Assembly: GCA_017512745.1 (NCBI GenBank)
Contig: JAFWEV010000098.1
Span: 62,001-126,000 of the forward strand
Source: Oscillospiraceae bacterium
Lineage (GTDB): Bacteria > Bacillota > Clostridia > Oscillospirales > Ruminococcaceae
Direction of reading: 5' to 3'
Length of the DNA: 64,000 bases
Shown here piece by piece: positions 1-64,000 of this stretch (its first letter is position 1; each line of letters opens with the position of its first letter). The position numbers were made by a program, and so were the translations under genes. The notes below the pieces were generated by a model. It had not been told where the DNA came from. It was given only the letters and a program-made list of their open reading frames with translations, and searched no databases.

Positions 1-1
1 C

Positions 2-238
2 TGCCATTTTGACGGGGCCGAGGTCATAGAGGAAAAGATGGCGGAGACGTGGAAGGCTTTCATCCATACAGGAGATCCCAACAATCCGCTTCTGCCCGAA
101 TGGCTGCCGTACAGGCAGGATGAGGAATATACCATGGTATTTGGGGATAACGATTACGTGAAGAAAGATCTCGACAGAGATCTTCTTGGCGCAGTATATG
201 ATGTCAACAGCAGGATCAACTTTGTTCACGAGGAATAG
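2..238 (+). CDS. Type B carboxylesterase, C-terminal fragment (5' end outside window)
   Basis: The window opens inside this gene, so only the last 78 codons are seen. The fragment has the tail pattern of type B carboxylesterases (para-nitrobenzyl esterase group): M-x3-W-x2-F-x3-G-x-P-N-x-P followed by W-x2-Y, roughly residues 13-38 of the fragment. The catalytic Ser/Glu/His would lie upstream and cannot be checked. The stop is 11 bases before the GTG of the nucleoside phosphorylase, so the two may be co-transcribed. The family hydrolyses ester bonds of small or lipophilic substrates; the real substrate is unknown. Confidence 0.7.
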   Translation, partial: CHFDGAEVIEEKMAETWKAFIHTGDPNNPLLPEWLPYRQDEEYTMVFGDNDYVKKDLDRDLLGAVYDVNSRINFVHEE

Positions 239-249
239 GAGGAAGCAGA

Positions 250-1047
250 GTGAAATACGAAGCGGCGAAATTGACTAATGCTGCAGGGAAAATGTGGCAT
301 ATAGGTCTTGATGAGAACGACATAGGCAAACACGTGATACTGCCTGCCGATCCCGCGAGATGCGAAATGGTTGCGAAGCATTTCGAGGATGCGGAACTGA
401 AGGCGGTCTCAAGAGGCAATCCCACCTATACCGGTAAGTATCACGACATCCCGGTATCGGTAATGTGCACCGGCATGGGAGCCATGGCAGTGGCGGTGTC
501 CGTAGAGGAACTGAATATTCTCGGAGCCAAAACACTCATAAGGATGGGAACAGCCGGAAGTCTGCAGAAGGATATACCCTCAGGCTCGTTCGTCATCGCG
601 ACAGGAGCCGTGAGAGGAGAGGGGACAAGCAATGAATACATACCTCCCGAGTATCCCGCCGTAGCCGATCCGGACGTGGTGATCGCGCTGAGGACGGCCT
701 GCAGGGAGTACGGGATCGAACCGTATGTCGGTATTATCCGCAGCCATGATGCCTTCTACATGGAGAGTCCCGGAGCCCATGAGGGATATATTGAGAGGAT
801 CAGACCGTGGACCGATGCGAATGTTCTCGCGGTGGAAAACGAGAGCTCCGCGCTGTTTGTCATCTCATCTCTTCTCAGAGGTATAAGAGCGGGTACCATC
901 CTGCTGACCGGAGGAGATCTGTACGGTGAGCACGGCACAATGTCCACTTCAAATCAGGGAGATTACGCCGAAAAAGTTGATCTCCTCACAAAGGTGACCT
1001 TAAGGGCGATAGAGCTGATCGACGGTCTCGGGGACCTGAAAAAATAG
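250..1047 (+). CDS. Uridine phosphorylase / purine nucleoside phosphorylase family protein
   Basis: Cytoplasmic phosphorylase of nucleoside salvage, releasing a base and (deoxy)ribose 1-phosphate. The 265 residues match the NP-I hexameric family: P-A-D-P-A-R at 32-37 sits where uridine phosphorylases have the phosphate-binding G-D-P-x-R, then C-T-G-M-G at 73-77, R-M-G-T-A-G at 98-103, and E-N-E-S at 196-199 in place of the usual E-M-E-S ribose-binding motif. Start is GTG at 250, eleven bases after a GGAGGAAG ribosome site. The stretch around 126-140 is more like uridine phosphorylase than DeoD, but base specificity is not certain. A T-rich stretch and a new promoter follow directly. Confidence 0.85.
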   Translation: MKYEAAKLTNAAGKMWHIGLDENDIGKHVILPADPARCEMVAKHFEDAELKAVSRGNPTYTGKYHDIPVSVMCTGMGAMAVAVSVEELNILGAKTLIRMGTAGSLQKDIPSGSFVIATGAVRGEGTSNEYIPPEYPAVADPDVVIALRTACREYGIEPYVGIIRSHDAFYMESPGAHEGYIERIRPWTDANVLAVENESSALFVISSLLRGIRAGTILLTGGDLYGEHGTMSTSNQGDYAEKVDLLTKVTLRAIELIDGLGDLKK

Positions 1048-1071
1048 TTTAAAAAAATTTTGAAAAACCTA

Positions 1072-1099
1072 TTTACAAAAAATTTCCAGTTGCTATAAT
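1072..1099 (+). promoter_or_regulatory. Predicted sigma-A promoter of a structured RNA locus
   Basis: TTTACA at 1072-1077, 16-base spacer, TATAAT at 1094-1099 with an upstream TG (extended -10). It lies in A/T-rich DNA after the nucleoside phosphorylase stop and precedes a chain of stable hairpins, so transcription should start near 1105. Confidence 0.6.
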
Positions 1100-1102
1100 A
1101 TA

Positions 1103-1217
1103 GTTCCGCGGAGAAATCCGCTTAACATATCACCTGGTTTTCTAGACCATATATGGAGGAAATAATCGGACAACAGGAAAGCTGTGCCCGTTATTCCTCG
1201 GATATATGGTTTTTTTG
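1103..1217 (+). ncRNA. Unassigned small structured RNA or leader with intrinsic terminator
   Basis: From the predicted start the RNA can form a 5-bp hairpin capped by GAAA (arms 1108-1112 and 1117-1121). A 65-base rod follows: ACCATATAT at 1146-1154 pairs with ATATATGGT at 1202-1210, a GAGGA(A)ATAA / TTATTCCTC segment sits inside, and the tip is ACAG-GAAAG-CTGT. Seven T residues (1210-1216) follow at once, as in an intrinsic terminator. GGACAAC in the tip region (1168-1174) can also pair with GTTGTCC just past the terminator (1217-1223), which gives an alternative fold. It could be a free-standing sRNA or a riboswitch-type leader. I compared it by eye with SRP, 6S, T-box, SAM, TPP and c-di-GMP consensus sequences and found no match. 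Confidence 0.45.
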
Positions 1218-1223
1218 TTGTCC

Positions 1224-1354
1224 TGAAACGCGGGGACGGTGCCGCGTAGAGTTCACCGGTCAGCGACGCAATGCGGCTGAATACATTGCGGGACGGCAAC
1301 CGACCAGCCAACCGAGTAAATAACGAATACAAACAGACAAGATCAGATGACAAG
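1224..1354 (+). other. Second hairpin-rich stretch upstream of a small membrane ORF
   Basis: Two further strong hairpins follow the terminator: ACGCGG / CCGCGT (1228-1247) with an 8-base loop, and CGCAATG / CATTGCG (1266-1290) with a 10-base loop. GGTC (1258) can pair with GACC around 1300 to enclose the second. The remainder to 1354 is A-rich and unstructured. It may be part of the RNA element above or a separate leader. Confidence 0.3.
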
Positions 1355-1585
1355 ATGAAAGGATATAGAATAACTATGATAATACTTTTTGCGATTTCTT
1401 TTGCCGCGGCAAACATAATGCTCTTCACAGGATTCCTCCGCTCTGCAGCTGTTCACAGCGGCGTCCTGAATTATTACGACAACAGCTCCATGGCCCACAG
1501 AGTGAGAAAGATACGTCTCAGAAGACACTGGCGTATAACGCTGCTTCTGTTTGCGGTCGCAATATACGCGGGTTTAAGTCTGTGA
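1355..1585 (+). CDS. Small putative membrane protein
   Basis: An ORF of 76 codons from ATG 1355 encodes two hydrophobic stretches (about residues 5-30 and 57-76) around a basic, His/Arg-rich middle (R-K-I-R-L-R-R-H-W). The reading frame extends upstream to 1271, but that part overlaps predicted RNA hairpins and looks non-coding. No good ribosome site precedes either start. I recognise no family. It could be a real small inner-membrane protein or a chance ORF; its position between a structured RNA and the DUF488 cassette is the only context. Confidence 0.3.
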   Translation: MKGYRITMIILFAISFAAANIMLFTGFLRSAAVHSGVLNYYDNSSMAHRVRKIRLRRHWRITLLLFAVAIYAGLSL

Positions 1586-1701
1586 CCCGCGGTGCCGGAT
1601 ACCGCTCATATTTGCGGAACACCGGTTTCGGGGTACAATGTATCTGTACAGACAAAGAATTGACGAAACAAAAAGACCTATATATAAAGGCAGGAAAATA
1701 A

Positions 1702-2322
1702 ATGCAGCTGTATACGGTAGGACACTCCACTGTTCCGATAGAGACTTTTATAGATCTTATAAAACAATATGACGTGCAGTATGTAATTGATGTGAGAAGC
1801 ACTCCTTACTCAAGATATGCCTCCCAGTTCAATACTGATGTCCTGGAGTCGGCGCTGAAGAGCGAAGGGATAGGATATTCCCATATGGGACGCTATTTCG
1901 GAGCGCGTCAGGAATCAAGGGAATTCTACAACGTGGAAGGCTATCTTGATTTCGAACTGTTCCGCGAATCGGAACTGTTCAAGAAAGGGCTCCGGAACAT
2001 TGAACACGGCCTTGAAAAATACAATATAGCCCTGATGTGCACGGAAAAGGATCCGATCGACTGCCACAGAGCAATCATGGTCGGACGCGGGTTCGAACTG
2101 GACGGGATCCCGGTGAAGCATATACTTCAAAGCGGAGAGGTGCTTGAGCAGCACGGACTCAACAGACGGCTGCTGGACATGTACTTCCCCGACAGGGCAC
2201 AGACGTCCCTTTTCGACGACGGAGCGGACGAAGCGGAGCTGCTCGTCGAAGCGTACAGACTGAGAAACAAGGAGATAGGATACCGTCTGAATGACGAGTC
2301 GGAAGAAGGAGACACGGAATGA
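1702..2322 (+). CDS. DUF488 family protein (first copy)
   Basis: A 206-residue DUF488 protein. The family hallmarks are visible: T-V-G-H-S near the N-terminus (5-9), D-V-R-S-T-P-Y-S-R at 30-38, and the C-x-E-x5-C-H-R signature at 113-123. DUF488 proteins are widespread and biochemically poorly defined; the paired Cys and His suggest metal binding or a redox or nucleic-acid role, which is inference. The start has GGCAGGAAAATAA in front. The gene overlaps the next DUF488 gene by four bases (ATGA), which indicates translational coupling. The extra 60 or so residues after the signature are charged and probably flexible. Confidence 0.8.
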   Translation: MQLYTVGHSTVPIETFIDLIKQYDVQYVIDVRSTPYSRYASQFNTDVLESALKSEGIGYSHMGRYFGARQESREFYNVEGYLDFELFRESELFKKGLRNIEHGLEKYNIALMCTEKDPIDCHRAIMVGRGFELDGIPVKHILQSGEVLEQHGLNRRLLDMYFPDRAQTSLFDDGADEAELLVEAYRLRNKEIGYRLNDESEEGDTE

Positions 2323-2756
2323 GCATATACACCATGGGATTCACTCAGAAAAGTGCTGAAGAGTTCTTCAGGCTTATCATCGATAACAGAATAAAACTCC
2401 TGGTCGATATAAGGCTGAACAATCAGTCCCAGCTGGCAGGATTTACCAAGGGAAAGGATCTCGAGTATTTTCTCAGAACGATCGCCGGATGCAGATATGT
2501 TCACGAGCTTCTTTATGCCCCGACCAAGGAGCTGCTGAACGGTTATAAAAAAGGAGATATCTCCTGGGACGAATACACGAAGGTCTACAGCGCGCTTATC
2601 AGGGACCGTAAGATGACCGAGCATTTTTGCAAACACTACTTGAGTGATGACAATGCTGTCCTGCTGTGCTCGGAGCCGACCCCTGAGAAATGCCACAGAA
2701 GGCTTCTCGGAGAAGCCCTGGAAACCGCCTGTTCGACCGAGCTTATACACATATGA
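2319..2756 (+). CDS. DUF488 family protein (second, shorter copy)
   Basis: A 145-residue DUF488 paralogue that starts on the ATGA of the preceding gene. It keeps the N-terminal Y-T-M-G-F, D-I-R-L-N-N at 30-35 and the C-S-E-x5-C-H-R signature at 117-127, but ends soon after it. Having two unequal copies in tandem suggests a heterodimer or division of labour rather than simple redundancy (inference). The stop lies 13 bases before the dual-OB-like gene, so the three genes look like one operon. Confidence 0.8.
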   Translation: MSIYTMGFTQKSAEEFFRLIIDNRIKLLVDIRLNNQSQLAGFTKGKDLEYFLRTIAGCRYVHELLYAPTKELLNGYKKGDISWDEYTKVYSALIRDRKMTEHFCKHYLSDDNAVLLCSEPTPEKCHRRLLGEALETACSTELIHI

Positions 2757-2769
2757 AAGGAATCAAATA

Positions 2770-3654
2770 ATGCAGGTTATCATACTTACAAGATCAGATA
2801 AATATAATTACGGCGAAGACGGCGGATACTGCGTCGCCGGCATCGATCCGGAAGCCCCGGACAAATGGGTCAGACTGTGCGGCCCGCGTGAGCATTTCAA
2901 GATAACAAACGCCGAAGCCGTATATGAGAACGGTTCGCTGTGCGAGCCCCTGGACCTCATCGAAATCGATGCGGTCAGGATCGACGGAAATATGGTCAGG
3001 GCATGCAATGCCGCCGGATGGGGACCGGATCACGAAAAGGCGATATACAATGAAAACATGCTGAGCATCCAGCCGGAAAACTATCTGGTCGACGGAAGAT
3101 TCCGCTTTATCCGTAAGATAGATATCGACAGTCTCCTCAACATGGCAGGTTTCAATCCCGGCCCCTTCATCTTCGGAGACAGCGGAAGAAGTCTCTCGAT
3201 CGGCGATGCGATCAGAAACAACAGCTCCCTTACCATGATGAAAGTCGACGACCTTGAACTGTATCCCAAGAAGGGCAAAGAAGACGACGGATACCAGGCG
3301 CATTACAGAGCCAGGTTCAGATATAACGGCATCGTATATGATGACATTTCCGTCACGGATCCGGACTACCTCGCAAAAGATACGGACTTTTCCGGGCTCA
3401 CATTCGGGGAATCCTACCTCATTATGAGCCTCGGAGAAGAGTTCAGGGAAAGACATTACAAGCTGATAGCCAAGATATTCGAAGTCGTATACGTCATCGG
3501 CAACAACAAGAAGGGAATGTTCCACGCTTTCCGCGACTGCCCGTACCTGCAGAAATACAACAACGTAAAATATGCTCTCTATAACGACGCTGTTGCTCAG
3601 GGTCTCGTCCAGTGCGCGGAATGCAAAAAGAGACGCGACGCCCAGTCTGAATGA
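2770..3654 (+). CDS. Dual-OB-like protein with C-terminal Ada-like zinc-binding module
   Basis: A 294-residue protein from ATG 2770; the frame is open upstream to 2644, but a start there would overlap the DUF488 gene, and AAAGGAATCAAATA precedes 2770. The N-terminal 240 residues are rich in beta strands and resemble the dual OB-fold proteins found beside DUF488 genes. The C-terminus (about 248-286) has H252-x4-C257 and C282-x2-C285, spaced like the small Ada-type metal-binding module (H/C-x4-C ... C-x2-C). No catalytic motif is evident. Together with two DUF488 proteins it probably acts on or senses nucleic acid, but this is inference. It ends at a bidirectional terminator. Confidence 0.65.
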   Translation: MQVIILTRSDKYNYGEDGGYCVAGIDPEAPDKWVRLCGPREHFKITNAEAVYENGSLCEPLDLIEIDAVRIDGNMVRACNAAGWGPDHEKAIYNENMLSIQPENYLVDGRFRFIRKIDIDSLLNMAGFNPGPFIFGDSGRSLSIGDAIRNNSSLTMMKVDDLELYPKKGKEDDGYQAHYRARFRYNGIVYDDISVTDPDYLAKDTDFSGLTFGESYLIMSLGEEFRERHYKLIAKIFEVVYVIGNNKKGMFHAFRDCPYLQKYNNVKYALYNDAVAQGLVQCAECKKRRDAQSE

Positions 3655-3686
3655 CTAGAAACCGCCAATATAAGTTGAATACAAAA

Positions 3687-3719
3687 AGAGCCATCCTGAA
3701 CATGTGTCAGGATGGCTCT
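3687..3719. terminator. Bidirectional intrinsic terminator
   Basis: AGAGCCATCCTGA (3687-3699) and its exact complement (3707-3719) form a 13-bp stem with a 7-base loop, with A-run on the left and T-run on the right. It separates the rightward DUF488/dual-OB operon from the leftward HAD gene. Confidence 0.9.
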
Positions 3720-3737
3720 TTATCTGTTTATATCGGA

Positions 3738-4388
3738 TCACAGCAGCGGGAGAACGTCGTATGCGCTTTTAAAGTAATAGTCGGCGCAGTTTTTTATGAG
3801 ATCGCGTTTCGGCTCGGAATGGAAGTCCTCAAAGGCGATCACGTGATAGCCTGCCTTCTTGCATGTGTCTATGGCATAGTAGGAATCCTCAAAGATCCAT
3901 GTTGATTCCTTATCTGTTCCGATATACTCTCTCGCTATATCGAAGATCAGAGGGGAATCCTTATGAGTGTTATAGTCGAGGCACGAGAATACTCCGGAGA
4001 AGTATTTGAAGAGACCTGTTCTCTTGAGACCCGCTATACACTGCAGGCGGTCGGTGTATGAGGCAAGACATATCTTTACGCCTTTATCGTACAGTGCCTC
4101 CAGCATCTCCGGGACCCCGGGCTTCACAGAGACCTGGGTCTCATAGAAGTTCAGGACGAGATCGTTGAGCTCCTTGTCGATCTGTTCCATCGGCTGTGTG
4201 AGGCCGTATGTCTTTATGAACAGTTCAGCCACTTCCCACGTATCCATGAACATGGTCGCGTATCTCGTCTCGTCCGTGGGCTCGAGATGTCTCAGCTTGA
4301 GCCAGTACTCCCCGACATATTTCCACATCGTCATCGATTCGAAGAGAGTTCCGTCCATATCAAAAACAGCGCCGGTAATGTTGATCAT
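3738..4388 (-). CDS. HAD-superfamily phosphatase, beta-phosphoglucomutase-like
   Basis: A 216-residue cytoplasmic HAD hydrolase. The nucleophile motif D10-M-D12-G-T-L is intact and is followed by a helical cap (about residues 18-85). The middle has L-A-S-Y-T-D (motif II position, with S/T) and later F-E-D-S-Y-Y-A-I for the acidic metal-binding motif IV. Such proteins dephosphorylate sugar phosphates or similar metabolites; the substrate cannot be read from sequence. It stands alone, between a shared terminator and the promoter region of the divergent ktrB-like gene. Confidence 0.8.
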   Translation of the reverse strand: MINITGAVFDMDGTLFESMTMWKYVGEYWLKLRHLEPTDETRYATMFMDTWEVAELFIKTYGLTQPMEQIDKELNDLVLNFYETQVSVKPGVPEMLEALYDKGVKICLASYTDRLQCIAGLKRTGLFKYFSGVFSCLDYNTHKDSPLIFDIAREYIGTDKESTWIFEDSYYAIDTCKKAGYHVIAFEDFHSEPKRDLIKNCADYYFKSAYDVLPLL

Positions 4389-4480
4389 AATATTCCTTTT
4401 CCGAGTATGACTCTTTTGTATTTATTTGCGCATTTTATTATATAATATAAAGGATTTATTAACCACTCGGGAGAACCGTA

Positions 4481-5812
4481 TTGAAAAGATCTCTGACGCA
4501 TGTACAGGTCATAGCCCTGGGATATCTGCTTATCATCACTGTCGGAACGGTATTGCTGATGCTGCCGTTTGCCTCGGCTGACGGGATATCCGCGGGGTTT
4601 CTTGATGCGTTTTTCACGTCCACTTCCGCGTCATGCGTCACGGGCCTTATCCTGAGAGACACAGCCACCGGCTGGTCGCTTTTCGGACAGATAGTGATAA
4701 TCGTGCTGATCCAGATAGGCGGTCTAGGATTTATGACGATAGCGACGTTTCTCTACCTCATCCTCAATAAGAGGATGGGACTCCGTCAGAGGGAGATAAT
4801 GGTCGAGAGCATCAATGTCACCCAGATAGGCGGCATCATGAAGCTTGCGAGACACATAGTTAAGGGCACTCTCATATTTGAGCTTTCGGGGGCGCTGCTC
4901 ATGTCCGTGCGGTTCATTCCGATGTTCGGATTCGCCAAGGGACTCTGGTACGGCGTTTTCCATTCCATATCGGCATTCTGCAATGCCGGCTTTGATCTCA
5001 TGGGGGCGATCCAACCGTTCAGCTCTTTTACTTCCCGGTACGACGACTGGTTCATCAATGTTGTCATGATGATCCTCATAACGGTAGGGGGACTGGGATT
5101 CCTCGTGTGGGACGATCTCAACAAGTTCGGATTCAAATGGAAGAAATACAGGTTCCACACAAAACTCGTTCTTGTGACCTCGGCCATACTGACTTTCGGC
5201 GGAGCCGCCGTGATCTTCCTGCTTGAGGGAAAAGCGACGGGGGCGGATCTGGGATTCGGTGACAGAGCACTCACTGCCCTGTTCGCTTCGGTCACAGCCA
5301 GGACCGCGGGATTCAATACCGTTGACGTAGGGGCGATGTCCGGAGGAGGCAAACTTTTGACGATGGTCCTCATGTTCATAGGAGGATCTCCCGGATCGAC
5401 CGCCGGCGGCGTCAAGACCACAACGATAGCATGTCTCGTTCTCTATTCCTTCGGAAACCTGTTCGGACAGAAGAAACCGGTGGCGTTCGGCAGGAGCATC
5501 TCGGCGGATACACTGAAGAAGAGCTCGAACATCTGCGTGCTGAACCTTTCTCTTGCGCTTACCGCTTCAATACTCATTTCACATTTCCAGACTTTTGATC
5601 TGAGCGACGTTGTCTTCGAGTGCATGTCGGCGATAGGCACAGTCGGTATGACTGCGGGAATAACACAGAGTCTTGTGCCGGCAAGCGCGGTCGTGATCGC
5701 CGTACTGATGATGCTGGGGAGAGTCGGCAGCGTTACCTTCGCGGTAGCAATACTCAACAGACGCGCAAATGATGCTATAAGATATCCTGAAGAAGAAATA
5801 ATCGTGGGGTAA
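4481..5812 (+). CDS. ktrB: Potassium uptake channel subunit, KtrB/TrkH family
   Basis: Membrane subunit of a K+ uptake system. The 443 residues match KtrB length and contain four pore-loop signatures: T-S-A-S-C-V-T-G-L near 44-52, S-A-F-C-N-A-G-F-D near 163-171, T-A-R-T-A-G-F-N-T near 267-275, and S-A-I-G-T-V-G-M-T near 383-391, each with the filter glycine. The start is TTG at 4481 preceded by CGGGAG; TATAATATAA lies at 4441. The RCK gene follows after seven bases, giving a typical KtrB-KtrA pair. Na+ dependence is common in Ktr systems but cannot be told here. Confidence 0.88.
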   Translation: MKRSLTHVQVIALGYLLIITVGTVLLMLPFASADGISAGFLDAFFTSTSASCVTGLILRDTATGWSLFGQIVIIVLIQIGGLGFMTIATFLYLILNKRMGLRQREIMVESINVTQIGGIMKLARHIVKGTLIFELSGALLMSVRFIPMFGFAKGLWYGVFHSISAFCNAGFDLMGAIQPFSSFTSRYDDWFINVVMMILITVGGLGFLVWDDLNKFGFKWKKYRFHTKLVLVTSAILTFGGAAVIFLLEGKATGADLGFGDRALTALFASVTARTAGFNTVDVGAMSGGGKLLTMVLMFIGGSPGSTAGGVKTTTIACLVLYSFGNLFGQKKPVAFGRSISADTLKKSSNICVLNLSLALTASILISHFQTFDLSDVVFECMSAIGTVGMTAGITQSLVPASAVVIAVLMMLGRVGSVTFAVAILNRRANDAIRYPEEEIIVG

Positions 5813-5819
5813 AAAATAT

Positions 5820-6467
5820 ATGAAATCGTTTCTTATAATCGGAATGGGAAATTTCGGACACCATCTTTTGAAAGAACTGTCCCAGTACAAATGCGAGATC
5901 ATGATCGCAGATATCGATGAGGAAAAGATGTCGGATGTTCTCAACAGTGTTGTCAGCGCCAAGATCGCCGACTGCACCAATGTTGAAGTTCTGAAATCCT
6001 TCGACATACCGAGCTTTGACGCCTGCTTTGTATGCATAGGCGGCAACTTCCAGAACAGCCTCGAAATAACATCGCAGCTCAAAGAACTCGGAGCCAGAAA
6101 AGTCATAAGCAAAGCCGACGAGGATCTCCAGTCGAAGTTCCTTCTGAGAAACGGAGCGGATCAGGTCATATATCCTGAGCGGGATGCCGCCGCCAATGTG
6201 GCGGTAAGCGAGAGCTCCGACAGCATATTTGACAGTATAAGGCTTGCAGACGGATACGGCATATACGAGATAGTTCCGAATTCCAAATGGATAGGGCAGA
6301 CCATAAAGGGAGCCAACATCAGATCCAATTACGGTCTTAGTATCCTGGCAATAAAAAGAGGGGAGAAGATCAGCCCTCTCCCCAACGGCGATTACGTATT
6401 CTGTATTGAAGATCACCTCATGGTCCTCGGAAAAGAAGAGGATGTCATGAAAGTAATCGAAAAGTGA
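5820..6467 (+). CDS. ktrA: Potassium uptake regulatory RCK protein, KtrA family
   Basis: A 215-residue cytoplasmic gating subunit with one RCK-N Rossmann domain (I-I-G-M-G-N-F-G at 6-13, nucleotide binding) and one RCK-C domain (about 135-215). The single-RCK length and the position directly behind the ktrB-like gene fit KtrA rather than the double-length TrkA found further on. It would form an octameric ring that binds ATP/ADP or NAD(H) and opens the channel. The RCK-C domain of this family often binds c-di-AMP, a plausible control here, but no c-di-AMP riboswitch is visible upstream. Confidence 0.88.
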   Translation: MKSFLIIGMGNFGHHLLKELSQYKCEIMIADIDEEKMSDVLNSVVSAKIADCTNVEVLKSFDIPSFDACFVCIGGNFQNSLEITSQLKELGARKVISKADEDLQSKFLLRNGADQVIYPERDAAANVAVSESSDSIFDSIRLADGYGIYEIVPNSKWIGQTIKGANIRSNYGLSILAIKRGEKISPLPNGDYVFCIEDHLMVLGKEEDVMKVIEK

Positions 6468-7109
6468 TCAGCGCATTCTTGACTGCATGACCATCAGTAT
6501 CCCGCTTTCGACGGACACGGTCGTCCGTTCGCCGAGGAACTCATTGCTTATCCCGACAGGGAAAGTGTTTTCCAGAGCGATCCCGTCAGCGGGGTATTTC
6601 ATGTCCGTGACGCTGACGCCGAGACATCTGTCGGAGAGCGAAAACATCGAGAAGGAGAATCCTTCGGCTTTTTTGATCTCCACAGAGGCGTCTTTGAAAA
6701 CATACGCAAGTTCGTCATCGCTTCTGAGGAGGCATAGAGCGCTGCGGTCGGCCGCGTATGCGCAGGCCTGGATGTTTGCGATAAAATGATCCATCCGCCC
6801 TCCGAAGGCGCCGTATATCTCGATCGTACGGAATCCCTCCGAGAGGGCGTGTTTTATTGCCAGAAGCGTGTCGGTGTCGTCTTTCTCCTTCGGATACCGT
6901 ACGACGTTTTCAAAGAGAGAAAGGTCCACCGATCCGTCGATCGAATCGAAATCACCTATGATAATATCGGGAACAAGAGAGGACTTCAGAGCATACTGAA
7001 GTCCTTTGTCACATGCGATGATATATTCGCTGCCAGAAATACCGGAGATATTTCCGCAATCGCCTCCGGTGATTATGCAGCATTTTCTGTTCTGATGAAA
7101 ATCAGTCAT
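6468..7109 (-). CDS. thiN: Thiamine pyrophosphokinase
   Basis: Transfers pyrophosphate from ATP to thiamine to give TPP. From ATG 7109 the protein has 213 residues and shows the family motifs: C-D-K-G-L near the N-terminus, I-G-D-F-D-S, K-E-K-D-D-T-D-T and G-A-F-G-G-R-M-D-H. The frame is open upstream, but that part lies inside trkH. The start overlaps the trkH stop as ATGACTGA, so the gene is translationally coupled to potassium uptake genes rather than to thiamine genes. The window also holds a TPP-controlled uptake operon at 17.5-21 kb, which supplies the substrate. Confidence 0.88.
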   Translation of the reverse strand: MTDFHQNRKCCIITGGDCGNISGISGSEYIIACDKGLQYALKSSLVPDIIIGDFDSIDGSVDLSLFENVVRYPKEKDDTDTLLAIKHALSEGFRTIEIYGAFGGRMDHFIANIQACAYAADRSALCLLRSDDELAYVFKDASVEIKKAEGFSFSMFSLSDRCLGVSVTDMKYPADGIALENTFPVGISNEFLGERTTVSVESGILMVMQSRMR

Positions 7110-8556
7110 TTTTCCAGGTCTGTGTTGAGAAGAGCACCAGGATCGGGAAGATCTCAAGTCTTCCGGCAAGCATGTCTATGGTGAGAATAATCTTGGAGAA
7201 CATACTGAATCCGGAATAGTTACATACGGCTCCGACTGCCCCGAATCCCGGGCCTATGTTGTTGAATGTCGCCATTACGGCGGAGAAGTTCGTCTCAAAA
7301 GAGAAGTTGTCTACGGATATAAGCAGCGTGCTGACGATGATGATCAGGACGTAGGCTATGAGATATGATCCGGTCGCGGACAGAACATCGCTGTTGACCG
7401 GCTGATTGTTCATCGTTATCTTCTTGACTCTGTCGGGATGGAGCGCCTTTGCGACGCGCTGTCTCAGCATCTTGAGGTACAGAACGACACGTCCGCACTT
7501 GATACCGCCGCCCGTGCTTCCGGCGCACGCGCCGCAGAACATCAGGAAGAGCAGAACTGTCTTCGAGAGAGCAGGCCACAGATCCGAGTCGACCGTGCCG
7601 AATCCGGTAGTCGTCATGATGGACGCGACCTGGAATGCCGCGTGGTGGATGGCTTCGCCGGTAGTTCCGTAATAGCTAAGTGTGTTTATTGTGATGATGA
7701 CGGTACTGGCAACCGCCACTCCGATGTATAAGCGGAACTCCTCGTCCTTGAGAACGCTCTTGAAATTGCCCTTAATGAGCAGGTAATAGCAGGAGAAGTT
7801 GACTCCGAACAGCATCATGAAAACCGTACATACATTCTGGACATACGGAGAGAAGCTCATGAGGCTGTCATTCTTGACGCTGAATCCTCCGGTGCCCGCA
7901 GTTCCGAACGCGGTGCAGATTGCCTCGAAGAATGAGATGCCTCCGAGCATGAGAAAGAATACATCGAGAGCGGTGATCCCGAAATATATGATATACAGGA
8001 TCTTGGCCGTTGATCTGACCTTCGGCACGAGTTTGCCGACATCCGGCCCGGGGCTCTCCGCGCGCATCAGGTGCATGGAATACCCGGAACCTTTGCTCGA
8101 AAGTGGGACGATCGCGAGAATGAAGACGAGAACACCCATACCGCCCAACCAGTGGCTGAAACTTCTCCAGTAGAGCAGACCTCTCGGAAGAGCTTCGATA
8201 TCCGTCAGGATAGAAGCTCCGGTAGTCGTGAATCCCGAAACGATCTCGAACATCGCGTCGATGAAATTCGGGATAGCCGAAGAGAAGACGAACGGAAGAG
8301 CTCCGAAAATACTCATGAATATCCAGCTCGCGCCGACCGTTATAAGACCTTCCTTGGCAAAGAACTTGTCTGAGTAACCCCTGCACAGGAAGTGGAGAAG
8401 AGCGACAACAGCCAGGATGATCGCTATCGATACGGCAAATGAAACACATGCCGTACGATCGCCGTCCGCGAGACAGTAGGCGATGGCGGGCAGCATGAAC
8501 ACGGCTTCAACGAGAAGGATTATTTTGATGATATGTCCGATTATCTTGTAATTCAT
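7102..8556 (-). CDS. trkH: Potassium uptake channel subunit, TrkH
   Basis: Second K+ channel subunit, 484 residues, longer than the KtrB-like protein because of extra N-terminal membrane helices (about residues 5-65), as in TrkH. Pore signatures are F-T-T-T-G-A-S, F-G-T-A-G-T-G-G-F, I-M-T-T-T-G-F-G-T and N-N-I-G-P-G-F-G in order. It follows trkA by 12 bases and overlaps thiN by 8. A second complete K+ system next to the first suggests one for low and one for high K+, or different ion coupling; sequence does not decide this. Confidence 0.88.
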   Translation of the reverse strand: MNYKIIGHIIKIILLVEAVFMLPAIAYCLADGDRTACVSFAVSIAIILAVVALLHFLCRGYSDKFFAKEGLITVGASWIFMSIFGALPFVFSSAIPNFIDAMFEIVSGFTTTGASILTDIEALPRGLLYWRSFSHWLGGMGVLVFILAIVPLSSKGSGYSMHLMRAESPGPDVGKLVPKVRSTAKILYIIYFGITALDVFFLMLGGISFFEAICTAFGTAGTGGFSVKNDSLMSFSPYVQNVCTVFMMLFGVNFSCYYLLIKGNFKSVLKDEEFRLYIGVAVASTVIITINTLSYYGTTGEAIHHAAFQVASIMTTTGFGTVDSDLWPALSKTVLLFLMFCGACAGSTGGGIKCGRVVLYLKMLRQRVAKALHPDRVKKITMNNQPVNSDVLSATGSYLIAYVLIIIVSTLLISVDNFSFETNFSAVMATFNNIGPGFGAVGAVCNYSGFSMFSKIILTIDMLAGRLEIFPILVLFSTQTWKND

Positions 8557-8568
8557 CAGCCGCCTCGG

Positions 8569-9927
8569 TTATGCAAATATATCGTTGAGCTGATAGAGGA
8601 CGGAATCGCCGTTTGTGACGATTATGACCGAGTCGCCGACATTGAATGAGGAGTCGCCGTTCGGGATCTCGATCCTGTTCCCGTGAGAGATGCAGGAGAT
8701 AAGGATGTTGTTCTTGAGCCTTATATCTTTGAGCTTTTCTCCCACATGGAGCGTTGACTCGTCAACGGTGAACTCGATCGCCTCAGCCTGACCGTCGGCA
8801 ATGTCGTGAATAGCTACGGCGGCTCCGGTCTGGTTTCTGACAGCGCGGACATAGCGGACGATATTGTCGCAGCACAGTTCCTTAGGACTGATGATGCTTC
8901 CTATATTGAGCTCTTTCGGAAGTTCCGCTGTGTTGATGTTGCTGACCTTTGTGATGACCAACGGAACACCGGAACTCTTGGCGTACAGCGATATGACCAT
9001 ATTCATCTCATCGTAGTTCGTAAGAGCCACGAGCGCGTCGCAGAGAGTGAGTCCCTGATTCCTGAGGAATGTGAGGTTGCTGCCGTCACCGTGGATGACT
9101 GTCGCCTTCGGGAACTTTTCCGCAAGTTCCTCACATTTCGCGAGGTCCTTTTCGATGACATATACGTTGATCTTGTTTCTGAGAAGAAGAGTTATGAGGT
9201 AATGGGATATTCTGCTACCGCCGACAAGCATCACTCTGTTGACCTTTTTTGAGATGAATCCGAGGTTGTTGAGCAGGGTGGAGAGCTCGCTCGTGGGGGC
9301 GGTGACGAATATCCGGTCGCCCTCTTCGAGAACAAAGTTTCCTGAAGGAGCGAAGGCCTTTCCGTTTCTGAGGACCGAGCAGACAAGTATTCTGCAGTTG
9401 ACGATCGAATCGAGCTTTACAAGAGGAACATTGTTGAGCTTGCTGTCTTTGTCGATCCGGAGCTCAACTATCTCGACGAGACCTCTTGCGAATGTATCGA
9501 GTTTCATAAATCCAGGATATTCCAGGAGACGTTCGATCTCTCTGGCTGCCTGTCTTTCCGGATTGAAAGTATGTGACAGAGAGAAGAGGTTTCTCATCTG
9601 GTGCACCTGGTCGGTATACTCCGGGTTACGGATTCTGGCTATGGTGTGGATCGAGGGATTGAGACCGCTGGCAGTGATACAGCTAAGCAGGTTCAGCTCG
9701 TCTGCACCTGTCGCCGCGATAAGCATATCCGCATCCTTGATGCCTGCGTCATTCAACACGTCCATTGAAGCGCAGTTTCCGTTTACCGCCATTACGTCGT
9801 AAGTATCCACGCTCGCCTGAAGTGTCTTGGGGTTCTTGTCGATCAGAGTCACATCGTACCCTTCTTCGGTGAGCTGCTTGGTCAGTCTGGAACCGACCTT
9901 TCCGTCTCCGGCTATGATTACTTTCAA
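8569..9927 (-). CDS. trkA: Trk system potassium uptake protein TrkA (double RCK)
   Basis: A 452-residue cytoplasmic gating protein made of two RCK-N/RCK-C units. The first nucleotide-binding glycine motif is at the start (I-I-A-G-D-G-K-V-G, 4-12); the second is the V-G-G-S-R-I-S-H stretch near 236-243, which departs from G-x-G-x2-G and may bind nucleotide poorly. It is the first gene of the leftward trkA-trkH-thiN operon, whose promoter must lie in the A/T-rich region 9928-10227. Confidence 0.9.
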   Translation of the reverse strand: MKVIIAGDGKVGSRLTKQLTEEGYDVTLIDKNPKTLQASVDTYDVMAVNGNCASMDVLNDAGIKDADMLIAATGADELNLLSCITASGLNPSIHTIARIRNPEYTDQVHQMRNLFSLSHTFNPERQAAREIERLLEYPGFMKLDTFARGLVEIVELRIDKDSKLNNVPLVKLDSIVNCRILVCSVLRNGKAFAPSGNFVLEEGDRIFVTAPTSELSTLLNNLGFISKKVNRVMLVGGSRISHYLITLLLRNKINVYVIEKDLAKCEELAEKFPKATVIHGDGSNLTFLRNQGLTLCDALVALTNYDEMNMVISLYAKSSGVPLVITKVSNINTAELPKELNIGSIISPKELCCDNIVRYVRAVRNQTGAAVAIHDIADGQAEAIEFTVDESTLHVGEKLKDIRLKNNILISCISHGNRIEIPNGDSSFNVGDSVIIVTNGDSVLYQLNDIFA

Positions 9928-10227
9928 GGCTTTTGCCTCCGCTCAAGTGTTTGATGAAAATAGTGTTCTCAAAGAATAACAGTTACAAATCATTATATCA
10001 CTACGGCGATAAGAAGTTAATCGAGAGAAAGATTTCTCATATACAAATCGTAATAACATTAAGTATGTATTACATATAGGAATAATTGATTTGTAAAAAT
10101 TTACTATTAGATTTTTTGAAATTGTTGCATTTGTAGAAATCCTTAAAACAGATTACAAAAATGGGAATGATGATGATATTATTTTGACAGAAAAGGTCTT
10201 CCATTCAGAAATCAGAGGTGATCACAG
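9928..10227. promoter_or_regulatory. A/T-rich divergent control region with repeated TACAAATC-like motif
   Basis: A 300-base region without a gene between trkA (leftward) and the cytidylate kinase-like gene (rightward). The element TACAAATC or its complement occurs at 9984-9991, 10042-10049 and 10088-10095, with a near copy (CATTTGTA) at 10128-10135. TTACAAATCA (9983-9992) and TGATTTGTAA (10087-10096) form an exact 10-base inverted pair 94 bases apart. This looks like a set of operator half-sites; the regulator is unknown. Confidence 0.4.
10153..10182 (+). promoter_or_regulatory. Predicted promoter of the cytidylate kinase-like gene
   Basis: TTACAA at 10153-10158, 18-base spacer, TATTAT at 10177-10182. 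The start would be near 10189, leaving a leader of about 39 bases with AGAGGTGA before the ATG at 10228. A TTGACA at 10184 has no good -10 partner. Confidence 0.4.
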
Positions 10228-10836
10228 ATGGCGAAGAAGATAATTACTATCAGCAGAGAATTCGGAAGCGGCGGAAGAAGCATCGGCAAGAAGCTCGCCG
10301 ACAGGCTCGGAGTTCCTTACTATGACAAGGAACTCATCAACAAGGTAGCTGATGAGACCGGCTTTGATGAGAAGTTTATCGAGGAGGAGGGCGAGTATGC
10401 TCCCAATAAGTCCTTCCTCGCATATGCGTTTGCCTATGCGGGACCGCAGAGGGGCATAATGGACGGCCTGAGCACGGCTGACTACCTGTGGCTTGCACAG
10501 AGGAAAGTCATTCTGAACCTTGCTAAGGAAGGTCCGTGCGTAATAGTCGGACGCTGTGCCGATTTTATCCTCAAGGACGAGCCCGATGCATTCCACGTAT
10601 TCATCTGCGCGGATGAGGACTACAAGGAGGAGAGGATCGTAAGGCTCTACGGCGAGACCCAGATGCCTGCGAAAGAGAGGCTCAAGGATAAGGACGACAG
10701 AAGAAGAGTGAACTACAAGCACTTCACCGGACGCGAGTGGGGAAGATGTCAGAATTATGATATTTCTCTCAACAGCTCTGCTATTGGTGAAGATGCCTGT
10801 GTGGACATTCTCGAGCAGATAATAAAGAATTCCTGA
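10228..10836 (+). CDS. Cytidylate kinase-like family protein
   Basis: A 202-residue P-loop kinase of the cytidylate-kinase-like (AAA_26) family. It begins I-T-I-S-R-E-F-G-S-G-G-R-S-I-G-K (6-21), the family variant of Walker A, and has V-I-V-G-R-C-A-D near residue 106 and R-x2-Y-K-H-F near the C-terminus. Proteins of this group are common in Clostridia and are distinct from the essential Cmk; phosphoryl acceptors are mostly unproven. It is monocistronic, bounded by its own promoter and a strong terminator. Confidence 0.8.
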   Translation: MAKKIITISREFGSGGRSIGKKLADRLGVPYYDKELINKVADETGFDEKFIEEEGEYAPNKSFLAYAFAYAGPQRGIMDGLSTADYLWLAQRKVILNLAKEGPCVIVGRCADFILKDEPDAFHVFICADEDYKEERIVRLYGETQMPAKERLKDKDDRRRVNYKHFTGREWGRCQNYDISLNSSAIGEDACVDILEQIIKNS

Positions 10837-10846
10837 CAGGTTTTTG

Positions 10847-10877
10847 AGGAGCCGGAAACATACCGGCTCCTTTTTTG
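10847..10877 (+). terminator. Intrinsic terminator of the cytidylate kinase-like gene
   Basis: AGGAGCCGG (10847-10855) pairs with CCGGCTCCT (10863-10871), 7-base loop, followed by T6. Confidence 0.9.
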
Positions 10878-10880
10878 CAT

Positions 10881-10931
10881 CCAAAAGAAAACTGCAGCCA
10901 CCGTGACGGGTGAAACTGCAGTTTCTTTTGG
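10881..10931. terminator. Second long inverted repeat, terminator of the leftward DtxR-type gene
   Basis: CCAAAAGAAAACTGCAG (10881-10897) pairs with CTGCAGTTTCTTTTGG around 10916-10931. It has A-run left and T-run right and can act in both directions, so with the preceding hairpin it insulates two convergent genes. Confidence 0.75.
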
Positions 10932-10940
10932 GTTTCGGTA

Positions 10941-11309
10941 CTATTTCATCGATTCCACATGCTTGCGGATCGCACTGAATGTCTCGTCGCTCATGTCGTG
11001 TTCAAGACGGCAGGCATCATCGTGGGCGAGCTGCTCGTCGAGACCGAGTTTGAGGAGAAAATCGGTAAGGACCTTGTGCCTTGTGTAGATCCTGTCGGCT
11101 ATCTCCATGCCGAGAGGGGTAAGGGTGATGAGGCTGTCCTCATCCATCGTGATATATCCGTTTTCACGCAGACGCTTGGTACTGTAGGAAACGCTTGCTT
11201 TTGTGACTCCGCGCTCTTCCGCTATATCTATCGAGCGTATATAACCGTGCTTCTCCTTGAGCATGAGCATGGTTTCCAGATAATCCTCAGCAGCTTTTAG
11301 TATTTTCAC
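10941..11309 (-). CDS. DtxR/MntR-family metal-dependent regulator
   Basis: A 122-residue regulator from GTG 11309, which has GGTGGTGA just upstream; an ATG at 11345 would add 12 residues with no ribosome site. It has an N-terminal winged helix (A-E-D-Y-L-E-T-M at the start, then V-T-K-A-S-V-S-Y-S-T-K-R-L as recognition helix) and a helical dimerisation/metal domain with D-D-A-C-R-L-E-H-D-M. The C-terminal SH3-like domain of DtxR is absent, as in MntR. It probably controls Mn2+ or Fe2+ genes elsewhere, since no metal transporter is adjacent. Confidence 0.8.
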   Translation of the reverse strand: MKILKAAEDYLETMLMLKEKHGYIRSIDIAEERGVTKASVSYSTKRLRENGYITMDEDSLITLTPLGMEIADRIYTRHKVLTDFLLKLGLDEQLAHDDACRLEHDMSDETFSAIRKHVESMK

Positions 11310-11420
11310 TTCGATCACCACCAATATTATTCTTCTGTTTAACATTTTAGATTTTTTTTAACTCTTATTCAACTATGCAAAAGGACTATTTATTGCACCG
11401 GAATATGGGCAATATTTTTT

Positions 11421-11450
11421 TTGAACACAACAAAACCGCAAAAATATGAT
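11421..11450 (+). promoter_or_regulatory. Predicted promoter of the tandem deoxyribosyltransferase-like gene
   Basis: TTGAAC at 11421-11426, 18-base spacer, TATGAT at 11445-11450, about 38 bases before the ATG at 11489, which is preceded by CCGGAGGAAA. Confidence 0.45.
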
Positions 11451-11488
11451 TTAATTATTACAGAGAATATTTACCGGAGGAAATCACC

Positions 11489-12604
11489 ATGACAAAGGAT
11501 GAACACATTTATATTGCAGGACCGCTCTGCTTCTATCCCGACGGAGGAAAAATGTGGAACGCTTTCCGCCAGGAGGCCGAATTCTACGGATTTGACGTGA
11601 CGCTCCCAAATGACAACAAGCTCGTCGGTCCCGATGAAAAGCCGACAAAGGAAGAGATGTCCAGAAGGATATTCCAGAACTGCGCCGATTCCATGGCAAA
11701 GACGAACGGCATCATAGTGAATCTTGAGACCTACAGAGGATCCGAGCCTGACGGAGGATCCATCTACGAGCTCGGAATGGCTTACGGTGTCGGAGCCAAG
11801 TGCTACGGCTTCACGAGAGACAAGAGAAGGCTCGGCGTCAAATATCAGGCTGCGAAATACAACAGCGACATGAGCGGAGCAACAGATATCTACGGCGACA
11901 ATCTGGGACATCCCGAGCTTCCGTTCTCGGTGGATCTCATAGGATCAATGAAGATAATAGAGGGCTCATTCAGCGACTGTCTCAAGGTCTATATGGCGGA
12001 TATAGAAGAGGAGAGCAAGCAGAAGGCCATGCGCGGTCTCAGATTTGAGGAAGACGAGCCCTGCGAGACTCTTATAAAGGGGGAGAAACCGGTCGTATTC
12101 ATCTCCGATTTCCACAGAGACGATCTCGACGCGAAGGAGAAATACGCCGAGAAGAAAGCCATACTTGAAAAGTACGGCTTTGTGGGAATAGCTCCTACAG
12201 ACGACGCGCCGGGAGTCGAGAACATCGAAACGGATGACCCGTATGAGAAAGCATACAACATCTTCGACAGATATCAGCAGCACGTCCGCAACTGTGACAT
12301 AATCCTCTCGGATCTCAACGACTACAGAGGCGGCTATGAGCCGGCAAGCGATGTCGCATTCGAAGCGGGAATGGCATTTGAACTCGGGAAGAAGATGTAC
12401 GGCTATATGGACAATATAGGGCCGATGGTCGACAGGATCCCGAACGGAGGCGAGGAGAACGGCTTCAGAGACTTCAACGGAATGAATGTCGAAAACTTCA
12501 ACGCCCCGATCAACCTGATGTTCGGCGCATCAGTAAAGCTTCTGGACGGATCGTTCGAGGATATCGTGAGAAAGATGGCGGAAGACCTCAAAACTCAGGA
12601 ATAA
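11489..12604 (+). CDS. Tandem nucleoside 2-deoxyribosyltransferase-like protein
   Basis: A 371-residue protein that looks like two nucleoside 2-deoxyribosyltransferase domains joined head to tail. Domain 1 (about 1-165) starts I-Y-I-A-G-P-L and has D-G-G-S-I-Y-E-L-G-M-A; domain 2 (about 195-365) starts V-F-I-S-D and has S-D-V-A-F-E-A-G-M-A. The Glu of the E-x-G-M-A motif, the usual nucleophile, is present in both. Typical members are about 150-160 residues and work as multimers, so the fusion is unusual. It may exchange bases between deoxynucleosides or hydrolyse damaged or signalling nucleotides. It is monocistronic. Confidence 0.72.
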   Translation: MTKDEHIYIAGPLCFYPDGGKMWNAFRQEAEFYGFDVTLPNDNKLVGPDEKPTKEEMSRRIFQNCADSMAKTNGIIVNLETYRGSEPDGGSIYELGMAYGVGAKCYGFTRDKRRLGVKYQAAKYNSDMSGATDIYGDNLGHPELPFSVDLIGSMKIIEGSFSDCLKVYMADIEEESKQKAMRGLRFEEDEPCETLIKGEKPVVFISDFHRDDLDAKEKYAEKKAILEKYGFVGIAPTDDAPGVENIETDDPYEKAYNIFDRYQQHVRNCDIILSDLNDYRGGYEPASDVAFEAGMAFELGKKMYGYMDNIGPMVDRIPNGGEENGFRDFNGMNVENFNAPINLMFGASVKLLDGSFEDIVRKMAEDLKTQE

Positions 12605-12620
12605 CGGAACACAAAAATAA

Positions 12621-12653
12621 GGACCGCACCTGATCGGTGCGGTCCGTTTTTTT
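12621..12653 (+). terminator. Intrinsic terminator
   Basis: GGACCGCACC (12621-12630) pairs with GGTGCGGTCC (12636-12645), 5-base loop, then G and T7. Confidence 0.92.
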
Positions 12654-12663
12654 GCTGTCCGGG

Positions 12664-13098
12664 TCACTGATTTTTCTGACCCAATATCTTGTACAGGAGA
12701 CTGTAGAGGCAGACAGCCTCATCCGGTTCGAGATGGATGCACTGCCCGACATTGGTCGGAATGTTCTTTGCCTCGTTTTTCAGATCATGGCCTTTCTCTG
12801 TAAGGAAAACAGAGACGACTCTCTCGTCTTCATGACTGCGTCTGCGCTCGATATACCCCTTTTCCTCCATCTTCTTGAGCAGAGGGGTGATCGTTCCGCT
12901 GTCCAGATAGAGTTTGGAACACAACTCACCGACGCTGATCCCGTCCTGTTCCCAAAGTACCAGAAATACCAGGTACTGCGTGTATGTGAGACCGAGAGGC
13001 TTGAGAAAGGGGGTATAGAGATTCACAACGCTTCTGGCTGTCGCATACAGGGGGAAACAAAGCTGGTTATCCAGTTTCAGGTTGTCAAATTCTGCCAT
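12664..13098 (-). CDS. MarR-family redox regulator, OhrR/SarZ-like
   Basis: A 144-residue winged-helix repressor. ATG 13098 has CAGGAGCTGAAA before it and is preferred to the more distant in-frame start at 13164. The N-terminus has N-Q-L-C14-F-P-L-Y-A, the position of the peroxide-sensing Cys15 of B. subtilis OhrR. The recognition helix region is S-G-T-I-T-P-L-L-K-K-M and the wing D-E-R-V. Oxidation of the Cys would release DNA and induce the adjacent glutathione peroxidase gene, with which it shares direction. A TACAATTGTA palindrome upstream of that gene fits an OhrR box. Confidence 0.82.
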   Translation of the reverse strand: MAEFDNLKLDNQLCFPLYATARSVVNLYTPFLKPLGLTYTQYLVFLVLWEQDGISVGELCSKLYLDSGTITPLLKKMEEKGYIERRRSHEDERVVSVFLTEKGHDLKNEAKNIPTNVGQCIHLEPDEAVCLYSLLYKILGQKNQ

Positions 13099-13135
13099 TT
13101 TCAGCTCCTGATTCAGATCACTGATATTAGTAATA

Positions 13136-13678
13136 TTAGAGCAGAGATTCGACCGCCCTGTCAACCACTTTCATATCTGCGGTGGGCTCAAATCTCTCCA
13201 CTACGTTGCCCTCGCGGTCAACGAGGAATTTTGTGAAATTCCATTTGATGTCGGGGTTTTTCTTGTAATCCTTGTCGATCTTCTTGAGCATTGCGCTCAT
13301 CATGAGAGCGGCAGCAGACTTTCCGAATCCTTCGAAACCCTTCTGGGATTTGAGATATGCATAGAGGGGGAGAGCATTTTCACCGTTGACATCGGACTTC
13401 TTCATCTGCGGGAACTGGGTATTGTACTTGAGTGTGCAGAATTCATGGATCTCTTCATCTGTTCCGGGAGTCTGACCTGCGAACTGGTTGCAGGGGATGT
13501 CGAGGATATCAAAACCCTTGTCATGATACTTCTCGTACATGGATTCGAGATCTTTGTAGTGCGGTGTGAATCCGCAGCCTGTAGCAGTGTTCACGATAAG
13601 GAGAACATTTCCTCTGAACTGTTCAAGAGAAATGTCTTCGCCCTTGGGATTCTTTACAGAATAATCATAAATACTCAT
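13136..13678 (-). CDS. Glutathione peroxidase family peroxidase (cysteine type)
   Basis: A 180-residue thiol peroxidase reducing organic or hydrogen peroxides. It has the family motif N-T-A-T-G-C35-G-F-T with cysteine rather than selenocysteine, P-C-N-Q-F-x2-Q at 62-69 and K-W-N-F-x-K-F near the end, so the Cys/Gln/Trp-Asn catalytic set is intact. Clostridia often lack glutathione; such enzymes then commonly use thioredoxin. It is the first gene of a two-gene operon with the OhrR-like regulator, 37 bases apart. Confidence 0.88.
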   Translation of the reverse strand: MSIYDYSVKNPKGEDISLEQFRGNVLLIVNTATGCGFTPHYKDLESMYEKYHDKGFDILDIPCNQFAGQTPGTDEEIHEFCTLKYNTQFPQMKKSDVNGENALPLYAYLKSQKGFEGFGKSAAALMMSAMLKKIDKDYKKNPDIKWNFTKFLVDREGNVVERFEPTADMKVVDRAVESLL

Positions 13679-13714
13679 TTCAGATACCTCCGATAAGCAA
13701 TATTATTTTATCAA

Positions 13715-13726
13715 ATACAATTGTAT
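13715..13726. promoter_or_regulatory. Candidate OhrR operator
   Basis: ATACAATTGTAT is an exact 12-base palindrome, 37 bases upstream of the peroxidase start. Its core TACAATTGTA resembles the TACAATT / AATTGTA half-sites bound by B. subtilis OhrR. A weaker palindrome ATATTAGTAATAT lies in the peroxidase-regulator gap near 13124-13136. Confidence 0.6.
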
Positions 13727-13770
13727 CAAATTTAAAATAAATTGCAAGAGGTTTCAGAAAAATACTTCAT

Positions 13771-13800
13771 TTGTGGGTGTGAACACAGGTCAAATATGAT
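13771..13800 (+). promoter_or_regulatory. Predicted promoter of the AIM24-family gene
   Basis: TTGTGG at 13771-13776, 18-base spacer, TATGAT at 13795-13800; an overlapping TATAAT lies a few bases later at 13806. The ATG at 13851 is preceded by CAGGAGACAG. Confidence 0.35.
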
Positions 13801-13850
13801 ATAAATATAATAGCCGATAGGCAATAGAAACGATTCAGGAGACAGATACA

Positions 13851-14531
13851 ATGAGATATGAGGTAAAAGGCGGATCACTTCCTGTACTGCTTTGCCAGCT
13901 TGAAGCCGGAGAGACGATCTGGTGCGAGTCCGGAGCCATGTCATGGATGGACGACGAGATCGAGATGAAGACAGAAGGCGGCGGTTTCGGAAAAGTCCTC
14001 GGAAGGCTCGTTACAAACGAAGCGCTGTTCGAAAACACCTACTATGCCAACAGGGCCGGAGAGATAGCATTTGCGTCAAAGTTCCCCGGATCCATCACTG
14101 CGATAAGGGTAACGCCGCAGAGACCGATCATAGTACAGAAGGGCGCGTATCTTGCAAGAATAGGGAACATACAGACATCGGTATATTTCCAGAAAAAACT
14201 GTCACGCGGCCTGTTCGGCGGTGAAGGATTTATCATGACACAGTTTGCCGGCGACGGCTATGTGTTCCTCGAGATCGACGGATCGGCTGTCGAGTATGAT
14301 ATCCCCGCAGGCGACAAGAAGATCATCGATACAGGATATCTGGCAATGATGGACGCATCCTGCACGATGGACATAAGACAGATACAGGGAATGAAGAACA
14401 TCTTCCTCGGCGGCGAAGGCCTTTTCAACACAGTAGTAAACGGACCCGGACATATAATTCTTCAGACGATGCCGGTCAATCAGACAGCACTCATGCTGTA
14501 CAATTACATGCCTCATCCGTCCAGCAACTGA
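13851..14531 (+). CDS. TIGR00266/AIM24 family protein
   Basis: A 226-residue soluble protein of the AIM24 (TIGR00266) family, a beta-rich fold common in bacteria and related to a mitochondrial inner-membrane biogenesis factor. Recognisable parts are G-E-T-I-W-C-E-S-G-A-M-S-W-M near 20-33, F-P-G-S-I-T-A-I near 78-85, the G-G-E-G-F-I-M-T-Q-F-A-G-D-G region near 124-137 and N-G-P-G-H-I-I-L-Q-T near the end. The bacterial function is not established. It is monocistronic with a strong terminator. Confidence 0.82.
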   Translation: MRYEVKGGSLPVLLCQLEAGETIWCESGAMSWMDDEIEMKTEGGGFGKVLGRLVTNEALFENTYYANRAGEIAFASKFPGSITAIRVTPQRPIIVQKGAYLARIGNIQTSVYFQKKLSRGLFGGEGFIMTQFAGDGYVFLEIDGSAVEYDIPAGDKKIIDTGYLAMMDASCTMDIRQIQGMKNIFLGGEGLFNTVVNGPGHIILQTMPVNQTALMLYNYMPHPSSN

Positions 14532-14551
14532 AGAATACGGCAGACATACTC

Positions 14552-14580
14552 AAGACTTCTCTTCGGAGAAGTCTTTTTTT
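14552..14580 (+). terminator. Intrinsic terminator
   Basis: AAGACTTCTC (14552-14561), TTCG loop, GAGAAGTCTT (14566-14575), then T run. Confidence 0.93.
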
Positions 14581-14632
14581 AATCCCGAATCGCTGATATA
14601 ATGTTCCGGAAAAAACAAAGCGGAGTATGTAT

Positions 14633-15328
14633 TTGAAGATAAAGGCACTGAAAGCTGCATTTCCACATACTATCCCGATCCTGACGGCATTCGCGTTCCT
14701 GGGAATGGCGTACGGGCTCTATACCCGTGTATCCGGACTGGGATTTGTGTACCCCCTTATGATGAGCACCGCCATATTCGGCGGCAGCCTGGAGTTCGTG
14801 ACCGTCACGATGCTTTTGTCTCCGTTCGCTCCCGTGCAGGCGTTACTCATGGCCCTTCTCATCCAGGCGAGGCACATGTTCTACGGAATAGCCATGCTTG
14901 ACAGATACAGGGGGATGGGGCTCAAGAAGTATTATCTTATCTTCGCCATGTGCGACGAGACGTTCAGCATCAACTGCACGGCCGACATACCCGAGGATGT
15001 GGACAGGGGATGGTTCTATTTCTTCGTGTCGCTGCTCAACCAGAGCTACTGGGTGATCTCGGCAGTGACAGGGAACCTGCTCGGCGGATTTATAGATCTG
15101 AATATCCAGGGAATCGATTTCGTGATGACCGCGATGTTCGTTGTCATATTCCTGAATCAGTGGTTCAAGGAAAAGCGCCATCTGTCATCGTGGATAGGTC
15201 TTGCCGTGAGCGTCCTGTGTCTCATTGTTTTCGGTCCGGACAGTTTTCTCATCCCGGCGATGGTGTGCATCATAGCCCTCCTGACATTCCTGAGAAAGCC
15301 TATCGAGGGCGGGGAGGATAAGGTATGA
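14633..15328 (+). CDS. azlC: Branched-chain amino acid export permease, AzlC
   Basis: Large subunit of the AzlCD exporter for branched-chain amino acids (and azaleucine in B. subtilis). It has about 231 residues, five or six membrane spans, and the AzlC signature G-x3-G-x-L-Y-T-R-x-S-G followed by G-G-S-L-E-F. The in-frame ATG 14627 sits only one base after the GCGGAG ribosome site, whereas TTG 14633 is at the normal distance, so TTG is chosen; both give nearly the same protein. It overlaps azlD by four bases. Confidence 0.85.
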   Translation: MKIKALKAAFPHTIPILTAFAFLGMAYGLYTRVSGLGFVYPLMMSTAIFGGSLEFVTVTMLLSPFAPVQALLMALLIQARHMFYGIAMLDRYRGMGLKKYYLIFAMCDETFSINCTADIPEDVDRGWFYFFVSLLNQSYWVISAVTGNLLGGFIDLNIQGIDFVMTAMFVVIFLNQWFKEKRHLSSWIGLAVSVLCLIVFGPDSFLIPAMVCIIALLTFLRKPIEGGEDKV

Positions 15329-15651
15329 CGCTGTTTCAACAAATATTGACCATCGCTATATGCGCGATCGGGACAATGACAACCAGATTTCTGCCTTTCA
15401 TTGTGTTTTTCCGGGGCGAAGAGACGCCGAAATATATACAGTATCTCGGAAAAGCACTGCCGGGAGCAATCTTCGGGATGCTCATCGTATACTGCCTTAA
15501 AAACGTATCCGTTCTGACATACAGCTACGGATTGCCGGAGCTTATCGGAATTGCCGTCACTGCAGTGCTGCATATATGGAAGAGAAAGACGCTGCTTTCG
15601 ATCGCAGCGGGAACGGCGGTATATATGCTGCTCATACAATTTGTGTTCTGA
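15325..15651 (+). CDS. azlD: Branched-chain amino acid export subunit, AzlD
   Basis: A 108-residue membrane protein with four predicted helices and the AzlD opening pattern: T-R-F-L-P-F at 18-23, then P-K-Y-I-Q-Y-L-G-K-A-L-P at about 34-45. It partners AzlC, with which it is translationally coupled (ATGA overlap). It is followed by a terminator shared with the convergent acyl-CoA synthetase gene. No Lrp-type regulator is adjacent. Confidence 0.87.
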   Translation: MTLFQQILTIAICAIGTMTTRFLPFIVFFRGEETPKYIQYLGKALPGAIFGMLIVYCLKNVSVLTYSYGLPELIGIAVTAVLHIWKRKTLLSIAAGTAVYMLLIQFVF

Positions 15652-15657
15652 AAAAAA

Positions 15658-15683
15658 CAGACCCGGTCTTCTGACCGGGTCTG
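15658..15683. terminator. Bidirectional intrinsic terminator
   Basis: CAGACCCGGTC (15658-15668), TTCT loop, GACCGGGTCTG (15673-15683), with A7 on the left; it ends azlCD and the leftward synthetase gene. Confidence 0.88.
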
Positions 15684-15688
15684 ATCAT

Positions 15689-17416
15689 TTATGCCTGAGT
15701 CTGCTGTTTCGGCTTTTCAAGTTCCTCCTCTTCGAGGACCCTGTATGCGACCTTGCCGACAAGAGTTTTGGGAAGTTCGTCTCTGAACTCAATCTCTCTC
15801 GGAAGTTCATATTTTGCAATATGCTTTCTGCAGTATGCCATTATCTGTTCTTTCGTGTCATCGTTTGCGGGAATGCCGGGTTTCAGCATGATGAAGGCCT
15901 TGACCGCCTGCATCCTGTAGCTGTCAGGGACGCCTATGATACAGCTCATCTGAACAAGATCGTTGGCGTCGATGATGTTTTCCAGTTGCGCGGGATAGAT
16001 ATTATAGCCGGAACTAATGATCATCCTCTTGGCGCGGCCTTTGAAATAGATGAAGCCCTCTTCGTCCATATATCCGAGATCGCCTGTGTATACCCAGGTC
16101 AGTCCGTCCGCGTGTTTTCTCAACGTGTGGGCGGACTCTTCGGGGTTGTCCATATACTCTTTCATGACTGTCGGACCCGCGAGAAGGATCTCCCCCTCTT
16201 CTCCGTAGGGTAATTCTTCTTCTGTATCTGGCTTGACGATCTTTATATATGTATCCGGGAACGGGATACCGATACTTCCTTCCTTAGCCATATGCGGCGG
16301 CGTAAGGCAGCATGCTGTAACTGTTTCTGTCGTTCCGTATCCTTCGCGTACCTTGATTGAGGAATTGTGGTCTGCAAGGAAAGAATCGAGTTTCTTTTTA
16401 AGTTCGATGGAAAGGGAATCTCCGCCTGAGAAAACTCCCTTGAGGCAGCTGAGATCCGCTTTCTCCATGGACGGCAGTCTCAGAAGAGCTTCAAACAGTG
16501 TCGGGACCCCGGCTATGAAGTTGCACTTGTATTTTGTGATCAGCTTTGCGTAACTCTTCGGGGTGAATCTTGGTACGAGAACGCATCTTCCCGCGCCGGC
16601 AAGCATGGAGTGTATGCATACTCCCAGACCGAAACCGTGGAAAAGAGGCATTGCGGAGAGCATCTTGTCGCCCGGAACATACATAGGGTTCGTTGCGACT
16701 ATCTGCTGGGCAAGTGCGTTGAAATTGAGATTCGTGAGAACGATCCCCTTCGTGGTCCCCGTGGTGCCGCCGGAGTAGAGTATAACGGCGGGGTCGTCCG
16801 CTTTGCGTTCCACCCTGTAATTGTAGAAGCAGTGCTTAGAGAGATTCATAAATTCTCTCCACCTTATGACAGGGGCGTCAGCCGGGATCTTCTCGATCTT
16901 TCTGCCCTCGGTCAGCATATACCCTGCTTTGATGGGCGGGGACAGTTCATCTTTTACGCTGGCGATAATTATGTTGACGACTCCTGTGTTTTCGCGTATG
17001 CGCTCGAATTTGTGGTAGAACTGGTCGAGAGTGATAGCGGTGACACTCTTTGACATGTTTAGATAGTTCTCGATCTCTTTCTCAGCCGAGAGAGGGTGGA
17101 TCATATTAGCCACGGCACCGACGAGATTGACCGCATAGAGCATATATATGGCCTGCGGACAGTTGGGCATGGCGATGGTGACTCTGTCATCAGCCCTGAT
17201 CCCGATCGTTTTCAGAGCCTTGGCGCAGCGGTGGATCTCCTCGACAAAATGCTTGTATGTCGTGGATTTTCCCATAAAATCAAAAGCTATAAAATTCGGA
17301 TGTTCTTCAGAGACTTTTTCAACCGCCTCAAACATGCTTCCCTGAAAATAATCGAGGTGTGCGGGAACATCACCCATAAAAGGCAGCCAGGGGGCTCTGG
17401 TGACAATACTGTCCAT
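15689..17416 (-). CDS. AMP-dependent acyl-CoA synthetase/ligase
   Basis: A 575-residue ANL-superfamily enzyme that activates a carboxylic acid to an acyl-adenylate and then to acyl-CoA. It has the P-loop motif Y-S-G-G-T-T-G-T-T-K-G near 215-225, Y-G-T-T-E-T near 350-355, the Y-T-G-D-L-G-Y motif near 450, the hinge G-R-A-K-R-M-I-I and the C-terminal Lys in T-L-V-G-K-V. Long or medium-chain fatty acids or aromatic acids are possible. It is monocistronic; ACTCCTAGG precedes its ATG on the minus strand. Confidence 0.86.
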   Translation of the reverse strand: MDSIVTRAPWLPFMGDVPAHLDYFQGSMFEAVEKVSEEHPNFIAFDFMGKSTTYKHFVEEIHRCAKALKTIGIRADDRVTIAMPNCPQAIYMLYAVNLVGAVANMIHPLSAEKEIENYLNMSKSVTAITLDQFYHKFERIRENTGVVNIIIASVKDELSPPIKAGYMLTEGRKIEKIPADAPVIRWREFMNLSKHCFYNYRVERKADDPAVILYSGGTTGTTKGIVLTNLNFNALAQQIVATNPMYVPGDKMLSAMPLFHGFGLGVCIHSMLAGAGRCVLVPRFTPKSYAKLITKYKCNFIAGVPTLFEALLRLPSMEKADLSCLKGVFSGGDSLSIELKKKLDSFLADHNSSIKVREGYGTTETVTACCLTPPHMAKEGSIGIPFPDTYIKIVKPDTEEELPYGEEGEILLAGPTVMKEYMDNPEESAHTLRKHADGLTWVYTGDLGYMDEEGFIYFKGRAKRMIISSGYNIYPAQLENIIDANDLVQMSCIIGVPDSYRMQAVKAFIMLKPGIPANDDTKEQIMAYCRKHIAKYELPREIEFRDELPKTLVGKVAYRVLEEEELEKPKQQTQA

Positions 17417-17520
17417 GTGTTTTCCAACTCCTAGGTGAAATAGAATGACTATCTGTCATCCTCAACCTGTTAATAATACATTTGTGAAGAGAGAGAGTCA
17501 ATTTGTACCTCTTCTGGACC

Positions 17521-17549
17521 TTGACACCTGTCAGGCATTGTCTTATAGT
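17521..17549 (+). promoter_or_regulatory. Predicted promoter of the thiamine uptake operon
   Basis: Perfect TTGACA at 17521-17526, 17-base spacer, TATAGT at 17544-17549, directly upstream of the TPP aptamer. Confidence 0.75.
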
Positions 17550-17554
17550 TGAAT

Positions 17555-17632
17555 CTGTCCCGGGGCGTCGAAAGACTGAGAAGATTACCCGTTGTATCTG
17601 ATCTGAGTAATGTCAGCGTAGAAAGAGACAAT
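17555..17632 (+). ncRNA. TPP riboswitch aptamer (THI element)
   Basis: The segment carries the conserved TPP-aptamer signatures in order: GGGGCGTC, ACTGAGA (17574-17580), TACCCGTTG (17586-17594), CTGATCTGAGTAATG (17598-17612) and CAGCGTAG. The end segments TGTC (17556) and GACA (17627) can close P1. It precedes YkoF-YkoE-YkoD-YkoC, a known target of TPP control. Confidence 0.93.
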
Positions 17633-17652
17633 GTGATAAAAACCCATTTGTG

Positions 17653-17687
17653 AGACTTCCGGGAACAATAATGGAGGTCTTATTTTT
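17653..17687 (+). promoter_or_regulatory. Expression platform: hairpin that covers the ribosome site of ykoF
   Basis: AGACTTCC (17653-17660) pairs with GGAGGTCT (17673-17680) with one G-U pair. The GGAGG in the 3' arm is the ribosome site of the gene at 17688, and TTATTTTT follows. The hairpin could stop translation, terminate transcription, or do both when TPP is bound. Confidence 0.65.
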
Positions 17688-18320
17688 ATGTCAGAAAAGA
17701 AGTATGTAACGTACGGAGATTCCTGCAGCTGCGGATGCGGAGCGCCCGAAGGCGCGAAGCAGATAACAGGATGCAGATTCAGCCTCTCTGAGATGAGCGA
17801 CCGGTATATCGAATATATACTCGGCGCCATCGAAAAAACAGACACGTCCAAGGTCTGGTCGAGCACAGGTAAGCTGTCGACCATATACAGGGGAAAGCAG
17901 ATCCATGTCGAGGACGCGGTCAAAGCCTGCTTTATAAACGCATTCCATGAAGGCGTGCATATGACGATGGAATGTACATTCTCCAAGGGGTGCCCCGGAG
18001 ATATCGAGGGAGATTCATATCTCGCGGCGGACGATGTGCTCATGAATGAGCCTGCCATAAAGGATGTCCATTTCCCCGTAGCCTGTAAAATTGCTCTTTA
18101 TCCCATGGGCATACCGGACTACATGAAGTACATAGCAGAGGTCGTGAACCACGCAATAGATCTCGGGATCTATGCGGGAAGCGCTCACTACTGCACAGTG
18201 CTTGAGTGCGATGTGCAGGATCTGTTCGCATATATAAACTATGTGAACGATTACTGCGGAAAGAATCTGAGTCACTATATCTTCGAAGTGACGATGTCCG
18301 TAAACAGCCCGACGAAATAA
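17688..18320 (+). CDS. ykoF: YkoF-family thiamine/hydroxymethylpyrimidine-binding protein
   Basis: A 210-residue soluble protein of the YkoF family, built of two similar ferredoxin-like halves (about 15-100 and 125-205). The first half opens with T-G-C-R-F-S-L-S and the second with V-A-C-K-I-A-L-Y-P-M. B. subtilis YkoF binds thiamine and HMP. Here it is the first gene behind a TPP riboswitch and is followed after 10 bases by YkoE, so it likely hands pyrimidine or thiamine to or from the importer. The very Cys-rich N-terminus (C-S-C-G-C-G, about 10-15) is notable. Confidence 0.85.
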   Translation: MSEKKYVTYGDSCSCGCGAPEGAKQITGCRFSLSEMSDRYIEYILGAIEKTDTSKVWSSTGKLSTIYRGKQIHVEDAVKACFINAFHEGVHMTMECTFSKGCPGDIEGDSYLAADDVLMNEPAIKDVHFPVACKIALYPMGIPDYMKYIAEVVNHAIDLGIYAGSAHYCTVLECDVQDLFAYINYVNDYCGKNLSHYIFEVTMSVNSPTK

Positions 18321-18330
18321 GGAGAAAAAA

Positions 18331-18921
18331 ATGAACTGGAAACTTAAAGATGTACTTATGATCGCCGTATGTGCGGTCCTCTTCGGCGTTATATTCCTCG
18401 GAGCCACTTATGCGGGAGGAATGTTCTACGGAGTTCTTGCCCCGGTCGGAATGGCTTCACTCGGATACGAGCCGTTCTACGGCATATATTTCCTCGGCGG
18501 AGCTTTTGCTCTTTATGTTATGAGGAAGCCCGGGACCGGTATAATCGCCGAGATCCTTGCGGCAATAATCGAGACTCTTCTCGGCAACTTCTTCGGACCG
18601 ATCATCATCCTGTCTGGCCTTGTTCAGGGACTCGGATTCGAACTCGTCATAGCTCTTAAAAAGTACAAAAAATGGGATATCGTGACGCTCATAGAGGCGT
18701 CGATCTGCTGTTCCATAATGACGCTCATCTATAATCTTATAGTCAGCGGATACAACAAGATCGCGGTCCCCGTGCTGCTGCTCATGCTTGCTGTGAGGAT
18801 CGTAAGCGCTATCGTATTCGATGCATTCATCAACAAGGCTGTTGGAGACAGGCTCGCCAAAGCAGGTGTTCTCAACGGCTATGAGATAAGCAGAGGACTC
18901 AACGACGATCCAGAGGACTGA
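18331..18921 (+). CDS. ykoE: YkoE, substrate-specific membrane subunit of an ECF-type thiamine/HMP importer
   Basis: A 196-residue integral membrane protein with five or six helices, matching YkoE, the S component of the YkoEDC importer. The N-terminus L-K-D-V-L-M-I-A-V is typical of S components. It lies between ykoF and ykoD in the TPP-controlled operon. Substrate is HMP, thiamine or a breakdown product; the window's thiN gene fits thiamine being salvaged. Confidence 0.87.
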   Translation: MNWKLKDVLMIAVCAVLFGVIFLGATYAGGMFYGVLAPVGMASLGYEPFYGIYFLGGAFALYVMRKPGTGIIAEILAAIIETLLGNFFGPIIILSGLVQGLGFELVIALKKYKKWDIVTLIEASICCSIMTLIYNLIVSGYNKIAVPVLLLMLAVRIVSAIVFDAFINKAVGDRLAKAGVLNGYEISRGLNDDPED

Positions 18922-18922
18922 T

Positions 18923-20362
18923 ATGCGACCGGTACCGGCACTTGAAGTCAGGCATCTGACGTTCAGGTATTATGAAAACGGAAAGAAAAATATAGTGGAT
19001 GACCTGTCTCTCACCGTAGAGGCGGGCTCCACTACTGTTATATTGGGAAACAGCGGATGCGGGAAGAGCACCTTTGCTTCGGTGTGCGCAGGTCTGTATC
19101 CCGAGAACGGCGGTTTCCTTGAATCGGGAGAGATCGAACTGTTCGGGAAGCCGCTCAGCAGCCTCGGTCACAGGGAACGGAGCGGATACTACGCGCTGAT
19201 GTTCCAGAATCCGGATCTTCAGTTCTGTATGAACACCCTCAGAAAGGAACTGATATTCTGCCTTGAGAATATCTGTACTCCTCCGGAGGACATGGAGCCG
19301 CAGATAGAAAGAGTTGCATCGGATCTCAAAGTATCCGATCTTTTGGACAGAAAATTCAGCACGATGTCCGGCGGAGAAAAACAGAAAGCCTCGCTCTGCT
19401 GTCTCATTGCGCTCGGAAGCAGGTGCATAGTGCTGGATGAAGCGCTTGCAAATATCGACAGAGAATCCGCATACGATATTCTGGAGATGCTGAAAAAATA
19501 CAGCGCGGGCGGCGGTACGATAATAGCCATAGACCATTTGCCGCAGCTCTGGAAAGGTCTCGCCACCAGATACATTCTCATGGGTGACGGATGTCGGATA
19601 ATCGAGGACAATATCAGGCCTGAGGAGTTTGACAATTATAAAGAACTTCTCCGGTCCGAAGGCGTCTGGGGCGAGTATTCCGGGAAAGCACATACGAGAG
19701 ACGGTGAAACTGGATTCGCGATAAGTCTTAAGGATTTCAGCGTGAGAAAAGACCCGAAAGACAAAATGAGCGAATATCTTATAAAGAGCTCCGGTGTGGG
19801 ATTCCGGAAAGGCAGAATGACAGCCCTTCTCGGGAAAAGCGGAATAGGAAAAACGACAACTTTCCTGAGCATCCTGAAACAGCATCCCTATGAGGGAAAG
19901 ATAGAAATAGACGGCAGGGATCTCAGGGCGATAAAGGAGAGGGAGCTTTTTAAGACTGTCGGTATCGTGTTCCAGAATCCGGCTGATCAGTTCATAACAC
20001 AGAAAGTGGCTGATGAAGTCATGGCCGGCGCGTCGAAGACACTGACAGAGGATGAGATAGAAAAGTATCTCGCCGACTACGGATTGATAAAGAAGGAAAA
20101 ATATTCCCCATATATGCTGAGCCAGGGACAGCAGCGCAGACTTGCGGTGCTCTCTGTACTGCTCGGCGACCAGAAGATCCTTCTGTTGGACGAACCGACT
20201 TACGGACAGGATCTGAGCTCGACGGAAGCGATCATGCGGCAGCTTGAAGAGAAAGTCGACAGGGATCACTTTACCGTCCTATTTATCACCCACGATAGGG
20301 AACTCGCAGAAAAGTGGGCGGATGACATTGTGAGAATAGAGGACGGCGGATTCGTGTCATGA
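18923..20362 (+). CDS. ykoD: YkoD, duplicated ABC ATPase of the ECF importer
   Basis: A 479-residue cytoplasmic ATPase with two complete nucleotide-binding domains. Domain 1 (about 5-235): Walker A G-N-S-G-C-G-K-S near 39-46, signature M-S-G-G-E-K-Q near 148-154. Domain 2 (about 255-475): Walker A G-K-S-G-I-G-K-T, signature L-S-Q-G-Q-Q-R and Walker B L-L-L-D-E-P-T. The first domain has a weaker Walker B (I-V-L-D-E-A-L-A). It energises YkoE together with YkoC. It starts one base after the ykoE stop. Confidence 0.88.
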   Translation: MRPVPALEVRHLTFRYYENGKKNIVDDLSLTVEAGSTTVILGNSGCGKSTFASVCAGLYPENGGFLESGEIELFGKPLSSLGHRERSGYYALMFQNPDLQFCMNTLRKELIFCLENICTPPEDMEPQIERVASDLKVSDLLDRKFSTMSGGEKQKASLCCLIALGSRCIVLDEALANIDRESAYDILEMLKKYSAGGGTIIAIDHLPQLWKGLATRYILMGDGCRIIEDNIRPEEFDNYKELLRSEGVWGEYSGKAHTRDGETGFAISLKDFSVRKDPKDKMSEYLIKSSGVGFRKGRMTALLGKSGIGKTTTFLSILKQHPYEGKIEIDGRDLRAIKERELFKTVGIVFQNPADQFITQKVADEVMAGASKTLTEDEIEKYLADYGLIKKEKYSPYMLSQGQQRRLAVLSVLLGDQKILLLDEPTYGQDLSSTEAIMRQLEEKVDRDHFTVLFITHDRELAEKWADDIVRIEDGGFVS

Positions 20363-21108
20363 GCAGAATAAAAGTGGAAAAACTTAATCCGTCGGTCAAA
20401 GCGATAACTGTGCTCCTCGCTGCCATACTGATATCCTTTCAGTACATAACTGTACTCAATACGGCGATATTCGTCATGTCTCTGCTGGTGCTGCTGTTCT
20501 TCTCGAACGCCAAACCGAAGCGGTTCATTGCAATATTCATTCCGGCGCTTATTGCGGCGTTCGGTATATTCCTGCTGGGACTGTATTATGCCAGGGGCAA
20601 TACTACTGTTACGGAAAGTCTGGGCTCACTGTCGACAGATCCGTATGCGGTCAGAGCGGCCATGATGAACAACCTGTCGACGGCGCTGCAGCTGTCGACA
20701 AGGCTCCTTGCGTATGCGGGACTCGGTATAATGTTTGCGCTGACTACAGACGGCGAAGAGTTTATATCCAGCCTTGTCCATCAGTGTGGTCTGAGTCCGA
20801 AATTCGCATACGGAATAATAGCGGCGGTAAATCTCATGCCGAAGATGCTCGACGAGCTTAAAACCGTCAAACTGGCGTTTAAGGCAAGGGGGATAAAGGC
20901 TGGAACGCTGTCTCCCAAAGTGCTGTTTACAATGCTTGTAAACAGTATCAGGTGGTCTGAAAGCCTCGCCCTTGCGATGGAATCCAAAGGATTTACAGGC
21001 GACAGGAACAGAACTTATTACTCCGTCACAAAGGTGCGCTGGTACGATATAGCGTGTTCTGCCGTATTGCTCGGGGGAATTGTGGCGGGAATGATCTTAT
21101 TGAGATAA
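20359..21108 (+). CDS. ykoC: YkoC, transmembrane coupling subunit (ECF T component)
   Basis: A 249-residue membrane protein of the CbiQ/EcfT group with about five helices and the coupling motifs K-A-R-G-I-K and E-S-K-G-F-T-G (variants of A-R-G), which dock onto the ATPase dimer. It overlaps ykoD by four bases and ends the operon. The tail R-W-Y-D-I-A-C-S leads into the last helix. Confidence 0.87.
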   Translation: MSRIKVEKLNPSVKAITVLLAAILISFQYITVLNTAIFVMSLLVLLFFSNAKPKRFIAIFIPALIAAFGIFLLGLYYARGNTTVTESLGSLSTDPYAVRAAMMNNLSTALQLSTRLLAYAGLGIMFALTTDGEEFISSLVHQCGLSPKFAYGIIAAVNLMPKMLDELKTVKLAFKARGIKAGTLSPKVLFTMLVNSIRWSESLALAMESKGFTGDRNRTYYSVTKVRWYDIACSAVLLGGIVAGMILLR

Positions 21109-21180
21109 GATAGTTAAAGAATCGCTTACCGCGACAGCCTGCGGTGTTCTGAATATATTGTCAGAAGAGGAGGCGGCATC

Positions 21181-21678
21181 ATGGATTTAAGGCCGTTTGA
21201 AGGCAAACATGTCAGAGTTACGGACAAATTCGGAAGCGTATATGAGGGCATATGCTACCATAACAGCGCCGATTACGATGAGCATGAATTCGGTGTGAAT
21301 GAAGAAGCTATTCAGTTCCCGGGTCTGGTAATCTGGAAAAGTCTGATCGTCAGTGTCGAAAGTCTGGAAGATGTCGACGGACCGTACGGGCATTTTTCCG
21401 CTCCCTTCGGAGAGGTAGAAGAGTCGGCATTTCAGGAAGGCCCCAGTCTCATCGATGAACTGCTCTTCTGTGAGGAAGACGAGACGGTGATGAGAATGCT
21501 TAACTGTATTGAAGATCATTTCTGTATTCGCGGCGAACCTCTTCCGGAATGGAAGGACGAACTGGCAAGCCTGCTGAAACAGCTTCCGTCGTTCACTGAA
21601 GATAACGCCATACTCGAAAAGGCCGACTCGCTTGCAGAAACGCTGACCGGTGGGGAAGCGCCGGACAAAAAGGCCTGA
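21181..21678 (+). CDS. Hypothetical protein with Sm/LSM-like N-terminal domain
   Basis: A 165-residue acidic soluble protein with AAGAGGAGGCGG before its ATG. Residues about 5-60 (G-K-H-V-R-V-T-D-x3-G-S-V-Y-E-G-I then E-E-A-I-Q-F) look like the small SH3/Sm-type barrel found in many clostridial hypothetical proteins. The C-terminal half is helical and acidic with no motif I know. It lies between ykoC and the suf promoter and ends in a strong terminator, so it may be the last gene of the thiamine operon or stand alone. Function unknown. Confidence 0.55.
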   Translation: MDLRPFEGKHVRVTDKFGSVYEGICYHNSADYDEHEFGVNEEAIQFPGLVIWKSLIVSVESLEDVDGPYGHFSAPFGEVEESAFQEGPSLIDELLFCEEDETVMRMLNCIEDHFCIRGEPLPEWKDELASLLKQLPSFTEDNAILEKADSLAETLTGGEAPDKKA

Positions 21679-21699
21679 AACAACAGATAACAATTTGCG

Positions 21700-21750
21700 G
21701 CATCTGTGTGATCCGGACATTCCGCTTCGGATCATGCGGATGCTTTTTTC
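21700..21750 (+). terminator. Intrinsic terminator before the suf operon
   Basis: GCATC / GATGC and TGATCCG / CGGATCA segments form a long interrupted stem between 21700 and 21743, followed by T6. Confidence 0.85.
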
Positions 21751-21807
21751 TGCGGATGCCTGCACGGGTCACTTATTCGGGTGACCGGGCATTTTCTGCG
21801 GAAGCAG

Positions 21808-21835
21808 TTGATAATTTTTGCGGTAATTGTATAAT
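21808..21835 (+). promoter_or_regulatory. Predicted promoter of the suf operon
   Basis: TTGATA at 21808-21813, 16-base spacer, perfect TATAAT at 21830-21835; start near 21842, inside the dyad described next. Confidence 0.75.
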
Positions 21836-21838
21836 GTG

Positions 21839-21869
21839 ATTAAATCCTACTAAATAAGTGGGAATTAAT
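21839..21869. promoter_or_regulatory. 31-bp dyad at the suf start site, candidate Rrf2/IscR-type operator
   Basis: The two 13-base arms ATTAAATCCTACT and AGTGGGAATTAAT are inverted copies of one another with two mismatches, separated by AAATA. The site covers the predicted start site, so a bound protein would block the promoter. Iron-sulfur cluster-sensing Rrf2 regulators (IscR group) use dyads of this size; no rrf2 gene is in the window. Confidence 0.6.
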
Positions 21870-21891
21870 TACTGATACAGGGCGGAAGATT

Positions 21892-22644
21892 ATGGAAGAG
21901 AAATTACTAGTTATAAAAAACCTCAGGTCCGGACTGGAAGATAAGGAAATACTGAAAGGGATAGATCTTGAGATAGGAAAAGGGGAGACTCATGTGATCA
22001 TGGGTCCGAACGGAGCCGGCAAATCGACGCTCGGCAACGTTATCATGGGGAATCCCGTATATACTGTCACCGCGGGGACTGCCGAATACTGCGGGGAAGA
22101 TCTTTTTGAGATGTCGGTAAGCGAGAGAGCCAAGAAGGGAATATTCATGTCGTTCCAGAATCCGATTGAAGTTCCCGGGATATCTCTTGAAAACTTTCTG
22201 AGATCGGCGTCGGAAGAGGTCACGGGCGAACGGGTCAGAATATGGCCGTTCCACAAGGAGATAGAAAAGAATCTCGGCATTCTCGATATGGACGGCGCAT
22301 ATGCGGACAGAGACCTCAACGTGGGGTTTTCCGGCGGAGAAAAGAAAAAGGCGGAGATACTCCAGCTCATGATGCTGAAACCGAAACTTGCGATACTCGA
22401 CGAGACCGACTCGGGTCTGGACGTCGACGCGGTCAAGACCGTATCGGGAGGGATCAGGGAATATCAGAAGGATGCGGACGCCTCGCTTCTTATAATCACC
22501 CACAACGCAGCGATCCTCGAGTCGCTCAGAGTGGACAAAGTCCATGTGATAGTGGACGGAAGAATAGTGGAAACGAAAGGCCCTGAACTCATTGACGAAA
22601 TAGTCAAAGACGGATTTGCAAAGTACGAAGAGCAGGGAGAGTAA
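21892..22644 (+). CDS. sufC: Fe-S cluster assembly ATPase SufC
   Basis: A 250-residue ABC-type ATPase of the SufBCD scaffold. Walker A G-P-N-G-A-G-K-S (about 39-46), Q-loop F-Q-N-P-I-E-V-P-G, signature F-S-G-G-E-K-K-K and Walker B L-A-I-L-D-E-T-D-S-G-L-D are all present; the E-T-D-S-G-L-D form is specific to SufC. It is first of five genes in the order sufC-B-D-S-U, the usual layout in anaerobic Bacillota. Confidence 0.95.
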   Translation: MEEKLLVIKNLRSGLEDKEILKGIDLEIGKGETHVIMGPNGAGKSTLGNVIMGNPVYTVTAGTAEYCGEDLFEMSVSERAKKGIFMSFQNPIEVPGISLENFLRSASEEVTGERVRIWPFHKEIEKNLGILDMDGAYADRDLNVGFSGGEKKKAEILQLMMLKPKLAILDETDSGLDVDAVKTVSGGIREYQKDADASLLIITHNAAILESLRVDKVHVIVDGRIVETKGPELIDEIVKDGFAKYEEQGE

Positions 22645-22647
22645 GCA

Positions 22648-24060
22648 GTGAAAGACGAAAAGACGGTCATAGAGGACGTCAACCGCGAATTCTATGATTT
22701 CAGGTTCGAAGAGGGCGACGATGTATTCAGGGTCAGCGAAGGGCTGACCGAAGCGATAGTGTCTGAGATATCAAGGGAAAAGAACGATCCGGACTGGATG
22801 AGAGAATTCAGACTGAGGTCGCTTGAAATATACAAGAGGACCGATATGCCGGACTGGGGGCCTCCGATCGACGGGCTCAATATGGACAATATAGTCACAT
22901 ATGTAAGACCGAATGCCGGAATGAAGGCCAGCTGGGAAGACGTTCCCGACGATATAAAGACAACATTCGAGAGACTGGGCATACCCGAAGCGGAGAGGAA
23001 GTCCCTTGCCGGGGTGGGAGCCCAGTATGACTCCGAACTCGTATACCACAACGTCAAAAAAGAAGTTGCCGAGAAAGGCGTCATCTATACGGATATTGAG
23101 AGCGCGCTCCACGGGGAATACGGTGAGATGATAAGAGCTCATTTCATGAAGCTGGTTCCGCCGCAGGATCACAAATTTGCTGCGCTGCACGGTGCGGTCT
23201 GGTCCGGAGGATCTTTCGTATATGTTCCCAGAGGAGTATCCGTTGAGATCCCTCTGCAGTCGTACTTCAGACTAAATGCGCCCGGGGCAGGGCAGTTTGA
23301 GCATACGCTCATCATCGTTGATGAAGGGGCGGATCTTCACTTTATAGAGGGGTGCTCCGCGCCTAAATACAATGTGGCAAATCTGCATGCGGGCTGCGTG
23401 GAGCTGTTCGTGGGCAGAAATGCGAGGCTCAGATATTCCACCATAGAGAACTGGTCGAAGAACATGTACAACCTCAATACCAAGAGGGCTCTAGTGGAAG
23501 AGGGCGGAAAGATAGAGTGGGTGTCCGGATCGTTCGGATCGCATACTTCATATCTCTATCCCATGAGCATACTGAACGGTAGAGGCGCAAGAAGCGAATT
23601 CACCGGAATAACATTCGCCGGCCACGGACAGAATCTGGATACAGGGTGCAAGATCGTGCACAACGCACCCGAGACGTCATCCTATGTAAATACAAGGTCC
23701 ATCTCAAAGAGCGGCGGGATCAGCACGTTCAGAAGTTCCGTAGTTGTCAACAAAAACGCGGAGAATTCGAAGTCTTCCGTGTCATGCCAGTCGCTGATGG
23801 TGGATTCCGAGTCGAGATCCGACACGATCCCCGCAATGGACATAAAGACCGACAAGGCGGATATAGGACATGAGGCGAAGATCGGAAGGATCAGCGACGA
23901 CGCGGTGTTCTATCTCATGAGCAGAGGCCTTTCCGAAGAGAATGCGAAGGCGCTCATAGTCAGTGGCTTTGCCGAGAATGTTTCCAAGGAGCTGCCGCTT
24001 GAATATGCCGTTGAGATGAACAACCTTATACGCATTGAGATGAAGGGAGCGATCGGCTGA
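22648..24060 (+). CDS. sufB: Fe-S cluster scaffold protein SufB
   Basis: A 470-residue SufB, the scaffold on which [4Fe-4S] clusters form with SufC and SufD. It starts at GTG 22648, three bases after sufC, behind GGGAGAG. The N-terminal region has W-M-R-E-F-R-L-R-S-L-E and the family core G-x-G-A-Q-Y-D-S-E; the C-terminal beta-helix has G-H-E-A-K-I-G-R-I-S-D, a hallmark of SufB. The stop overlaps the sufD start (TGATG). Confidence 0.95.
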   Translation: MKDEKTVIEDVNREFYDFRFEEGDDVFRVSEGLTEAIVSEISREKNDPDWMREFRLRSLEIYKRTDMPDWGPPIDGLNMDNIVTYVRPNAGMKASWEDVPDDIKTTFERLGIPEAERKSLAGVGAQYDSELVYHNVKKEVAEKGVIYTDIESALHGEYGEMIRAHFMKLVPPQDHKFAALHGAVWSGGSFVYVPRGVSVEIPLQSYFRLNAPGAGQFEHTLIIVDEGADLHFIEGCSAPKYNVANLHAGCVELFVGRNARLRYSTIENWSKNMYNLNTKRALVEEGGKIEWVSGSFGSHTSYLYPMSILNGRGARSEFTGITFAGHGQNLDTGCKIVHNAPETSSYVNTRSISKSGGISTFRSSVVVNKNAENSKSSVSCQSLMVDSESRSDTIPAMDIKTDKADIGHEAKIGRISDDAVFYLMSRGLSEENAKALIVSGFAENVSKELPLEYAVEMNNLIRIEMKGAIG

Positions 24061-25097
24061 TGAGAAAAAAACAGAGCGTACTGATCAATGAGATCCCGGC
24101 GCATACCTTCGGATGGCTCGGAGCCAACAGCTATGCGACGGACGACACCGTACACGCGAGGGCAATTCCAACAGTTGAGATCGAAGGCGGAGTCGTGCCT
24201 ACAGAACCGGGCGAACCTATAGAGACGGGAGCGGGAAAAACGCTTGCGTCAGTGCTGGACGGGGCGGGTATCCCGAAGACGGCATATTCATATATATCCG
24301 ATGGAGGAATACTGAGACTCGGATATCATGATCCGAATTCCGACGGAATGGTCACTGCCGACAGAGTATATGTAACGGTGGCAGACGGATTGACCGCCGA
24401 CCTCGTTCTGGATATCGATCTTGAGGAGCGGTGCGGGACAAGAACAATAGTGTCCGTGGAGGCCAAGCTAGGCAAAGGATCGACTTTGAGGATATCGGAA
24501 ATAGAGAAGGCCAATGCCGACGCCGAACTTATAAGCGATCTCGGAATCCTGGCGGGCGACGGATCCAAAGCGGAGATAGTCAAGGTGATCTACGGCGAGG
24601 GAAAGATCATCGACGGATACAGGGTCGATCTCGCCGGCGCGGAAGCGAAGCTAAAAACAAGAGTGGGATACGATGTTTCAGGAAATGCAAGACTCGATAT
24701 GAATCATGTCTCACGACACTCCGGCAGGAGGACGGACACGGATATAAAGGTGTACGGAGTTCTGAGAGACGATTCGTTCAAGCTGTTCAGAGGGACCATC
24801 GACTTTATACGCGGATGCGGCGGAGCGGTAGGGAACGAGACTGAAGAAGTGCTTCTATTGAGCGAAGATGTGCGGAATCAGACCATACCGCTGATCCTCT
24901 GCGGAGAAGAGGATGTGGAAGGCAATCACGGAGCGACCATAGGCAGAGTCAGCGACGAGATCATGTACTATCTCGGAACGAGAGGACTCAATGAAGATAA
25001 GATATTCAGAATGATGGCGGAGGCAAAGATGAACGCTGTCATATCCGAAATAAAGGATGACAAGACCAGGAAAAAACTGGAGGAGGAACGAGGGTAA
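24060..25097 (+). CDS. sufD: Fe-S cluster assembly protein SufD
   Basis: A 345-residue SufD-like partner of SufB. The C-terminal half is clearly homologous (G-N-H-G-A-T-I-G-R-V-S-D-E-I-M-Y-Y-L near 290-307), while the N-terminal part is shorter and more divergent than in E. coli SufD, as is common in Clostridia. It overlaps sufB and sufS by one base each, so the proteins are likely made in set ratio. Confidence 0.92.
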   Translation: MRKKQSVLINEIPAHTFGWLGANSYATDDTVHARAIPTVEIEGGVVPTEPGEPIETGAGKTLASVLDGAGIPKTAYSYISDGGILRLGYHDPNSDGMVTADRVYVTVADGLTADLVLDIDLEERCGTRTIVSVEAKLGKGSTLRISEIEKANADAELISDLGILAGDGSKAEIVKVIYGEGKIIDGYRVDLAGAEAKLKTRVGYDVSGNARLDMNHVSRHSGRRTDTDIKVYGVLRDDSFKLFRGTIDFIRGCGGAVGNETEEVLLLSEDVRNQTIPLILCGEEDVEGNHGATIGRVSDEIMYYLGTRGLNEDKIFRMMAEAKMNAVISEIKDDKTRKKLEEERG

Positions 25098-26317
25098 TGA
25101 TCAGGAACGATATAAAAAACGATTTTCCGGTTTTTCTGAACAACAGCGGAATCGTGTATCTGGACAATTCTGCGACGACACAGAAACCGCAGAGCGTGAT
25201 AGACGCAGTCAGCAGATATTACGAATACGACAACGCGAACCCGCTGAGAGGTCTCTATTCCCTGTCGATACGCGCGACCGATGATTACGAAGACGCGAGA
25301 GAAGCTGTTAGGCAGTTCATAGGCGCGGATTCGGTGAAGGAGATAATCTTCACAAGGAATACATCGGAAAGTCTGAACCTTATCTCGTACAGTTATGCAG
25401 AGAACAACCTCAAGGAGGGCGACGAGGTGCTCGTCTCGATCCTGGAACATCACAGCGATCTGCTGCCGTGGCAGAGAGTGACGAGAAAGACTGGCGCGAA
25501 GCTGCGCTTTGTCGACTGCGACGAGGAAGGACTGATCACCGAGGAAGCGTTCAAAGCTGCCCTGACTGACAGGACGAAGATCGTCACAATGACACATGTT
25601 TCAAATGTTCTCGGAGTCAAGAACGACATTAAGAAGTTCGCGGAGATAGCGCACGAACGCGGAGCGGTTTTTGTCTGCGACGGAGCCCAGAGCACTCCGC
25701 ATATGAAGATCGATGTAAGGGATCTCGATGTTGATTTCTTTGCATTCTCGGGTCACAAAATGCTGGGACCCATGGGCATAGGAGTGCTGTATGCAAAGGA
25801 GGAGATCCTCGAAGGTATGGATCCGTTCCTCTACGGCGGAGAGATGATAGACTGCGTGACGAGACTGTCAGCGACATATGCCGAGCTTCCCCATAAGTTT
25901 GAAGCCGGAACGGTGAATGCCGGAGGTGCCTGCGGTCTTAAGGCGGCGATCGATTATTACAACAGTATCGGAATAGATAACATAGAGAAAAGAGAGCTGG
26001 AGCTGACAGAGTATGCGTTCGGAAAACTGACAGCAGTACCGCATCTCAAATTGTATGGACCTGCGACCGCGGCGGAGCACCACGGAATCTTCTCGTTCAC
26101 GGTGGAGGGTGTCCATCCGCATGATATCGCGACCATCCTTGATGAGAGCAATATCTGCATCAGAGCAGGACATCACTGCGCGCAGCCTCTTCTCAAGTAT
26201 ATGGGTGTCCAGTCGACAGCAAGAGCGAGCATCGCGTTCTACAACTCCGAGGAGGACATAGATAAGCTGGCGGCAGCATTGAGTGAAGTGAGAGGAATGA
26301 TGGGATATGGCGAATAA
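25097..26317 (+). CDS. sufS: Cysteine desulfurase SufS
   Basis: A 406-residue PLP enzyme that removes sulfur from L-cysteine to give a persulfide for cluster assembly. The PLP lysine is K221 in S-G-H-K-M-L-G-P; the persulfide cysteine is C361 in R-A-G-H-H-C-A-Q-P, with the short active-site loop of type II desulfurases. Both match the positions in B. subtilis SufS. It overlaps sufU by 11 bases. Confidence 0.95.
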   Translation: MIRNDIKNDFPVFLNNSGIVYLDNSATTQKPQSVIDAVSRYYEYDNANPLRGLYSLSIRATDDYEDAREAVRQFIGADSVKEIIFTRNTSESLNLISYSYAENNLKEGDEVLVSILEHHSDLLPWQRVTRKTGAKLRFVDCDEEGLITEEAFKAALTDRTKIVTMTHVSNVLGVKNDIKKFAEIAHERGAVFVCDGAQSTPHMKIDVRDLDVDFFAFSGHKMLGPMGIGVLYAKEEILEGMDPFLYGGEMIDCVTRLSATYAELPHKFEAGTVNAGGACGLKAAIDYYNSIGIDNIEKRELELTEYAFGKLTAVPHLKLYGPATAAEHHGIFSFTVEGVHPHDIATILDESNICIRAGHHCAQPLLKYMGVQSTARASIAFYNSEEDIDKLAAALSEVRGMMGYGE

Positions 26318-26738
26318 AAGTTTCTACAATGAGATCCTGACCTATCACAATATGAGCCCTCTGCATAAACATGAACTGCCGGAGGCCAATATGGTGCTTG
26401 AGGGAGTAAACCCGAGCTGCGGCGACGATATCGTGCTAAAGCTGCTCGTGGAGGACGGAGTGATAAAGAACGGGGCATTTACCGGTGATGGATGCGCGAT
26501 CTCACAGGCATCATGCGACATCATGATCGATATGTTGATAGGGAAGAAGGCAGAGGAAGCGAAGATGCTGTATGACCTGTTCATGAAGATGATCAAGGGT
26601 ACTGTGACGGATGAAGAAATTGATATCCTGGAAGAAGCGGGAGCGCTCAAGGATATTTCGCATATGCCGGCAAGAGTCAAATGCGCGGTCCTCGGATGGC
26701 GGACACTGAACGAAATGCTGTGGGACCCTGAAAACTGA
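26307..26738 (+). CDS. sufU: Zinc-dependent sulfurtransferase SufU
   Basis: A 143-residue SufU that accepts sulfur from SufS through a zinc-bound cysteine. Ligands are visible: C38 and D40 in N-P-S-C-G-D, C63 in G-D-G-C-A-I-S-Q-A-S and C126 in R-V-K-C-A-V-L-G-W, equivalent to C41, D43, C66 and C128 of B. subtilis SufU. Unlike IscU it lacks the scaffold insertion pattern. Last gene of the operon, followed by a terminator. Confidence 0.94.
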   Translation: MANKSFYNEILTYHNMSPLHKHELPEANMVLEGVNPSCGDDIVLKLLVEDGVIKNGAFTGDGCAISQASCDIMIDMLIGKKAEEAKMLYDLFMKMIKGTVTDEEIDILEEAGALKDISHMPARVKCAVLGWRTLNEMLWDPEN

Positions 26739-26746
26739 GCAAAAAA

Positions 26747-26774
26747 AATCTCACTTCGCAGTGAGATTTTTTTA
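26747..26774. terminator. Bidirectional intrinsic terminator after suf
   Basis: AATCTCACT (26747-26755), TCGC loop, AGTGAGATT (26760-26768) with A-run left and T7 right; it serves suf and the convergent hydrolase gene. Confidence 0.93.
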
Positions 26775-26785
26775 ATTTATGGATA

Positions 26786-27757
26786 TTATTCTCTTGCCTC
26801 CCGCAGCAGTTGATCTTCGAGCCTGAAGAGTCTGTTCTCATCATCCGGACCGTCGGAGTTTATGAGGATGCAGGCGCCGTGTGTTCCGTCGAGCGAGAAA
26901 TCCGCTATGCTCCTGAAGCCTACATTGTCCCCGCAATGGCCGAAATAATCCGTGCCGTCTATAGTCTTTAGATAGCATCCGAGCCCTGTCATGCATTCGC
27001 GCCCGTCCTCCATTGTAAACCTGTCGGAACATTGGGGGCGCGTCATTTCTTTTGCGGTATCACATGAAACGATCCCGCTGCCGCCTTTCAATATGTTCTG
27101 CAGATGGATCCCAAACTGCGCGAGATCATAGGACGTCGTGACAAGCCCTGCTGCGGATGATTCCGGCATGAAATAGTAACCGTACGGCGACGGCTTTTCA
27201 TAATACGGGATACCTGCGACGGGAACGGCATCCGTTGAGAAAGTGCTGGATGTCATGCCGAGCGGACGGAACAGATACTGCTGCATGAAGTCCTCGAAAA
27301 CAAGTCCGGTCTGCTGTTCTGCGAAGAGCTGCAGGATCATGAATCCGCCTCCCGTATATCTCCAGTGTCCCGGTTCTATATCCTGAACGAATTTCCTTGT
27401 GGAGCAGGGACCTTCCCCGTTCAGTATTTCAAGAGTAGACGGGAGAGGAGCGGGGTAAGGATATCCTATGAATCCGGAAGCGCTGACGCCGGCTGTGTGA
27501 GTAAGGAGACTGCGTATGGTGGCCCTTGCTGTTTTTTCCTCCGGTGTGAGCAGAGTAAATCCCTCTGTAAGCGGAACGATATCCGTGTCCAGAGAGATAT
27601 CTCGCTCCTCAAGAAATCTCAGAAGAGCTGCGGTAAACACAAATTTGCTGATCGAAGCGGCCTGAAACAGAGTGCTGCTGTCGCAGGGTCCTTCAGTATA
27701 TATCTTATCTATATTGCCGTTCCTGACGGAGACGGCGCTTATGCATAATTCTGGCAT
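26786..27757 (-). CDS. Beta-lactamase-fold serine hydrolase (class C/DD-peptidase-like)
   Basis: A 323-residue serine hydrolase of the beta-lactamase (PBPX) family. S36-I-S-K39 is the catalytic S-x2-K; Y-T-G-G-G takes the place of Y-x-N, and H-C-G-D-N-V-G-F takes the place of K-T-G. The replaced third motif (H-x-G) is usual in esterase or peptidase relatives rather than true beta-lactamases. There is no signal peptide, so it is likely cytoplasmic. It is 10 bases downstream of the ABC exporter gene and probably co-transcribed with it. Antibiotic resistance should not be inferred. Confidence 0.8.
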   Translation of the reverse strand: MPELCISAVSVRNGNIDKIYTEGPCDSSTLFQAASISKFVFTAALLRFLEERDISLDTDIVPLTEGFTLLTPEEKTARATIRSLLTHTAGVSASGFIGYPYPAPLPSTLEILNGEGPCSTRKFVQDIEPGHWRYTGGGFMILQLFAEQQTGLVFEDFMQQYLFRPLGMTSSTFSTDAVPVAGIPYYEKPSPYGYYFMPESSAAGLVTTSYDLAQFGIHLQNILKGGSGIVSCDTAKEMTRPQCSDRFTMEDGRECMTGLGCYLKTIDGTDYFGHCGDNVGFRSIADFSLDGTHGACILINSDGPDDENRLFRLEDQLLREARE

Positions 27758-27767
27758 GGGTTCGACC

Positions 27768-30700
27768 TCATTCGGTTCTCAGCGCCAGGACCGGGTCGCT
27801 CTTTGCGGCTTTCTTCGACGGGATAATACCGCCTATGAGTGTCAGTATGACGCTCAGGACAATGAGAACGACAGCCGCGGACACCGGAAGGAAGGCGTTG
27901 ACGTTGGGGTTATCCGTCAGGTGATGGATGAGCATGTTGCCCGGGATGAGGATAAGTCTCGAGAATTCCACTCCGAAGAAACCGGCGAGAAGTCCGATAA
28001 TGAACGTCTCCGCGTTGAATACCGACGAGATGTTTCTCTTGGACGCGCCGATAGCTCTGAGGATACCGATCTCTTTCCTTCTCTCAAGAACGCTTATGTA
28101 TGTTATGACGCCGATCATGATCGAAGATACGATCAGGGAGATGGCGACGAACGCTATGAGAACATATGAGACCGTGTCAACGATAGTCGTAACGGAAGAC
28201 ATAAGAACACCGACCGTATCCGTGTACTGGATGACTTTGGCTTCGTCTATCGTCTTCATCCGCTCATTGTATGCGTCGAGGATCCTTACGACTTCCTCTT
28301 TTGAATCAAAATCCTTCGGGTAGATGGATATGACGGTCGGTTTTAGAAGATCGGCGTAGCCCAGTTTCTGCAGATTCGACTCGTACGATACGGATCCGGA
28401 TTCCATCATTGCTGCCATCAGCTCCTGAAGAGCTTTCTCGTCCATGTTGAACTGGAATGCGTTGGCAAACGCGTCGGTATCTATGGATATGGCCTTGGAC
28501 ATCGAGTCTGCAAGCGTACCCATCGATTTCTGCATGGCTTTTACTATTTCGCCGGTTATGGCGCTGACTATGGAGTTTGTCATCTTGTTGACGGCACCGG
28601 AGAGAGCTTCCTGGTACTGGGATGTGACGTCAGAAACAAGACCGTTCAGCTGTTTCTCAACATCCTCTCTGTCAATGACTTCAGCCATCTCGCTCTCGAC
28701 GACTTTTTTTCCGTCGTCCGTGTTCAGGTATTCTTCGAAAGATTCGGGGAACTTTGACAGTTCGGGAAGGGAATTTTCTTGCGCGTACTCGTCATAACCG
28801 GTGGAGAGATCGGTGACGAGCTTGTTTATGTCCTCGTCGGATATCTCTATGTAACTGTATTTCTCCGAGAGAGTCGCTATGGCTTCAGCCGTGAGAGCGG
28901 AACCTTCGTCCGAAAGGAGGTATTCGGACAGATATTCCGTGAGGTTGTCGGGATCTGTATATCCGTGCTCTATGGCAAATGCCGGATATCCGGTCATGAT
29001 GTGCTGGACTGCCGCCGTGAGATCGTCCTGAGAGATCGTGTTGAGTCCGGAATCAGTGACTATCTGCTGAATGTCAGCGCGGAGCACTTCGCTCGTGTCG
29101 GGATCCTGCAGATATTTCGTGAAGGAATCCGGCAGGGATGCATAATCCGTCGACGGGTCATCCGCGGCGTACTTGAGATAGTCGGCGAAGATATTGTTCA
29201 TCGCTGCAGCGAGTTTTTCCGAATCGACGTCGATATCCAGCTCGCTCAGGAGTGAGAGGATGTCCACGTCAGGCAGGGTAGACGGATCTATCGAGAGGTC
29301 CTCAGGCGAGACGACATCGGAGATATTGAAATTGCTGAGACCCGAGAATGCCGAAGTGTCGAATGCCAGTTTGGTGGAATCGAATTTGAATGCATTTGCG
29401 AACGCGTTTTCATCGATCGTGAACAGGGAGTCCATATTAAATCCGGTGTCCTCCTCGGACCCGAATTCGTGGCCGGTGAATACGTTGACGTACTTATTGC
29501 CGAGCTGGGACTGGGTGATCCTGCTCCCGCTTGTGAGACCGACCATATGTTCGACGAGCTCGAACGGATAGCCTACTCCGACCTGGAGCATCGCTATGTC
29601 AGCATCTTCCGAAGCCTGCACGACGCCTACGATCGTAATATCCTCGGAACCCCTCAGAAGATCCAGCATATACGCCTTGTCGTCTGTTTTGTCCACCCAG
29701 ACGTTGTACTCGCTGTCATACGAGTAGAGATCGGAGTTGTTGACGGCCTTGTATGTGAGACCGATGAAATCCTCGTAATCCCATTCCGTCCTCACAAGAT
29801 CCTTTGTATAATTCTCCTCTTTTGCGAAGGTATCTATTATCTCATCAAGTTCTGCGGAATCCTTGAGTCCCAGTGTGTAGAGCGTTATATCCGGGATACT
29901 GCCGCTCGAGAAGAGGACCAGAACACACTCGTTGTACTTTTCGGGCCACCGCCCGGCTTTGATGTCGTACTGATGCTTGTACAGAGAATCCTCCTGCGGC
30001 AGGCAGTAGAAGGAATCGGTCGACATGGCGAGGGACATCAGCGAGTTTGTACTGCCGCCGAAGCCGAGCTTTGAGAACGAGGTGTCCGGATTGATCTGTC
30101 TGTAGCTGTCGTCTCCGTCGAGTCTGTATATGAGAGGGGAGATGCTGTAGGAGTATTCTATGGCGTTCGTGTATTTTCTGATCTCTTCGTTCGAATCGAG
30201 GAATTTCTTGAGGGAGGCGAGGTCATTGGATGTCGTTCTTGAGAGCATTCCGTTGACCATCATGCGCTCGCGGACTTTTTTGGGGGCGTTTTCATCCTGC
30301 TCTTCTTCTTCCGATGAAGCAGTGGGGGAGGCGTTGAGCATCATAAATGACGCCAGATCGAAACTCGCGCTCTGGATCTGCAGGGGATATTCTGAGAGAG
30401 TCTCTTCCTCTATGGATCGGATATATGCGTTGACTCCGTTGGACAGGGACAGGATGAGGGCAATGCCTATGATGCCTATGCTTCCCGCGACAGCGACCAG
30501 TATGGTGCGGCCGCTCTTTGACCTCAGGTTGTTGAAACTGAGGAGCAGAGCCGTCAGGAATGACATGGAGGATCTGCCCATGTTCCTGTGCACGGGCGGT
30601 TCGTCCGAGTCGTCGACTATATATGGGTCGGAATCGGCGCGGATAGTGCCGTCCTTGAGGTTTACTATCCTCGTGGCGTACTGTTCCGCAAGCTCCGGAT

Positions 30701-31295
30701 TATGGGTGACCATCACGACGAGCCTGTCGCGTGCGACCTCCTTGAGCAGGTCCATGACCTGAAGACTCGTCTCGCTGTCCAGAGCTCCCGTCGGTTCATC
30801 CGCAAGGAGGATGTCAGGATCGTTCACGAGCGCTCTCGCGATCGCGACGCGCTGCATCTGACCGCCGGACATCTGGTTCGGTTTTTTGTGCAGCTGGTCC
30901 CCGAGGCCGACCTTTGCCAAGGCTTCCGCGGCTCTTCTCTTTCGCTCGGAGCGGGATATACCGGATATGGTGAGAGCGAGCTCGACGTTGGAGAGGATGC
31001 TCTGATGAGGGATAAGGTTATAGCTCTGGAACACGAAACCGATCGTATGGTTGCGGTATGAGTCCCAGTCCTTATCCTTGTATTTTTTTGTCGATACCCC
31101 GTTTATGATCAGGTCTCCGGAATCGTATCTGTCGAGACCTCCGATAATATTCAGCAGAGTAGTCTTCCCTGAGCCGCTAGGCCCAAGGATGGCTACGAAT
31201 TCGTTATCTCTGAGATTCAGGCTCACATGGTCGAGCGCTCTCTGGACCAGCGAACCCGTCTTGTATTGTTTGGATATGTCTTTTATCTGAAGCAT
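27768..31295 (-). CDS. Fused ABC exporter: MacB/LolD-type ATPase plus FtsX-type permease
   Basis: An 1175-residue protein from ATG 31295 (AGGGAATCAAGAT before it). Residues 1-230 are a complete ABC ATPase: Walker A G-P-S-G-S-G-K-T at 38-45, signature M-S-G-G-Q-M-Q-R, Walker B I-L-L-A-D-E-P-T. One membrane helix follows near 270-295, then about 700 extracytoplasmic residues, then three helices in the last 150 residues with the FtsX/MacB pattern (E-R-R-K-E-I-G-I-L-R-A-I-G-A). The outer domain is far larger than in MacB (about 230) and contains internal repeats near 715-900. Such mechanotransmitter ABC systems export peptides or act on the envelope; the substrate is unknown. Confidence 0.88.
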   Translation of the reverse strand: MLQIKDISKQYKTGSLVQRALDHVSLNLRDNEFVAILGPSGSGKTTLLNIIGGLDRYDSGDLIINGVSTKKYKDKDWDSYRNHTIGFVFQSYNLIPHQSILSNVELALTISGISRSERKRRAAEALAKVGLGDQLHKKPNQMSGGQMQRVAIARALVNDPDILLADEPTGALDSETSLQVMDLLKEVARDRLVVMVTHNPELAEQYATRIVNLKDGTIRADSDPYIVDDSDEPPVHRNMGRSSMSFLTALLLSFNNLRSKSGRTILVAVAGSIGIIGIALILSLSNGVNAYIRSIEEETLSEYPLQIQSASFDLASFMMLNASPTASSEEEEQDENAPKKVRERMMVNGMLSRTTSNDLASLKKFLDSNEEIRKYTNAIEYSYSISPLIYRLDGDDSYRQINPDTSFSKLGFGGSTNSLMSLAMSTDSFYCLPQEDSLYKHQYDIKAGRWPEKYNECVLVLFSSGSIPDITLYTLGLKDSAELDEIIDTFAKEENYTKDLVRTEWDYEDFIGLTYKAVNNSDLYSYDSEYNVWVDKTDDKAYMLDLLRGSEDITIVGVVQASEDADIAMLQVGVGYPFELVEHMVGLTSGSRITQSQLGNKYVNVFTGHEFGSEEDTGFNMDSLFTIDENAFANAFKFDSTKLAFDTSAFSGLSNFNISDVVSPEDLSIDPSTLPDVDILSLLSELDIDVDSEKLAAAMNNIFADYLKYAADDPSTDYASLPDSFTKYLQDPDTSEVLRADIQQIVTDSGLNTISQDDLTAAVQHIMTGYPAFAIEHGYTDPDNLTEYLSEYLLSDEGSALTAEAIATLSEKYSYIEISDEDINKLVTDLSTGYDEYAQENSLPELSKFPESFEEYLNTDDGKKVVESEMAEVIDREDVEKQLNGLVSDVTSQYQEALSGAVNKMTNSIVSAITGEIVKAMQKSMGTLADSMSKAISIDTDAFANAFQFNMDEKALQELMAAMMESGSVSYESNLQKLGYADLLKPTVISIYPKDFDSKEEVVRILDAYNERMKTIDEAKVIQYTDTVGVLMSSVTTIVDTVSYVLIAFVAISLIVSSIMIGVITYISVLERRKEIGILRAIGASKRNISSVFNAETFIIGLLAGFFGVEFSRLILIPGNMLIHHLTDNPNVNAFLPVSAAVVLIVLSVILTLIGGIIPSKKAAKSDPVLALRTE

Positions 31296-31482
31296 ATCTT
31301 GATTCCCTATATCCCCGGCATGACCGGCTGTAAACGGCCGGAATAGCATTCAGTACGTTGACCGGAGAACCGCGTCAAATAAGTGTTGTAAACTACATAA
31401 TTTTATCACGCTCATCAGGAAAGAAGAACTCATTATATATATAATTTATAAAAACTTAACAGATAGGGCGAAGGACAGAAAC

Positions 31483-31522
31483 AAGAGCCCGGATATACCA
31501 CATACAGCATATCCGGACTCTT
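31483..31522. terminator. Intrinsic terminator, likely bidirectional
   Basis: AAGAGCCCGGATAT (31483-31496) pairs with ATATCCGGACTCTT (31509-31522) with one mismatch; it lies just past the stop of the leftward acetyltransferase gene, with T5 on the right strand. Confidence 0.65.
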
Positions 31523-31534
31523 GAATTTTTCAGA

Positions 31535-32134
31535 TCATTCGACTCCGAAGGAGGATATCGTCTCCTCATCCCATTCGAGCATATCCCTGTCGGAGAGTTC
31601 TCTTAAGACTCTGCAGGGACTCCCGACTGCGATGCAGTTGGCGGGGATGTCTTTCGTGACGACGCTGCCGGCTCCGATGACCGTGCCCGCTCCGATCGTG
31701 ACGCCCATCAGAATGATGGATCCCGCACCTATCCACACATTGTCCCCGATGGTTACGGGAGCTCTCGTGATCGGGAACCCGCTGCCCATCGTACGGGACT
31801 TCCAGTGTACGGGATGCGCGACCGCGCTGATCGTGACGTTAGGACCTATGACGACATTGTTGCCTATGGTCACTTTCTCTCCGTCCAGAATAGTCAGATT
31901 GTAGTTCGCGTAGAAGTTGTCGCCGATAAATGTCAGGAGTCCGTCGTCGCAATAGAATGGAGGTTCGATGACGGTGGTCTCGTGCACCTCGCCGAGAAGT
32001 TCTTTCAGGATCTCATATTTCCCCTTTATGTCCAGGGGATCTATCGTGTTGTACGCGCGTACCAGCGGACGGTTGCGCTCGACGGAACCGAACCAGCTCT
32101 CCTTGTATCCGCCTAAAAATCTCTTTTCTTCCAT
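31535..32134 (-). CDS. Maltose O-acetyltransferase-like hexapeptide acetyltransferase
   Basis: A 199-residue left-handed beta-helix acetyltransferase of the LacA/Maa group. The N-terminal helical segment with Y-x3-D-P-x-L is replaced by I-D-P-L-D-I-K-G-K-Y; the hexapeptide repeats run from about 75 to 175, with the catalytic His in V-A-H-P-V-H and the D-N-V-W-I-G-A-G-S signature. It transfers acetyl from acetyl-CoA to a sugar or similar acceptor. It is the last gene of a leftward run with the TrpF-like and PfkB genes, which hints at a sugar substrate. Confidence 0.85.
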   Translation of the reverse strand: MEEKRFLGGYKESWFGSVERNRPLVRAYNTIDPLDIKGKYEILKELLGEVHETTVIEPPFYCDDGLLTFIGDNFYANYNLTILDGEKVTIGNNVVIGPNVTISAVAHPVHWKSRTMGSGFPITRAPVTIGDNVWIGAGSIILMGVTIGAGTVIGAGSVVTKDIPANCIAVGSPCRVLRELSDRDMLEWDEETISSFGVE

Positions 32135-32161
32135 GTGATATCTCCGTTCAATATTGTTGCA

Positions 32162-32842
32162 TCAGTAGGAATGCGCTATCCTGCAGAACTCGGCGACCTT
32201 GTCAAAGTCTTTGCCGACCAGACGACCTTCCTCGTCCAGGACCGAGACCTTAGAGAAGGAGTCGACACCGAAGGGGTGAAGAGTCTCTATGGCCTCCGCG
32301 AGATTGTCCGGACCGAGACCGCCCGCGAGGATCACCGGGACACCGGCGTTGTCTATTATCTGCTTACTGAGAGACCAGTCGTGTATCTTTCCGGTCGTCC
32401 CGCCACCCACGGTGCCTTCGCCGGGAGAGTCGAGGATGATCATATCGCAGTAGGGAACCGCCTCAAGCGCTTCGTCCACAGAAGCCTGATCACGGACAAA
32501 TACCGATTTCATTATTTTGAGCGACGGCATCCTCTCGTTTCTGAGTTCGAAGAACCTTATGTCCGCCTCATGATCAAACATTACGTTCTGAGCTATTTCC
32601 GCTCCTGTGGCAATGCAGAGATCGAGCAGTTTTTCCGGATCTCTTTCGATCCCGATGAGTACGCATACGGCTTTGCCCCTGATGGCGTCAAAAATGCCCC
32701 TCACATGTTCAACGGAAAAGATGTCGTTGTGCTTGCTGCTTAACCCTATGCCCGTTACTTCTCCTATGTAGTCGGAGCCGAGTTCGACGCATCTGAGCGC
32801 CTCGTCGGCATCAACGGGAGAATAGATCTGACTAATAACCAT
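32162..32842 (-). CDS. TrpF-like TIM-barrel protein lacking the catalytic cysteine
   Basis: A 226-residue TIM-barrel related to phosphoribosylanthranilate isomerase. The C-terminal half is typical: I-I-L-D-S (the general acid Asp is kept), G-G-T-T-G-K-I-H-D-W, P-V-I-L-A-G-G-L-G-P-D-N and the phosphate-binding G-V-D-S-F-S-K-V-S. The N-terminal K-I-C-G motif that carries the general-base Cys is replaced by Q-I-Y-S. No trp gene is near; its partner is the PfkB kinase 19 bases upstream in the transcript. It probably isomerises or rearranges another phosphosugar-like compound. Tryptophan synthesis is unlikely. Confidence 0.7.
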   Translation of the reverse strand: MVISQIYSPVDADEALRCVELGSDYIGEVTGIGLSSKHNDIFSVEHVRGIFDAIRGKAVCVLIGIERDPEKLLDLCIATGAEIAQNVMFDHEADIRFFELRNERMPSLKIMKSVFVRDQASVDEALEAVPYCDMIILDSPGEGTVGGGTTGKIHDWSLSKQIIDNAGVPVILAGGLGPDNLAEAIETLHPFGVDSFSKVSVLDEEGRLVGKDFDKVAEFCRIAHSY

Positions 32843-32860
32843 AGCGGTTCCTCCATTCGA

Positions 32861-33757
32861 TCAGTTTTTGAAAAATGATTTTATACTTTCAGAATCCGGG
32901 ATCTGTCTTGCTTTCGGCTGAGAGATCGCATACGCCGCGCAGTAGTTTGCGAATCCTGCGCATTCCTGCAGATCATGGCCCCCGAGATACGCGTAAAGGA
33001 ACCCGGCGTCAAACGAATCGCCTGCTCCCATCGGATTGACGACCGTTACGGGATATGTGGGGATGCTGTATTCTCCGCCGTCACAGATAAGCAGGACCGG
33101 GTCCGCCTGATTGCGAATGAGTGCGATCTTCCCCGGAGCGGCGATCCCGGTGTATCCGCCGATGAGATCGAACTCTGTTTTCGAACCGGTGACGATGTCC
33201 GCGATCCCGGCGCATGCTCTTAGAACTTCGATCCTGTCCGGAGCGGTACCGAAAAACTGCTCCCTGGCGTTTATGTCAAATGAGACGACGGCTCCGGCCT
33301 TTTTTGCCGCTGTGAGAAAATCCGCGAGCATCCTGTTGCCCTGAAGATCGTTTTCCATACATGCTCCCGTCGTGTGGACTATGTCTCCTTTGCCCGGAGA
33401 TACCCGGGAGAAATCGATATCTCTTATTCCGTCGTAAGTGACGCACGGAAGCAGCCAAATCGCCGAGCCGATCTCCTCGCCGTCTTTTGTGGTGAGCAGC
33501 GTGTTGAAAAAGCCGTTCTCCGTCACGCGCACATACTCCATATCCACACCGTATGAGCGGTATCCATTCAGCAGATATCTTCCGACGTTGTCGCCTGCCA
33601 CGGTCCCGACCAGTTTGACGTCAAGTCCGTATTTCGCGAGAAGCAGGGCGACGTTTCCGCCGGTTCCTCCGAGATCCGTGGTCACGGCGGGAGCGCCGCT
33701 GCCGGTCGCGTCCATCGTGATATCCGCTCTTATATCTCCTATACAGTAAACAGACAT
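32861..33757 (-). CDS. PfkB-family carbohydrate kinase
   Basis: A 298-residue ribokinase/PfkB kinase from ATG 33757, which sits eight bases after AGGAGG; a GTG three codons earlier overlaps that site and is disfavoured. It has the N-terminal signature G-G-T-G-G-N-V-A and the C-terminal N-P-M-G-A-G-D-S-F-D-A-G-F, where the last Asp of G-A-G-D is the catalytic base. Substrate could be a pentose, a nucleoside or a sugar acid. With the TrpF-like protein it may form a two-step kinase-isomerase route, as in sugar salvage (inference). Confidence 0.85.
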   Translation of the reverse strand: MSVYCIGDIRADITMDATGSGAPAVTTDLGGTGGNVALLLAKYGLDVKLVGTVAGDNVGRYLLNGYRSYGVDMEYVRVTENGFFNTLLTTKDGEEIGSAIWLLPCVTYDGIRDIDFSRVSPGKGDIVHTTGACMENDLQGNRMLADFLTAAKKAGAVVSFDINAREQFFGTAPDRIEVLRACAGIADIVTGSKTEFDLIGGYTGIAAPGKIALIRNQADPVLLICDGGEYSIPTYPVTVVNPMGAGDSFDAGFLYAYLGGHDLQECAGFANYCAAYAISQPKARQIPDSESIKSFFKN

Positions 33758-33862
33758 TCCGGACACCTCCTGAATTCTCTGATATCAGTTTAAAGTTATT
33801 CACGCCGAAAGAAAAGAGAAACGGTGGGCAATTATATTATTTACTCAAAAAAGTGTACCGCT

Positions 33863-33873
33863 TGTGTTATAAT
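33863..33873 (+). promoter_or_regulatory. Predicted extended -10 promoter of the malic-enzyme-like gene
   Basis: TGTTATAAT at 33865-33873 is a full extended -10 element; the -35 is poor. The leader to the ATG at 33995 is about 115 bases and contains CCGCCCTTGGTGAAAAGGCGG, a weak hairpin. Confidence 0.4.
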
Positions 33874-33994
33874 TATTTCATAAAATGTTATCCGTTTTAT
33901 ATTTATTTTTTTGTGTATTAGTGACGAACCGCCCTTGGTGAAAAGGCGGATCATCATCAAGCTCATCACATGTAATAATAAGGAGTATGGCAGT

Positions 33995-35167
33995 ATGGAT
34001 TACAACAAAGCTTCTCTTGAGCTGCATGAAGCAAAACAGGGAAAAATCGAAGTGGTATCTAAAGTCGATGTCAAGACGAGAGACGACCTCAGCATCACCT
34101 ACACACCCGGAGTCGCGGAGCCCTGCAAAAAGATAGCCGCGAACAAGGAGGATGTATATCGCTATACCGCGAAAGGAAACCTTGTTGCCGTCGTGACTGA
34201 CGGAACGGCGATTCTGGGACTTGGAGATATCGGACCGGAAGCAGGTATGCCGGTCATGGAGGGCAAAGCGGTTCTCTTCAAGACATTCGGAAATGTCGAC
34301 GCTTTCCCGATCTGCCTCGCAACGAAGGATGTTGACGAGATAGTCGAGACCGTATGCCGCATCGCTCCCGTATTCGGAGGCATCAACCTCGAGGATATCG
34401 CAGCTCCGAGATGCTTCGAAGTCGAAGCCAAGCTCAAGGAGCGTCTGGATATCCCTGTATTCCACGATGATCAGCACGGAACAGCCATAGTTCTTCTGGC
34501 TGCTCTCATAAATGCTCTGAAGGTAGTCAAAAAAGACATCTCTGAGATAAGAGCCGTCATCTGCGGAGCAGGTTCAGCCGGTACGGCCATCGGCAAGCTT
34601 CTCATGGAGTACGGTCTTAAGGACCTCACATACATCGACCGTAACGGAATACTGAACAAAGACACCGCATGGAACGACGCGCAGCTGGAACTCTGCAAGG
34701 TCACGAACCTCAGAAACCTGCATGGAACGATCGGAGACGCTCTTGTCGGAGCAGACCTCTTTATCGGAGTTTCCGCACCGAATATCGTAACTGTCGACAT
34801 GGTCCGCTCAATGAACAAGGATGCTATCGTATTCCCGATGGCAAACCCGACGCCGGAGATCATGCCGGAACTGGCATTCGAAGGCGGAGCCAGAGTAGTC
34901 GGAACAGGCCGTTCAGACTATCCGAACCAGATCAACAATGTTCTCGTGTTCCCGGGTCTCTTCAGAGGAGCTCTTGACGTAAGAGCCAAGGAGATTACAG
35001 AGGGGATGAAGCTTGCTGCTGCGAAAGCGCTGGCTGAACTCGTCACTGATGAGGAGAGAAACGAGCAGTACATCATTCCGAGCGCTCTCGATCCTAGAGC
35101 CGCGAAGGCAGTTGCAAAAGCGGTTGCCGATGAAGCGGTAAAGTCCGGAGTCGCAAGGATCAAATGA
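33995..35167 (+). CDS. Malic enzyme / CitM-type oxaloacetate decarboxylase
   Basis: A 390-residue short-form malic enzyme from ATG 33995 (AGGAG nine bases before; the upstream frame to 33911 is leader). It shows S-I-T-Y-T-P-G-V-A-E-P, the catalytic Lys region M-E-G-K-A-V-L-F, metal ligands in I-N-L-E-D-I-A-A-P-R and F-H-D-D-Q-H-G-T-A-I, and the NAD(P) motif G-A-G-S-A-G-T-A-I-G. It converts malate or oxaloacetate to pyruvate and CO2. In citrate-fermenting lactic acid bacteria a soluble relative, CitM, decarboxylates oxaloacetate and its gene lies next to citC; here citC is the next gene, so that role is plausible. Confidence 0.88.
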   Translation: MDYNKASLELHEAKQGKIEVVSKVDVKTRDDLSITYTPGVAEPCKKIAANKEDVYRYTAKGNLVAVVTDGTAILGLGDIGPEAGMPVMEGKAVLFKTFGNVDAFPICLATKDVDEIVETVCRIAPVFGGINLEDIAAPRCFEVEAKLKERLDIPVFHDDQHGTAIVLLAALINALKVVKKDISEIRAVICGAGSAGTAIGKLLMEYGLKDLTYIDRNGILNKDTAWNDAQLELCKVTNLRNLHGTIGDALVGADLFIGVSAPNIVTVDMVRSMNKDAIVFPMANPTPEIMPELAFEGGARVVGTGRSDYPNQINNVLVFPGLFRGALDVRAKEITEGMKLAAAKALAELVTDEERNEQYIIPSALDPRAAKAVAKAVADEAVKSGVARIK

Positions 35168-35188
35168 TCTTACAATAATATGAGCAGG

Positions 35189-35226
35189 GCAGCCGTCTGC
35201 AGGTATCCGATACCGCAGACGGCTGC
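35189..35226 (+). terminator. Inverted repeat between the malic-enzyme-like gene and citC
   Basis: GCAGCCGTCTGC (35189-35200) and GCAGACGGCTGC (35215-35226) are exact complements, with a loop that itself pairs (GGTATCC / GATACC). The T-run is weak, so partial read-through into citC is likely. Confidence 0.65.
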
Positions 35227-35275
35227 TGATGATTTATAATAATATTCAGATAATCCGTTCCCGGAGGAAAATGGA

Positions 35276-36307
35276 ATGAGACTTACGACCGGATATCCGG
35301 ATGCCGCTGCAACAGAAAAACTGGATCGCTTTCTCAGGGAGGGCGGTCTCAGTTACGACCGCAGTTGCGACTATACAGTCTGCATTTTTGACGACGATGA
35401 CGGCAGCCTCATCGCGACCGGTTCGCTTTCCGGGAATATACTGAAGTGTTTCCGGGTGGACGACTACCGACAGGGCGAAGGCTTGTCCGCGACTCTCATG
35501 ACGGAGCTGCGATATGAGGCGGCAAGGCGTGGAATAAATCATCTTTTTGTCTACACAAAGCCTCAGAACGAGACTATCTTCTTATCTCTCGGGTTCTACA
35601 GGATCGAAGGAACGCGGGATGTTCTGCTGATGGAGAACATAACCGGGGGACCGAAGCGCTTTGTCAGTTCGATAGAGGCTTTTCCGGAGGATAAGATAAA
35701 CGGCGCCGTTGTATGCAACTCCAATCCGTTCACGCTCGGACACAGATATCTCATAGAGACGGCTTCGCGCGAGTGCGACAATGTGTATGTGTTTGTTGTA
35801 AGCGAGGACAGAAGCATATTCCCGGCTGATGTGAGACTCGATCTTGTCAGGAAGGGAACGGCGGACCTCAGAAATGTGAGGGTCTTCCCCGGAGGGGATT
35901 ACATGATCTCATCGGCGACATTCCCCGACTACTTTATGCGGGATGATCAGAAAGAGAGGCTTGCGGACATTCAGTGCGAGCTTGATCTCAGAATATTCTG
36001 CAGATACTTCGCGGGACCTCTGCACATAAGCAGGCGGTATGTGGGAACAGAACCCGGCAGCCTTGTGACTGCCCGGTACAATGAGACAATGCACCGCGTT
36101 CTCGAAGCTGAGGATATAAAGGTCGAGGAGATCAGGCGCATAGAGACTGACGCGGGATATATAAGCGCGAGCAAAGTGAGGGAATTCCTGCGAAGGGGAG
36201 AGCTCGAAGCTGCATACGGGATGTTGCCCGTAACAACTGCGGATTATCTCAGGAGCACACAGGGACGTGAGTTGCTCAGAACAGCTTTTCCCGATGCGAA
36301 CTACTGA
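35276..36307 (+). CDS. citC: [Citrate (pro-3S)-lyase] ligase CitC
   Basis: A 343-residue enzyme that acetylates the CitD prosthetic group with acetate and ATP to activate citrate lyase. It has an N-terminal GNAT-like domain (about 1-122, A-T-G-S-L-S-G-N and G-L-S-A-T-L-M) and a C-terminal nucleotidyltransferase domain with N-P-F-T-L-G-H-R at 150-157 (the T-x-G-H motif) and I-S-A-S-K-V-R (S/T-x-S-x-V-R-x-F type). The other cit genes lie in other transcripts at 37-40 kb and 60-62 kb. Confidence 0.9.
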   Translation: MRLTTGYPDAAATEKLDRFLREGGLSYDRSCDYTVCIFDDDDGSLIATGSLSGNILKCFRVDDYRQGEGLSATLMTELRYEAARRGINHLFVYTKPQNETIFLSLGFYRIEGTRDVLLMENITGGPKRFVSSIEAFPEDKINGAVVCNSNPFTLGHRYLIETASRECDNVYVFVVSEDRSIFPADVRLDLVRKGTADLRNVRVFPGGDYMISSATFPDYFMRDDQKERLADIQCELDLRIFCRYFAGPLHISRRYVGTEPGSLVTARYNETMHRVLEAEDIKVEEIRRIETDAGYISASKVREFLRRGELEAAYGMLPVTTADYLRSTQGRELLRTAFPDANY

Positions 36308-36320
36308 ACGGAAAAGAAAA

Positions 36321-36348
36321 ACAGATCCGGCCAACCGGCCGGATCTGT
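36321..36348. terminator. Bidirectional intrinsic terminator
   Basis: ACAGATCCGGCC (36321-36332), AACC loop, GGCCGGATCTGT (36337-36348); A-run left, TTG right. Between citC and the convergent GntR gene. Confidence 0.88.
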
Positions 36349-36362
36349 TGCTGTATATAAGA

Positions 36363-37022
36363 TCATTCGTCTTCGGGATAATATGTCAGCATGTCATTGA
36401 GTCCGCGCTGCAGATGTTCGGACATCGCGGTCCTGGCTTTTTCCGCGTCTCCCGACTTTAAGGCGCTGAGTATGATCGAGTGTTCGTAATGTGATTTTTC
36501 GATATAGTCTTCCGGGGTCGAATACACGGACCGGGAGGTGATTGTAGAGAGAGAATTCAGGATCGAATACATCTCATCATTATCCGCAGCGGACCAGATC
36601 GCCTGATGGAACTGGTGATTCAGATGGGAATATGCTCCGTAGTCGTTTGACATTACAGCGCGTTCTTCCTGATAAAACACGTCCTCGACACTGCGGACAG
36701 CATCTTTTCCGGCGGCTTTGAAAGCGGCTGCGCTCTCCAGGATGATACGCGTCTCATAGTAGTCGCTGATGCGTTTTTTCGTCATGCCTATGACCCTGGC
36801 GCCTTTATTTGCGCGGAGTTCTATGAGTCCTTCGTTAGCCAGTATCTGGAGGGCTTCCCGGACGGGAGTATTTGAGACTCCGAGCTGTTCCGCAATGGTG
36901 TTGAGATTGATTATCTCATCGGGTTTCAATTCCCGGGAGAGTATGGCATCGCGCAGCGAGTGGGCGACCTGTATGCCGACCGGAACTACTTTGATCTTTT
37001 TTGATTTGCCTGAGTTATTCAT
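36363..37022 (-). CDS. GntR-family regulator, FCD (FadR) subgroup, first copy
   Basis: A 219-residue regulator with an N-terminal winged helix (I-A-E-Q-L-G-V-S-N-T-P-V-R-E-A-L at about 44-59) and an all-helical FCD effector domain (about 85-215) that usually binds a carboxylate with a metal held by Asp/His. It reads leftward, next to the cit operon but with its own promoter, around which two copies of the island-wide TGGATACA element lie. It is a close paralogue of the GntR gene at 47446. Likely the citrate or hydroxyacid-responsive regulator of the island. Confidence 0.85.
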   Translation of the reverse strand: MNNSGKSKKIKVVPVGIQVAHSLRDAILSRELKPDEIINLNTIAEQLGVSNTPVREALQILANEGLIELRANKGARVIGMTKKRISDYYETRIILESAAAFKAAGKDAVRSVEDVFYQEERAVMSNDYGAYSHLNHQFHQAIWSAADNDEMYSILNSLSTITSRSVYSTPEDYIEKSHYEHSIILSALKSGDAEKARTAMSEHLQRGLNDMLTYYPEDE

Positions 37023-37054
37023 GTTTCACCACAGTTATAAGTGAGATTATGTTT

Positions 37055-37063
37055 TGTATCCAA
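37055..37063 (-). promoter_or_regulatory. TGGATACA element 1 (GntR start site)
   Basis: TTGGATACA on the minus strand, 33 bases upstream of the first GntR gene and at or just after its predicted start site (TATAAT of the minus strand at 37080-37085). Likely autoregulation. Confidence 0.6.
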
Positions 37064-37121
37064 GAAACGATAACACAGCATTATAGACAAGTCAATGACA
37101 TTTTAGCATCAACTTTGCTTC

Positions 37122-37130
37122 TGTATCCAT
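37122..37130 (-). promoter_or_regulatory. TGGATACA element 2 (upstream of the GntR promoter)
   Basis: ATGGATACA on the minus strand, about 37 bases upstream of the -10 hexamer, in the same orientation as element 1. Confidence 0.5.
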
Positions 37131-37170
37131 TGCCCGGTTATTGCCGTGCCGGACCGATATACAGGAAAAC

Positions 37171-37202
37171 AGAGCCGGAACGGCTCAGGCTGTTCCGGCT
37201 CT
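37171..37202 (-). terminator. Terminator of the leftward larA-citDEF operon
   Basis: AGAGCCGGAAC (37171-37181) and GTTCCGGCTCT (37192-37202) form an 11-bp stem with a 10-base loop just past the citF stop. Confidence 0.8.
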
Positions 37203-37211
37203 CATTGATTA

Positions 37212-38618
37212 TTATTCGATGACCTGGCGGATGCGGTCGATAACGGTTCCGTCTCTGTAGACGACTTCTGCGACAACGCGGTCTCCGAGTTCGACCGGCT
37301 GATAATTGCCGACGATCTCCATGGCCTTGTCATAGAGCTCTTCAATGGTCACAACGGGCAGCTTTGCCGCTTTGAACTTCTCGATGAGATCCTGGCGCGC
37401 AGGATTGACGGCTATACCGCGCTGGGTCACCAGCACGTCTATCGTTGATCCTGGTGTGGTTATGCACTGGACCTTCTTTGTCACGATCGGGACGCGGGCT
37501 CTCACGAGAGGAGCCACGATCATCGCCATCTTGGCTCCGGCTGCAGTATCGCTGTGTCCTCCGGATCCGCCCATGATATATCCGTTCGAATCGGTGTGGA
37601 CGTTTACGTTGAAGTCCATATCGATCTCGGTGGCTCCGAGTATGACTACATCGAGACCGTCCACGGCGCAGCTCTTTGCCGTCGGGCTCGCGTACTGGGA
37701 TCCGCTGACTTCACGGTGCTTCGGATTGGTGCGGATTGATTCGACTGCCTTGAGGTCGAAACACTGCACGTCGAGAATAGCCTCGAAACAGCCTGCATTG
37801 AGCATATCCACCATATATCCGGTGATGCCGCCCATGACGTAGCTGCCCTTGATGTTATCCCTGACCATTATGTCCTTGAGGTATGCCGCAGCAGCGAGAG
37901 ATGCGCCGCCGGCGCCCGTCTGGAATGAGAATCCGTCCTTGAGCAGACCGGAAGCCTGGATGCACTCCACTGCGTAGCGTGCGATCTTGAGTCCGACAGG
38001 ATCGCGGGTGATCTTTGTGGTGCCGGAAACGATGCCCTTCGGGTCGCCGATCTTGTCCACGCTGACCACATAGTCAACATATATCTCCGGAATGGAGAAA
38101 TCAGTGAGGGGATAGGGAACGAGGTTATCGGTGATGACAACGACCTTGTCTGCTTTTTCCGCATCGGAGAACGCATAGCCGAGACTGCCGCAAGCGGACT
38201 TTCCGATCTTGCCGGTGCAGTTGCCCATGTCATCCGAAGTCGGAGCGGCGATGAAAGCCACATCGATGTGACTCTTTCCTGTCATGATATCGCTGGGTCT
38301 TCCTCCGTGAGTACGGAAGATGACGGGCTTTTTCATGATGCCTCTGGATATCTCCTTGCCTACTGCGGCTCCCATGTAATTGCACTCGAGTCCTGTGACG
38401 ACGCCGCTCTTTATGTGATCCACCAGGGGCGCGTGGACCTCGTGGATGGAACTTGCATTGATGGTGATGTCCTTGATGCCTGCTTTTGCGATGGCGTCGA
38501 CAACCATATTGAGAACGTAATCGCCGTTGCGCAGATGGTGGTGGAAGGATATGGTCATCCCGTCCTTAAGTCCCGTGACGCGGATGGCTTCTTCTATACT
38601 GTTTATGAGTTTGGACAT
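37212..38618 (-). CDS. citF: Citrate lyase alpha subunit CitF
   Basis: A 468-residue CitF, the acyl transferase subunit that swaps acetyl on CitD for citryl. Recognisable stretches are G-M-T-I-S-F-H-H-H-L-R-N-G-D (about 19-32), F-R-T-H-G-G-R-P, F-Q-T-G-A-G-G-A-S-L-A and M-G-G-S-G-G-H-S-D-T-A-A-G-A-K. Length is a little shorter than in Klebsiella (about 508). It is last in the leftward operon and overlaps citE by one base (TGATG). Confidence 0.93.
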   Translation of the reverse strand: MSKLINSIEEAIRVTGLKDGMTISFHHHLRNGDYVLNMVVDAIAKAGIKDITINASSIHEVHAPLVDHIKSGVVTGLECNYMGAAVGKEISRGIMKKPVIFRTHGGRPSDIMTGKSHIDVAFIAAPTSDDMGNCTGKIGKSACGSLGYAFSDAEKADKVVVITDNLVPYPLTDFSIPEIYVDYVVSVDKIGDPKGIVSGTTKITRDPVGLKIARYAVECIQASGLLKDGFSFQTGAGGASLAAAAYLKDIMVRDNIKGSYVMGGITGYMVDMLNAGCFEAILDVQCFDLKAVESIRTNPKHREVSGSQYASPTAKSCAVDGLDVVILGATEIDMDFNVNVHTDSNGYIMGGSGGHSDTAAGAKMAMIVAPLVRARVPIVTKKVQCITTPGSTIDVLVTQRGIAVNPARQDLIEKFKAAKLPVVTIEELYDKAMEIVGNYQPVELGDRVVAEVVYRDGTVIDRIRQVIE

Positions 38619-39496
38619 CAGAATTCACCTCCATAGATAGCGCGTGCATTTTCCAGCACCTGACGTGCCCGCTCCACGATCGGTTTGTCGATCATCTTTC
38701 CGCGGAGCGAAACGGCGCCTTTGCCGAGTCTCTTGCCTTCCTCAATGGCGGCAAATACCTCTTTGGCGTAATTGATCTCCGCTTCCGTCGGACTGAACAC
38801 GGCGTTCACGACGTCCACGTGACGCGGATTGATGACGGCTTTGCCGGTATAGCCGAGAGCCTTTGCGAGCTCGGTATCTTTCTGCAGACCTTCCATGTCA
38901 TCGACATCGGTCCACGGAGTGTCGTATGCCTCGATCCCTGCGGCGCGCGCGGCGTTGACGAGCCTTGTGCGGGCATAGAAGATCTCGGTACCCTCCTTCG
39001 TGCGCTTGCACCTGAGGTCCGCGGTATAATCCTCGGCTCCGAGGTACAGAGCGGCCATGCGGGGATCCGCCTTTGCGATCTCAAATGCATTTTCGATGCC
39101 GAGAGTGGTCTCGAGCAGAGGAATGATCAGCGTTTTGCCGACTTCCATCCCGTTCTTTTCCTCGATCTCGGTCATCTTTGCGGCCAGGCGGTGGATATAA
39201 TCGGCTCCGCTCACCTTTGTCGGCATGATGACATCCGGCTTGAGGGGGAGCACTGCTTCAAGATCGTCCTCCCAGTAAGGAGTTTCTATGTCATTTATCC
39301 TGATGATGACTTCGCAGCCTCTGTAATTGAGATATTTGAGGGCATTGCGGACCAGGATCCTCGCGGAGTCCTTCTGATCCGGGGATACGGCGTCCTCCAG
39401 GTCGAGGATTATGCTGTCAGCTCCGAGAATATCTCCGTTCGCCAGCATGCCTGCGTTGTTTCCGGGAAGGAACAGCATTGTTCTTCTCATGATCAT
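38618..39496 (-). CDS. citE: Citrate lyase beta subunit CitE
   Basis: A 292-residue CitE of the HpcH/HpaI aldolase family, which cleaves citryl-CitD to acetyl-CitD and oxaloacetate. Motifs: D-S-I-I-L-D-L-E-D-A-V near 27-37, E-V-I-I-R-I-N near 62-68, P-L-L-E-T near 126-130 and G-A-E-D-Y-T-A-D-L near 152-160 for metal and substrate binding. A citramalate lyase subunit would look similar; the presence of citC and citXG favours citrate. Confidence 0.93.
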   Translation of the reverse strand: MIMRRTMLFLPGNNAGMLANGDILGADSIILDLEDAVSPDQKDSARILVRNALKYLNYRGCEVIIRINDIETPYWEDDLEAVLPLKPDVIMPTKVSGADYIHRLAAKMTEIEEKNGMEVGKTLIIPLLETTLGIENAFEIAKADPRMAALYLGAEDYTADLRCKRTKEGTEIFYARTRLVNAARAAGIEAYDTPWTDVDDMEGLQKDTELAKALGYTGKAVINPRHVDVVNAVFSPTEAEINYAKEVFAAIEEGKRLGKGAVSLRGKMIDKPIVERARQVLENARAIYGGEF

Positions 39497-39759
39497 TCCT
39501 CCTTTGATGCGCGAAGCAGCGCGGTCTCGATTCTTGCGCGGATAGTGCAGTCCAGAGCACCGTGATCCTCGATGCTGATCACTGCGTCTGTTACGCCCAG
39601 ATCCTGCGCAATCTCCTCCGCGGATCTGCGGATGGAGTCGCCGAACTGGCGTTTGACCGGAGACTGGATATCTATCGTGAGACCCGAGCCCGGTGTGACG
39701 GTTACTATCAGATCGCTGGATTCCATAGTTCCTGCAATAGCGTTCCTGATAATGTTCAT
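39493..39759 (-). CDS. citD: Citrate lyase acyl carrier subunit CitD
   Basis: An 88-residue acyl carrier protein. S14 in A-G-T-M-E-S-S-D is the expected site of the phosphoribosyl-dephospho-CoA group, as in Klebsiella CitD. The core Q-F-G-D-x-I and D-H-G-A-L-D-C-T-I-R-A-R are family hallmarks. It overlaps citE by four bases. The group is made by CitG and attached by CitX, fused here at 60.4 kb. Confidence 0.93.
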   Translation of the reverse strand: MNIIRNAIAGTMESSDLIVTVTPGSGLTIDIQSPVKRQFGDSIRRSAEEIAQDLGVTDAVISIEDHGALDCTIRARIETALLRASKEE

Positions 39760-39779
39760 ATAGGTCCTCCTGCTGTTTG

Positions 39780-40745
39780 CTATTTATTGACTATATTTAC
39801 AGGGCTTCCGTCCTGAAATGCCTTGACGTTTTCAACGGTCATATCCATGATCCGCTGGCGGGCTTCTATCGGTGCCCATGAGATGTGAGGTGTGATGATG
39901 CAGTTCTTTGCCTTGAGCAGCGGGTTGTCGCTGCGGATCGGCTCCGTGTAGACGACGTCGAGACCGGCGTATCCGATCTTTCCTGAGTTGAGGGCATCAG
40001 TCACATCCTGCTCGTCGATCAGCTGACCTCTGGAGTTGTTGATGAGGATGACTCCGTCCTTCATCTTGGCGATGCTGTCGCTGTTGATCATCCGAGTGTT
40101 CTCCGGGGTGAGATTGCAGTGCAGCGTTATGACGTCAGCGCGGGCATAGAGTTCGTCCAGTCCGACATATTCTGCTATCTCGCGGCCGCGGTCGTTCGGG
40201 TATGGGTCGTACGCTATGACGTTCATACCGAGCGCTTTGGCCACGCAGCCCTCCTGCTGTCCTATGCGTCCGAATCCTATGATGCCGATCGTCTTTCCCT
40301 CGAGTTCTATAAGGGGATAATCCCAGTAGCACCAGTCGGGATTGTCTGCCCATACTCCGTCATGGACCGTCTTGTCGTGATGTCCGATGTGGTGGCATAT
40401 CTCAAGCAGCAGAGCTATCGAGAACTGGCTTACAGAGGCGGTGCCGTATGTCGGGATGTTCGCGACGGGAATGCCTTTCTCGCGGGCATAATTGTAGTCC
40501 ACGATGTTGTATCCGGTCGCCATGACGGTTATGAATTTGAGGTTCGGGCATTTGTCAATGGTCTCTCTGGAGATGGGGGTCTTGTTCGTCACTGCGATGT
40601 CGCAGTCGCCGAGCTTTTCCGCTATCTCTGGGGATTCGGCATAGGATACGCGGTCGTTTACGGTGAGTTCGCCGAGAGCGGCCAGCTTGTCCCAGCTGAG
40701 ATCGCCGGGATTTTCCGTATAACCATCTAATACTACAATTTTCAT
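39780..40745 (-). CDS. D-2-hydroxyacid dehydrogenase (glycerate/hydroxypyruvate type)
   Basis: A 321-residue NAD(H)-dependent enzyme of the D-isomer-specific family, started at ATG 40745 with AGGAGG before it. The Rossmann motif G-I-I-G-F-G-R-I-G (about 147-155), the catalytic Arg in N-N-S-R-G, the Glu in D-V-V-Y-T-E-P and the His in P-H-I-S-W-A are intact. It best resembles glycerate dehydrogenases. In this operon it could reduce a 2-oxoacid made by the neighbouring dehydratase, or oxidise a D-hydroxyacid produced by the LarA racemase. Confidence 0.87.
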   Translation of the reverse strand: MKIVVLDGYTENPGDLSWDKLAALGELTVNDRVSYAESPEIAEKLGDCDIAVTNKTPISRETIDKCPNLKFITVMATGYNIVDYNYAREKGIPVANIPTYGTASVSQFSIALLLEICHHIGHHDKTVHDGVWADNPDWCYWDYPLIELEGKTIGIIGFGRIGQQEGCVAKALGMNVIAYDPYPNDRGREIAEYVGLDELYARADVITLHCNLTPENTRMINSDSIAKMKDGVILINNSRGQLIDEQDVTDALNSGKIGYAGLDVVYTEPIRSDNPLLKAKNCIITPHISWAPIEARQRIMDMTVENVKAFQDGSPVNIVNK

Positions 40746-40818
40746 AAATGCCTCCTGCAAAAAGTCCTCTGAACTCCCCGGAGGATGTCCGGGAAGTTCT
40801 GAAAACAGTAATGTATGA

Positions 40819-42009
40819 TTACTGATCTACGATCGAGCCGTCCTCGTGAAGTCTCGTGAGGATCGTGCGGCGCTCAAACGGATATTTTGTCTCGATATCC
40901 GGCATAAGGTCGATTCCGATACCCGGTTCCGTGGAGAGTATGGCGTATCCGTCAACTACTTCCGGAACCCAGGTGACGAGATCTGCCTGTGTGAATGTGG
41001 TAGCATCGTTGAAATCCTTCTCGCTGGTATAGCGCTCTGTAGCGGCGAGACCGTAGTGATCCGGCATCTCCTGGATGGCGAAGTTCTCCGTCGCTGCGGC
41101 TACGGCCATGCATGCTGCCGTGGAAACTGGGCTTAAGGGGTTGTGCGGAACGATCATCGCATTGTGTGCTTCCGCGAGAGCCGCGATCTTGCGGGTACCT
41201 GTGATACCCCCGCAGATGCAGACGCTGGTGCGGACATATGACATCGCGTTGCGGGAGAGGAGCATCTCGAATTCCTGTATCGTGTGGATGCGCTCGCCGG
41301 TAGCGATCGGAACGTTGGATTTGCTTGCGATGAGAGCCATGGAATCGAAATTGTCCGGTGTTGTCGGGTCTTCGAGGAAGAACGGATGATATTTTTCAAC
41401 TGCATGAGCGAAAGCCACCGCTTCGCCGGGCTTCATGCGGCGGTGGAGCTCAAGGCAGAGGTCCACGTCGTTGCCGACCGCCTCGCGGATCTTGCCGACA
41501 CGGTCTGCCGCGTCGCCGATCATGGAGACATAGGTACCGCTGTAGGGTTTTGTTCTGGGTTCATCGAGGAACGGAGACAGGTGACCTACAGCATTATATC
41601 CCTTCTTCTTTGCCTCGAGACAGCTGTTGACAAGGGCTTCGGTGGTCGAGCCGCCGACGTGATAGTATGTGCGGAGTTTGTCGTGGCACTTGCCGCCCAG
41701 CAGCTGATATACCGGAACGCCGTAGTATTTTCCCGCGATGTCCCAGAGGGCGATGTCGATCGCGCTTATGGCGCCCATGACGGCTGCGCCGCGGAAGTGG
41801 AAGCAGTGATACATGTACTGCCAGTGATGCTCGATGAGCAGGGGATCCTGTCCGATGAGATAAGTCTTGAAACTCTCGACGGCTTCACCGGAAGCGAGGA
41901 GATATCCCCATGCGCCTGATTCTCCGACGCCCGTGATACCCTCGTCGGTGAATATCTTTACATACAGAAATCTGTTTGCCGGAATTACTTTGATATCAGT
42001 GATCTTCAT
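40819..42009 (-). CDS. Enolase-superfamily sugar-acid dehydratase (galactonate dehydratase-like)
   Basis: A 396-residue member of the mandelate racemase subgroup, closest to galactonate/mannonate-type dehydratases. Metal ligands are E187 (in L-E-L-H-R, where GalD has Asp), E213 (F-L-E-D-P) and E239 (A-T-G-E-R); H189 and H289 (P-H-N-P-L-S) are the likely acid/base pair. Such enzymes dehydrate sugar acids to 2-keto-3-deoxy acids. It lies between larA and the dehydrogenase in the leftward operon. The true substrate is open; D-galactonate is only one option. Confidence 0.82.
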   Translation of the reverse strand: MKITDIKVIPANRFLYVKIFTDEGITGVGESGAWGYLLASGEAVESFKTYLIGQDPLLIEHHWQYMYHCFHFRGAAVMGAISAIDIALWDIAGKYYGVPVYQLLGGKCHDKLRTYYHVGGSTTEALVNSCLEAKKKGYNAVGHLSPFLDEPRTKPYSGTYVSMIGDAADRVGKIREAVGNDVDLCLELHRRMKPGEAVAFAHAVEKYHPFFLEDPTTPDNFDSMALIASKSNVPIATGERIHTIQEFEMLLSRNAMSYVRTSVCICGGITGTRKIAALAEAHNAMIVPHNPLSPVSTAACMAVAAATENFAIQEMPDHYGLAATERYTSEKDFNDATTFTQADLVTWVPEVVDGYAILSTEPGIGIDLMPDIETKYPFERRTILTRLHEDGSIVDQ

Positions 42010-42074
42010 TGCTGTTCTCCTTTATTTAATACATTCTTATTTATTCGACTGTCTGCTGACTGCTGAGATGACGT

Positions 42075-43352
42075 TTAGTCCTCTTCTATCACCGGTACGA
42101 TATTAGCCGCCTGGGCCATGACCGAGATAACGGGATCGGTGCCCTCCTTTGCCTTGAGAGCGATGTCCACGGCCTCCTGGAGCGTCGCAGCGCTCTCGAG
42201 TTTTGCCTCCTGCAGGGATTCCTTTGAGATCTTGTCCGTGACGATTATGACGCGTCCTTTTTCAAGTGCGCGGGCGTAGTTGAAGGCCTTGTTGTTTCCG
42301 ACGTTGAATCCCTCTTCCGCATAGCGGTCGATTATGTCGCGTGGGTTTTTCCCCTCGACCATCCATCTGTGGAAGGTCTCCTCGCCGTATCCGTCGCGGC
42401 ATTCAGCCACTTCGATGAAGATGCAGTCGGGATTGCATATCTTCTCGGAGACGGAAAGAGCTTTCTGGGACTGGTATAGGTCGATATCTCTCGGGAATCC
42501 GCCGGGGCTCGCTATGATGATGTCGCCGCGGCGCGGGATCTTGACCTCGCTGACCTCTTTGCACATTGCGACGCCGACCGCGTGAGCGACCGTGAGGTCT
42601 CCGGCCACGAAATCAAAGAACTGCTTATGGGGATCCTGCACGGCATTTACTATGAAACGGACTCCCGCGACCTGCGCGGCGCTCAGAGCTATCTCATGGA
42701 AAGGATTGCCGTAGATATATCCCATAGCAGGTTCATACTGGTAGATGGGGAACGAGTGGTGGACATGCAGCGTCTTGAGTCCCGCGACTCCGGGCAGGAT
42801 GGATTTGCGTCCGCCGCTGTATCCTGCAGTATGGATGGGAGCTACAAGTCCGGTCGTTATGAGAAGGGAACACTCGGTTATTATTTTGTTGACATAGATC
42901 GGAGTCCCGTCAGGGGTGTTGCCGAGATTTACCATGTTCGCATCATCGCGGCAGTCATGCGCGACCGATTTTATGCGCTCATAGTATTCGTCTCCCATGA
43001 TCTTGCGTGCCTCGGCCTCAGTGGGGGCGCGGTGAGATCCGGTCGCGAAGAGGACAGTGATGTTCTCGTCTGGGATCCCGACTTTCTCTAAACGCGTCAT
43101 GAGTGCCTTCATGATAAGCGCGTTCGGACCGGGGCGGGTGTGGTCATTCATAACTATGACGACCGTGTCGTCCGGTTTTGCCATCTCGTCGAGCTTCTGA
43201 GATCCCCACGGATGCTCCATGGCATGCTCGAGCAGCTCTTCGAGAGATTTTTCTACAGGGATGAGAGGTGATTCGATGTTTTGTATGCAAAGACCGTCCG
43301 GCAAAGAGGCGGTCTGGACACCGTCACCATATGGCAGTGAAATGGTCTGCAT
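42075..43352 (-). CDS. larA: LarA-family nickel-pincer racemase (first copy)
   Basis: A 425-residue LarA homologue from ATG 43352 (AAAGGAAT before it). The residues used by L. plantarum LarA for the nickel-pincer nucleotide are at nearly the same numbers: H107 (T-G-S-H-R), H174, K183 (G-G-R-K-S, forms the thioamide link) and H199; D70-H71-T-R73-P is the substrate site. LarA relatives racemise or epimerise 2-hydroxyacids such as lactate and malate. The cofactor genes larB, larC and larE are not in the window. First gene of the leftward operon, so it probably feeds a stereoisomer to the citrate or dehydratase steps. Confidence 0.87.
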   Translation of the reverse strand: MQTISLPYGDGVQTASLPDGLCIQNIESPLIPVEKSLEELLEHAMEHPWGSQKLDEMAKPDDTVVIVMNDHTRPGPNALIMKALMTRLEKVGIPDENITVLFATGSHRAPTEAEARKIMGDEYYERIKSVAHDCRDDANMVNLGNTPDGTPIYVNKIITECSLLITTGLVAPIHTAGYSGGRKSILPGVAGLKTLHVHHSFPIYQYEPAMGYIYGNPFHEIALSAAQVAGVRFIVNAVQDPHKQFFDFVAGDLTVAHAVGVAMCKEVSEVKIPRRGDIIIASPGGFPRDIDLYQSQKALSVSEKICNPDCIFIEVAECRDGYGEETFHRWMVEGKNPRDIIDRYAEEGFNVGNNKAFNYARALEKGRVIIVTDKISKESLQEAKLESAATLQEAVDIALKAKEGTDPVISVMAQAANIVPVIEED

Positions 43353-43405
43353 AGCTGATATATTCCTTTCATGACTGTGATGAGGGACCATATATCCGAT
43401 CCGCT

Positions 43406-43440
43406 CGAAAACGTATCATGGATACATGATAATGTTTTCG
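43406..43440. promoter_or_regulatory. TGGATACA element 3 inside a 35-base dyad (larA1 operator)
   Basis: TATCATGGATACATGATA (43414-43431) is symmetric at 14 of 18 positions, contains ATGGATACA at 43418-43426, and is enclosed by CGAAAAC (43406) and GTTTTCG (43434). It lies about 12-30 bases past the predicted start of the leftward larA-cit transcript, a repressing position. Confidence 0.65.
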
Positions 43441-43450
43441 CCTATGAGTC

Positions 43451-43480
43451 TATATAATCATTTTATAGGGCGGGTGTCAA
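43451..43480 (-). promoter_or_regulatory. Predicted promoter of the leftward larA-citDEF operon
   Basis: On the minus strand, perfect TTGACA (plus-strand 43475-43480) and TATATA (43451-43456) with an 18-base spacer, or TTATAT with 17. The transcript would cover 43440 down to the terminator at 37171. Confidence 0.65.
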
Positions 43481-43582
43481 GTAACAGAAGAAGAAATATA
43501 TTAATAGTGTGTTCATATTATTGGGCAAAATCAGTAAAAAATCGTCGAAATGCAGAAAAAAACAGAGAAACCTGCACAAGTA
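43481..43582. other. A-rich spacer between the divergent promoters
   Basis: About 100 bases rich in A with no hairpin, repeat or ORF that I can support. The full intergenic span between larA1 and the CitS-type gene is 344 bases. Confidence 0.4.
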
Positions 43583-43612
43583 TTGACTTTGCTGAAGCGA
43601 TGTGCCTATAAT
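43583..43612 (+). promoter_or_regulatory. Predicted promoter of the CitS-type transporter gene
   Basis: TTGACT at 43583-43588, 18-base spacer, perfect TATAAT at 43607-43612; start near 43619. Confidence 0.7.
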
Positions 43613-43640
43613 CAACTAGGCATTTCCTGTGAGGAATGTT

Positions 43641-43649
43641 TTGGATACA
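43641..43649 (+). promoter_or_regulatory. TGGATACA element 4 (CitS-type gene)
   Basis: TTGGATACA at 43641-43649, extended to TTGGATACATGATAA, about 22 bases after the predicted start; shares ATACATGATA with element 3. Confidence 0.65.
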
Positions 43650-43696
43650 TGATAAAAAATTAAAATTTTGCTCTATGAGGGAGGAAAAAACCAAAC

Positions 43697-44989
43697 ATGA
43701 ACAAGCTGAAAGACTACAAAATAGACATTTTCACTTTGCCGTACTACATCTTTGCATTGGTAGTAGTACTTGTGGGAACGTTCCTCGACAGAGTGCCCGG
43801 CCTCGGATTCTGCGGCGGCTTCGCTCTTTGTACGATCTTCGGAATCCTGCTCTGCTGGATCGGTGATCATCTCCCGATCGTACGCTCATACCTCGGCGGC
43901 GGCGCCTTCGTAGCGCTGTTCGGCGGCGCATTGATCGCTTACTTCAATGTATTCCCTGAGAAGACAGGAACTCTCGTAACGGATTTCGTTAAGAGCTATG
44001 ACTACCTCGGATTCTTCGTATCTGCTCTTATCTGCGGTTCCATCCTCGCAATGGACAGAGACCTTCTGATCCGCGCAGGTGTCCGTTACTTCATCCCGGT
44101 ATTTGCCGGAATCATCGGCGCTTTTCTCTTCACCGGAGTTGTCGCACAGATCGGCGGATTCGGCTGGAGAGAAGGAATCCTCTTCATTGCAACTCCGATC
44201 ATGGGCGGCGGTACCGCAGCCGGTGCTGTTCCGATGTCTGCAACATATGAAGCGGGTCTGAGTCAAAGCGCGGATTACTACTTGTCAATAATGATGCCGG
44301 CTGTTGTTCTCGGTAACGCGGCAGCGATCGTTTTCGCAGGACTCCTCAACAGCCTTGGTAAGAAGTTCCCGAAGTGGACAGGCAACGGCAAGATCATGCC
44401 CGCACACGGAAGCTTCCAGCCGAAGGAAATTGTTGAGCCTGAGATCGACCTTGTCGGAATGGGTCGCGGCTTCGTATTCGCAGGCTGCTTCTTCATTATC
44501 GGCCGTATCATCCAGAACTTCATTCCTTCGATCCACTACTATGCATGGACGATTATCGCGGCAGCAGTTGCAAACATCTTCAAGCTCGCTCCTCAGCAGA
44601 TGAAGGATGACTGCCGTCAGTGGTATAACTTCCTCACAAAATTCTGCGTACCGGCAGTTCTGTTCTCCATCGGTTATGTTTACACCAACATGTCCGTCAT
44701 CATCGAGAACTTCAACGGACTCTATCTCGCAATGGTTCTCGCAACACTGCTCGGATGCACAATCTTCACACTCATCGTATCCAAGCTCGTCGGCTTCTAT
44801 CCGATCGACGGTGCTATCACATCCGGACTCTGTATGGCAAACATGGGCGGTTCCGGCGACGTTGCAACACTCGGTGCTGCAGAACGTATGGAACTGATGC
44901 CGTTCGCACAGATCTCCTCACGTATCGGCGGTGCGATCATTATCATCCTCGCATCCATCCTCTGCCCGCTGATCGGTAAAGGACTCTAA
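43697..44989 (+). CDS. 2-hydroxycarboxylate transporter (CitS/CimH/MaeP family)
   Basis: A 430-residue membrane carrier of the 2HCT family, with about 11 helices. Both reentrant-loop motifs are present: G-G-G-T-A-A-G at 170-176 and M-G-G-S-G-D at 383-388. The conserved Arg of S-R-I-G-G (R409) matches the arginine that binds substrate carboxylates in CitS. Substrates in the family are citrate, malate or lactate, by Na+ or H+ symport or by exchange. With citDEF divergently next to it, citrate is the first guess. Codon use is biased towards preferred codons, suggesting strong expression. Confidence 0.9.
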   Translation: MNKLKDYKIDIFTLPYYIFALVVVLVGTFLDRVPGLGFCGGFALCTIFGILLCWIGDHLPIVRSYLGGGAFVALFGGALIAYFNVFPEKTGTLVTDFVKSYDYLGFFVSALICGSILAMDRDLLIRAGVRYFIPVFAGIIGAFLFTGVVAQIGGFGWREGILFIATPIMGGGTAAGAVPMSATYEAGLSQSADYYLSIMMPAVVLGNAAAIVFAGLLNSLGKKFPKWTGNGKIMPAHGSFQPKEIVEPEIDLVGMGRGFVFAGCFFIIGRIIQNFIPSIHYYAWTIIAAAVANIFKLAPQQMKDDCRQWYNFLTKFCVPAVLFSIGYVYTNMSVIIENFNGLYLAMVLATLLGCTIFTLIVSKLVGFYPIDGAITSGLCMANMGGSGDVATLGAAERMELMPFAQISSRIGGAIIIILASILCPLIGKGL

Positions 44990-45044
44990 TATAAGCGCTG
45001 TCCCATAAGATCGATCACGGATCTGTCTTTACAGGAATGATTAA

Positions 45045-45081
45045 GGCAGGGAATAAATATTGATTTATTCCCTGCCTGTTC
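45045..45081 (+). terminator. Intrinsic terminator after the CitS-type gene
   Basis: GGCAGGGAATAAAT (45045-45058), ATTG loop, ATTTATTCCCTGCC (45063-45076), then TGTTCT; weak T-run, so some read-through to the second larA is possible. Confidence 0.75.
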
Positions 45082-45125
45082 TATTAAAAAGGCAAATACC
45101 GTAAAAGCAAAAACTTCAGGAGGAT

Positions 45126-46406
45126 ATGCACCTCATGCATATAGAATTACCCTACGGGAAAACAAAACTGACGGCAGAACTGCCGGATGGGCTGGACGTA
45201 TCGATTCTGGATATGCCGGCGACAAAAGTGGACAAAACGGAGGAGGAGATGATCGACGCCGCGATGCGGAATCCGATCGGATCGCCTCTTCTTGAGGATA
45301 TGCTCAAACCCGATGACACGGTGGTCATCGTGGTGAACGATCAGACAAGACCCGGTCCGAACGTGCTCATCATGTCCGAACTGATGAAGCGTCTGGATAA
45401 GGTCGGAGTACCGGATGAGAATGTGACGATCATATTCGCGACGGGATCACACCGCTCTCCCACGGCTGAAGAAGCGCGCAAGATACTGGGAGACGAAGCG
45501 TACAACCGTTTCAAGACGGTGGATCACCACTGCATGGTGGACGAGGAGAACAAGTACATCGGTGACACCAAGGCGGGGATCCCGGTGTATATCAATAAAG
45601 TGGCTGCCGAATGCAGCTTCCTTATAACTACAGGCCTCATAACACAGCACCACTGCGCCGGTTACAGCGGCGGACGCAAATCGATAGTTCCGGGTATCGC
45701 CGGGTTTACTACGTTCCACATCCATCACTCATTCCCGGTATATCAGTACGAGCCGGCAATGGGATTCATGCACGGGAATCCGTTCCACAATCTGGCCGTG
45801 GACGCGGCGCGCACGGCGAATGTGCGATTCATAGTGAACGCCATACAGGACGCGCATAAGAAGGTCGTCGGTTTTGTGGCGGGAGATCTCGAGGCCGCCC
45901 ATGAGGAGGGAGTGAAGCTCTGTGAGAGTGTAACGATGCTCGAAGTGGATAAGCCCGCGGACATCCTCATCTCCAGTCCGGGAGGATTCCCCAGAGATAT
46001 AGACCTGTATCAGTCGCAGAAGGCGATCTCTGTCTCCGAACTCATCTGCAACCCAAACTGCGTCTTCGTGCTCGTTGCGGAGTGCAGCGACGGATTCGGA
46101 GGAGGCTCGTTCAGACAGATCATGGTCGATCACGCCGATCCGGACGAGATAATAGATCTGTACGCCAGAGAGGGATTCACCCCGGGCAGCAACAAGGCGT
46201 TCAACTATGCTCGGGCACTCAAGAAGGGCCGCGTGATCATCGTGTCCCCCCATCTCTCAAAGGAATCTGTTGAAGAGGCACACCTCGAGTGGGCAGGGAC
46301 TCTTCAGGAAGCCGTCGACAGTGCGCTGGAGGGCAGGAAAGACCCGGTAGTCGCAGTCATACCGTCCGCATCGGGACTGTGCGCGAGAGTAAGAAAGCAG
46401 GATTGA
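45126..46406 (+). CDS. larA: LarA-family nickel-pincer racemase (second copy)
   Basis: A 426-residue paralogue of the first LarA. CAGGAGG lies two bases before ATG 45126 and 11 before the in-frame ATG 45135, so the true start may be the latter. Cofactor residues are kept (T-G-S-H-R, H175/H176, G-G-R-K185-S, H-I-H-H), but the substrate motif is D-Q-T-R-P instead of D-H-T-R-P in copy 1, which suggests different substrate preference. It is placed between the CitS-type carrier and an AEC carrier, both candidates for importing its substrate. Confidence 0.86.
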   Translation: MHLMHIELPYGKTKLTAELPDGLDVSILDMPATKVDKTEEEMIDAAMRNPIGSPLLEDMLKPDDTVVIVVNDQTRPGPNVLIMSELMKRLDKVGVPDENVTIIFATGSHRSPTAEEARKILGDEAYNRFKTVDHHCMVDEENKYIGDTKAGIPVYINKVAAECSFLITTGLITQHHCAGYSGGRKSIVPGIAGFTTFHIHHSFPVYQYEPAMGFMHGNPFHNLAVDAARTANVRFIVNAIQDAHKKVVGFVAGDLEAAHEEGVKLCESVTMLEVDKPADILISSPGGFPRDIDLYQSQKAISVSELICNPNCVFVLVAECSDGFGGGSFRQIMVDHADPDEIIDLYAREGFTPGSNKAFNYARALKKGRVIIVSPHLSKESVEEAHLEWAGTLQEAVDSALEGRKDPVVAVIPSASGLCARVRKQD

Positions 46407-46436
46407 ATCAATAATTGTTGAAAGAGCAGCCGTATC

Positions 46437-47381
46437 ATGTTTGAAAACGCATTAAACAGTATTTTTACATTGCTCATGCTGATCTGTGTCGGGATCTTCC
46501 TGAAGACCAGGAAATGGTTCGGCATGCAGGGCGGGACCGCGTTCTCCAAGTTTGCATTGAATGTGGCGATCCCGGTAAATCTGATCACAACGATGGTCAA
46601 CTCGTTTGACGGGAAGGACGATCTGCTGAAGGTCATCTCGCAGATATTCATCCCGACCGCCATGATCGTGTTCAGCCTGATAGCGGCTCTGATCGTCGGA
46701 AGGATCTTCAGGGTAAAGGAAGGGCGCCGCGGAGCTTTCGCGGTGTGCTCGTCCTTCGCAAACGCCATCTTCATAGGGCTTCCCGTTGTCCAGGGAATAT
46801 TCGGAGACGCGGCAACACCATACGCGATGGTCTGCTATATCCCCAATATTCTTCTGTTCTGGACTATCGGCTACTACCTGATGATGAAGGACGGCGGAAA
46901 AGAAGGAGGGTTCAGCTTCAAGAATCTCAAAAAGCTGTTTTCCCCTCCACTGGTGGGATTCCTTATCGGTACGGCAATGGTATTGCTGAACCTGAAGATC
47001 CCGAAGTTCCTTCAGGGACCGCTTACGCAGCTGTCGCGGATGGCGACCCCGCTCGCGATGGTCTACATCGGGTGCGTAATAGGAAACACGGCGCTTAAGA
47101 AGGTGCTGGACAGCAAGAAGGATCTCATACTTGCGATTGCCATGCGGCTTGTTGTCGCGCCGATGTTCGTATGCCTTCTCTGCCATGTCTTCAACATCGA
47201 CCACGCCGTCGCTCAGATATTCTTCGTCTTCAGCGTGACGCCGACGATGACACAGTCGGCAATGATGGCGAACGAGTGCGGAGGGGACAGCGAATTCGTA
47301 TCCATGGAAGTCTGTGTATCCACGATCCTGGGACTTGTCTTCATCCCGTTTTATGTCTGGCTGATGCAGTATATCCTGTGA
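46437..47381 (+). CDS. AEC (auxin efflux carrier) family transporter, first copy
   Basis: A 314-residue membrane protein with about ten helices in two inverted halves, as in AEC carriers. The N-terminal half has the conserved K-F-A-L-N-V-A-I-P-V-N-L motif (about 33-44) and the C-terminal half the P-T-M-T-Q-S-A-M-M-A stretch. Bacterial members next to malic, malonate or lactate genes move dicarboxylates. No strong ribosome site precedes it, and it lies 30 bases after larA, so expression may depend on that gene. Confidence 0.84.
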   Translation: MFENALNSIFTLLMLICVGIFLKTRKWFGMQGGTAFSKFALNVAIPVNLITTMVNSFDGKDDLLKVISQIFIPTAMIVFSLIAALIVGRIFRVKEGRRGAFAVCSSFANAIFIGLPVVQGIFGDAATPYAMVCYIPNILLFWTIGYYLMMKDGGKEGGFSFKNLKKLFSPPLVGFLIGTAMVLLNLKIPKFLQGPLTQLSRMATPLAMVYIGCVIGNTALKKVLDSKKDLILAIAMRLVVAPMFVCLLCHVFNIDHAVAQIFFVFSVTPTMTQSAMMANECGGDSEFVSMEVCVSTILGLVFIPFYVWLMQYIL

Positions 47382-47445
47382 CAGATACAGCAGAATCCCG
47401 TAATTAACCCAAACAGCAAATTTCCATAAGCGAGGTAACAAGAGA

Positions 47446-48099
47446 ATGATCAGAATCGACACCACACTGATAAGCGACAAAGTCGTTGCCGAACTCAGAA
47501 GGCAGGTCCTGTACGGAACGCTGAAGCCCGGGCAGGAGATATATCAGGAGCATATCGCCGAGCAGCTCGGCGTATCCAGAATGCCTGTGAGAGAAGCTTT
47601 CCAGATACTGGCAAATGACGGATTCGTCACGATCAGACCGAACAAGACAACGGTGGTGAACGAGGTTTCCGAAAAATTCGTCAAGGATTTCTACACCACG
47701 AGGATCATCCTCGAATCCTCTGCGGTGCAGATGGCATGCGCAAATCATCCCGACTGCCGCAAGGCGTGGGAGGCCTACGAGAAGGGCGAAGAGATGATCG
47801 AACGCAAGGATATGATCGGATACAATATGCAGAACGCCCTGATCCACCGCTTCATATGGGACGCGGCCGACAATTTCAAACTGCGGCAGATCCTGGCCTC
47901 GATGTGGCACACGATGGACGCGGGATACAACCCGTATCAGGTCGCCCGCCAGTCCAACGACCAGCACAGGGAACTGATCCTGGCTATCGAGACGAACGAC
48001 CCGCAGCGCGGAGCCCATGTCATTAGGCAGCATATCCAGAACAGCATCGACGGGGTCCTGAGAGTCATGAAGGAACAGAGGCAGCAGAAAGAAGAATAA
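47446..48099 (+). CDS. GntR-family regulator, FCD subgroup, second copy
   Basis: A 217-residue regulator with H-I-A-E-Q-L-G-V-S-R-M-P-V-R-E-A-F as helix-turn-helix and an FCD helical domain. The recognition region is very similar to that of the first GntR protein (N-T-P versus R-M-P), so both may bind the TGGATACA elements. It directly precedes the promoter of the ttdA operon. Its ATG follows GCGAGGTAACAAGAGA, a weak ribosome site. Confidence 0.85.
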   Translation: MIRIDTTLISDKVVAELRRQVLYGTLKPGQEIYQEHIAEQLGVSRMPVREAFQILANDGFVTIRPNKTTVVNEVSEKFVKDFYTTRIILESSAVQMACANHPDCRKAWEAYEKGEEMIERKDMIGYNMQNALIHRFIWDAADNFKLRQILASMWHTMDAGYNPYQVARQSNDQHRELILAIETNDPQRGAHVIRQHIQNSIDGVLRVMKEQRQQKEE

Positions 48100-48153
48100 A
48101 CGGTCAAAAATAACAAAAACAGTTAATTGTACCAAAAACAATATAGTTACATG

Positions 48154-48182
48154 TTTACATAAAAGAAACGTGTTGCTATAAT
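48154..48182 (+). promoter_or_regulatory. Strong predicted promoter of the ttdA operon
   Basis: TTTACA at 48154-48159, 17-base spacer, perfect TATAAT at 48177-48182. It is the only obvious promoter before the run of fifteen rightward genes that ends at 63607. Confidence 0.75.
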
Positions 48183-48191
48183 GTTTATGAA

Positions 48192-48204
48192 ATCATGTAT
48201 CCAA
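48192..48204 (+). promoter_or_regulatory. TGGATACA element 5 (ttdA operon operator)
   Basis: ATCATGTATCCAA reads TTGGATACATGAT on the other strand, matching elements 3 and 4 over 12-13 bases. It starts about three bases after the predicted start site, so binding would block initiation. Confidence 0.7.
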
Positions 48205-48255
48205 TGTTTCAAATCCATTATCAATCAAAAAACTGCAAAAAGCAGGAGGTTTTCT

Positions 48256-49158
48256 ATGAACAAACAGGAAGCACGGGCAGTCATGACAGATGTCATGGAG
48301 AAGTTTCTTGGTCTTGCATGCAAGAGACTTCCGGATGATGTTTATGCAAAACTGAAGGAGTGTCGCGAAAAAGAGACTTCTGAGATGCAGAAGGTGATCT
48401 ACGACACCTATTTCGACAATCTTGAGAAGGCCATTGAGCTTAACCGCCCATGCTGCCAGGATACCGGACTGCTTCATTTCTATATCAACTGCGGTTCGGA
48501 ATTCCCCTATATGGGAATTGTCGAAGAGGCTCTCCGCGAAGCAACATCAAAGGCGACTTTCTCCTCTCCTCTCCGTCAGAACACGGTTAACTGGTTTGAG
48601 GAGCGCAATACCGGAGACAACACCGGCGAGCGCATGCCATGGCTGCACTGGGAGATCATCCCGGACAACAGCGATCTTGAGATCTGCACATACTTCGCAG
48701 GCGGCGGATGCTGCCTCCCCGGATGCGCGAAGGTCTTCAAGCCGTCCGACGGATATGCCGCAATAGTCAAATACGTTTTCGACGCAGTATCCGATCTCGG
48801 TATCAACGCATGTCCTCCGCTCATCGTAGGCGTAGGCCTCGGCCACAACATGGAAAACGCCGCAGTCCTTTCCAAGATGGCTTATCTCCGTCCTCTCGGA
48901 ACACACCATCATCATCCGAAGGGCGAGAAACTCGAGAAGGACCTTCTCGAAGGACTCAACAAGCTGGGTATCGGCGCACAGGGCCTCCCCGGCAATCAGG
49001 TCGCGATGGAAGTCCATGTGGAATCTTCCGCACGCCATACAGCTACGATCGCTGTCGGCGTCAATGTGGCATGCTATGCGCACCGCCGCGGATTCATCAC
49101 TTTCCATGATGACATGAGCTATGACTTCAGCAAATCCTATAAGGGGGTTGAACTGTAA
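48256..49158 (+). CDS. ttdA: L(+)-tartrate dehydratase alpha subunit TtdA
   Basis: A 300-residue TtdA from ATG 48256, behind AGCAGGAGG; the upstream frame to 48181 covers the operator. It follows E. coli TtdA closely: M-P/L-P-D-D-V near 25-29, N-R-P-C-C-Q-D-T-G at 63-71, A-G-G-G-C-C-L-P-G, N-A-C-P-P-L-I-V-G-V-G and C-Y-A-H-R-R-G. The Cys residues in C-Q-D-T-G, A-C-P-P and A-C-Y-A hold the [4Fe-4S] cluster. Together with TtdB it dehydrates tartrate to oxaloacetate. A class I fumarase role is a lesser alternative. Confidence 0.88.
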   Translation: MNKQEARAVMTDVMEKFLGLACKRLPDDVYAKLKECREKETSEMQKVIYDTYFDNLEKAIELNRPCCQDTGLLHFYINCGSEFPYMGIVEEALREATSKATFSSPLRQNTVNWFEERNTGDNTGERMPWLHWEIIPDNSDLEICTYFAGGGCCLPGCAKVFKPSDGYAAIVKYVFDAVSDLGINACPPLIVGVGLGHNMENAAVLSKMAYLRPLGTHHHHPKGEKLEKDLLEGLNKLGIGAQGLPGNQVAMEVHVESSARHTATIAVGVNVACYAHRRGFITFHDDMSYDFSKSYKGVEL

Positions 49159-49772
49159 TGAAAAAAGTATTGACTACACCGATCAAAGCAGAAGATCTTG
49201 AAGATATCCATATCGGGGATATAGTGTACCTCACGGGTACACTCGTAACCGGACGTGACGACGTTCACCGCCGCGTGGTACATGAGGGAATGACAAGTCC
49301 CTATGATTTCAACGGCGGAGCCATCTTCCACGCAGGTCCGATCGTACATGAGGAACCCGGCAACAATACTCTTATCTCAGTCGGACCGACCTCATCCATC
49401 CGCATGGAGCAGGATGAGGAAGACTTTATCCGCATGACAGGCGTCAAGATGCTCGTCGGAAAAGGCGGAATGGGTCCGAAGACAACAGCTGCTTGCGAGA
49501 AGTACAAAGCCATCCACTGCGTATTCGTCGGCGGATGTGCCGTCAGCGCAGCGGTCCATGTGGAGAAGATCGAGGACTGCTTCTGGAGAGAGCTCGGAAT
49601 GCCCGAGTGCGAATGGGTATTCAAGGTAAACGAGTTCGGTCCGCTGATCGTCTCAATCGATACACACGGCGGAAATCTGTTTGTAGAGAATAAAGCAAAG
49701 TATCAGGCACGCAAAGAAGAGTGCGAAGCCCCGATAATTGAGAGCGTCAAGGATTATCTTGTAATTGAATAA
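49158..49772 (+). CDS. ttdB: L(+)-tartrate dehydratase beta subunit TtdB
   Basis: A 204-residue TtdB that overlaps ttdA by one base (TAATG). It begins K-K-V-L-T-T-P-I-K-A-E-D-L, almost as E. coli TtdB, and keeps Y-L-T-G-T-L-V-T-G-R-D near 27-37, A-I-F-H-A-G-P-I-V near 56-64, G-K-G-G-M-G near 98-103 and F-G-P-L-I-V-S-I-D-T-H-G-G-N. Product oxaloacetate would join that from citrate lyase. Confidence 0.9.
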   Translation: MKKVLTTPIKAEDLEDIHIGDIVYLTGTLVTGRDDVHRRVVHEGMTSPYDFNGGAIFHAGPIVHEEPGNNTLISVGPTSSIRMEQDEEDFIRMTGVKMLVGKGGMGPKTTAACEKYKAIHCVFVGGCAVSAAVHVEKIEDCFWRELGMPECEWVFKVNEFGPLIVSIDTHGGNLFVENKAKYQARKEECEAPIIESVKDYLVIE

Positions 49773-49800
49773 TAAATCAGAAAGCATATAAATCCCCCAT

Positions 49801-49846
49801 CAGTCAAAGCCGGACATACAGGTTTATTTCTCCGGCTTTGGCTGAT
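49801..49846 (+). terminator. Long hairpin after ttdB, possible partial terminator
   Basis: TCAGTCAAAGCCGG (49801-49814) pairs with CCGGCTTTGGCTGA (49833-49846), one G-U pair, loop of 18. Only a short T-run (TTTA) follows, so it may protect the ttdAB mRNA end or reduce read-through rather than stop transcription. Confidence 0.55.
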
Positions 49847-49873
49847 TTACTCAGGAAGAGGTGAAGATCAATA

Positions 49874-50263
49874 ATGGCTATCCGAGAGACGGATGAAAAG
49901 AGACTGGAACAATCCAGAGAACTGATTGAAGAACTGAAGGAGCTAAGAGGCGGAAACGTGCTCAGTTTCCACAAACGTCTGGCAAACGACCCGCAGCTCA
50001 TTCACGCTTTCATCGAGCAGTACAGAAACTGCAACAAGGGCGAAAACGTGATACCGCGCAAATACCGTGAACTGATGATAATGCTTCTCGGATGTGCGAC
50101 GGGCGTTGAGACGACCATCAAGACGCACGCCAAGCTGGCGTGTGAAAACGGCGCTTCCCTCGAGGAAGTAGCCGAAGCGCTCCGCCTGGCATTTTTTATC
50201 TGCGGCGTCCAGGCGATCATCCCCGCAGCAACGATTTTCGACGAGATAGAAGAAAAGGAATAA
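49874..50263 (+). CDS. Carboxymuconolactone decarboxylase / AhpD-like family protein
   Basis: A 129-residue all-helical protein of the CMD family. The core R-E-L-M-I-M-L-L-G-C-A-T-G-V-E-T-T-I-K-T-H is followed by A-x2-G-A-S-x-E-E-V-x-E. There is one Cys in place of the C-x2-C pair of AhpD, so peroxidase activity is unlikely; a decarboxylase or lactone-linked role is possible. It lies eight bases before the PanE-like gene, pairing them in the operon. Confidence 0.78.
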   Translation: MAIRETDEKRLEQSRELIEELKELRGGNVLSFHKRLANDPQLIHAFIEQYRNCNKGENVIPRKYRELMIMLLGCATGVETTIKTHAKLACENGASLEEVAEALRLAFFICGVQAIIPAATIFDEIEEKE

Positions 50264-50270
50264 TAAGACT

Positions 50271-51203
50271 ATGGCAATCAAAACAGTAGCAATTGTGGGA
50301 GCCGGCGCTATCGGCAGCATGATCTCGGACAATCTGGAACTCGCATACGGAACGGATTTCTATCTCTTCTGCAAAAACGATTTTCTCGCAGCTCCGCTCA
50401 AAGCAGACGGACTGATGGTAAACGGCAGGAACTTTAAGCCGGTCGTTATCCAAAGCAAAGCGGACATGCCGGAAAAGCTCGACCTTGCAATCATTACAGT
50501 AAAGAATTTCCACCTTGCGTCCACGATCGAGGACCTCAAGACGGTTATCGACAGTCACACTGTCATCCTGCCGCTCCTTAACGGTGTGTATGCGTTTGAT
50601 ACTCTTACCAGGGAATTCCCGGACAACCACGTACTCTGCGGGATCATGGTAAAGACGGACGCCCATCCTGTGGGACCGGGACTTACAGCATATTCGACAG
50701 CCGGCGAGATACAGGTCGGCGAGGGAAGACCCGAGGATGCGGAACTCGCAAAAGAAGTATCGGCATTCGTAAACGTCAATAACCTCGAGAGCAACTACTA
50801 TCCGAACATCCGCCACATGCAGTGGCGCAAGTTCATGCTCAACGTCGGAGTGAATCAGATCACGGCCCTTACAAGGGCCGAATTCGGGATGATCCCGAAG
50901 ATCGAGGAGATCCCCGACGCCATGCGCCTCGTCATGCGCGAAGTCCTGGAAGTCGCGAATGCGGAGGGAATAGATCTGCACGAGAGCGACATAGACGAGC
51001 TCATCGAGTTCACACACAAATATCCCGAGGACAAGCAGACATCCATGCTTACGGATGTGCTTGAACAGCGTCCGACAGAGATAGACTTCTTTGCGGGCGA
51101 TGTGATCCGCTACGGAAAGAAGCACGGAATAGCAACTCCGTACAACGAGATACTGTATTACGTGATCCGCGGACTGCAGAAAGTATATCTCGCCAAGAGA
51201 TAA
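50271..51203 (+). CDS. Ketopantoate reductase (PanE/ApbA)-like 2-oxoacid reductase
   Basis: A 310-residue NADPH-type reductase. The Rossmann motif G-A-G-A-I-G-S is at 9-15, the catalytic Lys region is V-K-N-F-H (around 87-91, as T-V-K-N), and the C-terminal domain has the N-V-G-V-N-Q-I-T-A-L stretch with the conserved Asn. True pantothenate genes are absent nearby. In this operon it may reduce a branched or hydroxylated 2-oxoacid made by the dehydratases. Paralogues of PanE with other substrates are common. Confidence 0.82.
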   Translation: MAIKTVAIVGAGAIGSMISDNLELAYGTDFYLFCKNDFLAAPLKADGLMVNGRNFKPVVIQSKADMPEKLDLAIITVKNFHLASTIEDLKTVIDSHTVILPLLNGVYAFDTLTREFPDNHVLCGIMVKTDAHPVGPGLTAYSTAGEIQVGEGRPEDAELAKEVSAFVNVNNLESNYYPNIRHMQWRKFMLNVGVNQITALTRAEFGMIPKIEEIPDAMRLVMREVLEVANAEGIDLHESDIDELIEFTHKYPEDKQTSMLTDVLEQRPTEIDFFAGDVIRYGKKHGIATPYNEILYYVIRGLQKVYLAKR

Positions 51204-51228
51204 TCATCGGAAACGAGAGGAACGGCAA

Positions 51229-52308
51229 ATGATTCAGAATTCAAAAATACCGTACTGCCTCATTACAGACATACTGTCGGATGAACAGGCCGACCGCCTT
51301 GCGGACGTAGCGCCGAAGTATCCGGACCATGTGATCGTTGCAATGGATCACAACACTCCGTGCGGAACAGTCGCAGTGGCGGAGAAACAGAAGAAACTGA
51401 TCGAATACGCGCGCCGCTTTGGTACGGTCTTCTACTACGGGCAGGGGATCGGATATCATCTCGCGATGGAGGACCACCTGAAGGAAGGAGATATCCTCCT
51501 GAGCATCGGTGTTCATGCTCCGACTGTCGGAGCGGCGGGAGCCCTCGGACTCACCGTCCCGTTCGACAAACTTGTCGAAGTCATAGGCACCGGCGGTTTC
51601 GAGCTCCCAGAAACGGAAGAATATGTCATCCGCCTTGACGGAAAACTGTTTTACCATACCGCGGCAAAGGATATAGCTCTTACGATCCTTGAGAACCGCA
51701 GCGAATATGAGGGAAAACTGATCGTCCTCACAGGCGGTGAGGAACTTGACCGGGCGGATTGGCTCACACTGTGCAATATGCTTGCCCACTCCGGCGCATT
51801 CAGCGTTATCCGCCGCGATACCTCTGCGGAACCTGATATGGTCATAGACCTGTTCAAGATCGAGCGCAAGGCCCTTCTTCCGGGCGGCTATGACAAAATA
51901 GTCCCGATGACCGCGCTTGACGGTCTCAGGGTCAGCCAGGTGTTCTTCGGGGGATGCACGGGCGGAAGCATCGAGACCATGCGTCAGGTGGCAGAAGCGC
52001 TCGACGGCAAGCAGGTCAGCAGATATGTCCGCGTGCTTGTAGCGCCAGCTACTTCGAAGGTGTACGAACAGATGCTCGACGAAGGTCTTGTGGATCCCAT
52101 AATGCGCAGCGGAGCTCTCTTAATGAACCAGAGCTGCAGCGCCTGCTGGGCTCAGAGCCAGGGGCTCTGCGATGACAATGAGATATTTGTCACCACGGGT
52201 TCGATCAACTGTGCCAACTGGGTGGGACGCAACAATAACGGAGTCTACATCTCTTCACCCGAACTGGCGCTGAAGGCAGCTCTCACGGGCGTGCTCTACG
52301 AAAACTGA
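51229..52308 (+). CDS. Degenerate, shortened aconitase/LeuC-like [4Fe-4S] protein
   Basis: A 359-residue protein that aligns along the length of LeuC-type large subunits (about 420). It keeps D40-H41 and G-K-L-x4-A-K-D-I, H77 and H96, and the cluster cysteines C243 (G-G-C-T-G-G) and C303/C306 (S-C-S-A-C-W). But I-C-H-Q has become I-G-Y-H-L, T-D-S-H has become I-G-V-H, and N-R-N-F has become N-C-A-N-W, so several substrate and catalytic residues are gone. It lies 18 bases before the LeuD-LeuC fusion and may be a partner subunit, or a dehydratase with a new reaction. Confidence 0.72.
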   Translation: MIQNSKIPYCLITDILSDEQADRLADVAPKYPDHVIVAMDHNTPCGTVAVAEKQKKLIEYARRFGTVFYYGQGIGYHLAMEDHLKEGDILLSIGVHAPTVGAAGALGLTVPFDKLVEVIGTGGFELPETEEYVIRLDGKLFYHTAAKDIALTILENRSEYEGKLIVLTGGEELDRADWLTLCNMLAHSGAFSVIRRDTSAEPDMVIDLFKIERKALLPGGYDKIVPMTALDGLRVSQVFFGGCTGGSIETMRQVAEALDGKQVSRYVRVLVAPATSKVYEQMLDEGLVDPIMRSGALLMNQSCSACWAQSQGLCDDNEIFVTTGSINCANWVGRNNNGVYISSPELALKAALTGVLYEN

Positions 52309-52326
52309 GGATCGGGAGGAACTGTC

Positions 52327-54111
52327 ATGGAAAACGTTATCAAAGGCAGAATATGGCGCCTCGGGGACGATATCGATACCGATGTCATCATGATGACAAA
52401 ATATCTCGGACTCCCGACCTTGGAAGAAATGGTGCCCCATCTGTTTGAGCCTCTGAGGCCCGAACTGGCAGCGCAGCTGCGCGCAGGGGATATCATCGTC
52501 GGCGGCAAGAATTTCGGATGCGGATCTTCAAGAGAAGCGGCTGCCTCCGTGCTCAAAACGGTCGGCATCAGCTGCATCATAGCTAAGTCTTTCGCAAAGA
52601 TATTTTTCCGCAACGCGCTCAACAACGGACTGCTCCTCATTGAGTGCAAGGACCTCTTTGAGAACTGTGAAGAAGGAGATATCGCGGAAGTCCATGTAAA
52701 TGACTGCGTCATATGCAACGGGAAGAAGTACAGCATCCCTGCGATCGACGAGGGAATACGCCAGATACTAGAGGACGGCGGACTGGTAGAACATATGCGC
52801 CGTTCCGACAAGACGGACATAAAGGATGAGACAAAGGAAAAACCGTGGATCGGCAAACATCATCCCGGACGGACGATGGCTCAGCAGCTGATAATCAATA
52901 ATATAGGCTTCGACTGTAAACCCGGAGACATGGTGACAGTCAATGTCGATAAGGCCATCCTTCACGACATTTATGTGCCGTATATCTTCAATCAGTTCCG
53001 CGATATGGGATTCGACAGGGTGTACAACAAGAAGAAGTGTATCCTGATGATGGATCACATGTATCCGAACTGCAACTACGACGATCCGCGCTGCTACCGA
53101 TACGGGAACCGGTTTGAGGACGAGTACGGGATCATCGTCCACCGCAATGACGGCATATGCCATCAGGTGGTCAAAGACAAAAAATATGCGGAACCGGGCA
53201 GCATAGTGTTCGGAACCGATTCCCACACGACGACATACGGGGCCTTCGGGTCGTTCGCGACAGGCGTAGGCTACACTGAAATGGCATCGATCATCGGAAC
53301 GGGCAAACTGTGGATCCGTGTGCCCTCGTCCATTAAGGTTGTTGTTAACGGTAAGCTGCCGAAGGGCGTCTATGCAAAGGATGTCATCCTTCGCGTACTC
53401 GGTGACATAAAAGCAGACGGAGCGGTCTACAAGGCCCTCGAATTCACCGGCTCCACATTCGATGAGATGAGCATAAGCTCCCGCATGTCCATAGCGAACA
53501 TGTCCGTGGAGTGCGGAGCCAAGGTCGCTCTCTTCGAGCCGAACGACGCGATAGCGGAGATGTTCGGTATTGACCGCAAGGAACTCGACTGGCTGCGCGT
53601 GGGCGAGGACGAGTGCTACGAGCGAGTGCTCGAATACCGCGCCGAGGACCTGGTCCCCGTGATGGCCTGTCCGCCCAAAGTGGACAACGTCCATCCCGTA
53701 AGCGAAGTAGAAGGCACACCCGTGAATCAGGTATTTATCGGGTCCTGCACAAACGGAAGGATCGAGGATCTGGAGGCTGCGGCGGAGATACTCAAAGGCA
53801 AACATGTTGCTCCGTTCGTGAAATTCCTTGTAACACCGGCTTCAAGGGAAGTCTATGAAGAAGCTGAGAAAAAGGGATTGCTCAAGATATTCATCCGTGC
53901 CGGAGCGATGATCACTCATCCGTACTGCTCGCTGTGTCAGGGACGCAACGGCGGTGTTGTCAGCGCGGGAGAAGTCGTCATAGGCACTCATAACCGCAAT
54001 TTCCGCGGAAGAATGGGAAGCCCCGAAGCGCGCACATATCTCGCGAGTCCCGCTGTGGCTGCGGCGAGCGCGCTGTGCGGAAAGATCACCGATCCGCGGA
54101 CACTGGAATAG
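52327..54111 (+). CDS. Aconitase-family fusion with swivel (LeuD) domain first, then LeuC domain
   Basis: A 594-residue hydro-lyase. Residues 1-160 are a LeuD-type swivel domain (D-D-I-D-T-D-V at 14-20, N-F-G-C-G-S-S-R-E at 62-70, with Ala where most have His after S-R-E). Residues about 178-594 are a LeuC-type catalytic part: D-H at 243-244, G-I-C-H-Q at 276-280, T-D-S-H-T-T-T at 297-303, C474 in S-C-T-N-G-R, C534 and C537 in Y-C-S-L-C, and H-N-R-N-F at 555-559. All catalytic motifs are intact. The order is opposite to AcnA and like AcnB without its HEAT domain. Substrate unknown; an IPM-, methylcitrate- or dimethylmalate-type acid is possible. Confidence 0.82.
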   Translation: MENVIKGRIWRLGDDIDTDVIMMTKYLGLPTLEEMVPHLFEPLRPELAAQLRAGDIIVGGKNFGCGSSREAAASVLKTVGISCIIAKSFAKIFFRNALNNGLLLIECKDLFENCEEGDIAEVHVNDCVICNGKKYSIPAIDEGIRQILEDGGLVEHMRRSDKTDIKDETKEKPWIGKHHPGRTMAQQLIINNIGFDCKPGDMVTVNVDKAILHDIYVPYIFNQFRDMGFDRVYNKKKCILMMDHMYPNCNYDDPRCYRYGNRFEDEYGIIVHRNDGICHQVVKDKKYAEPGSIVFGTDSHTTTYGAFGSFATGVGYTEMASIIGTGKLWIRVPSSIKVVVNGKLPKGVYAKDVILRVLGDIKADGAVYKALEFTGSTFDEMSISSRMSIANMSVECGAKVALFEPNDAIAEMFGIDRKELDWLRVGEDECYERVLEYRAEDLVPVMACPPKVDNVHPVSEVEGTPVNQVFIGSCTNGRIEDLEAAAEILKGKHVAPFVKFLVTPASREVYEEAEKKGLLKIFIRAGAMITHPYCSLCQGRNGGVVSAGEVVIGTHNRNFRGRMGSPEARTYLASPAVAAASALCGKITDPRTLE

Positions 54112-54169
54112 TCAACATACCGGCAGGTGTGCCGGACAAACAATAAATCAAAACGTATAAGGAGGAACT

Positions 54170-55087
54170 ATGATCAAACGGGAAGTAATTGAGGAAGCCC
54201 TGTTTGAGGCGTGCAGAAGAGGTACTACCGTTATCTCCAAGGACGTTGAACAGGCTTTCGTAAGGGCGATCGAGAAAGAGACGAATCCCGCCGCGAAGAA
54301 GGGATTTGAGACGACACTGAGCAGCCTGCACAAATCAATAGAGCGTGACATAGTCATATGCTGTGATACAGGCTGGCCGCTGTATTTCTTCAAGATCGGC
54401 GATCAGTGCGAAATAGAAGGCGGCGTCTCCTCACTGCGCGAAGCAGCGGAACACGCTGTAGCGCGCGCCACACGCGAGGGACATCTCCGCGCGACGATGA
54501 AACATCCGATCAGCGGATATGATCCGGGCAACAACGTCGGACTGAATGCTCCGATCATTGAGATGAAGTTCGTTCCCGGCGACGGATTCGAGGCCACATT
54601 CTGCGCCAAGGGCGGCGGAAGCGAATGCTTCGGCGGAACACGCCAGAAGGTCATCGCATTTGCCGACGGACTCAAAGCTCATGAGAAGTGCATCCTCGAC
54701 TGGTACGCGGAAGCAGCGTGGCAGGGAGCTGTATGTCCTCCATGTGTCATCGGAATCGGCATAGGCGGCACGGCAAATGAGTCGGCCAACCTCGCAAAGC
54801 AGGCTGCAGCGCTCAGAGCCGTCGGTTCGCACAACCCGGATCCCACATTCAGAAAGATGGAAGAGGATCTGTATGACGCGATCAACGGTCTGAACATCGG
54901 TATCATGGGTGTCGGCGGCGATACTTCGGTATTCGCGGTCAATGTAGAGTATGCGTTCACACATCTCGACGGAATCATCCTCTCCATGGCATGCAACTGC
55001 ATGGTCGCCAGAAGAGGTACTATGAGAGTCAACGCGGACAATACAATGCTCCCGCTCGACAACGCCATGTGGTTCGGCGACAGATAA
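54170..55087 (+). CDS. Class I fumarase/tartrate dehydratase alpha-type subunit (second copy)
   Basis: A 305-residue protein of the TtdA/fumarase alpha family, behind AAGGAGGAAC, but clearly distinct from the ttdA of this window. The cluster cysteines appear kept in C-C-D-T-G, A-V-C-P-P and M-A-C-N-C; K-G-G-G-S-E-C-F-G-G and A-R-R-G-T-M-R-V are also present. Q-D-T-G has changed to C-D-T-G, which may alter the substrate site. It likely dehydrates another 2-hydroxy dicarboxylate or tricarboxylate. Confidence 0.82.
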   Translation: MIKREVIEEALFEACRRGTTVISKDVEQAFVRAIEKETNPAAKKGFETTLSSLHKSIERDIVICCDTGWPLYFFKIGDQCEIEGGVSSLREAAEHAVARATREGHLRATMKHPISGYDPGNNVGLNAPIIEMKFVPGDGFEATFCAKGGGSECFGGTRQKVIAFADGLKAHEKCILDWYAEAAWQGAVCPPCVIGIGIGGTANESANLAKQAAALRAVGSHNPDPTFRKMEEDLYDAINGLNIGIMGVGGDTSVFAVNVEYAFTHLDGIILSMACNCMVARRGTMRVNADNTMLPLDNAMWFGDR

Positions 55088-55099
55088 GGAGGAGATCTT

Positions 55100-55759
55100 A
55101 TGGAATACAGACTTAACATTCCGCTTAAGGATGAGGATGTAACAAAGTTAAAGATCGGTGATGTCGTATATCTCTCCGGTCCGATCTTCACATGCCGCTC
55201 AATGCTGCAGAAGAAAGTCCTGGACGAAGGTATGCCGATGACGATCGATACGAAGAACAAGTACAATGTCATGTTCCAGACAGGCGTTGTCGTCGGAAAG
55301 CTTCCGGACGGCGGCTGGGATATGCGTTCCATCATGCCGACATCGACGATCCGCTTTGAGAAATGGACCCCGCGCACGATCGAGCAGTGGGGCATCAAGA
55401 TGATCCTCGGCAAGACCAGCGTCGGAGAAGCCGGAACGGAAGCGCTCAAGAAGTTCAAATGCGTTCACATCTGTCCGCAGTCCGTCAGCCCGAACGACTG
55501 GCTGGATACGCTCCATCTCGACGGTGTTGACCGTATCGAGGAACTCGGACTCATCGAGGCGACATGGAAGTTCACCGCGAAGGACTTCGGACCTTTCGTA
55601 GTCGACGCCGACTGTGAAGGAAACCATCTCTTCGACCAGAATCTCGAGAATATCAAGAGCAATCTCAAGAAAGCATATGAGAAGCTCGGTATCGACGAAG
55701 ATATGAAGTTCACAAAACTGTACGGATTCCCGGATGATGACCGGGCAATGTATACCTGA
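55100..55759 (+). CDS. Class I fumarase/tartrate dehydratase beta-type subunit (second copy)
   Basis: A 219-residue TtdB-like partner of the preceding gene, 12 bases away. It has I-G-D-V-V-Y-L-S-G-P-I-F-T-C-R near 19-33, F-Q-T-G-V-V-V near 59-65 where TtdB has H-A-G-P-I-V, a T-S-T-I-R motif and K-D-F-G-P-F-V-V-D-A-D. The loss of the H-A-G-P and G-K-G-G-M-G forms (here G-K-T-S-V-G) separates it from true TtdB. It ends before a very GC-rich hairpin. Confidence 0.82.
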   Translation: MEYRLNIPLKDEDVTKLKIGDVVYLSGPIFTCRSMLQKKVLDEGMPMTIDTKNKYNVMFQTGVVVGKLPDGGWDMRSIMPTSTIRFEKWTPRTIEQWGIKMILGKTSVGEAGTEALKKFKCVHICPQSVSPNDWLDTLHLDGVDRIEELGLIEATWKFTAKDFGPFVVDADCEGNHLFDQNLENIKSNLKKAYEKLGIDEDMKFTKLYGFPDDDRAMYT

Positions 55760-55772
55760 TAAGTAAATAACA

Positions 55773-55817
55773 GGGCTGCGGCCGCATGCAAGGGATGACC
55801 CTGCGCGGCTGCGGCCC
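55773..55817 (+). promoter_or_regulatory. GC-rich intra-operon hairpin
   Basis: GGGCTGCGGCCGC (55773-55785) pairs over 13 positions, with two G-U pairs, with GCGGCTGCGGCCC (55805-55817). No T-run of note follows (GTATTTCTT). Likely an mRNA processing or stability element that sets different levels for the upstream fumarase pair and the downstream genes. Confidence 0.5.
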
Positions 55818-55848
55818 CGTATTTCTTAATGACGTTAAGGAGGCAGAT

Positions 55849-56769
55849 ATGCAGGACAGGAAATTTGCAGGGATATTCCCGTATCTTGTTTCCCCGGTCG
55901 ATGAGGACGGCACCGTGCGCGAAGAAGTATTGCGTGCGCTGGTTGACCATCTTATAGATTTCGGAGTGCACGGACTGGTGCCGCTCGGCAGCACGGGAGA
56001 ATTTTTCTATCTCGACTGGGAGCAGAGAAAGAGGATCGTCGAGATCGTGCTCGATGAGACCGCGGGGCGTGTACCGGTCATACCCGGTGTGGCGTCGGGA
56101 TCGGTAAACGACGCGGTGCATCAGGTGGAATATTACAACAGTCTGCACGTCGACGGCATACTGTCTGTTCTCAACGTCTATTTCCCGCTCGGACAGAACG
56201 GGATATACACTTACTTCAAAGCGGTGGCTGAGGCATCCGAGTCGCCGGTAGTACTCTACAACAATCCGAAATTCACGGGATTCGAGATAGAGAATGAGAC
56301 GCTGCTGAGACTGTCGGAGCTTCCGATGGTACAATATTATAAAGACGCTTCGGCCAACACCGGAAGACTGTTTGAACTCAGCAACAAACTGCATGGCAGG
56401 ATGGGAATATTCAGCGCGTCCGCACATGTGCCGGTATTCGTCATGATGATGGGCGGCAGTGGCTGGATGGCAGGACCCGCCTGCGTGATCCCGAAACAGA
56501 GCGTCGCTCTTTACGAGCTCTGCAGGGATAAAAAATGGGATGAGGCCATGGCGCTTCAGCGAAAACTCTGGGGCATCAACAGCATATTCCAGAAATACGG
56601 GCTTGCTGCCTGTATAAAAGGAGCCTTGACCCTGCAGGGCTTCGATGTCGGAGAACCGGTCGCTCCGACAAAACGGCTCACTCCGGAAGGGTGGGAAGAG
56701 ATCGGAAAAGTTCTGAAGGAAATGAAAGAAATAGAGGAGAGTCTGGAAAATGGAACTTGCAAAGAATAA
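55849..56769 (+). CDS. DapA-family aldolase/dehydratase (class I, Schiff base)
   Basis: A 306-residue TIM-barrel of the dihydrodipicolinate synthase/N-acetylneuraminate lyase family from ATG 55849 (AAGGAGG before it; the open frame back to 55786 covers a hairpin). Motifs: G-S-T-G-E-F at 47-52, Y137 in V-V-L-Y-N-N-P and Schiff-base K165 in Y-Y-K-D-A-S. The family includes lyases and dehydratases of 2-keto-3-deoxy sugar acids. In this operon a role in cleaving a keto acid made by the UxaA-like or enolase-type dehydratase is more likely than lysine synthesis. Confidence 0.83.
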   Translation: MQDRKFAGIFPYLVSPVDEDGTVREEVLRALVDHLIDFGVHGLVPLGSTGEFFYLDWEQRKRIVEIVLDETAGRVPVIPGVASGSVNDAVHQVEYYNSLHVDGILSVLNVYFPLGQNGIYTYFKAVAEASESPVVLYNNPKFTGFEIENETLLRLSELPMVQYYKDASANTGRLFELSNKLHGRMGIFSASAHVPVFVMMMGGSGWMAGPACVIPKQSVALYELCRDKKWDEAMALQRKLWGINSIFQKYGLAACIKGALTLQGFDVGEPVAPTKRLTPEGWEEIGKVLKEMKEIEESLENGTCKE

Positions 56770-57856
56770 AAAGCTGTGCTGCGGATGCGGAGCATGTGCC
56801 GAGATATGCCCGATGCAGGCTATAACCATGAAGCCTGATGAGGAGGGGTTCCTGTATCCTGTAATTGACGAGGATATCTGTATCGAATGCGGACTCTGCG
56901 AGAGCAGATGCCACGAACTTATGCCCGCGGGAAGCGATTTCGTCCGCGGAGAACCTGTTTTCTATATAGCGCACAACAACGATGAGGAAGTGATCATGAA
57001 GTCGGCGTCCGGAGGAGCTTTCTCCGCGCTGTCCGATGTGATCCTCGCAGAAGGCGGAGTTGTTTACGGTGCTGTTTTCGACAAGGATTTCAATATTGTG
57101 CATGGGCGCGCGGAGACAACAGAAGAGCGCAACCGCATGCGCAGTTCAAAATATGTTCAGAGCGTTGTGAGCAGCGAGATATATGCGCAGCTCAAAGAGG
57201 ACCTCGAGGCCGGACGCAAAGTGCTGTTTACCGGCACTCCGTGCCAGATAGCCGGCGTGCAGACGTTCCTTGACAGGGATTACGACAACCTCATACTCTG
57301 CGACGTCATATGCCATAGCGTGCCGAGCCCGCTGATGTGGCGTGAGTATCTGAAGATGCTCGAGGACGAGAACGGTGGAAAGATCACTTATGTCAACTTC
57401 CGCGACAAGACCGAAGGATGGCAGCGCGCCAGCACATTCAAGGGCTTCCGCTATAAGATTGATGACGGTGAGCTCAAGAAGGACGACCGTTTCTACAGGC
57501 TGTTCTTCGGATGGAAGACGATAGCGCGTCCCTCATGTTCTGCGTGCAAGTACGCTCAGGTGAACCGCCCGAGCGACATAACAATCGCGGATTACTGGGG
57601 CGTGGAGAGATTCGCGCCGGACTGGAAGGATTTCTACGGCGTGTCGTTCATCCTGACGACCTCTCAGAAAGGCGTTGATCTGCTCAATGCATGCAAGGAT
57701 ACGATGCGTTTCGAGCAGAGAGATCCATCCGAACAGATCTCGGAAAACCACAGGCTCAGAGGACCGATGGGCATCCTCGAGGAAGAGAGGGAAGCCTTCT
57801 GGAAGGACTATCAGGAGAAGGGATTCGTATACGCGCTCGGCACAATGCCGCTCTGA
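56750..57856 (+). CDS. Coenzyme F420 hydrogenase/dehydrogenase beta-subunit-like Fe-S flavoprotein
   Basis: A 368-residue protein with two N-terminal 4Fe-4S motifs (C-C-G-C-G-A-C-A-E-I-C-P at 10-21 and C-I-E-C-G-L-C-E-S-R-C) and the FrhB/FdhB N- and C-terminal domains (R-S-S-K-Y-V-Q-S, G-T-P-C-Q-I-A-G and C-S-A-C-K-Y-A). Relatives bind FAD and pass electrons, but most Clostridia lack F420, so ferredoxin is a likely partner. It overlaps the DapA-like gene by 20 bases. Some relatives act in polysaccharide pyruvylation loci, so the function here is uncertain. Confidence 0.78.
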   Translation: MELAKNKKLCCGCGACAEICPMQAITMKPDEEGFLYPVIDEDICIECGLCESRCHELMPAGSDFVRGEPVFYIAHNNDEEVIMKSASGGAFSALSDVILAEGGVVYGAVFDKDFNIVHGRAETTEERNRMRSSKYVQSVVSSEIYAQLKEDLEAGRKVLFTGTPCQIAGVQTFLDRDYDNLILCDVICHSVPSPLMWREYLKMLEDENGGKITYVNFRDKTEGWQRASTFKGFRYKIDDGELKKDDRFYRLFFGWKTIARPSCSACKYAQVNRPSDITIADYWGVERFAPDWKDFYGVSFILTTSQKGVDLLNACKDTMRFEQRDPSEQISENHRLRGPMGILEEEREAFWKDYQEKGFVYALGTMPL

Positions 57857-57872
57857 GAAATAAGGGGACGGT

Positions 57873-58811
57873 ATGGATAATTTTCTTATCGCATTCAACG
57901 CGGTACTGCCCTTTATAATCTACCTGGCACTTGGGTACTATATCCGCGCATCGGGTATCGCAACGATCGATCTTCTGCGGGGAATGAACCAGATCTCGTA
58001 TAAGATCCTCTTTCCGATCCTGCTGTTTTACAATATCTATACAAGTGAGGGACTGCTGTCAGGAAACAGGGCGTTCATGCTCTATGTCGTGGCAGTCGTC
58101 ACGGTTTTGTTTCTTGCGCTGTTCATCATTGTGCCGCGGGTCGAGAAAGACAATCCGAAACGCGGAACGCTCGTTCAGGGGATACTCAGGAGCAACATCA
58201 CGCTGTTCTCTCTTCCGCTTGCGGAGAGCATTCTCGGAGACGAAGGCGTCGCCGTCGCATCTCTGCTGATCGCGTTTGTGATCGCGTTTTACAATGTTTA
58301 TTCCGTGATAGCCTTCGAGACCTTCCGCGGCGGAAAAGCGTCGGTCGGAAAGGTCTTCATAGAAGTCCTCAAGAATCCTCTGCTTATCGGTGTCGCACTC
58401 GGTCTCGCGTTCAACCTGCTGCACATTCCGATACCCGGAAATCTGCTGACGCCAATCGGGAAGGTCGCAGCTATGACGTCTCCGCTTGCACTGATAATTC
58501 TCGGAGGAACTCTCGAGTTCAGCGCAGCAAAACAAAATCTGAAATATCTTGTCAGCGCCATCACGATCAAGATGGTGCTCCTGCCGATCATATGCGTTCC
58601 CATTGCACATGCGCTGGGATTCAGCCCTGCGGAGATATTCGGAGCCTACTGCCTGGTGGGTACTCCGATCGCAACCGGAACTTATGCTATGGCAGCAGGT
58701 TTGGGCGGTGACGCGGAACTCGCGGGACAGCTCGTCGTGTTCAGCACGGCGGTCTCGCTTTTCACCATCTTTCTCGGAGTCCTGGCCCTTAAGACGCTCG
58801 GATGGGTCTAG
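57873..58811 (+). CDS. AEC family transporter, second copy
   Basis: A 312-residue ten-helix carrier of the same family as the gene at 46437 but not a close copy. The N-terminal half has S-Y-K-I-L-F-P-I-L-L-F (the motif around the conserved Pro) and the C-terminal half G-T-P-I-A-T-G-T-Y-A-M-A. It probably imports one of the island's hydroxycarboxylates or exports the end product. It follows the Fe-S flavoprotein gene by 16 bases with GGGGACGG as ribosome site. Confidence 0.83.
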   Translation: MDNFLIAFNAVLPFIIYLALGYYIRASGIATIDLLRGMNQISYKILFPILLFYNIYTSEGLLSGNRAFMLYVVAVVTVLFLALFIIVPRVEKDNPKRGTLVQGILRSNITLFSLPLAESILGDEGVAVASLLIAFVIAFYNVYSVIAFETFRGGKASVGKVFIEVLKNPLLIGVALGLAFNLLHIPIPGNLLTPIGKVAAMTSPLALIILGGTLEFSAAKQNLKYLVSAITIKMVLLPIICVPIAHALGFSPAEIFGAYCLVGTPIATGTYAMAAGLGGDAELAGQLVVFSTAVSLFTIFLGVLALKTLGWV

Positions 58812-58865
58812 CAGGCCCTGAAGGCATTCACACATATACAAACGATCTTATACAGGGGGAAAAAC

Positions 58866-60374
58866 ATGAACATCAATGCTCTTCTTATGGATGACGCCGA
58901 CAATGTCGTAACATGCGTGACTGAAGTCTCAAAAGGTGACGAGGTCTGCTACAGAAAGGGAACGGAGATCCTCTCAGTCACTGCTGAAGAAGATATTCCG
59001 TTCTGCCACAAGATCGCCCTTGCGGACCTCAATGAGGGTGATGAAGTTATCAAGTACGGCGAACTTATCGGCCGTACGGTCAGAGCCATTCCGAAAGGAC
59101 ATCTCGTGAACCATGAGAACATCCTTAGCGTTCCGAGAGATTACGACAGTGAGCTGGTGGAGGAAGACGGAGCGGAAGCGGATTCCGCCGAAGCGGTCGT
59201 GACGGACGACGGCCTCAGCTTCTGGGGATACCGCAGAGCCGAAGGGCGTCCGGGTATCCGCAACCATGTTCTTATCCTTCCCACATGTGCTTGCGGAAGC
59301 GAGAGTTCCCGCATAGTCGCGTCACAGGTCCGCGGCGCGGTCAACATCATATTCAACACGGGATGCTCCGATGTGGCCGCCAATACCGCAATGAGCCAGA
59401 AAGTACTGACCGGATTCGCGTGCAACCCGAACGTGTACGGAGTGGTGATAATCGGTCTCGGATGCGAGACAGTGGGACACGACAAGCTCCGTGAAAAGAT
59501 AAAGAAGATGACGTCCAAACCGGTGGTGTCATTCGGAATCCAGGACGAGGGCGGCACGCTTAAGACAATAGAAAAAGCCGTCCGCGCGGCGCGCGAGATG
59601 GCGGCTGAAGCCGGGATGCAGCAGAAGGAACTGTTCCCGATATCCGAGCTCTTCATGGGCATAGAGTGCGGCGGTTCCGACGCCACATCAGGTATAGCGT
59701 CCAATCCCGCCGTCGGAGAGCTGAGCGACAGACTGGTCGATCTCGGCGCCACGACAATGATGAGTGAGAGCATTGAATGGATCGGAGGGGAACATGTTGT
59801 CGCCAAGAGAGCCGCAACGCCCAAGATCCACAATGAGATAATTGAGGTATGCCGCGCGTATGAGGAACACCTCAAAGCCGCGGGACAGGACTGCCGCGCG
59901 GGACAGCCGACGCCGGGCAACAAGGCGGGAGGCCTCAGCACGCTGGACGAAAAGAGCCTTGGTTGTATCCGCAAGGGCGGCACGCGTCCGATCGTCGAAG
60001 TGATCGAGCAGGCGGCGAGACCGACAAAGCGCGGCGCCGTGGTCATGGACACTGCAGGTTATGACATCTCCTCGGTGACGAGCATGGTCGCAGGAGGATG
60101 CCAGGTCGTCATATTCACGACAGGACGCGGCACGCCTACGGGCAATGCCATTGTTCCCGTGCTCAAGGTGACCGCAAACGGACGGACATATGAACGCATG
60201 GAGGACAATATGGATGTCGACCTCTCACCGATCGTCAGAGGAGAGAAGACGTATAAGGAGATGGGCGCCGAACTCGTCGGTGTCATCCACGACATAGCAA
60301 ACGGAAAGCTTACCAAAGCCGAAGCATACGGTTTTTCCGATATCGCGGTAGATCACGTATGCCGTTTTGTATGA
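58866..60374 (+). CDS. UxaA/GarD-type sugar acid dehydratase (altronate dehydratase family)
   Basis: A 502-residue dehydratase with an N-terminal SAF domain (about 1-90), an acidic linker, and the UxaA core beginning G-Y-R-R-A-E-G-R-P-G-I-R-N-H-V-L near 122. Core signatures are N-T-G-C-S-D near 164, G-L-G-C-E-T near 195, G-I-E-C-G-G-S-D near 264 and the C-terminal D-T-A-G-Y-D. Family members use Fe2+ or Mg2+ to dehydrate altronate or galactarate. Both domains, normally encoded together in UxaA, are present. Uronate genes are not nearby, so an aldaric or related acid is as likely as altronate. Confidence 0.85.
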   Translation: MNINALLMDDADNVVTCVTEVSKGDEVCYRKGTEILSVTAEEDIPFCHKIALADLNEGDEVIKYGELIGRTVRAIPKGHLVNHENILSVPRDYDSELVEEDGAEADSAEAVVTDDGLSFWGYRRAEGRPGIRNHVLILPTCACGSESSRIVASQVRGAVNIIFNTGCSDVAANTAMSQKVLTGFACNPNVYGVVIIGLGCETVGHDKLREKIKKMTSKPVVSFGIQDEGGTLKTIEKAVRAAREMAAEAGMQQKELFPISELFMGIECGGSDATSGIASNPAVGELSDRLVDLGATTMMSESIEWIGGEHVVAKRAATPKIHNEIIEVCRAYEEHLKAAGQDCRAGQPTPGNKAGGLSTLDEKSLGCIRKGGTRPIVEVIEQAARPTKRGAVVMDTAGYDISSVTSMVAGGCQVVIFTTGRGTPTGNAIVPVLKVTANGRTYERMEDNMDVDLSPIVRGEKTYKEMGAELVGVIHDIANGKLTKAEAYGFSDIAVDHVCRFV

Positions 60375-60424
60375 GATAATATAAGCGACAGGAAAACCAT
60401 TGTCCGATCGGAGACCGCAAACAG

Positions 60425-61801
60425 ATGAGCTTTACCCCGGAAGAAGTAACCCTTGAGCAGATACTCGCCGCGAGAGAGCGCAGAGCCTTTCGCCAGAGAG
60501 AGTTGCTCAAAAGCGGGAAAACTCTCATTTCTTTCACAATGAATATAGCCGGCCCTCAGAAAGTCTCTTCCCTTATACGCAGAGGCTTTTATGAGGGCTG
60601 TTCTCTTATAGAAAAAACTCTGGCGGCGGAGAAGATCGGGATCATAGCAAAAGAGATACAGGACGCGGTGACCGGATACGAGTGCCTCATCCTTCTCGAT
60701 ACAGGCGAAGCAAAAAGGGTAAAGAGATGCCTCGCTGCAGTCGAGGACAGGGATCCGCTCGGGCGTCTGTTCGACATAGACGTTATCTCGTCCGAAACAG
60801 GACATATTTCACGGTCCGAACTCGGATTCCCCGAGCGCCCGTGCCTCGTGTGCGGCGCGCCGGGAAGAACATGCGCGAGCAGGCGCGTGCATTCCGTGCG
60901 GGAACTGCAGGAGAAAACGAACGGGATACTCAAGAGTCATTTCATGAAGAAGGACGCCGATGCGGTTGCCGTGTGTGCCGTAAGGGCTCTTCTCTACGAG
61001 GTGTGCACTACCCCAAAGCCCGGACTGGTGGATATGAACAACACGGGAAGTCACAGCGACATGGACATGTTCACGTTTGTAGACAGTGTTGCGGCACTTG
61101 CCCCGTATTTCCGCAGGTGCGCAGAAATAGGTATGGAGACTTCTTCGCTCGCACCGGGAGAGACATTCGGCATGCTGCGGACTGAGGGCAGGATCGCCGA
61201 AGGGGACATGCTTCGCGCGACCGGAGGAGTCAATACCCACAAGGGTGCGATCTTCTCTCTAGGAACCGTGTGCGGAGCTGCGGGACGGCTCGCAACTGAT
61301 GAAGGACTGTGCACCGACAGCGCACGCATAGCCCGTATGGCATCGGAGATGGTCACCGATGAGGTCAGTGAAGATTTTGACCGTATTTCCTGCGGAAGCA
61401 CCCGCACGGCGGGAGAGACCCAGTTCGCAAAATACGGGATCCGGGGATGCAGGGGACAGGTGGCAGACGGACTTCCTGCGGTCATCGGAACGGGACTGCC
61501 ATGCCTCAAAGAGGCCGTCTCCAGAGGAAAGACGCTCAATGAAGCAGGCGCTGCCGCATTGCTGCATCTCATAGCCGGTGTTGAAGATGGCTGCATGATC
61601 TCACGCGGAGGTATAGATAAGCAGAGGCAGGCTGCGGAAAAGATAAGATCGGTAACAGAAGAAAACCCGTTTCCTGATGAGAGGACGATACGAGCACTGG
61701 ATGATGAGTTCATCGCGGAAAGACTGTCTCCCGGAGGATGTGCCGATCTTCTGGCCATAAGTTTTATGATGTTATTTCTTGAACAGCATGAGGAATACTG
61801 A
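60425..61801 (+). CDS. citXG: CitX-CitG fusion: citrate lyase prosthetic group synthesis and transfer
   Basis: A 458-residue bifunctional protein. The N-terminal part (about 1-170) is CitX, which attaches the phosphoribosyl-dephospho-CoA group to CitD: F-T-M-N-I-A-G-P-x-K near 37-46, G-R-L-F-D-I-D-V at 113-120 and R-P-C-L-V-C-G at 138-144. The rest (about 175-458) is CitG, which makes the precursor from ATP and dephospho-CoA: T-P-K-P-G-L-V-D at 196-203, G-S-H-S-D-M-D at 208-214 and T-G-G-V-N-T-H-K-G. Fused citXG is known. It is 20 kb from citDEF, so its expression depends on the other operon. Confidence 0.92.
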   Translation: MSFTPEEVTLEQILAARERRAFRQRELLKSGKTLISFTMNIAGPQKVSSLIRRGFYEGCSLIEKTLAAEKIGIIAKEIQDAVTGYECLILLDTGEAKRVKRCLAAVEDRDPLGRLFDIDVISSETGHISRSELGFPERPCLVCGAPGRTCASRRVHSVRELQEKTNGILKSHFMKKDADAVAVCAVRALLYEVCTTPKPGLVDMNNTGSHSDMDMFTFVDSVAALAPYFRRCAEIGMETSSLAPGETFGMLRTEGRIAEGDMLRATGGVNTHKGAIFSLGTVCGAAGRLATDEGLCTDSARIARMASEMVTDEVSEDFDRISCGSTRTAGETQFAKYGIRGCRGQVADGLPAVIGTGLPCLKEAVSRGKTLNEAGAAALLHLIAGVEDGCMISRGGIDKQRQAAEKIRSVTEENPFPDERTIRALDDEFIAERLSPGGCADLLAISFMMLFLEQHEEY

Positions 61802-61825
61802 TTTTTTGAAGAAAGGAAATACGTT

Positions 61826-63088
61826 ATGCACGCAATAGAAAAGATCCTCGCAAAGAACAGCGGGAGGGAATCGGTCTGCACAGGCGAGATAGTGACGGCA
61901 AAGGTCGACTTTGCCGAGATCAACGACCTGTATCTTCAGACCGTGTATTCCTTCTATGAAATGGGCGGTGAAAAGGTATGGGACAACACTAGGTGCGCGT
62001 TCGTGTTCGACCATTATGCGCCGTGCCCCGATATCAAGAGCGCCTCCAATCACAGGGAGATGCGGGAGTTCGCGCAGAAGAATGACCTCAAGTATCACTT
62101 CGACACTGACTGCGGAGTGTGTCATCAGGTCATGCCTGAAGCCGGAGTCATCTATCCCGGAATGATCATCGTCGCGACCGACAGCCATACAACGACTCAC
62201 GGCGCATTCGGCGCGATGGGCACCGGATGCGGAGCCACGGATATGGCCACGATCATGATGACGGGCGAACTCTGGTTCCGTGTTCCCGAGATCATTGAAG
62301 TCCGCCTTGAAGGCAAGGCGCCAAAAGGCGTATTTCCGAAGGACGTCATCCTCGCGGTCCTGGGAAAGATAAGGGCGGACGGAGCGGTCTACAAGGCGAT
62401 AGATTTCACCGGAAGCTATGTCGAGGAACTCAATGTCGCAGGCAGAATGACGATATGCAATATGGCGGTCGAAATGGGAGCCAAGACGGCGTATATGCAG
62501 CCGAACCAGGATGTTCTGGATTACGTCAGCAAGAGAGCCGTAAGACCGTATGAAGTTCAGTATACAGATCCCGATTTCGAATACGCGGAGTCGTATGTCA
62601 TAGACGTATCCGAGCTTGAACCCGAACTCGCGTGCCCCAGCAGCGTTGAGAACGTTCACACTCTCGCAAGCGTTGTCGCAGAGGGAGACGTGAAGCTCGA
62701 TCAGGGATATATCGGATCATGCACGGGAGGAAGAGTCGAGGATATAGAGGTCGCAGCCAAAATACTCAGGGGCAAACACATCCCTCCGTATACAAGGCTC
62801 ATAATAGTTCCGGCTTCACGCGAGGTAATGCTTGAATGCCTTAAAAAAGGATATATACAGGATCTCATGGCCGCAGGCGCCACGGTAACGACACCCGGAT
62901 GCGGAGCATGCCTCGGCGCGCATGAGGGCATTCTGGCTCCGGGAGAGACCTGCATCACGAGCACAAACCGCAACTTCCCAGGCCGCATGGGATCCACCGA
63001 AGCGAAAATGTATCTCGCAAGTCCCGCCACCGTAGCGGCGAGCCTGCTGAACGGTGTGATAACCGATCCGAGACCGTATCTTGACTGA
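61826..63088 (+). CDS. Aconitase-family large subunit (LeuC/HacA-like)
   Basis: A 420-residue catalytic subunit, behind GAAGAAAGGAAA. It has the family's normal residues: D62-H63, G-V-C-H-Q at 97-101, T-D-S-H-T-T-T at 118-124, C299 in S-C-T-G-G-R, C359 and C362 in P-G-C-G-A-C, and T-N-R-N-F-P-G-R. Archaeal-type length. It pairs with the small subunit 15 bases downstream. No leuA or leuB is nearby, so leucine synthesis is less likely than dehydration/isomerisation of a citrate- or malate-like acid. Confidence 0.87.
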   Translation: MHAIEKILAKNSGRESVCTGEIVTAKVDFAEINDLYLQTVYSFYEMGGEKVWDNTRCAFVFDHYAPCPDIKSASNHREMREFAQKNDLKYHFDTDCGVCHQVMPEAGVIYPGMIIVATDSHTTTHGAFGAMGTGCGATDMATIMMTGELWFRVPEIIEVRLEGKAPKGVFPKDVILAVLGKIRADGAVYKAIDFTGSYVEELNVAGRMTICNMAVEMGAKTAYMQPNQDVLDYVSKRAVRPYEVQYTDPDFEYAESYVIDVSELEPELACPSSVENVHTLASVVAEGDVKLDQGYIGSCTGGRVEDIEVAAKILRGKHIPPYTRLIIVPASREVMLECLKKGYIQDLMAAGATVTTPGCGACLGAHEGILAPGETCITSTNRNFPGRMGSTEAKMYLASPATVAASLLNGVITDPRPYLD

Positions 63089-63103
63089 TAAAGGAGAATG
63101 ACG

Positions 63104-63607
63104 ATGAATACAGAGATCACCGGCAAGATAATTGTCGTAGGAGATAATATTGATACAGATCAGATCTATCCCGGAAGATTCCTGGCGATCACGGATCCTA
63201 AGGAGATAGGCAGCCACTGCCTCTGCGGAGTTAGCGAGGATATAGCCCCGAACTTCCCGCAGGGCGGGATCGTCGTAGCCGGAAGAAATTTCGGATGCGG
63301 TTCGAGCAGGGAGCACGCGCCTATCGCCCTTCTGAACATGGGAGCGTCGGCGGTTCTGGCCGATTCGTTCGCCCGGATATTCTTCCGCAACGCGGTGAAC
63401 CTCGGCTTGCTTCCCGTTATATGCAAGGGAATCAGCAAACATGTCGAGAACGGACAGACGGTCACACTCGACCTCAAGTCATATACCGTTACGGTAAAAG
63501 AGACGGGAGAGGTACTGCCGTGCGAGCAGCTGGGAGACCAGGCGATGAAGATACTTGAAGCCGGCGGAATAAAGCCGATGATGCGGGCACGCTTCAAGAA
63601 GGACTGA
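63104..63607 (+). CDS. Aconitase-family small subunit (LeuD/HacB-like)
   Basis: A 167-residue swivel subunit from ATG 63104, seven bases after AAGGAG; an ATG at 63098 is only one base from that site. It has D-N-I-D-T-D-Q-I-Y-P-G-R-F-L and N-F-G-C-G-S-S-R-E-H-A-P. In archaeal relatives the residues after the Tyr/Phe-Leu of this loop set substrate: Arg for homocitrate-type acids, hydrophobic for isopropylmalate. Here R-F-L-A-I-T lacks that Arg after Leu. It is the last gene of the long operon. Confidence 0.87.
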   Translation: MNTEITGKIIVVGDNIDTDQIYPGRFLAITDPKEIGSHCLCGVSEDIAPNFPQGGIVVAGRNFGCGSSREHAPIALLNMGASAVLADSFARIFFRNAVNLGLLPVICKGISKHVENGQTVTLDLKSYTVTVKETGEVLPCEQLGDQAMKILEAGGIKPMMRARFKKD

Positions 63608-63644
63608 GGATCACGGGTTTTCCAAACCCGGTCAAACAGATGCG

Positions 63645-63674
63645 CAACACCCGGCCAAGGCCGGGTGTTGTCGT
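63645..63674 (+). terminator. Terminator of the ttdA-leuD-like operon
   Basis: CAACACCCGGCC (63645-63656), AA loop, GGCCGGGTGTTG (63659-63670), then TCGTT; stable 12-bp stem with a poor T-run. Confidence 0.8.
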
Positions 63675-63740
63675 TATGTATTATCTATAGTGTATAATTG
63701 GATAAATCAGGAAAAACATATCGGATAAAGGGACGGAGAC

Positions 63741-64000
63741 ATGCAAAAACTTCTGTTATTTGATCTTGACGGCACTTTGCTCACGACAGACAAAAGGATA
63801 ACGGTGCGTTCACGGGAAGCCATAAGACGCGCGCAGGACGCGGGATATATTTACGGAGTCTGCACGTCGCGCGCCGCGGCGGTCGCGAACGTATTCGTGG
63901 AGGACTTCATGCCCGACATCATGATAGCAAGCGGCGGCGCCGTTATAATCGACAGAGGCAGATCCGTATACGAGAACAGTTTCACCGCGGATCAGACAAA
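63741..64000 (+). CDS. HAD-superfamily hydrolase, Cof type (3' end outside window)
   Basis: The gene starts at ATG 63741 after GGGACGGAGAC and runs out of the window after 86 codons. The fragment shows L-L-L-F-D-L-D-G-T-L-L-T-T-D (the HAD nucleophile motif) and G-V-C-T-S-R (motif II, T/S), and I-A-S-G-G-A-V-I typical of Cof-type phosphatases (the I-x-x-N-G-A position). It would dephosphorylate small sugar phosphates or cofactors. TATAAT at 63693-63698 may be its -10. Confidence 0.8.
   Translation, partial: MQKLLLFDLDGTLLTTDKRITVRSREAIRRAQDAGYIYGVCTSRAAAVANVFVEDFMPDIMIASGGAVIIDRGRSVYENSFTADQT

Follow-up and report, generated by a model that had tools for sequence, protein, structure and literature searches.

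We consider it probable that the gene at 51229-52308 of the window (the whole stretch of 64,000 nucleotides that was analysed, from a gut-type Clostridia bacterium) encodes an aconitase-superfamily pseudoenzyme, pseudo-LeuC, most likely a degenerate b-type LeuC, which serves the adjacent a-type LeuD-LeuC isomerase as a subunit without catalysis of its own, in a structural or allosteric role. It is termed a pseudoenzyme because its catalytic residues are lost while the predicted fold is kept and the gene, as judged from the Gemmiger pair only (see below), is maintained by selection. The two genes are:

51229-52308, plus strand: pseudo-LeuC, aconitase domains 1-3, catalytic residues lost, C243, C303 and C306 kept
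52327-54111, plus strand: intact a-type LeuD-LeuC fusion, domain order 4-linker-1-2-3, with its own GGAGG; the proposed catalytic partner

The pseudo-LeuC reading frame runs uninterrupted from ATG to stop (359 aa) behind its own ribosome site (AGAGGAACGGCAA-ATG), and the frame is closed by a stop codon ~22 codons 5' of the ATG, so that no hidden N-terminus is present. The intact frame, the upstream stop and the same changes in relatives rule out a sequencing error or a hidden start. The product matched the Pfam Aconitase model PF00330 (E=1.3e-33, 117 bits versus a cut-off of 28.7), which makes it a member of the aconitase superfamily, and all NCBIfam LeuC/HacA models matched it far under their curated scores (TIGR02086, 187 versus a cut-off of 410; PRK00402, 174 versus 385). 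The deficit of about 60 residues given in an earlier sequence-only reading was borne out by comparison with typical LeuC proteins (~407-430 aa), and stems from ~25 residues missing at the N-terminus and from a loop missing near residue 200. An AF2 model built from eight aligned sequences reached pLDDT 83 and pTM 0.84, with the cluster loops (304-312 and 328-334) as its least confident parts. Its best Foldseek/VIA matches were the M. jannaschii homoaconitase and IPMI large subunits, and the predicted fold corresponded to that of the LeuC/homoaconitase large subunit (TM 0.89, VIA Z 42.6). No separate LeuD, the small subunit that carries the Ser642 base, adjoins pseudo-LeuC in the window, where the nearest LeuD is part of the neighbouring fusion.

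Relatives were sought in ~2000 genome look-ups and one productive scan of ~85,000 species genomes, and only four close ones were found in this combined search:

Gemmiger sp. An120 (L002/L027/L094)
a Gemmiger MAG (L029/L095)
genome G1108, another genus of the same family (L136)
Clostridium sp. N3C (L096)

The window, Gemmiger and N3C proteins share ~26-31% mutual identity. The order and phylum scans returned mostly intact LeuC matches; G249, g31 and other high scorers proved to be canonical LeuC rather than kin of the pseudo type. A search with the single protein gave no matches in genome contigs or viral contigs, and repeating the viral search with the alignment as query gave none either; tblastn against plasmids listed distant LeuC-like matches alone, with <30% identity among the top rows.

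Residues were compared with those of 118 further LeuC-like proteins in one alignment, made up of 8 b-type, 13 a-type and 97 others (9 of the latter also b-type), whose positions presumably correspond to the aconitase numbers assigned to them here by motif. Among these 118 proteins, D165, H167, N258, E262, C358, C421, C424, R447 and R452 were invariant, and H147 was His in 117. Alignment to the neighbouring LeuC genes confirmed that the window protein combines lost catalytic motifs with retained cysteines C243, C303 and C306, which sit in the right motifs. As the sequence-only reading had stated, ICHQ and TDSH are altered: the former is IGYH (H147 = Tyr76) and the latter IGVH (D165 = Gly94, S166 = Val95), with the His of TDSH retained as H96. 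E262 is replaced by His187 and R447 is lost, whereas D100, H101, H167 and N258 are retained. The Arg-to-Ser change reported for CTNGR, located after CTGG, is weak as evidence, since aconitase itself carries Ser there. The region of the reported change of NRNF to NCANW contains an indel that leaves the fate of N446 and R452 uncertain. In mitochondrial aconitase, Asp165, His167 and His147 form a hydrogen-bond network at Fe4 (PMC8184944); in the window protein, this network (His147, Asp165, His167) and the substrate-binding Arg447 read Tyr, Gly, His and lost, respectively.

The two most telling substitutions are shared by the whole group, with H147 replaced by Tyr in all five pseudo proteins versus 1 of the 118 others, and D165 replaced by Gly in all five versus none of the 118. 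H101 and H167 are kept throughout. No relative restores the missing motifs, so the orthologue check called for by the earlier reading came out in favour of genuine, conserved changes, and the association with one LeuC clade is kept over four genera. The cluster ligands behave differently: the three Cys are kept in the window and N3C proteins, but three of the five (both Gemmiger and G1108) have lost all of them (Y/F, D and V instead), together with N258. The AF2 model of the Cys-free Gemmiger protein still showed the aconitase large-subunit fold (TM 0.89 to the LeuC/homoaconitase large subunit). In another partly degenerate LeuC (L125/L151, 3770-5017, G1311:C1), Gly-Ile stands at Asp100-His101 and Tyr at His147, but Cys, Asp165, Arg447 and Arg452 are intact; this protein has its own LeuD and is ~50% identical to the second LeuC of the window. 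A LeuC subgroup (L068, L070, L077, L090 and L127) carries GADGH (S166 to G), a CSAGR-like motif for CTNGR and TIRN/TVRN for NRN, with its Cys intact.

These patterns bear on three functions that would depend on an Fe-S cluster or on a pocket. An active Fe-S hydro-lyase of altered chemistry, with a three-Cys cluster, Tyr76 or His77 in the place of His147 and LeuD supplied in trans by the fusion, would agree with the three Cys, D100, H101, H167 and N258 of the window protein, with the Cys of N3C, and with the precedent of AcnX, which has altered residues and dehydratase-only chemistry (PMC8184944). Such an enzyme is nevertheless unlikely, given that the Gemmiger and G1108 proteins occupy the same slot without the three Cys and N258, that H147 and D165 are replaced by Tyr and Gly alone rather than by a new polar pair, and that none of the five loci has an own LeuD for the pseudo protein. 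A stand-alone sensor or regulator, responding to cluster, iron or substrate and acting on transcription or RNA in the manner of IRP1 rather than on the neighbouring enzyme, appears more doubtful still. Aconitase-fold proteins can moonlight, IRP1 being the example, and the substrate pocket is partly retained (D100, H101 and H167), but the Cys are not conserved over the pseudo clade, which argues against cluster sensing in general; a GntR regulator is already present at the locus, and the tie to one LeuC clade would be left unexplained. Lastly, a protein that loads the cluster of the neighbouring aconitase or serves as its scaffold would fit the three Cys of the window and N3C members and the adjoining Fe-S enzymes, yet the Gemmiger and G1108 versions have the same neighbour and lack the three Cys, making this extremely improbable. 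The sequence-only reading had put forward a cluster sensor, a hydro-lyase with new chemistry and a protein that loads its neighbour, and the loss of every cluster Cys in three of five members at the same operon position weakens the sensor and the new hydro-lyase and defeats the loading proposal. Because of this loss, the function shared by the clade is not expected to be cluster sensing or new Fe-S chemistry.

The possibility that the gene is simply a decaying b-type gene without function was also considered. Its branches are long (~2 changes per site), catalytic residues and LeuD are lost, and the further losses differ between members. Such decay is, however, very improbable in view of the intact reading frames in all five loci, the same H147 and D165 substitutions in all five, the position kept over at least four genera, and the pairwise dN/dS. 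The latter was obtained from the two Gemmiger species only, as the genus of the window gene is represented here by one genome; it was 0.11 for their pseudo genes, against 0.05 for the fusions next to them. These ratios indicate that the Gemmiger pseudo gene is under purifying selection, less tightly than the enzyme; between Gemmiger and G1108, the pseudo gene is 59% and the fusion 86% identical.

The partner proposed for the non-catalytic subunit is the fusion at 52327-54111, which begins 18 bp after the pseudo-LeuC stop and is fully intact, in agreement with the earlier statement that the gene directly precedes an intact aconitase fusion. In all five loci, spread over four genera, pseudo-LeuC lies directly 5' of an intact LeuD/LeuC, either a LeuD-LeuC fusion (window, Gemmiger and G1108) or LeuD followed by LeuC (N3C). 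The LeuC parts of these five neighbours fall into one clade with other Clostridia LeuC (support 100/100), here called a-type. Small-subunit-first fusions of the order 4-linker-1-2-3, known from fungal IPMI and AcnB, were observed in bacteria at window 52327-54111, L027 11049-12860, L136 6097-7893 and L142 7268-10913.

In other Clostridia the arrangement is leuD - leuC(b) - leuD - leuC(a), at times with a fused LeuD-LeuC, where b-type LeuC forms a second clade (support 100/99) with the checked catalytic residues intact except for Thr at N446. As the earlier tandem loci had been found via the pseudo profile, the pairing was retested by searching 52 genomes, drawn evenly from one other family, with a query of a-type. 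An a-type gene was present in 6 of the 52, a biased estimate of frequency since the family was picked because one member had the tandem; a b-type LeuC with its own LeuD lay directly 5' in all six, and this pairing test is unaffected by the choice of family except for the one seed genome. Over all a-type loci seen, a LeuC-like gene lies directly 5' in 21 of 21 (16 b-type and 5 pseudo), and in the five pseudo loci the dead protein occupies the b slot while the LeuD of b-type is absent, with no LeuD before the pseudo gene in any of them. In one genome, the order leuA - leuD - leuC(b) - leuD - leuC(a) - leuB, accompanied by ilv genes, marks the tandem as part of leucine biosynthesis. In G1331 (L139, 7526-13778), leuA and leuB of a leucine operon flank two complete LeuCD sets.

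Phylogenetic analysis placed the pseudo clade next to b-type LeuC (support 91/80), although a grouping with a-type was not rejected (p-AU 0.41) and the pseudo branches are very long, these genes evolving fast. As a check on long-branch attraction, pseudo lineages were left out of the tree: the group persists without any one of its three lineages, but a lineage placed alone has no close kin, so the clade rests also on the shared residues and position. CxxCW is a motif of b-type LeuC that recurs in the pseudo proteins of the window and N3C, and no other LeuC checked has it. Pseudo-LeuC thus likely descends from b-type LeuC, as far as sequence comparison can tell.

A non-catalytic subunit of the a-type enzyme is the simplest function that all five members could share, because the Cys are dispensable whereas the fold, the Tyr and Gly substitutions and the a-type neighbour are not. 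Pseudo-LeuC would take the place held elsewhere by an intact b subunit, and would change the assembly, stability or control of the a-type enzyme. Regulation of the neighbour was the best supported suggestion of the earlier reading, and the physical complex is something we infer: pseudo-LeuC and the fusion presumably touch, and the pseudo-subunit may thereby alter the activity, stability or specificity of its partner. The Cys-retaining members (window and N3C) could still bind a cluster, which would be a property of these members and not of the clade. Several observations weigh against a dead subunit. The two genes may be neighbours only through a common pathway; a subunit of purely structural role would have no need of the three Cys that the window and N3C proteins retain; the fast evolution and long branches, with the support values given above, affect the inferred b-type descent; and N3C has a further intact LeuC/LeuD pair. 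In N3C (L096, 7275-15387), pseudo-LeuC and two LeuCD pairs were seen with a methyltransferase, an acyl-carrier-like protein and a class II tRNA-synthetase-like ligase, a possible biosynthetic cluster extending an amino acid chain.

The genes around the pair in the window suggest its substrate:

37212-39759, minus strand: citrate lyase subunits CitF, CitE-like and CitD-like, divergent from the operon
43697-44989, plus strand: 2-hydroxycarboxylate transporter (2HCT), also present in the Gemmiger and G1108 loci
48181-49772, plus strand: TtdA/TtdB-type L(+)-tartrate dehydratase, alpha and beta subunits
49874-50263, plus strand: carboxymuconolactone-decarboxylase (CMD)-family protein, with a 45-46% identical homologue near the Gemmiger locus
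50271-51203, plus strand: ketopantoate-reductase (KPR)-family oxidoreductase, 25 bp upstream of pseudo-LeuC and probably on its transcript
54170-55759, plus strand: second, divergent TtdA/TtdB-type Fe-S hydratase pair
60425-61801, plus strand: CitX-CitG fusion (citrate lyase prosthetic group)
61826-63607, plus strand: second LeuC (61826-63088) and LeuD (63098-63607), separate, of another LeuC clade

The operon, from ~43697 to 63607, is assumed from strand and spacing to be one transcript. In order, it comprises 2HCT, a LarA-type racemase, an AEC transporter, the GntR regulator and TtdAB, followed by the CMD-family protein, the KPR-family reductase, pseudo-LeuC, the LeuD-LeuC fusion and the second TtdAB, and then by a DapA-family aldolase, an FrhB-like protein, an AEC transporter, a UxaA/galactarate-dehydratase-like protein, CitX-CitG, LeuC and LeuD. 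The citrate lyase operon (37212-43391, minus strand) diverges from this hydroxy-acid operon (43697-63607, plus strand), and between them they include two LarA-type racemases as well as two TtdAB pairs and two LeuCD sets. In Gemmiger and G1108, the operon encodes 2HCT, PFOR, phosphotransacylase, butyrate kinase, an IDH/LeuB-family dehydrogenase and an OadA-like protein. No LeuA_dimer match was found in the genome of the window (90% complete), which disfavours leucine biosynthesis as the role of the pair there. Based on this absence and the operon content, the pair most likely serves the fermentation of hydroxy-di/tricarboxylates in this bacterium, and the operon points to a 2-hydroxycarboxylate (citrate-, malate- or tartrate-like) as the probable substrate.

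More tentatively, a class of IPMI-type enzymes in Clostridia may consist of obligate heteromers of two large subunits (a and b), in catabolic versions of which the b subunit would have become a dead allosteric subunit through the loss of its LeuD and catalytic residues, followed in the Gemmiger lineage by loss of the Fe-S cluster; we regard this as possible rather than probable. If a and b do form one enzyme, the textbook IPMI architecture (LeuC and LeuD) would be incomplete for many Clostridia, and intact b, Cys-retaining pseudo and Cys-free pseudo proteins would constitute a natural record of a metalloenzyme subunit that loses its cluster and keeps a role. Neither a dead LeuC-type subunit nor a pairing of LeuC large subunits was found described in the literature searched.

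Compared with known systems, pseudo-LeuC is predicted to share the domain 1-2-3 fold of the LeuC/HacA large subunits (4kp1 and 4kp2; Foldseek 1.7e-30, VIA Z 42.6) at ~25-31% identity, and the window protein retains their cluster Cys; unlike them, it is changed at H147, D165, S166, E262 and R447, is ~60 aa shorter and has no own LeuD. AcnX is likewise a superfamily member that has lost canonical residues, including a change at the H147 position, but it is catalytic: Cys occupies that position and Glu the D165 position, the cluster is of the [2Fe-2S] kind, and the chemistry is dehydratase-only (PMC8184944). Pseudo-LeuC has Tyr and Gly at these two positions, scores 25.5 bits with the AcnX Pfam profile (under the 31.5 cut-off) and resembles AcnX less than LeuC in fold (Foldseek TM 0.66 versus 0.89). 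An inactive paralogue that is kept alongside an active partner and activates it has a precedent in trypanosomatids, where the dead paralogue of deoxyhypusine synthase and the AdoMetDC prozyme form active heteromers with their partners (PMC3663545, PMC5201418); these pairs are eukaryotic and of unrelated folds, and their heteromers are demonstrated, whereas that of pseudo-LeuC is a proposed one. The b-type LeuC of the Clostridia tandem differs in keeping its own LeuD and the checked catalytic residues (except N446, Thr), but it shares with pseudo-LeuC the slot directly 5' of the a-type gene and, with the window and N3C members, CxxCW.
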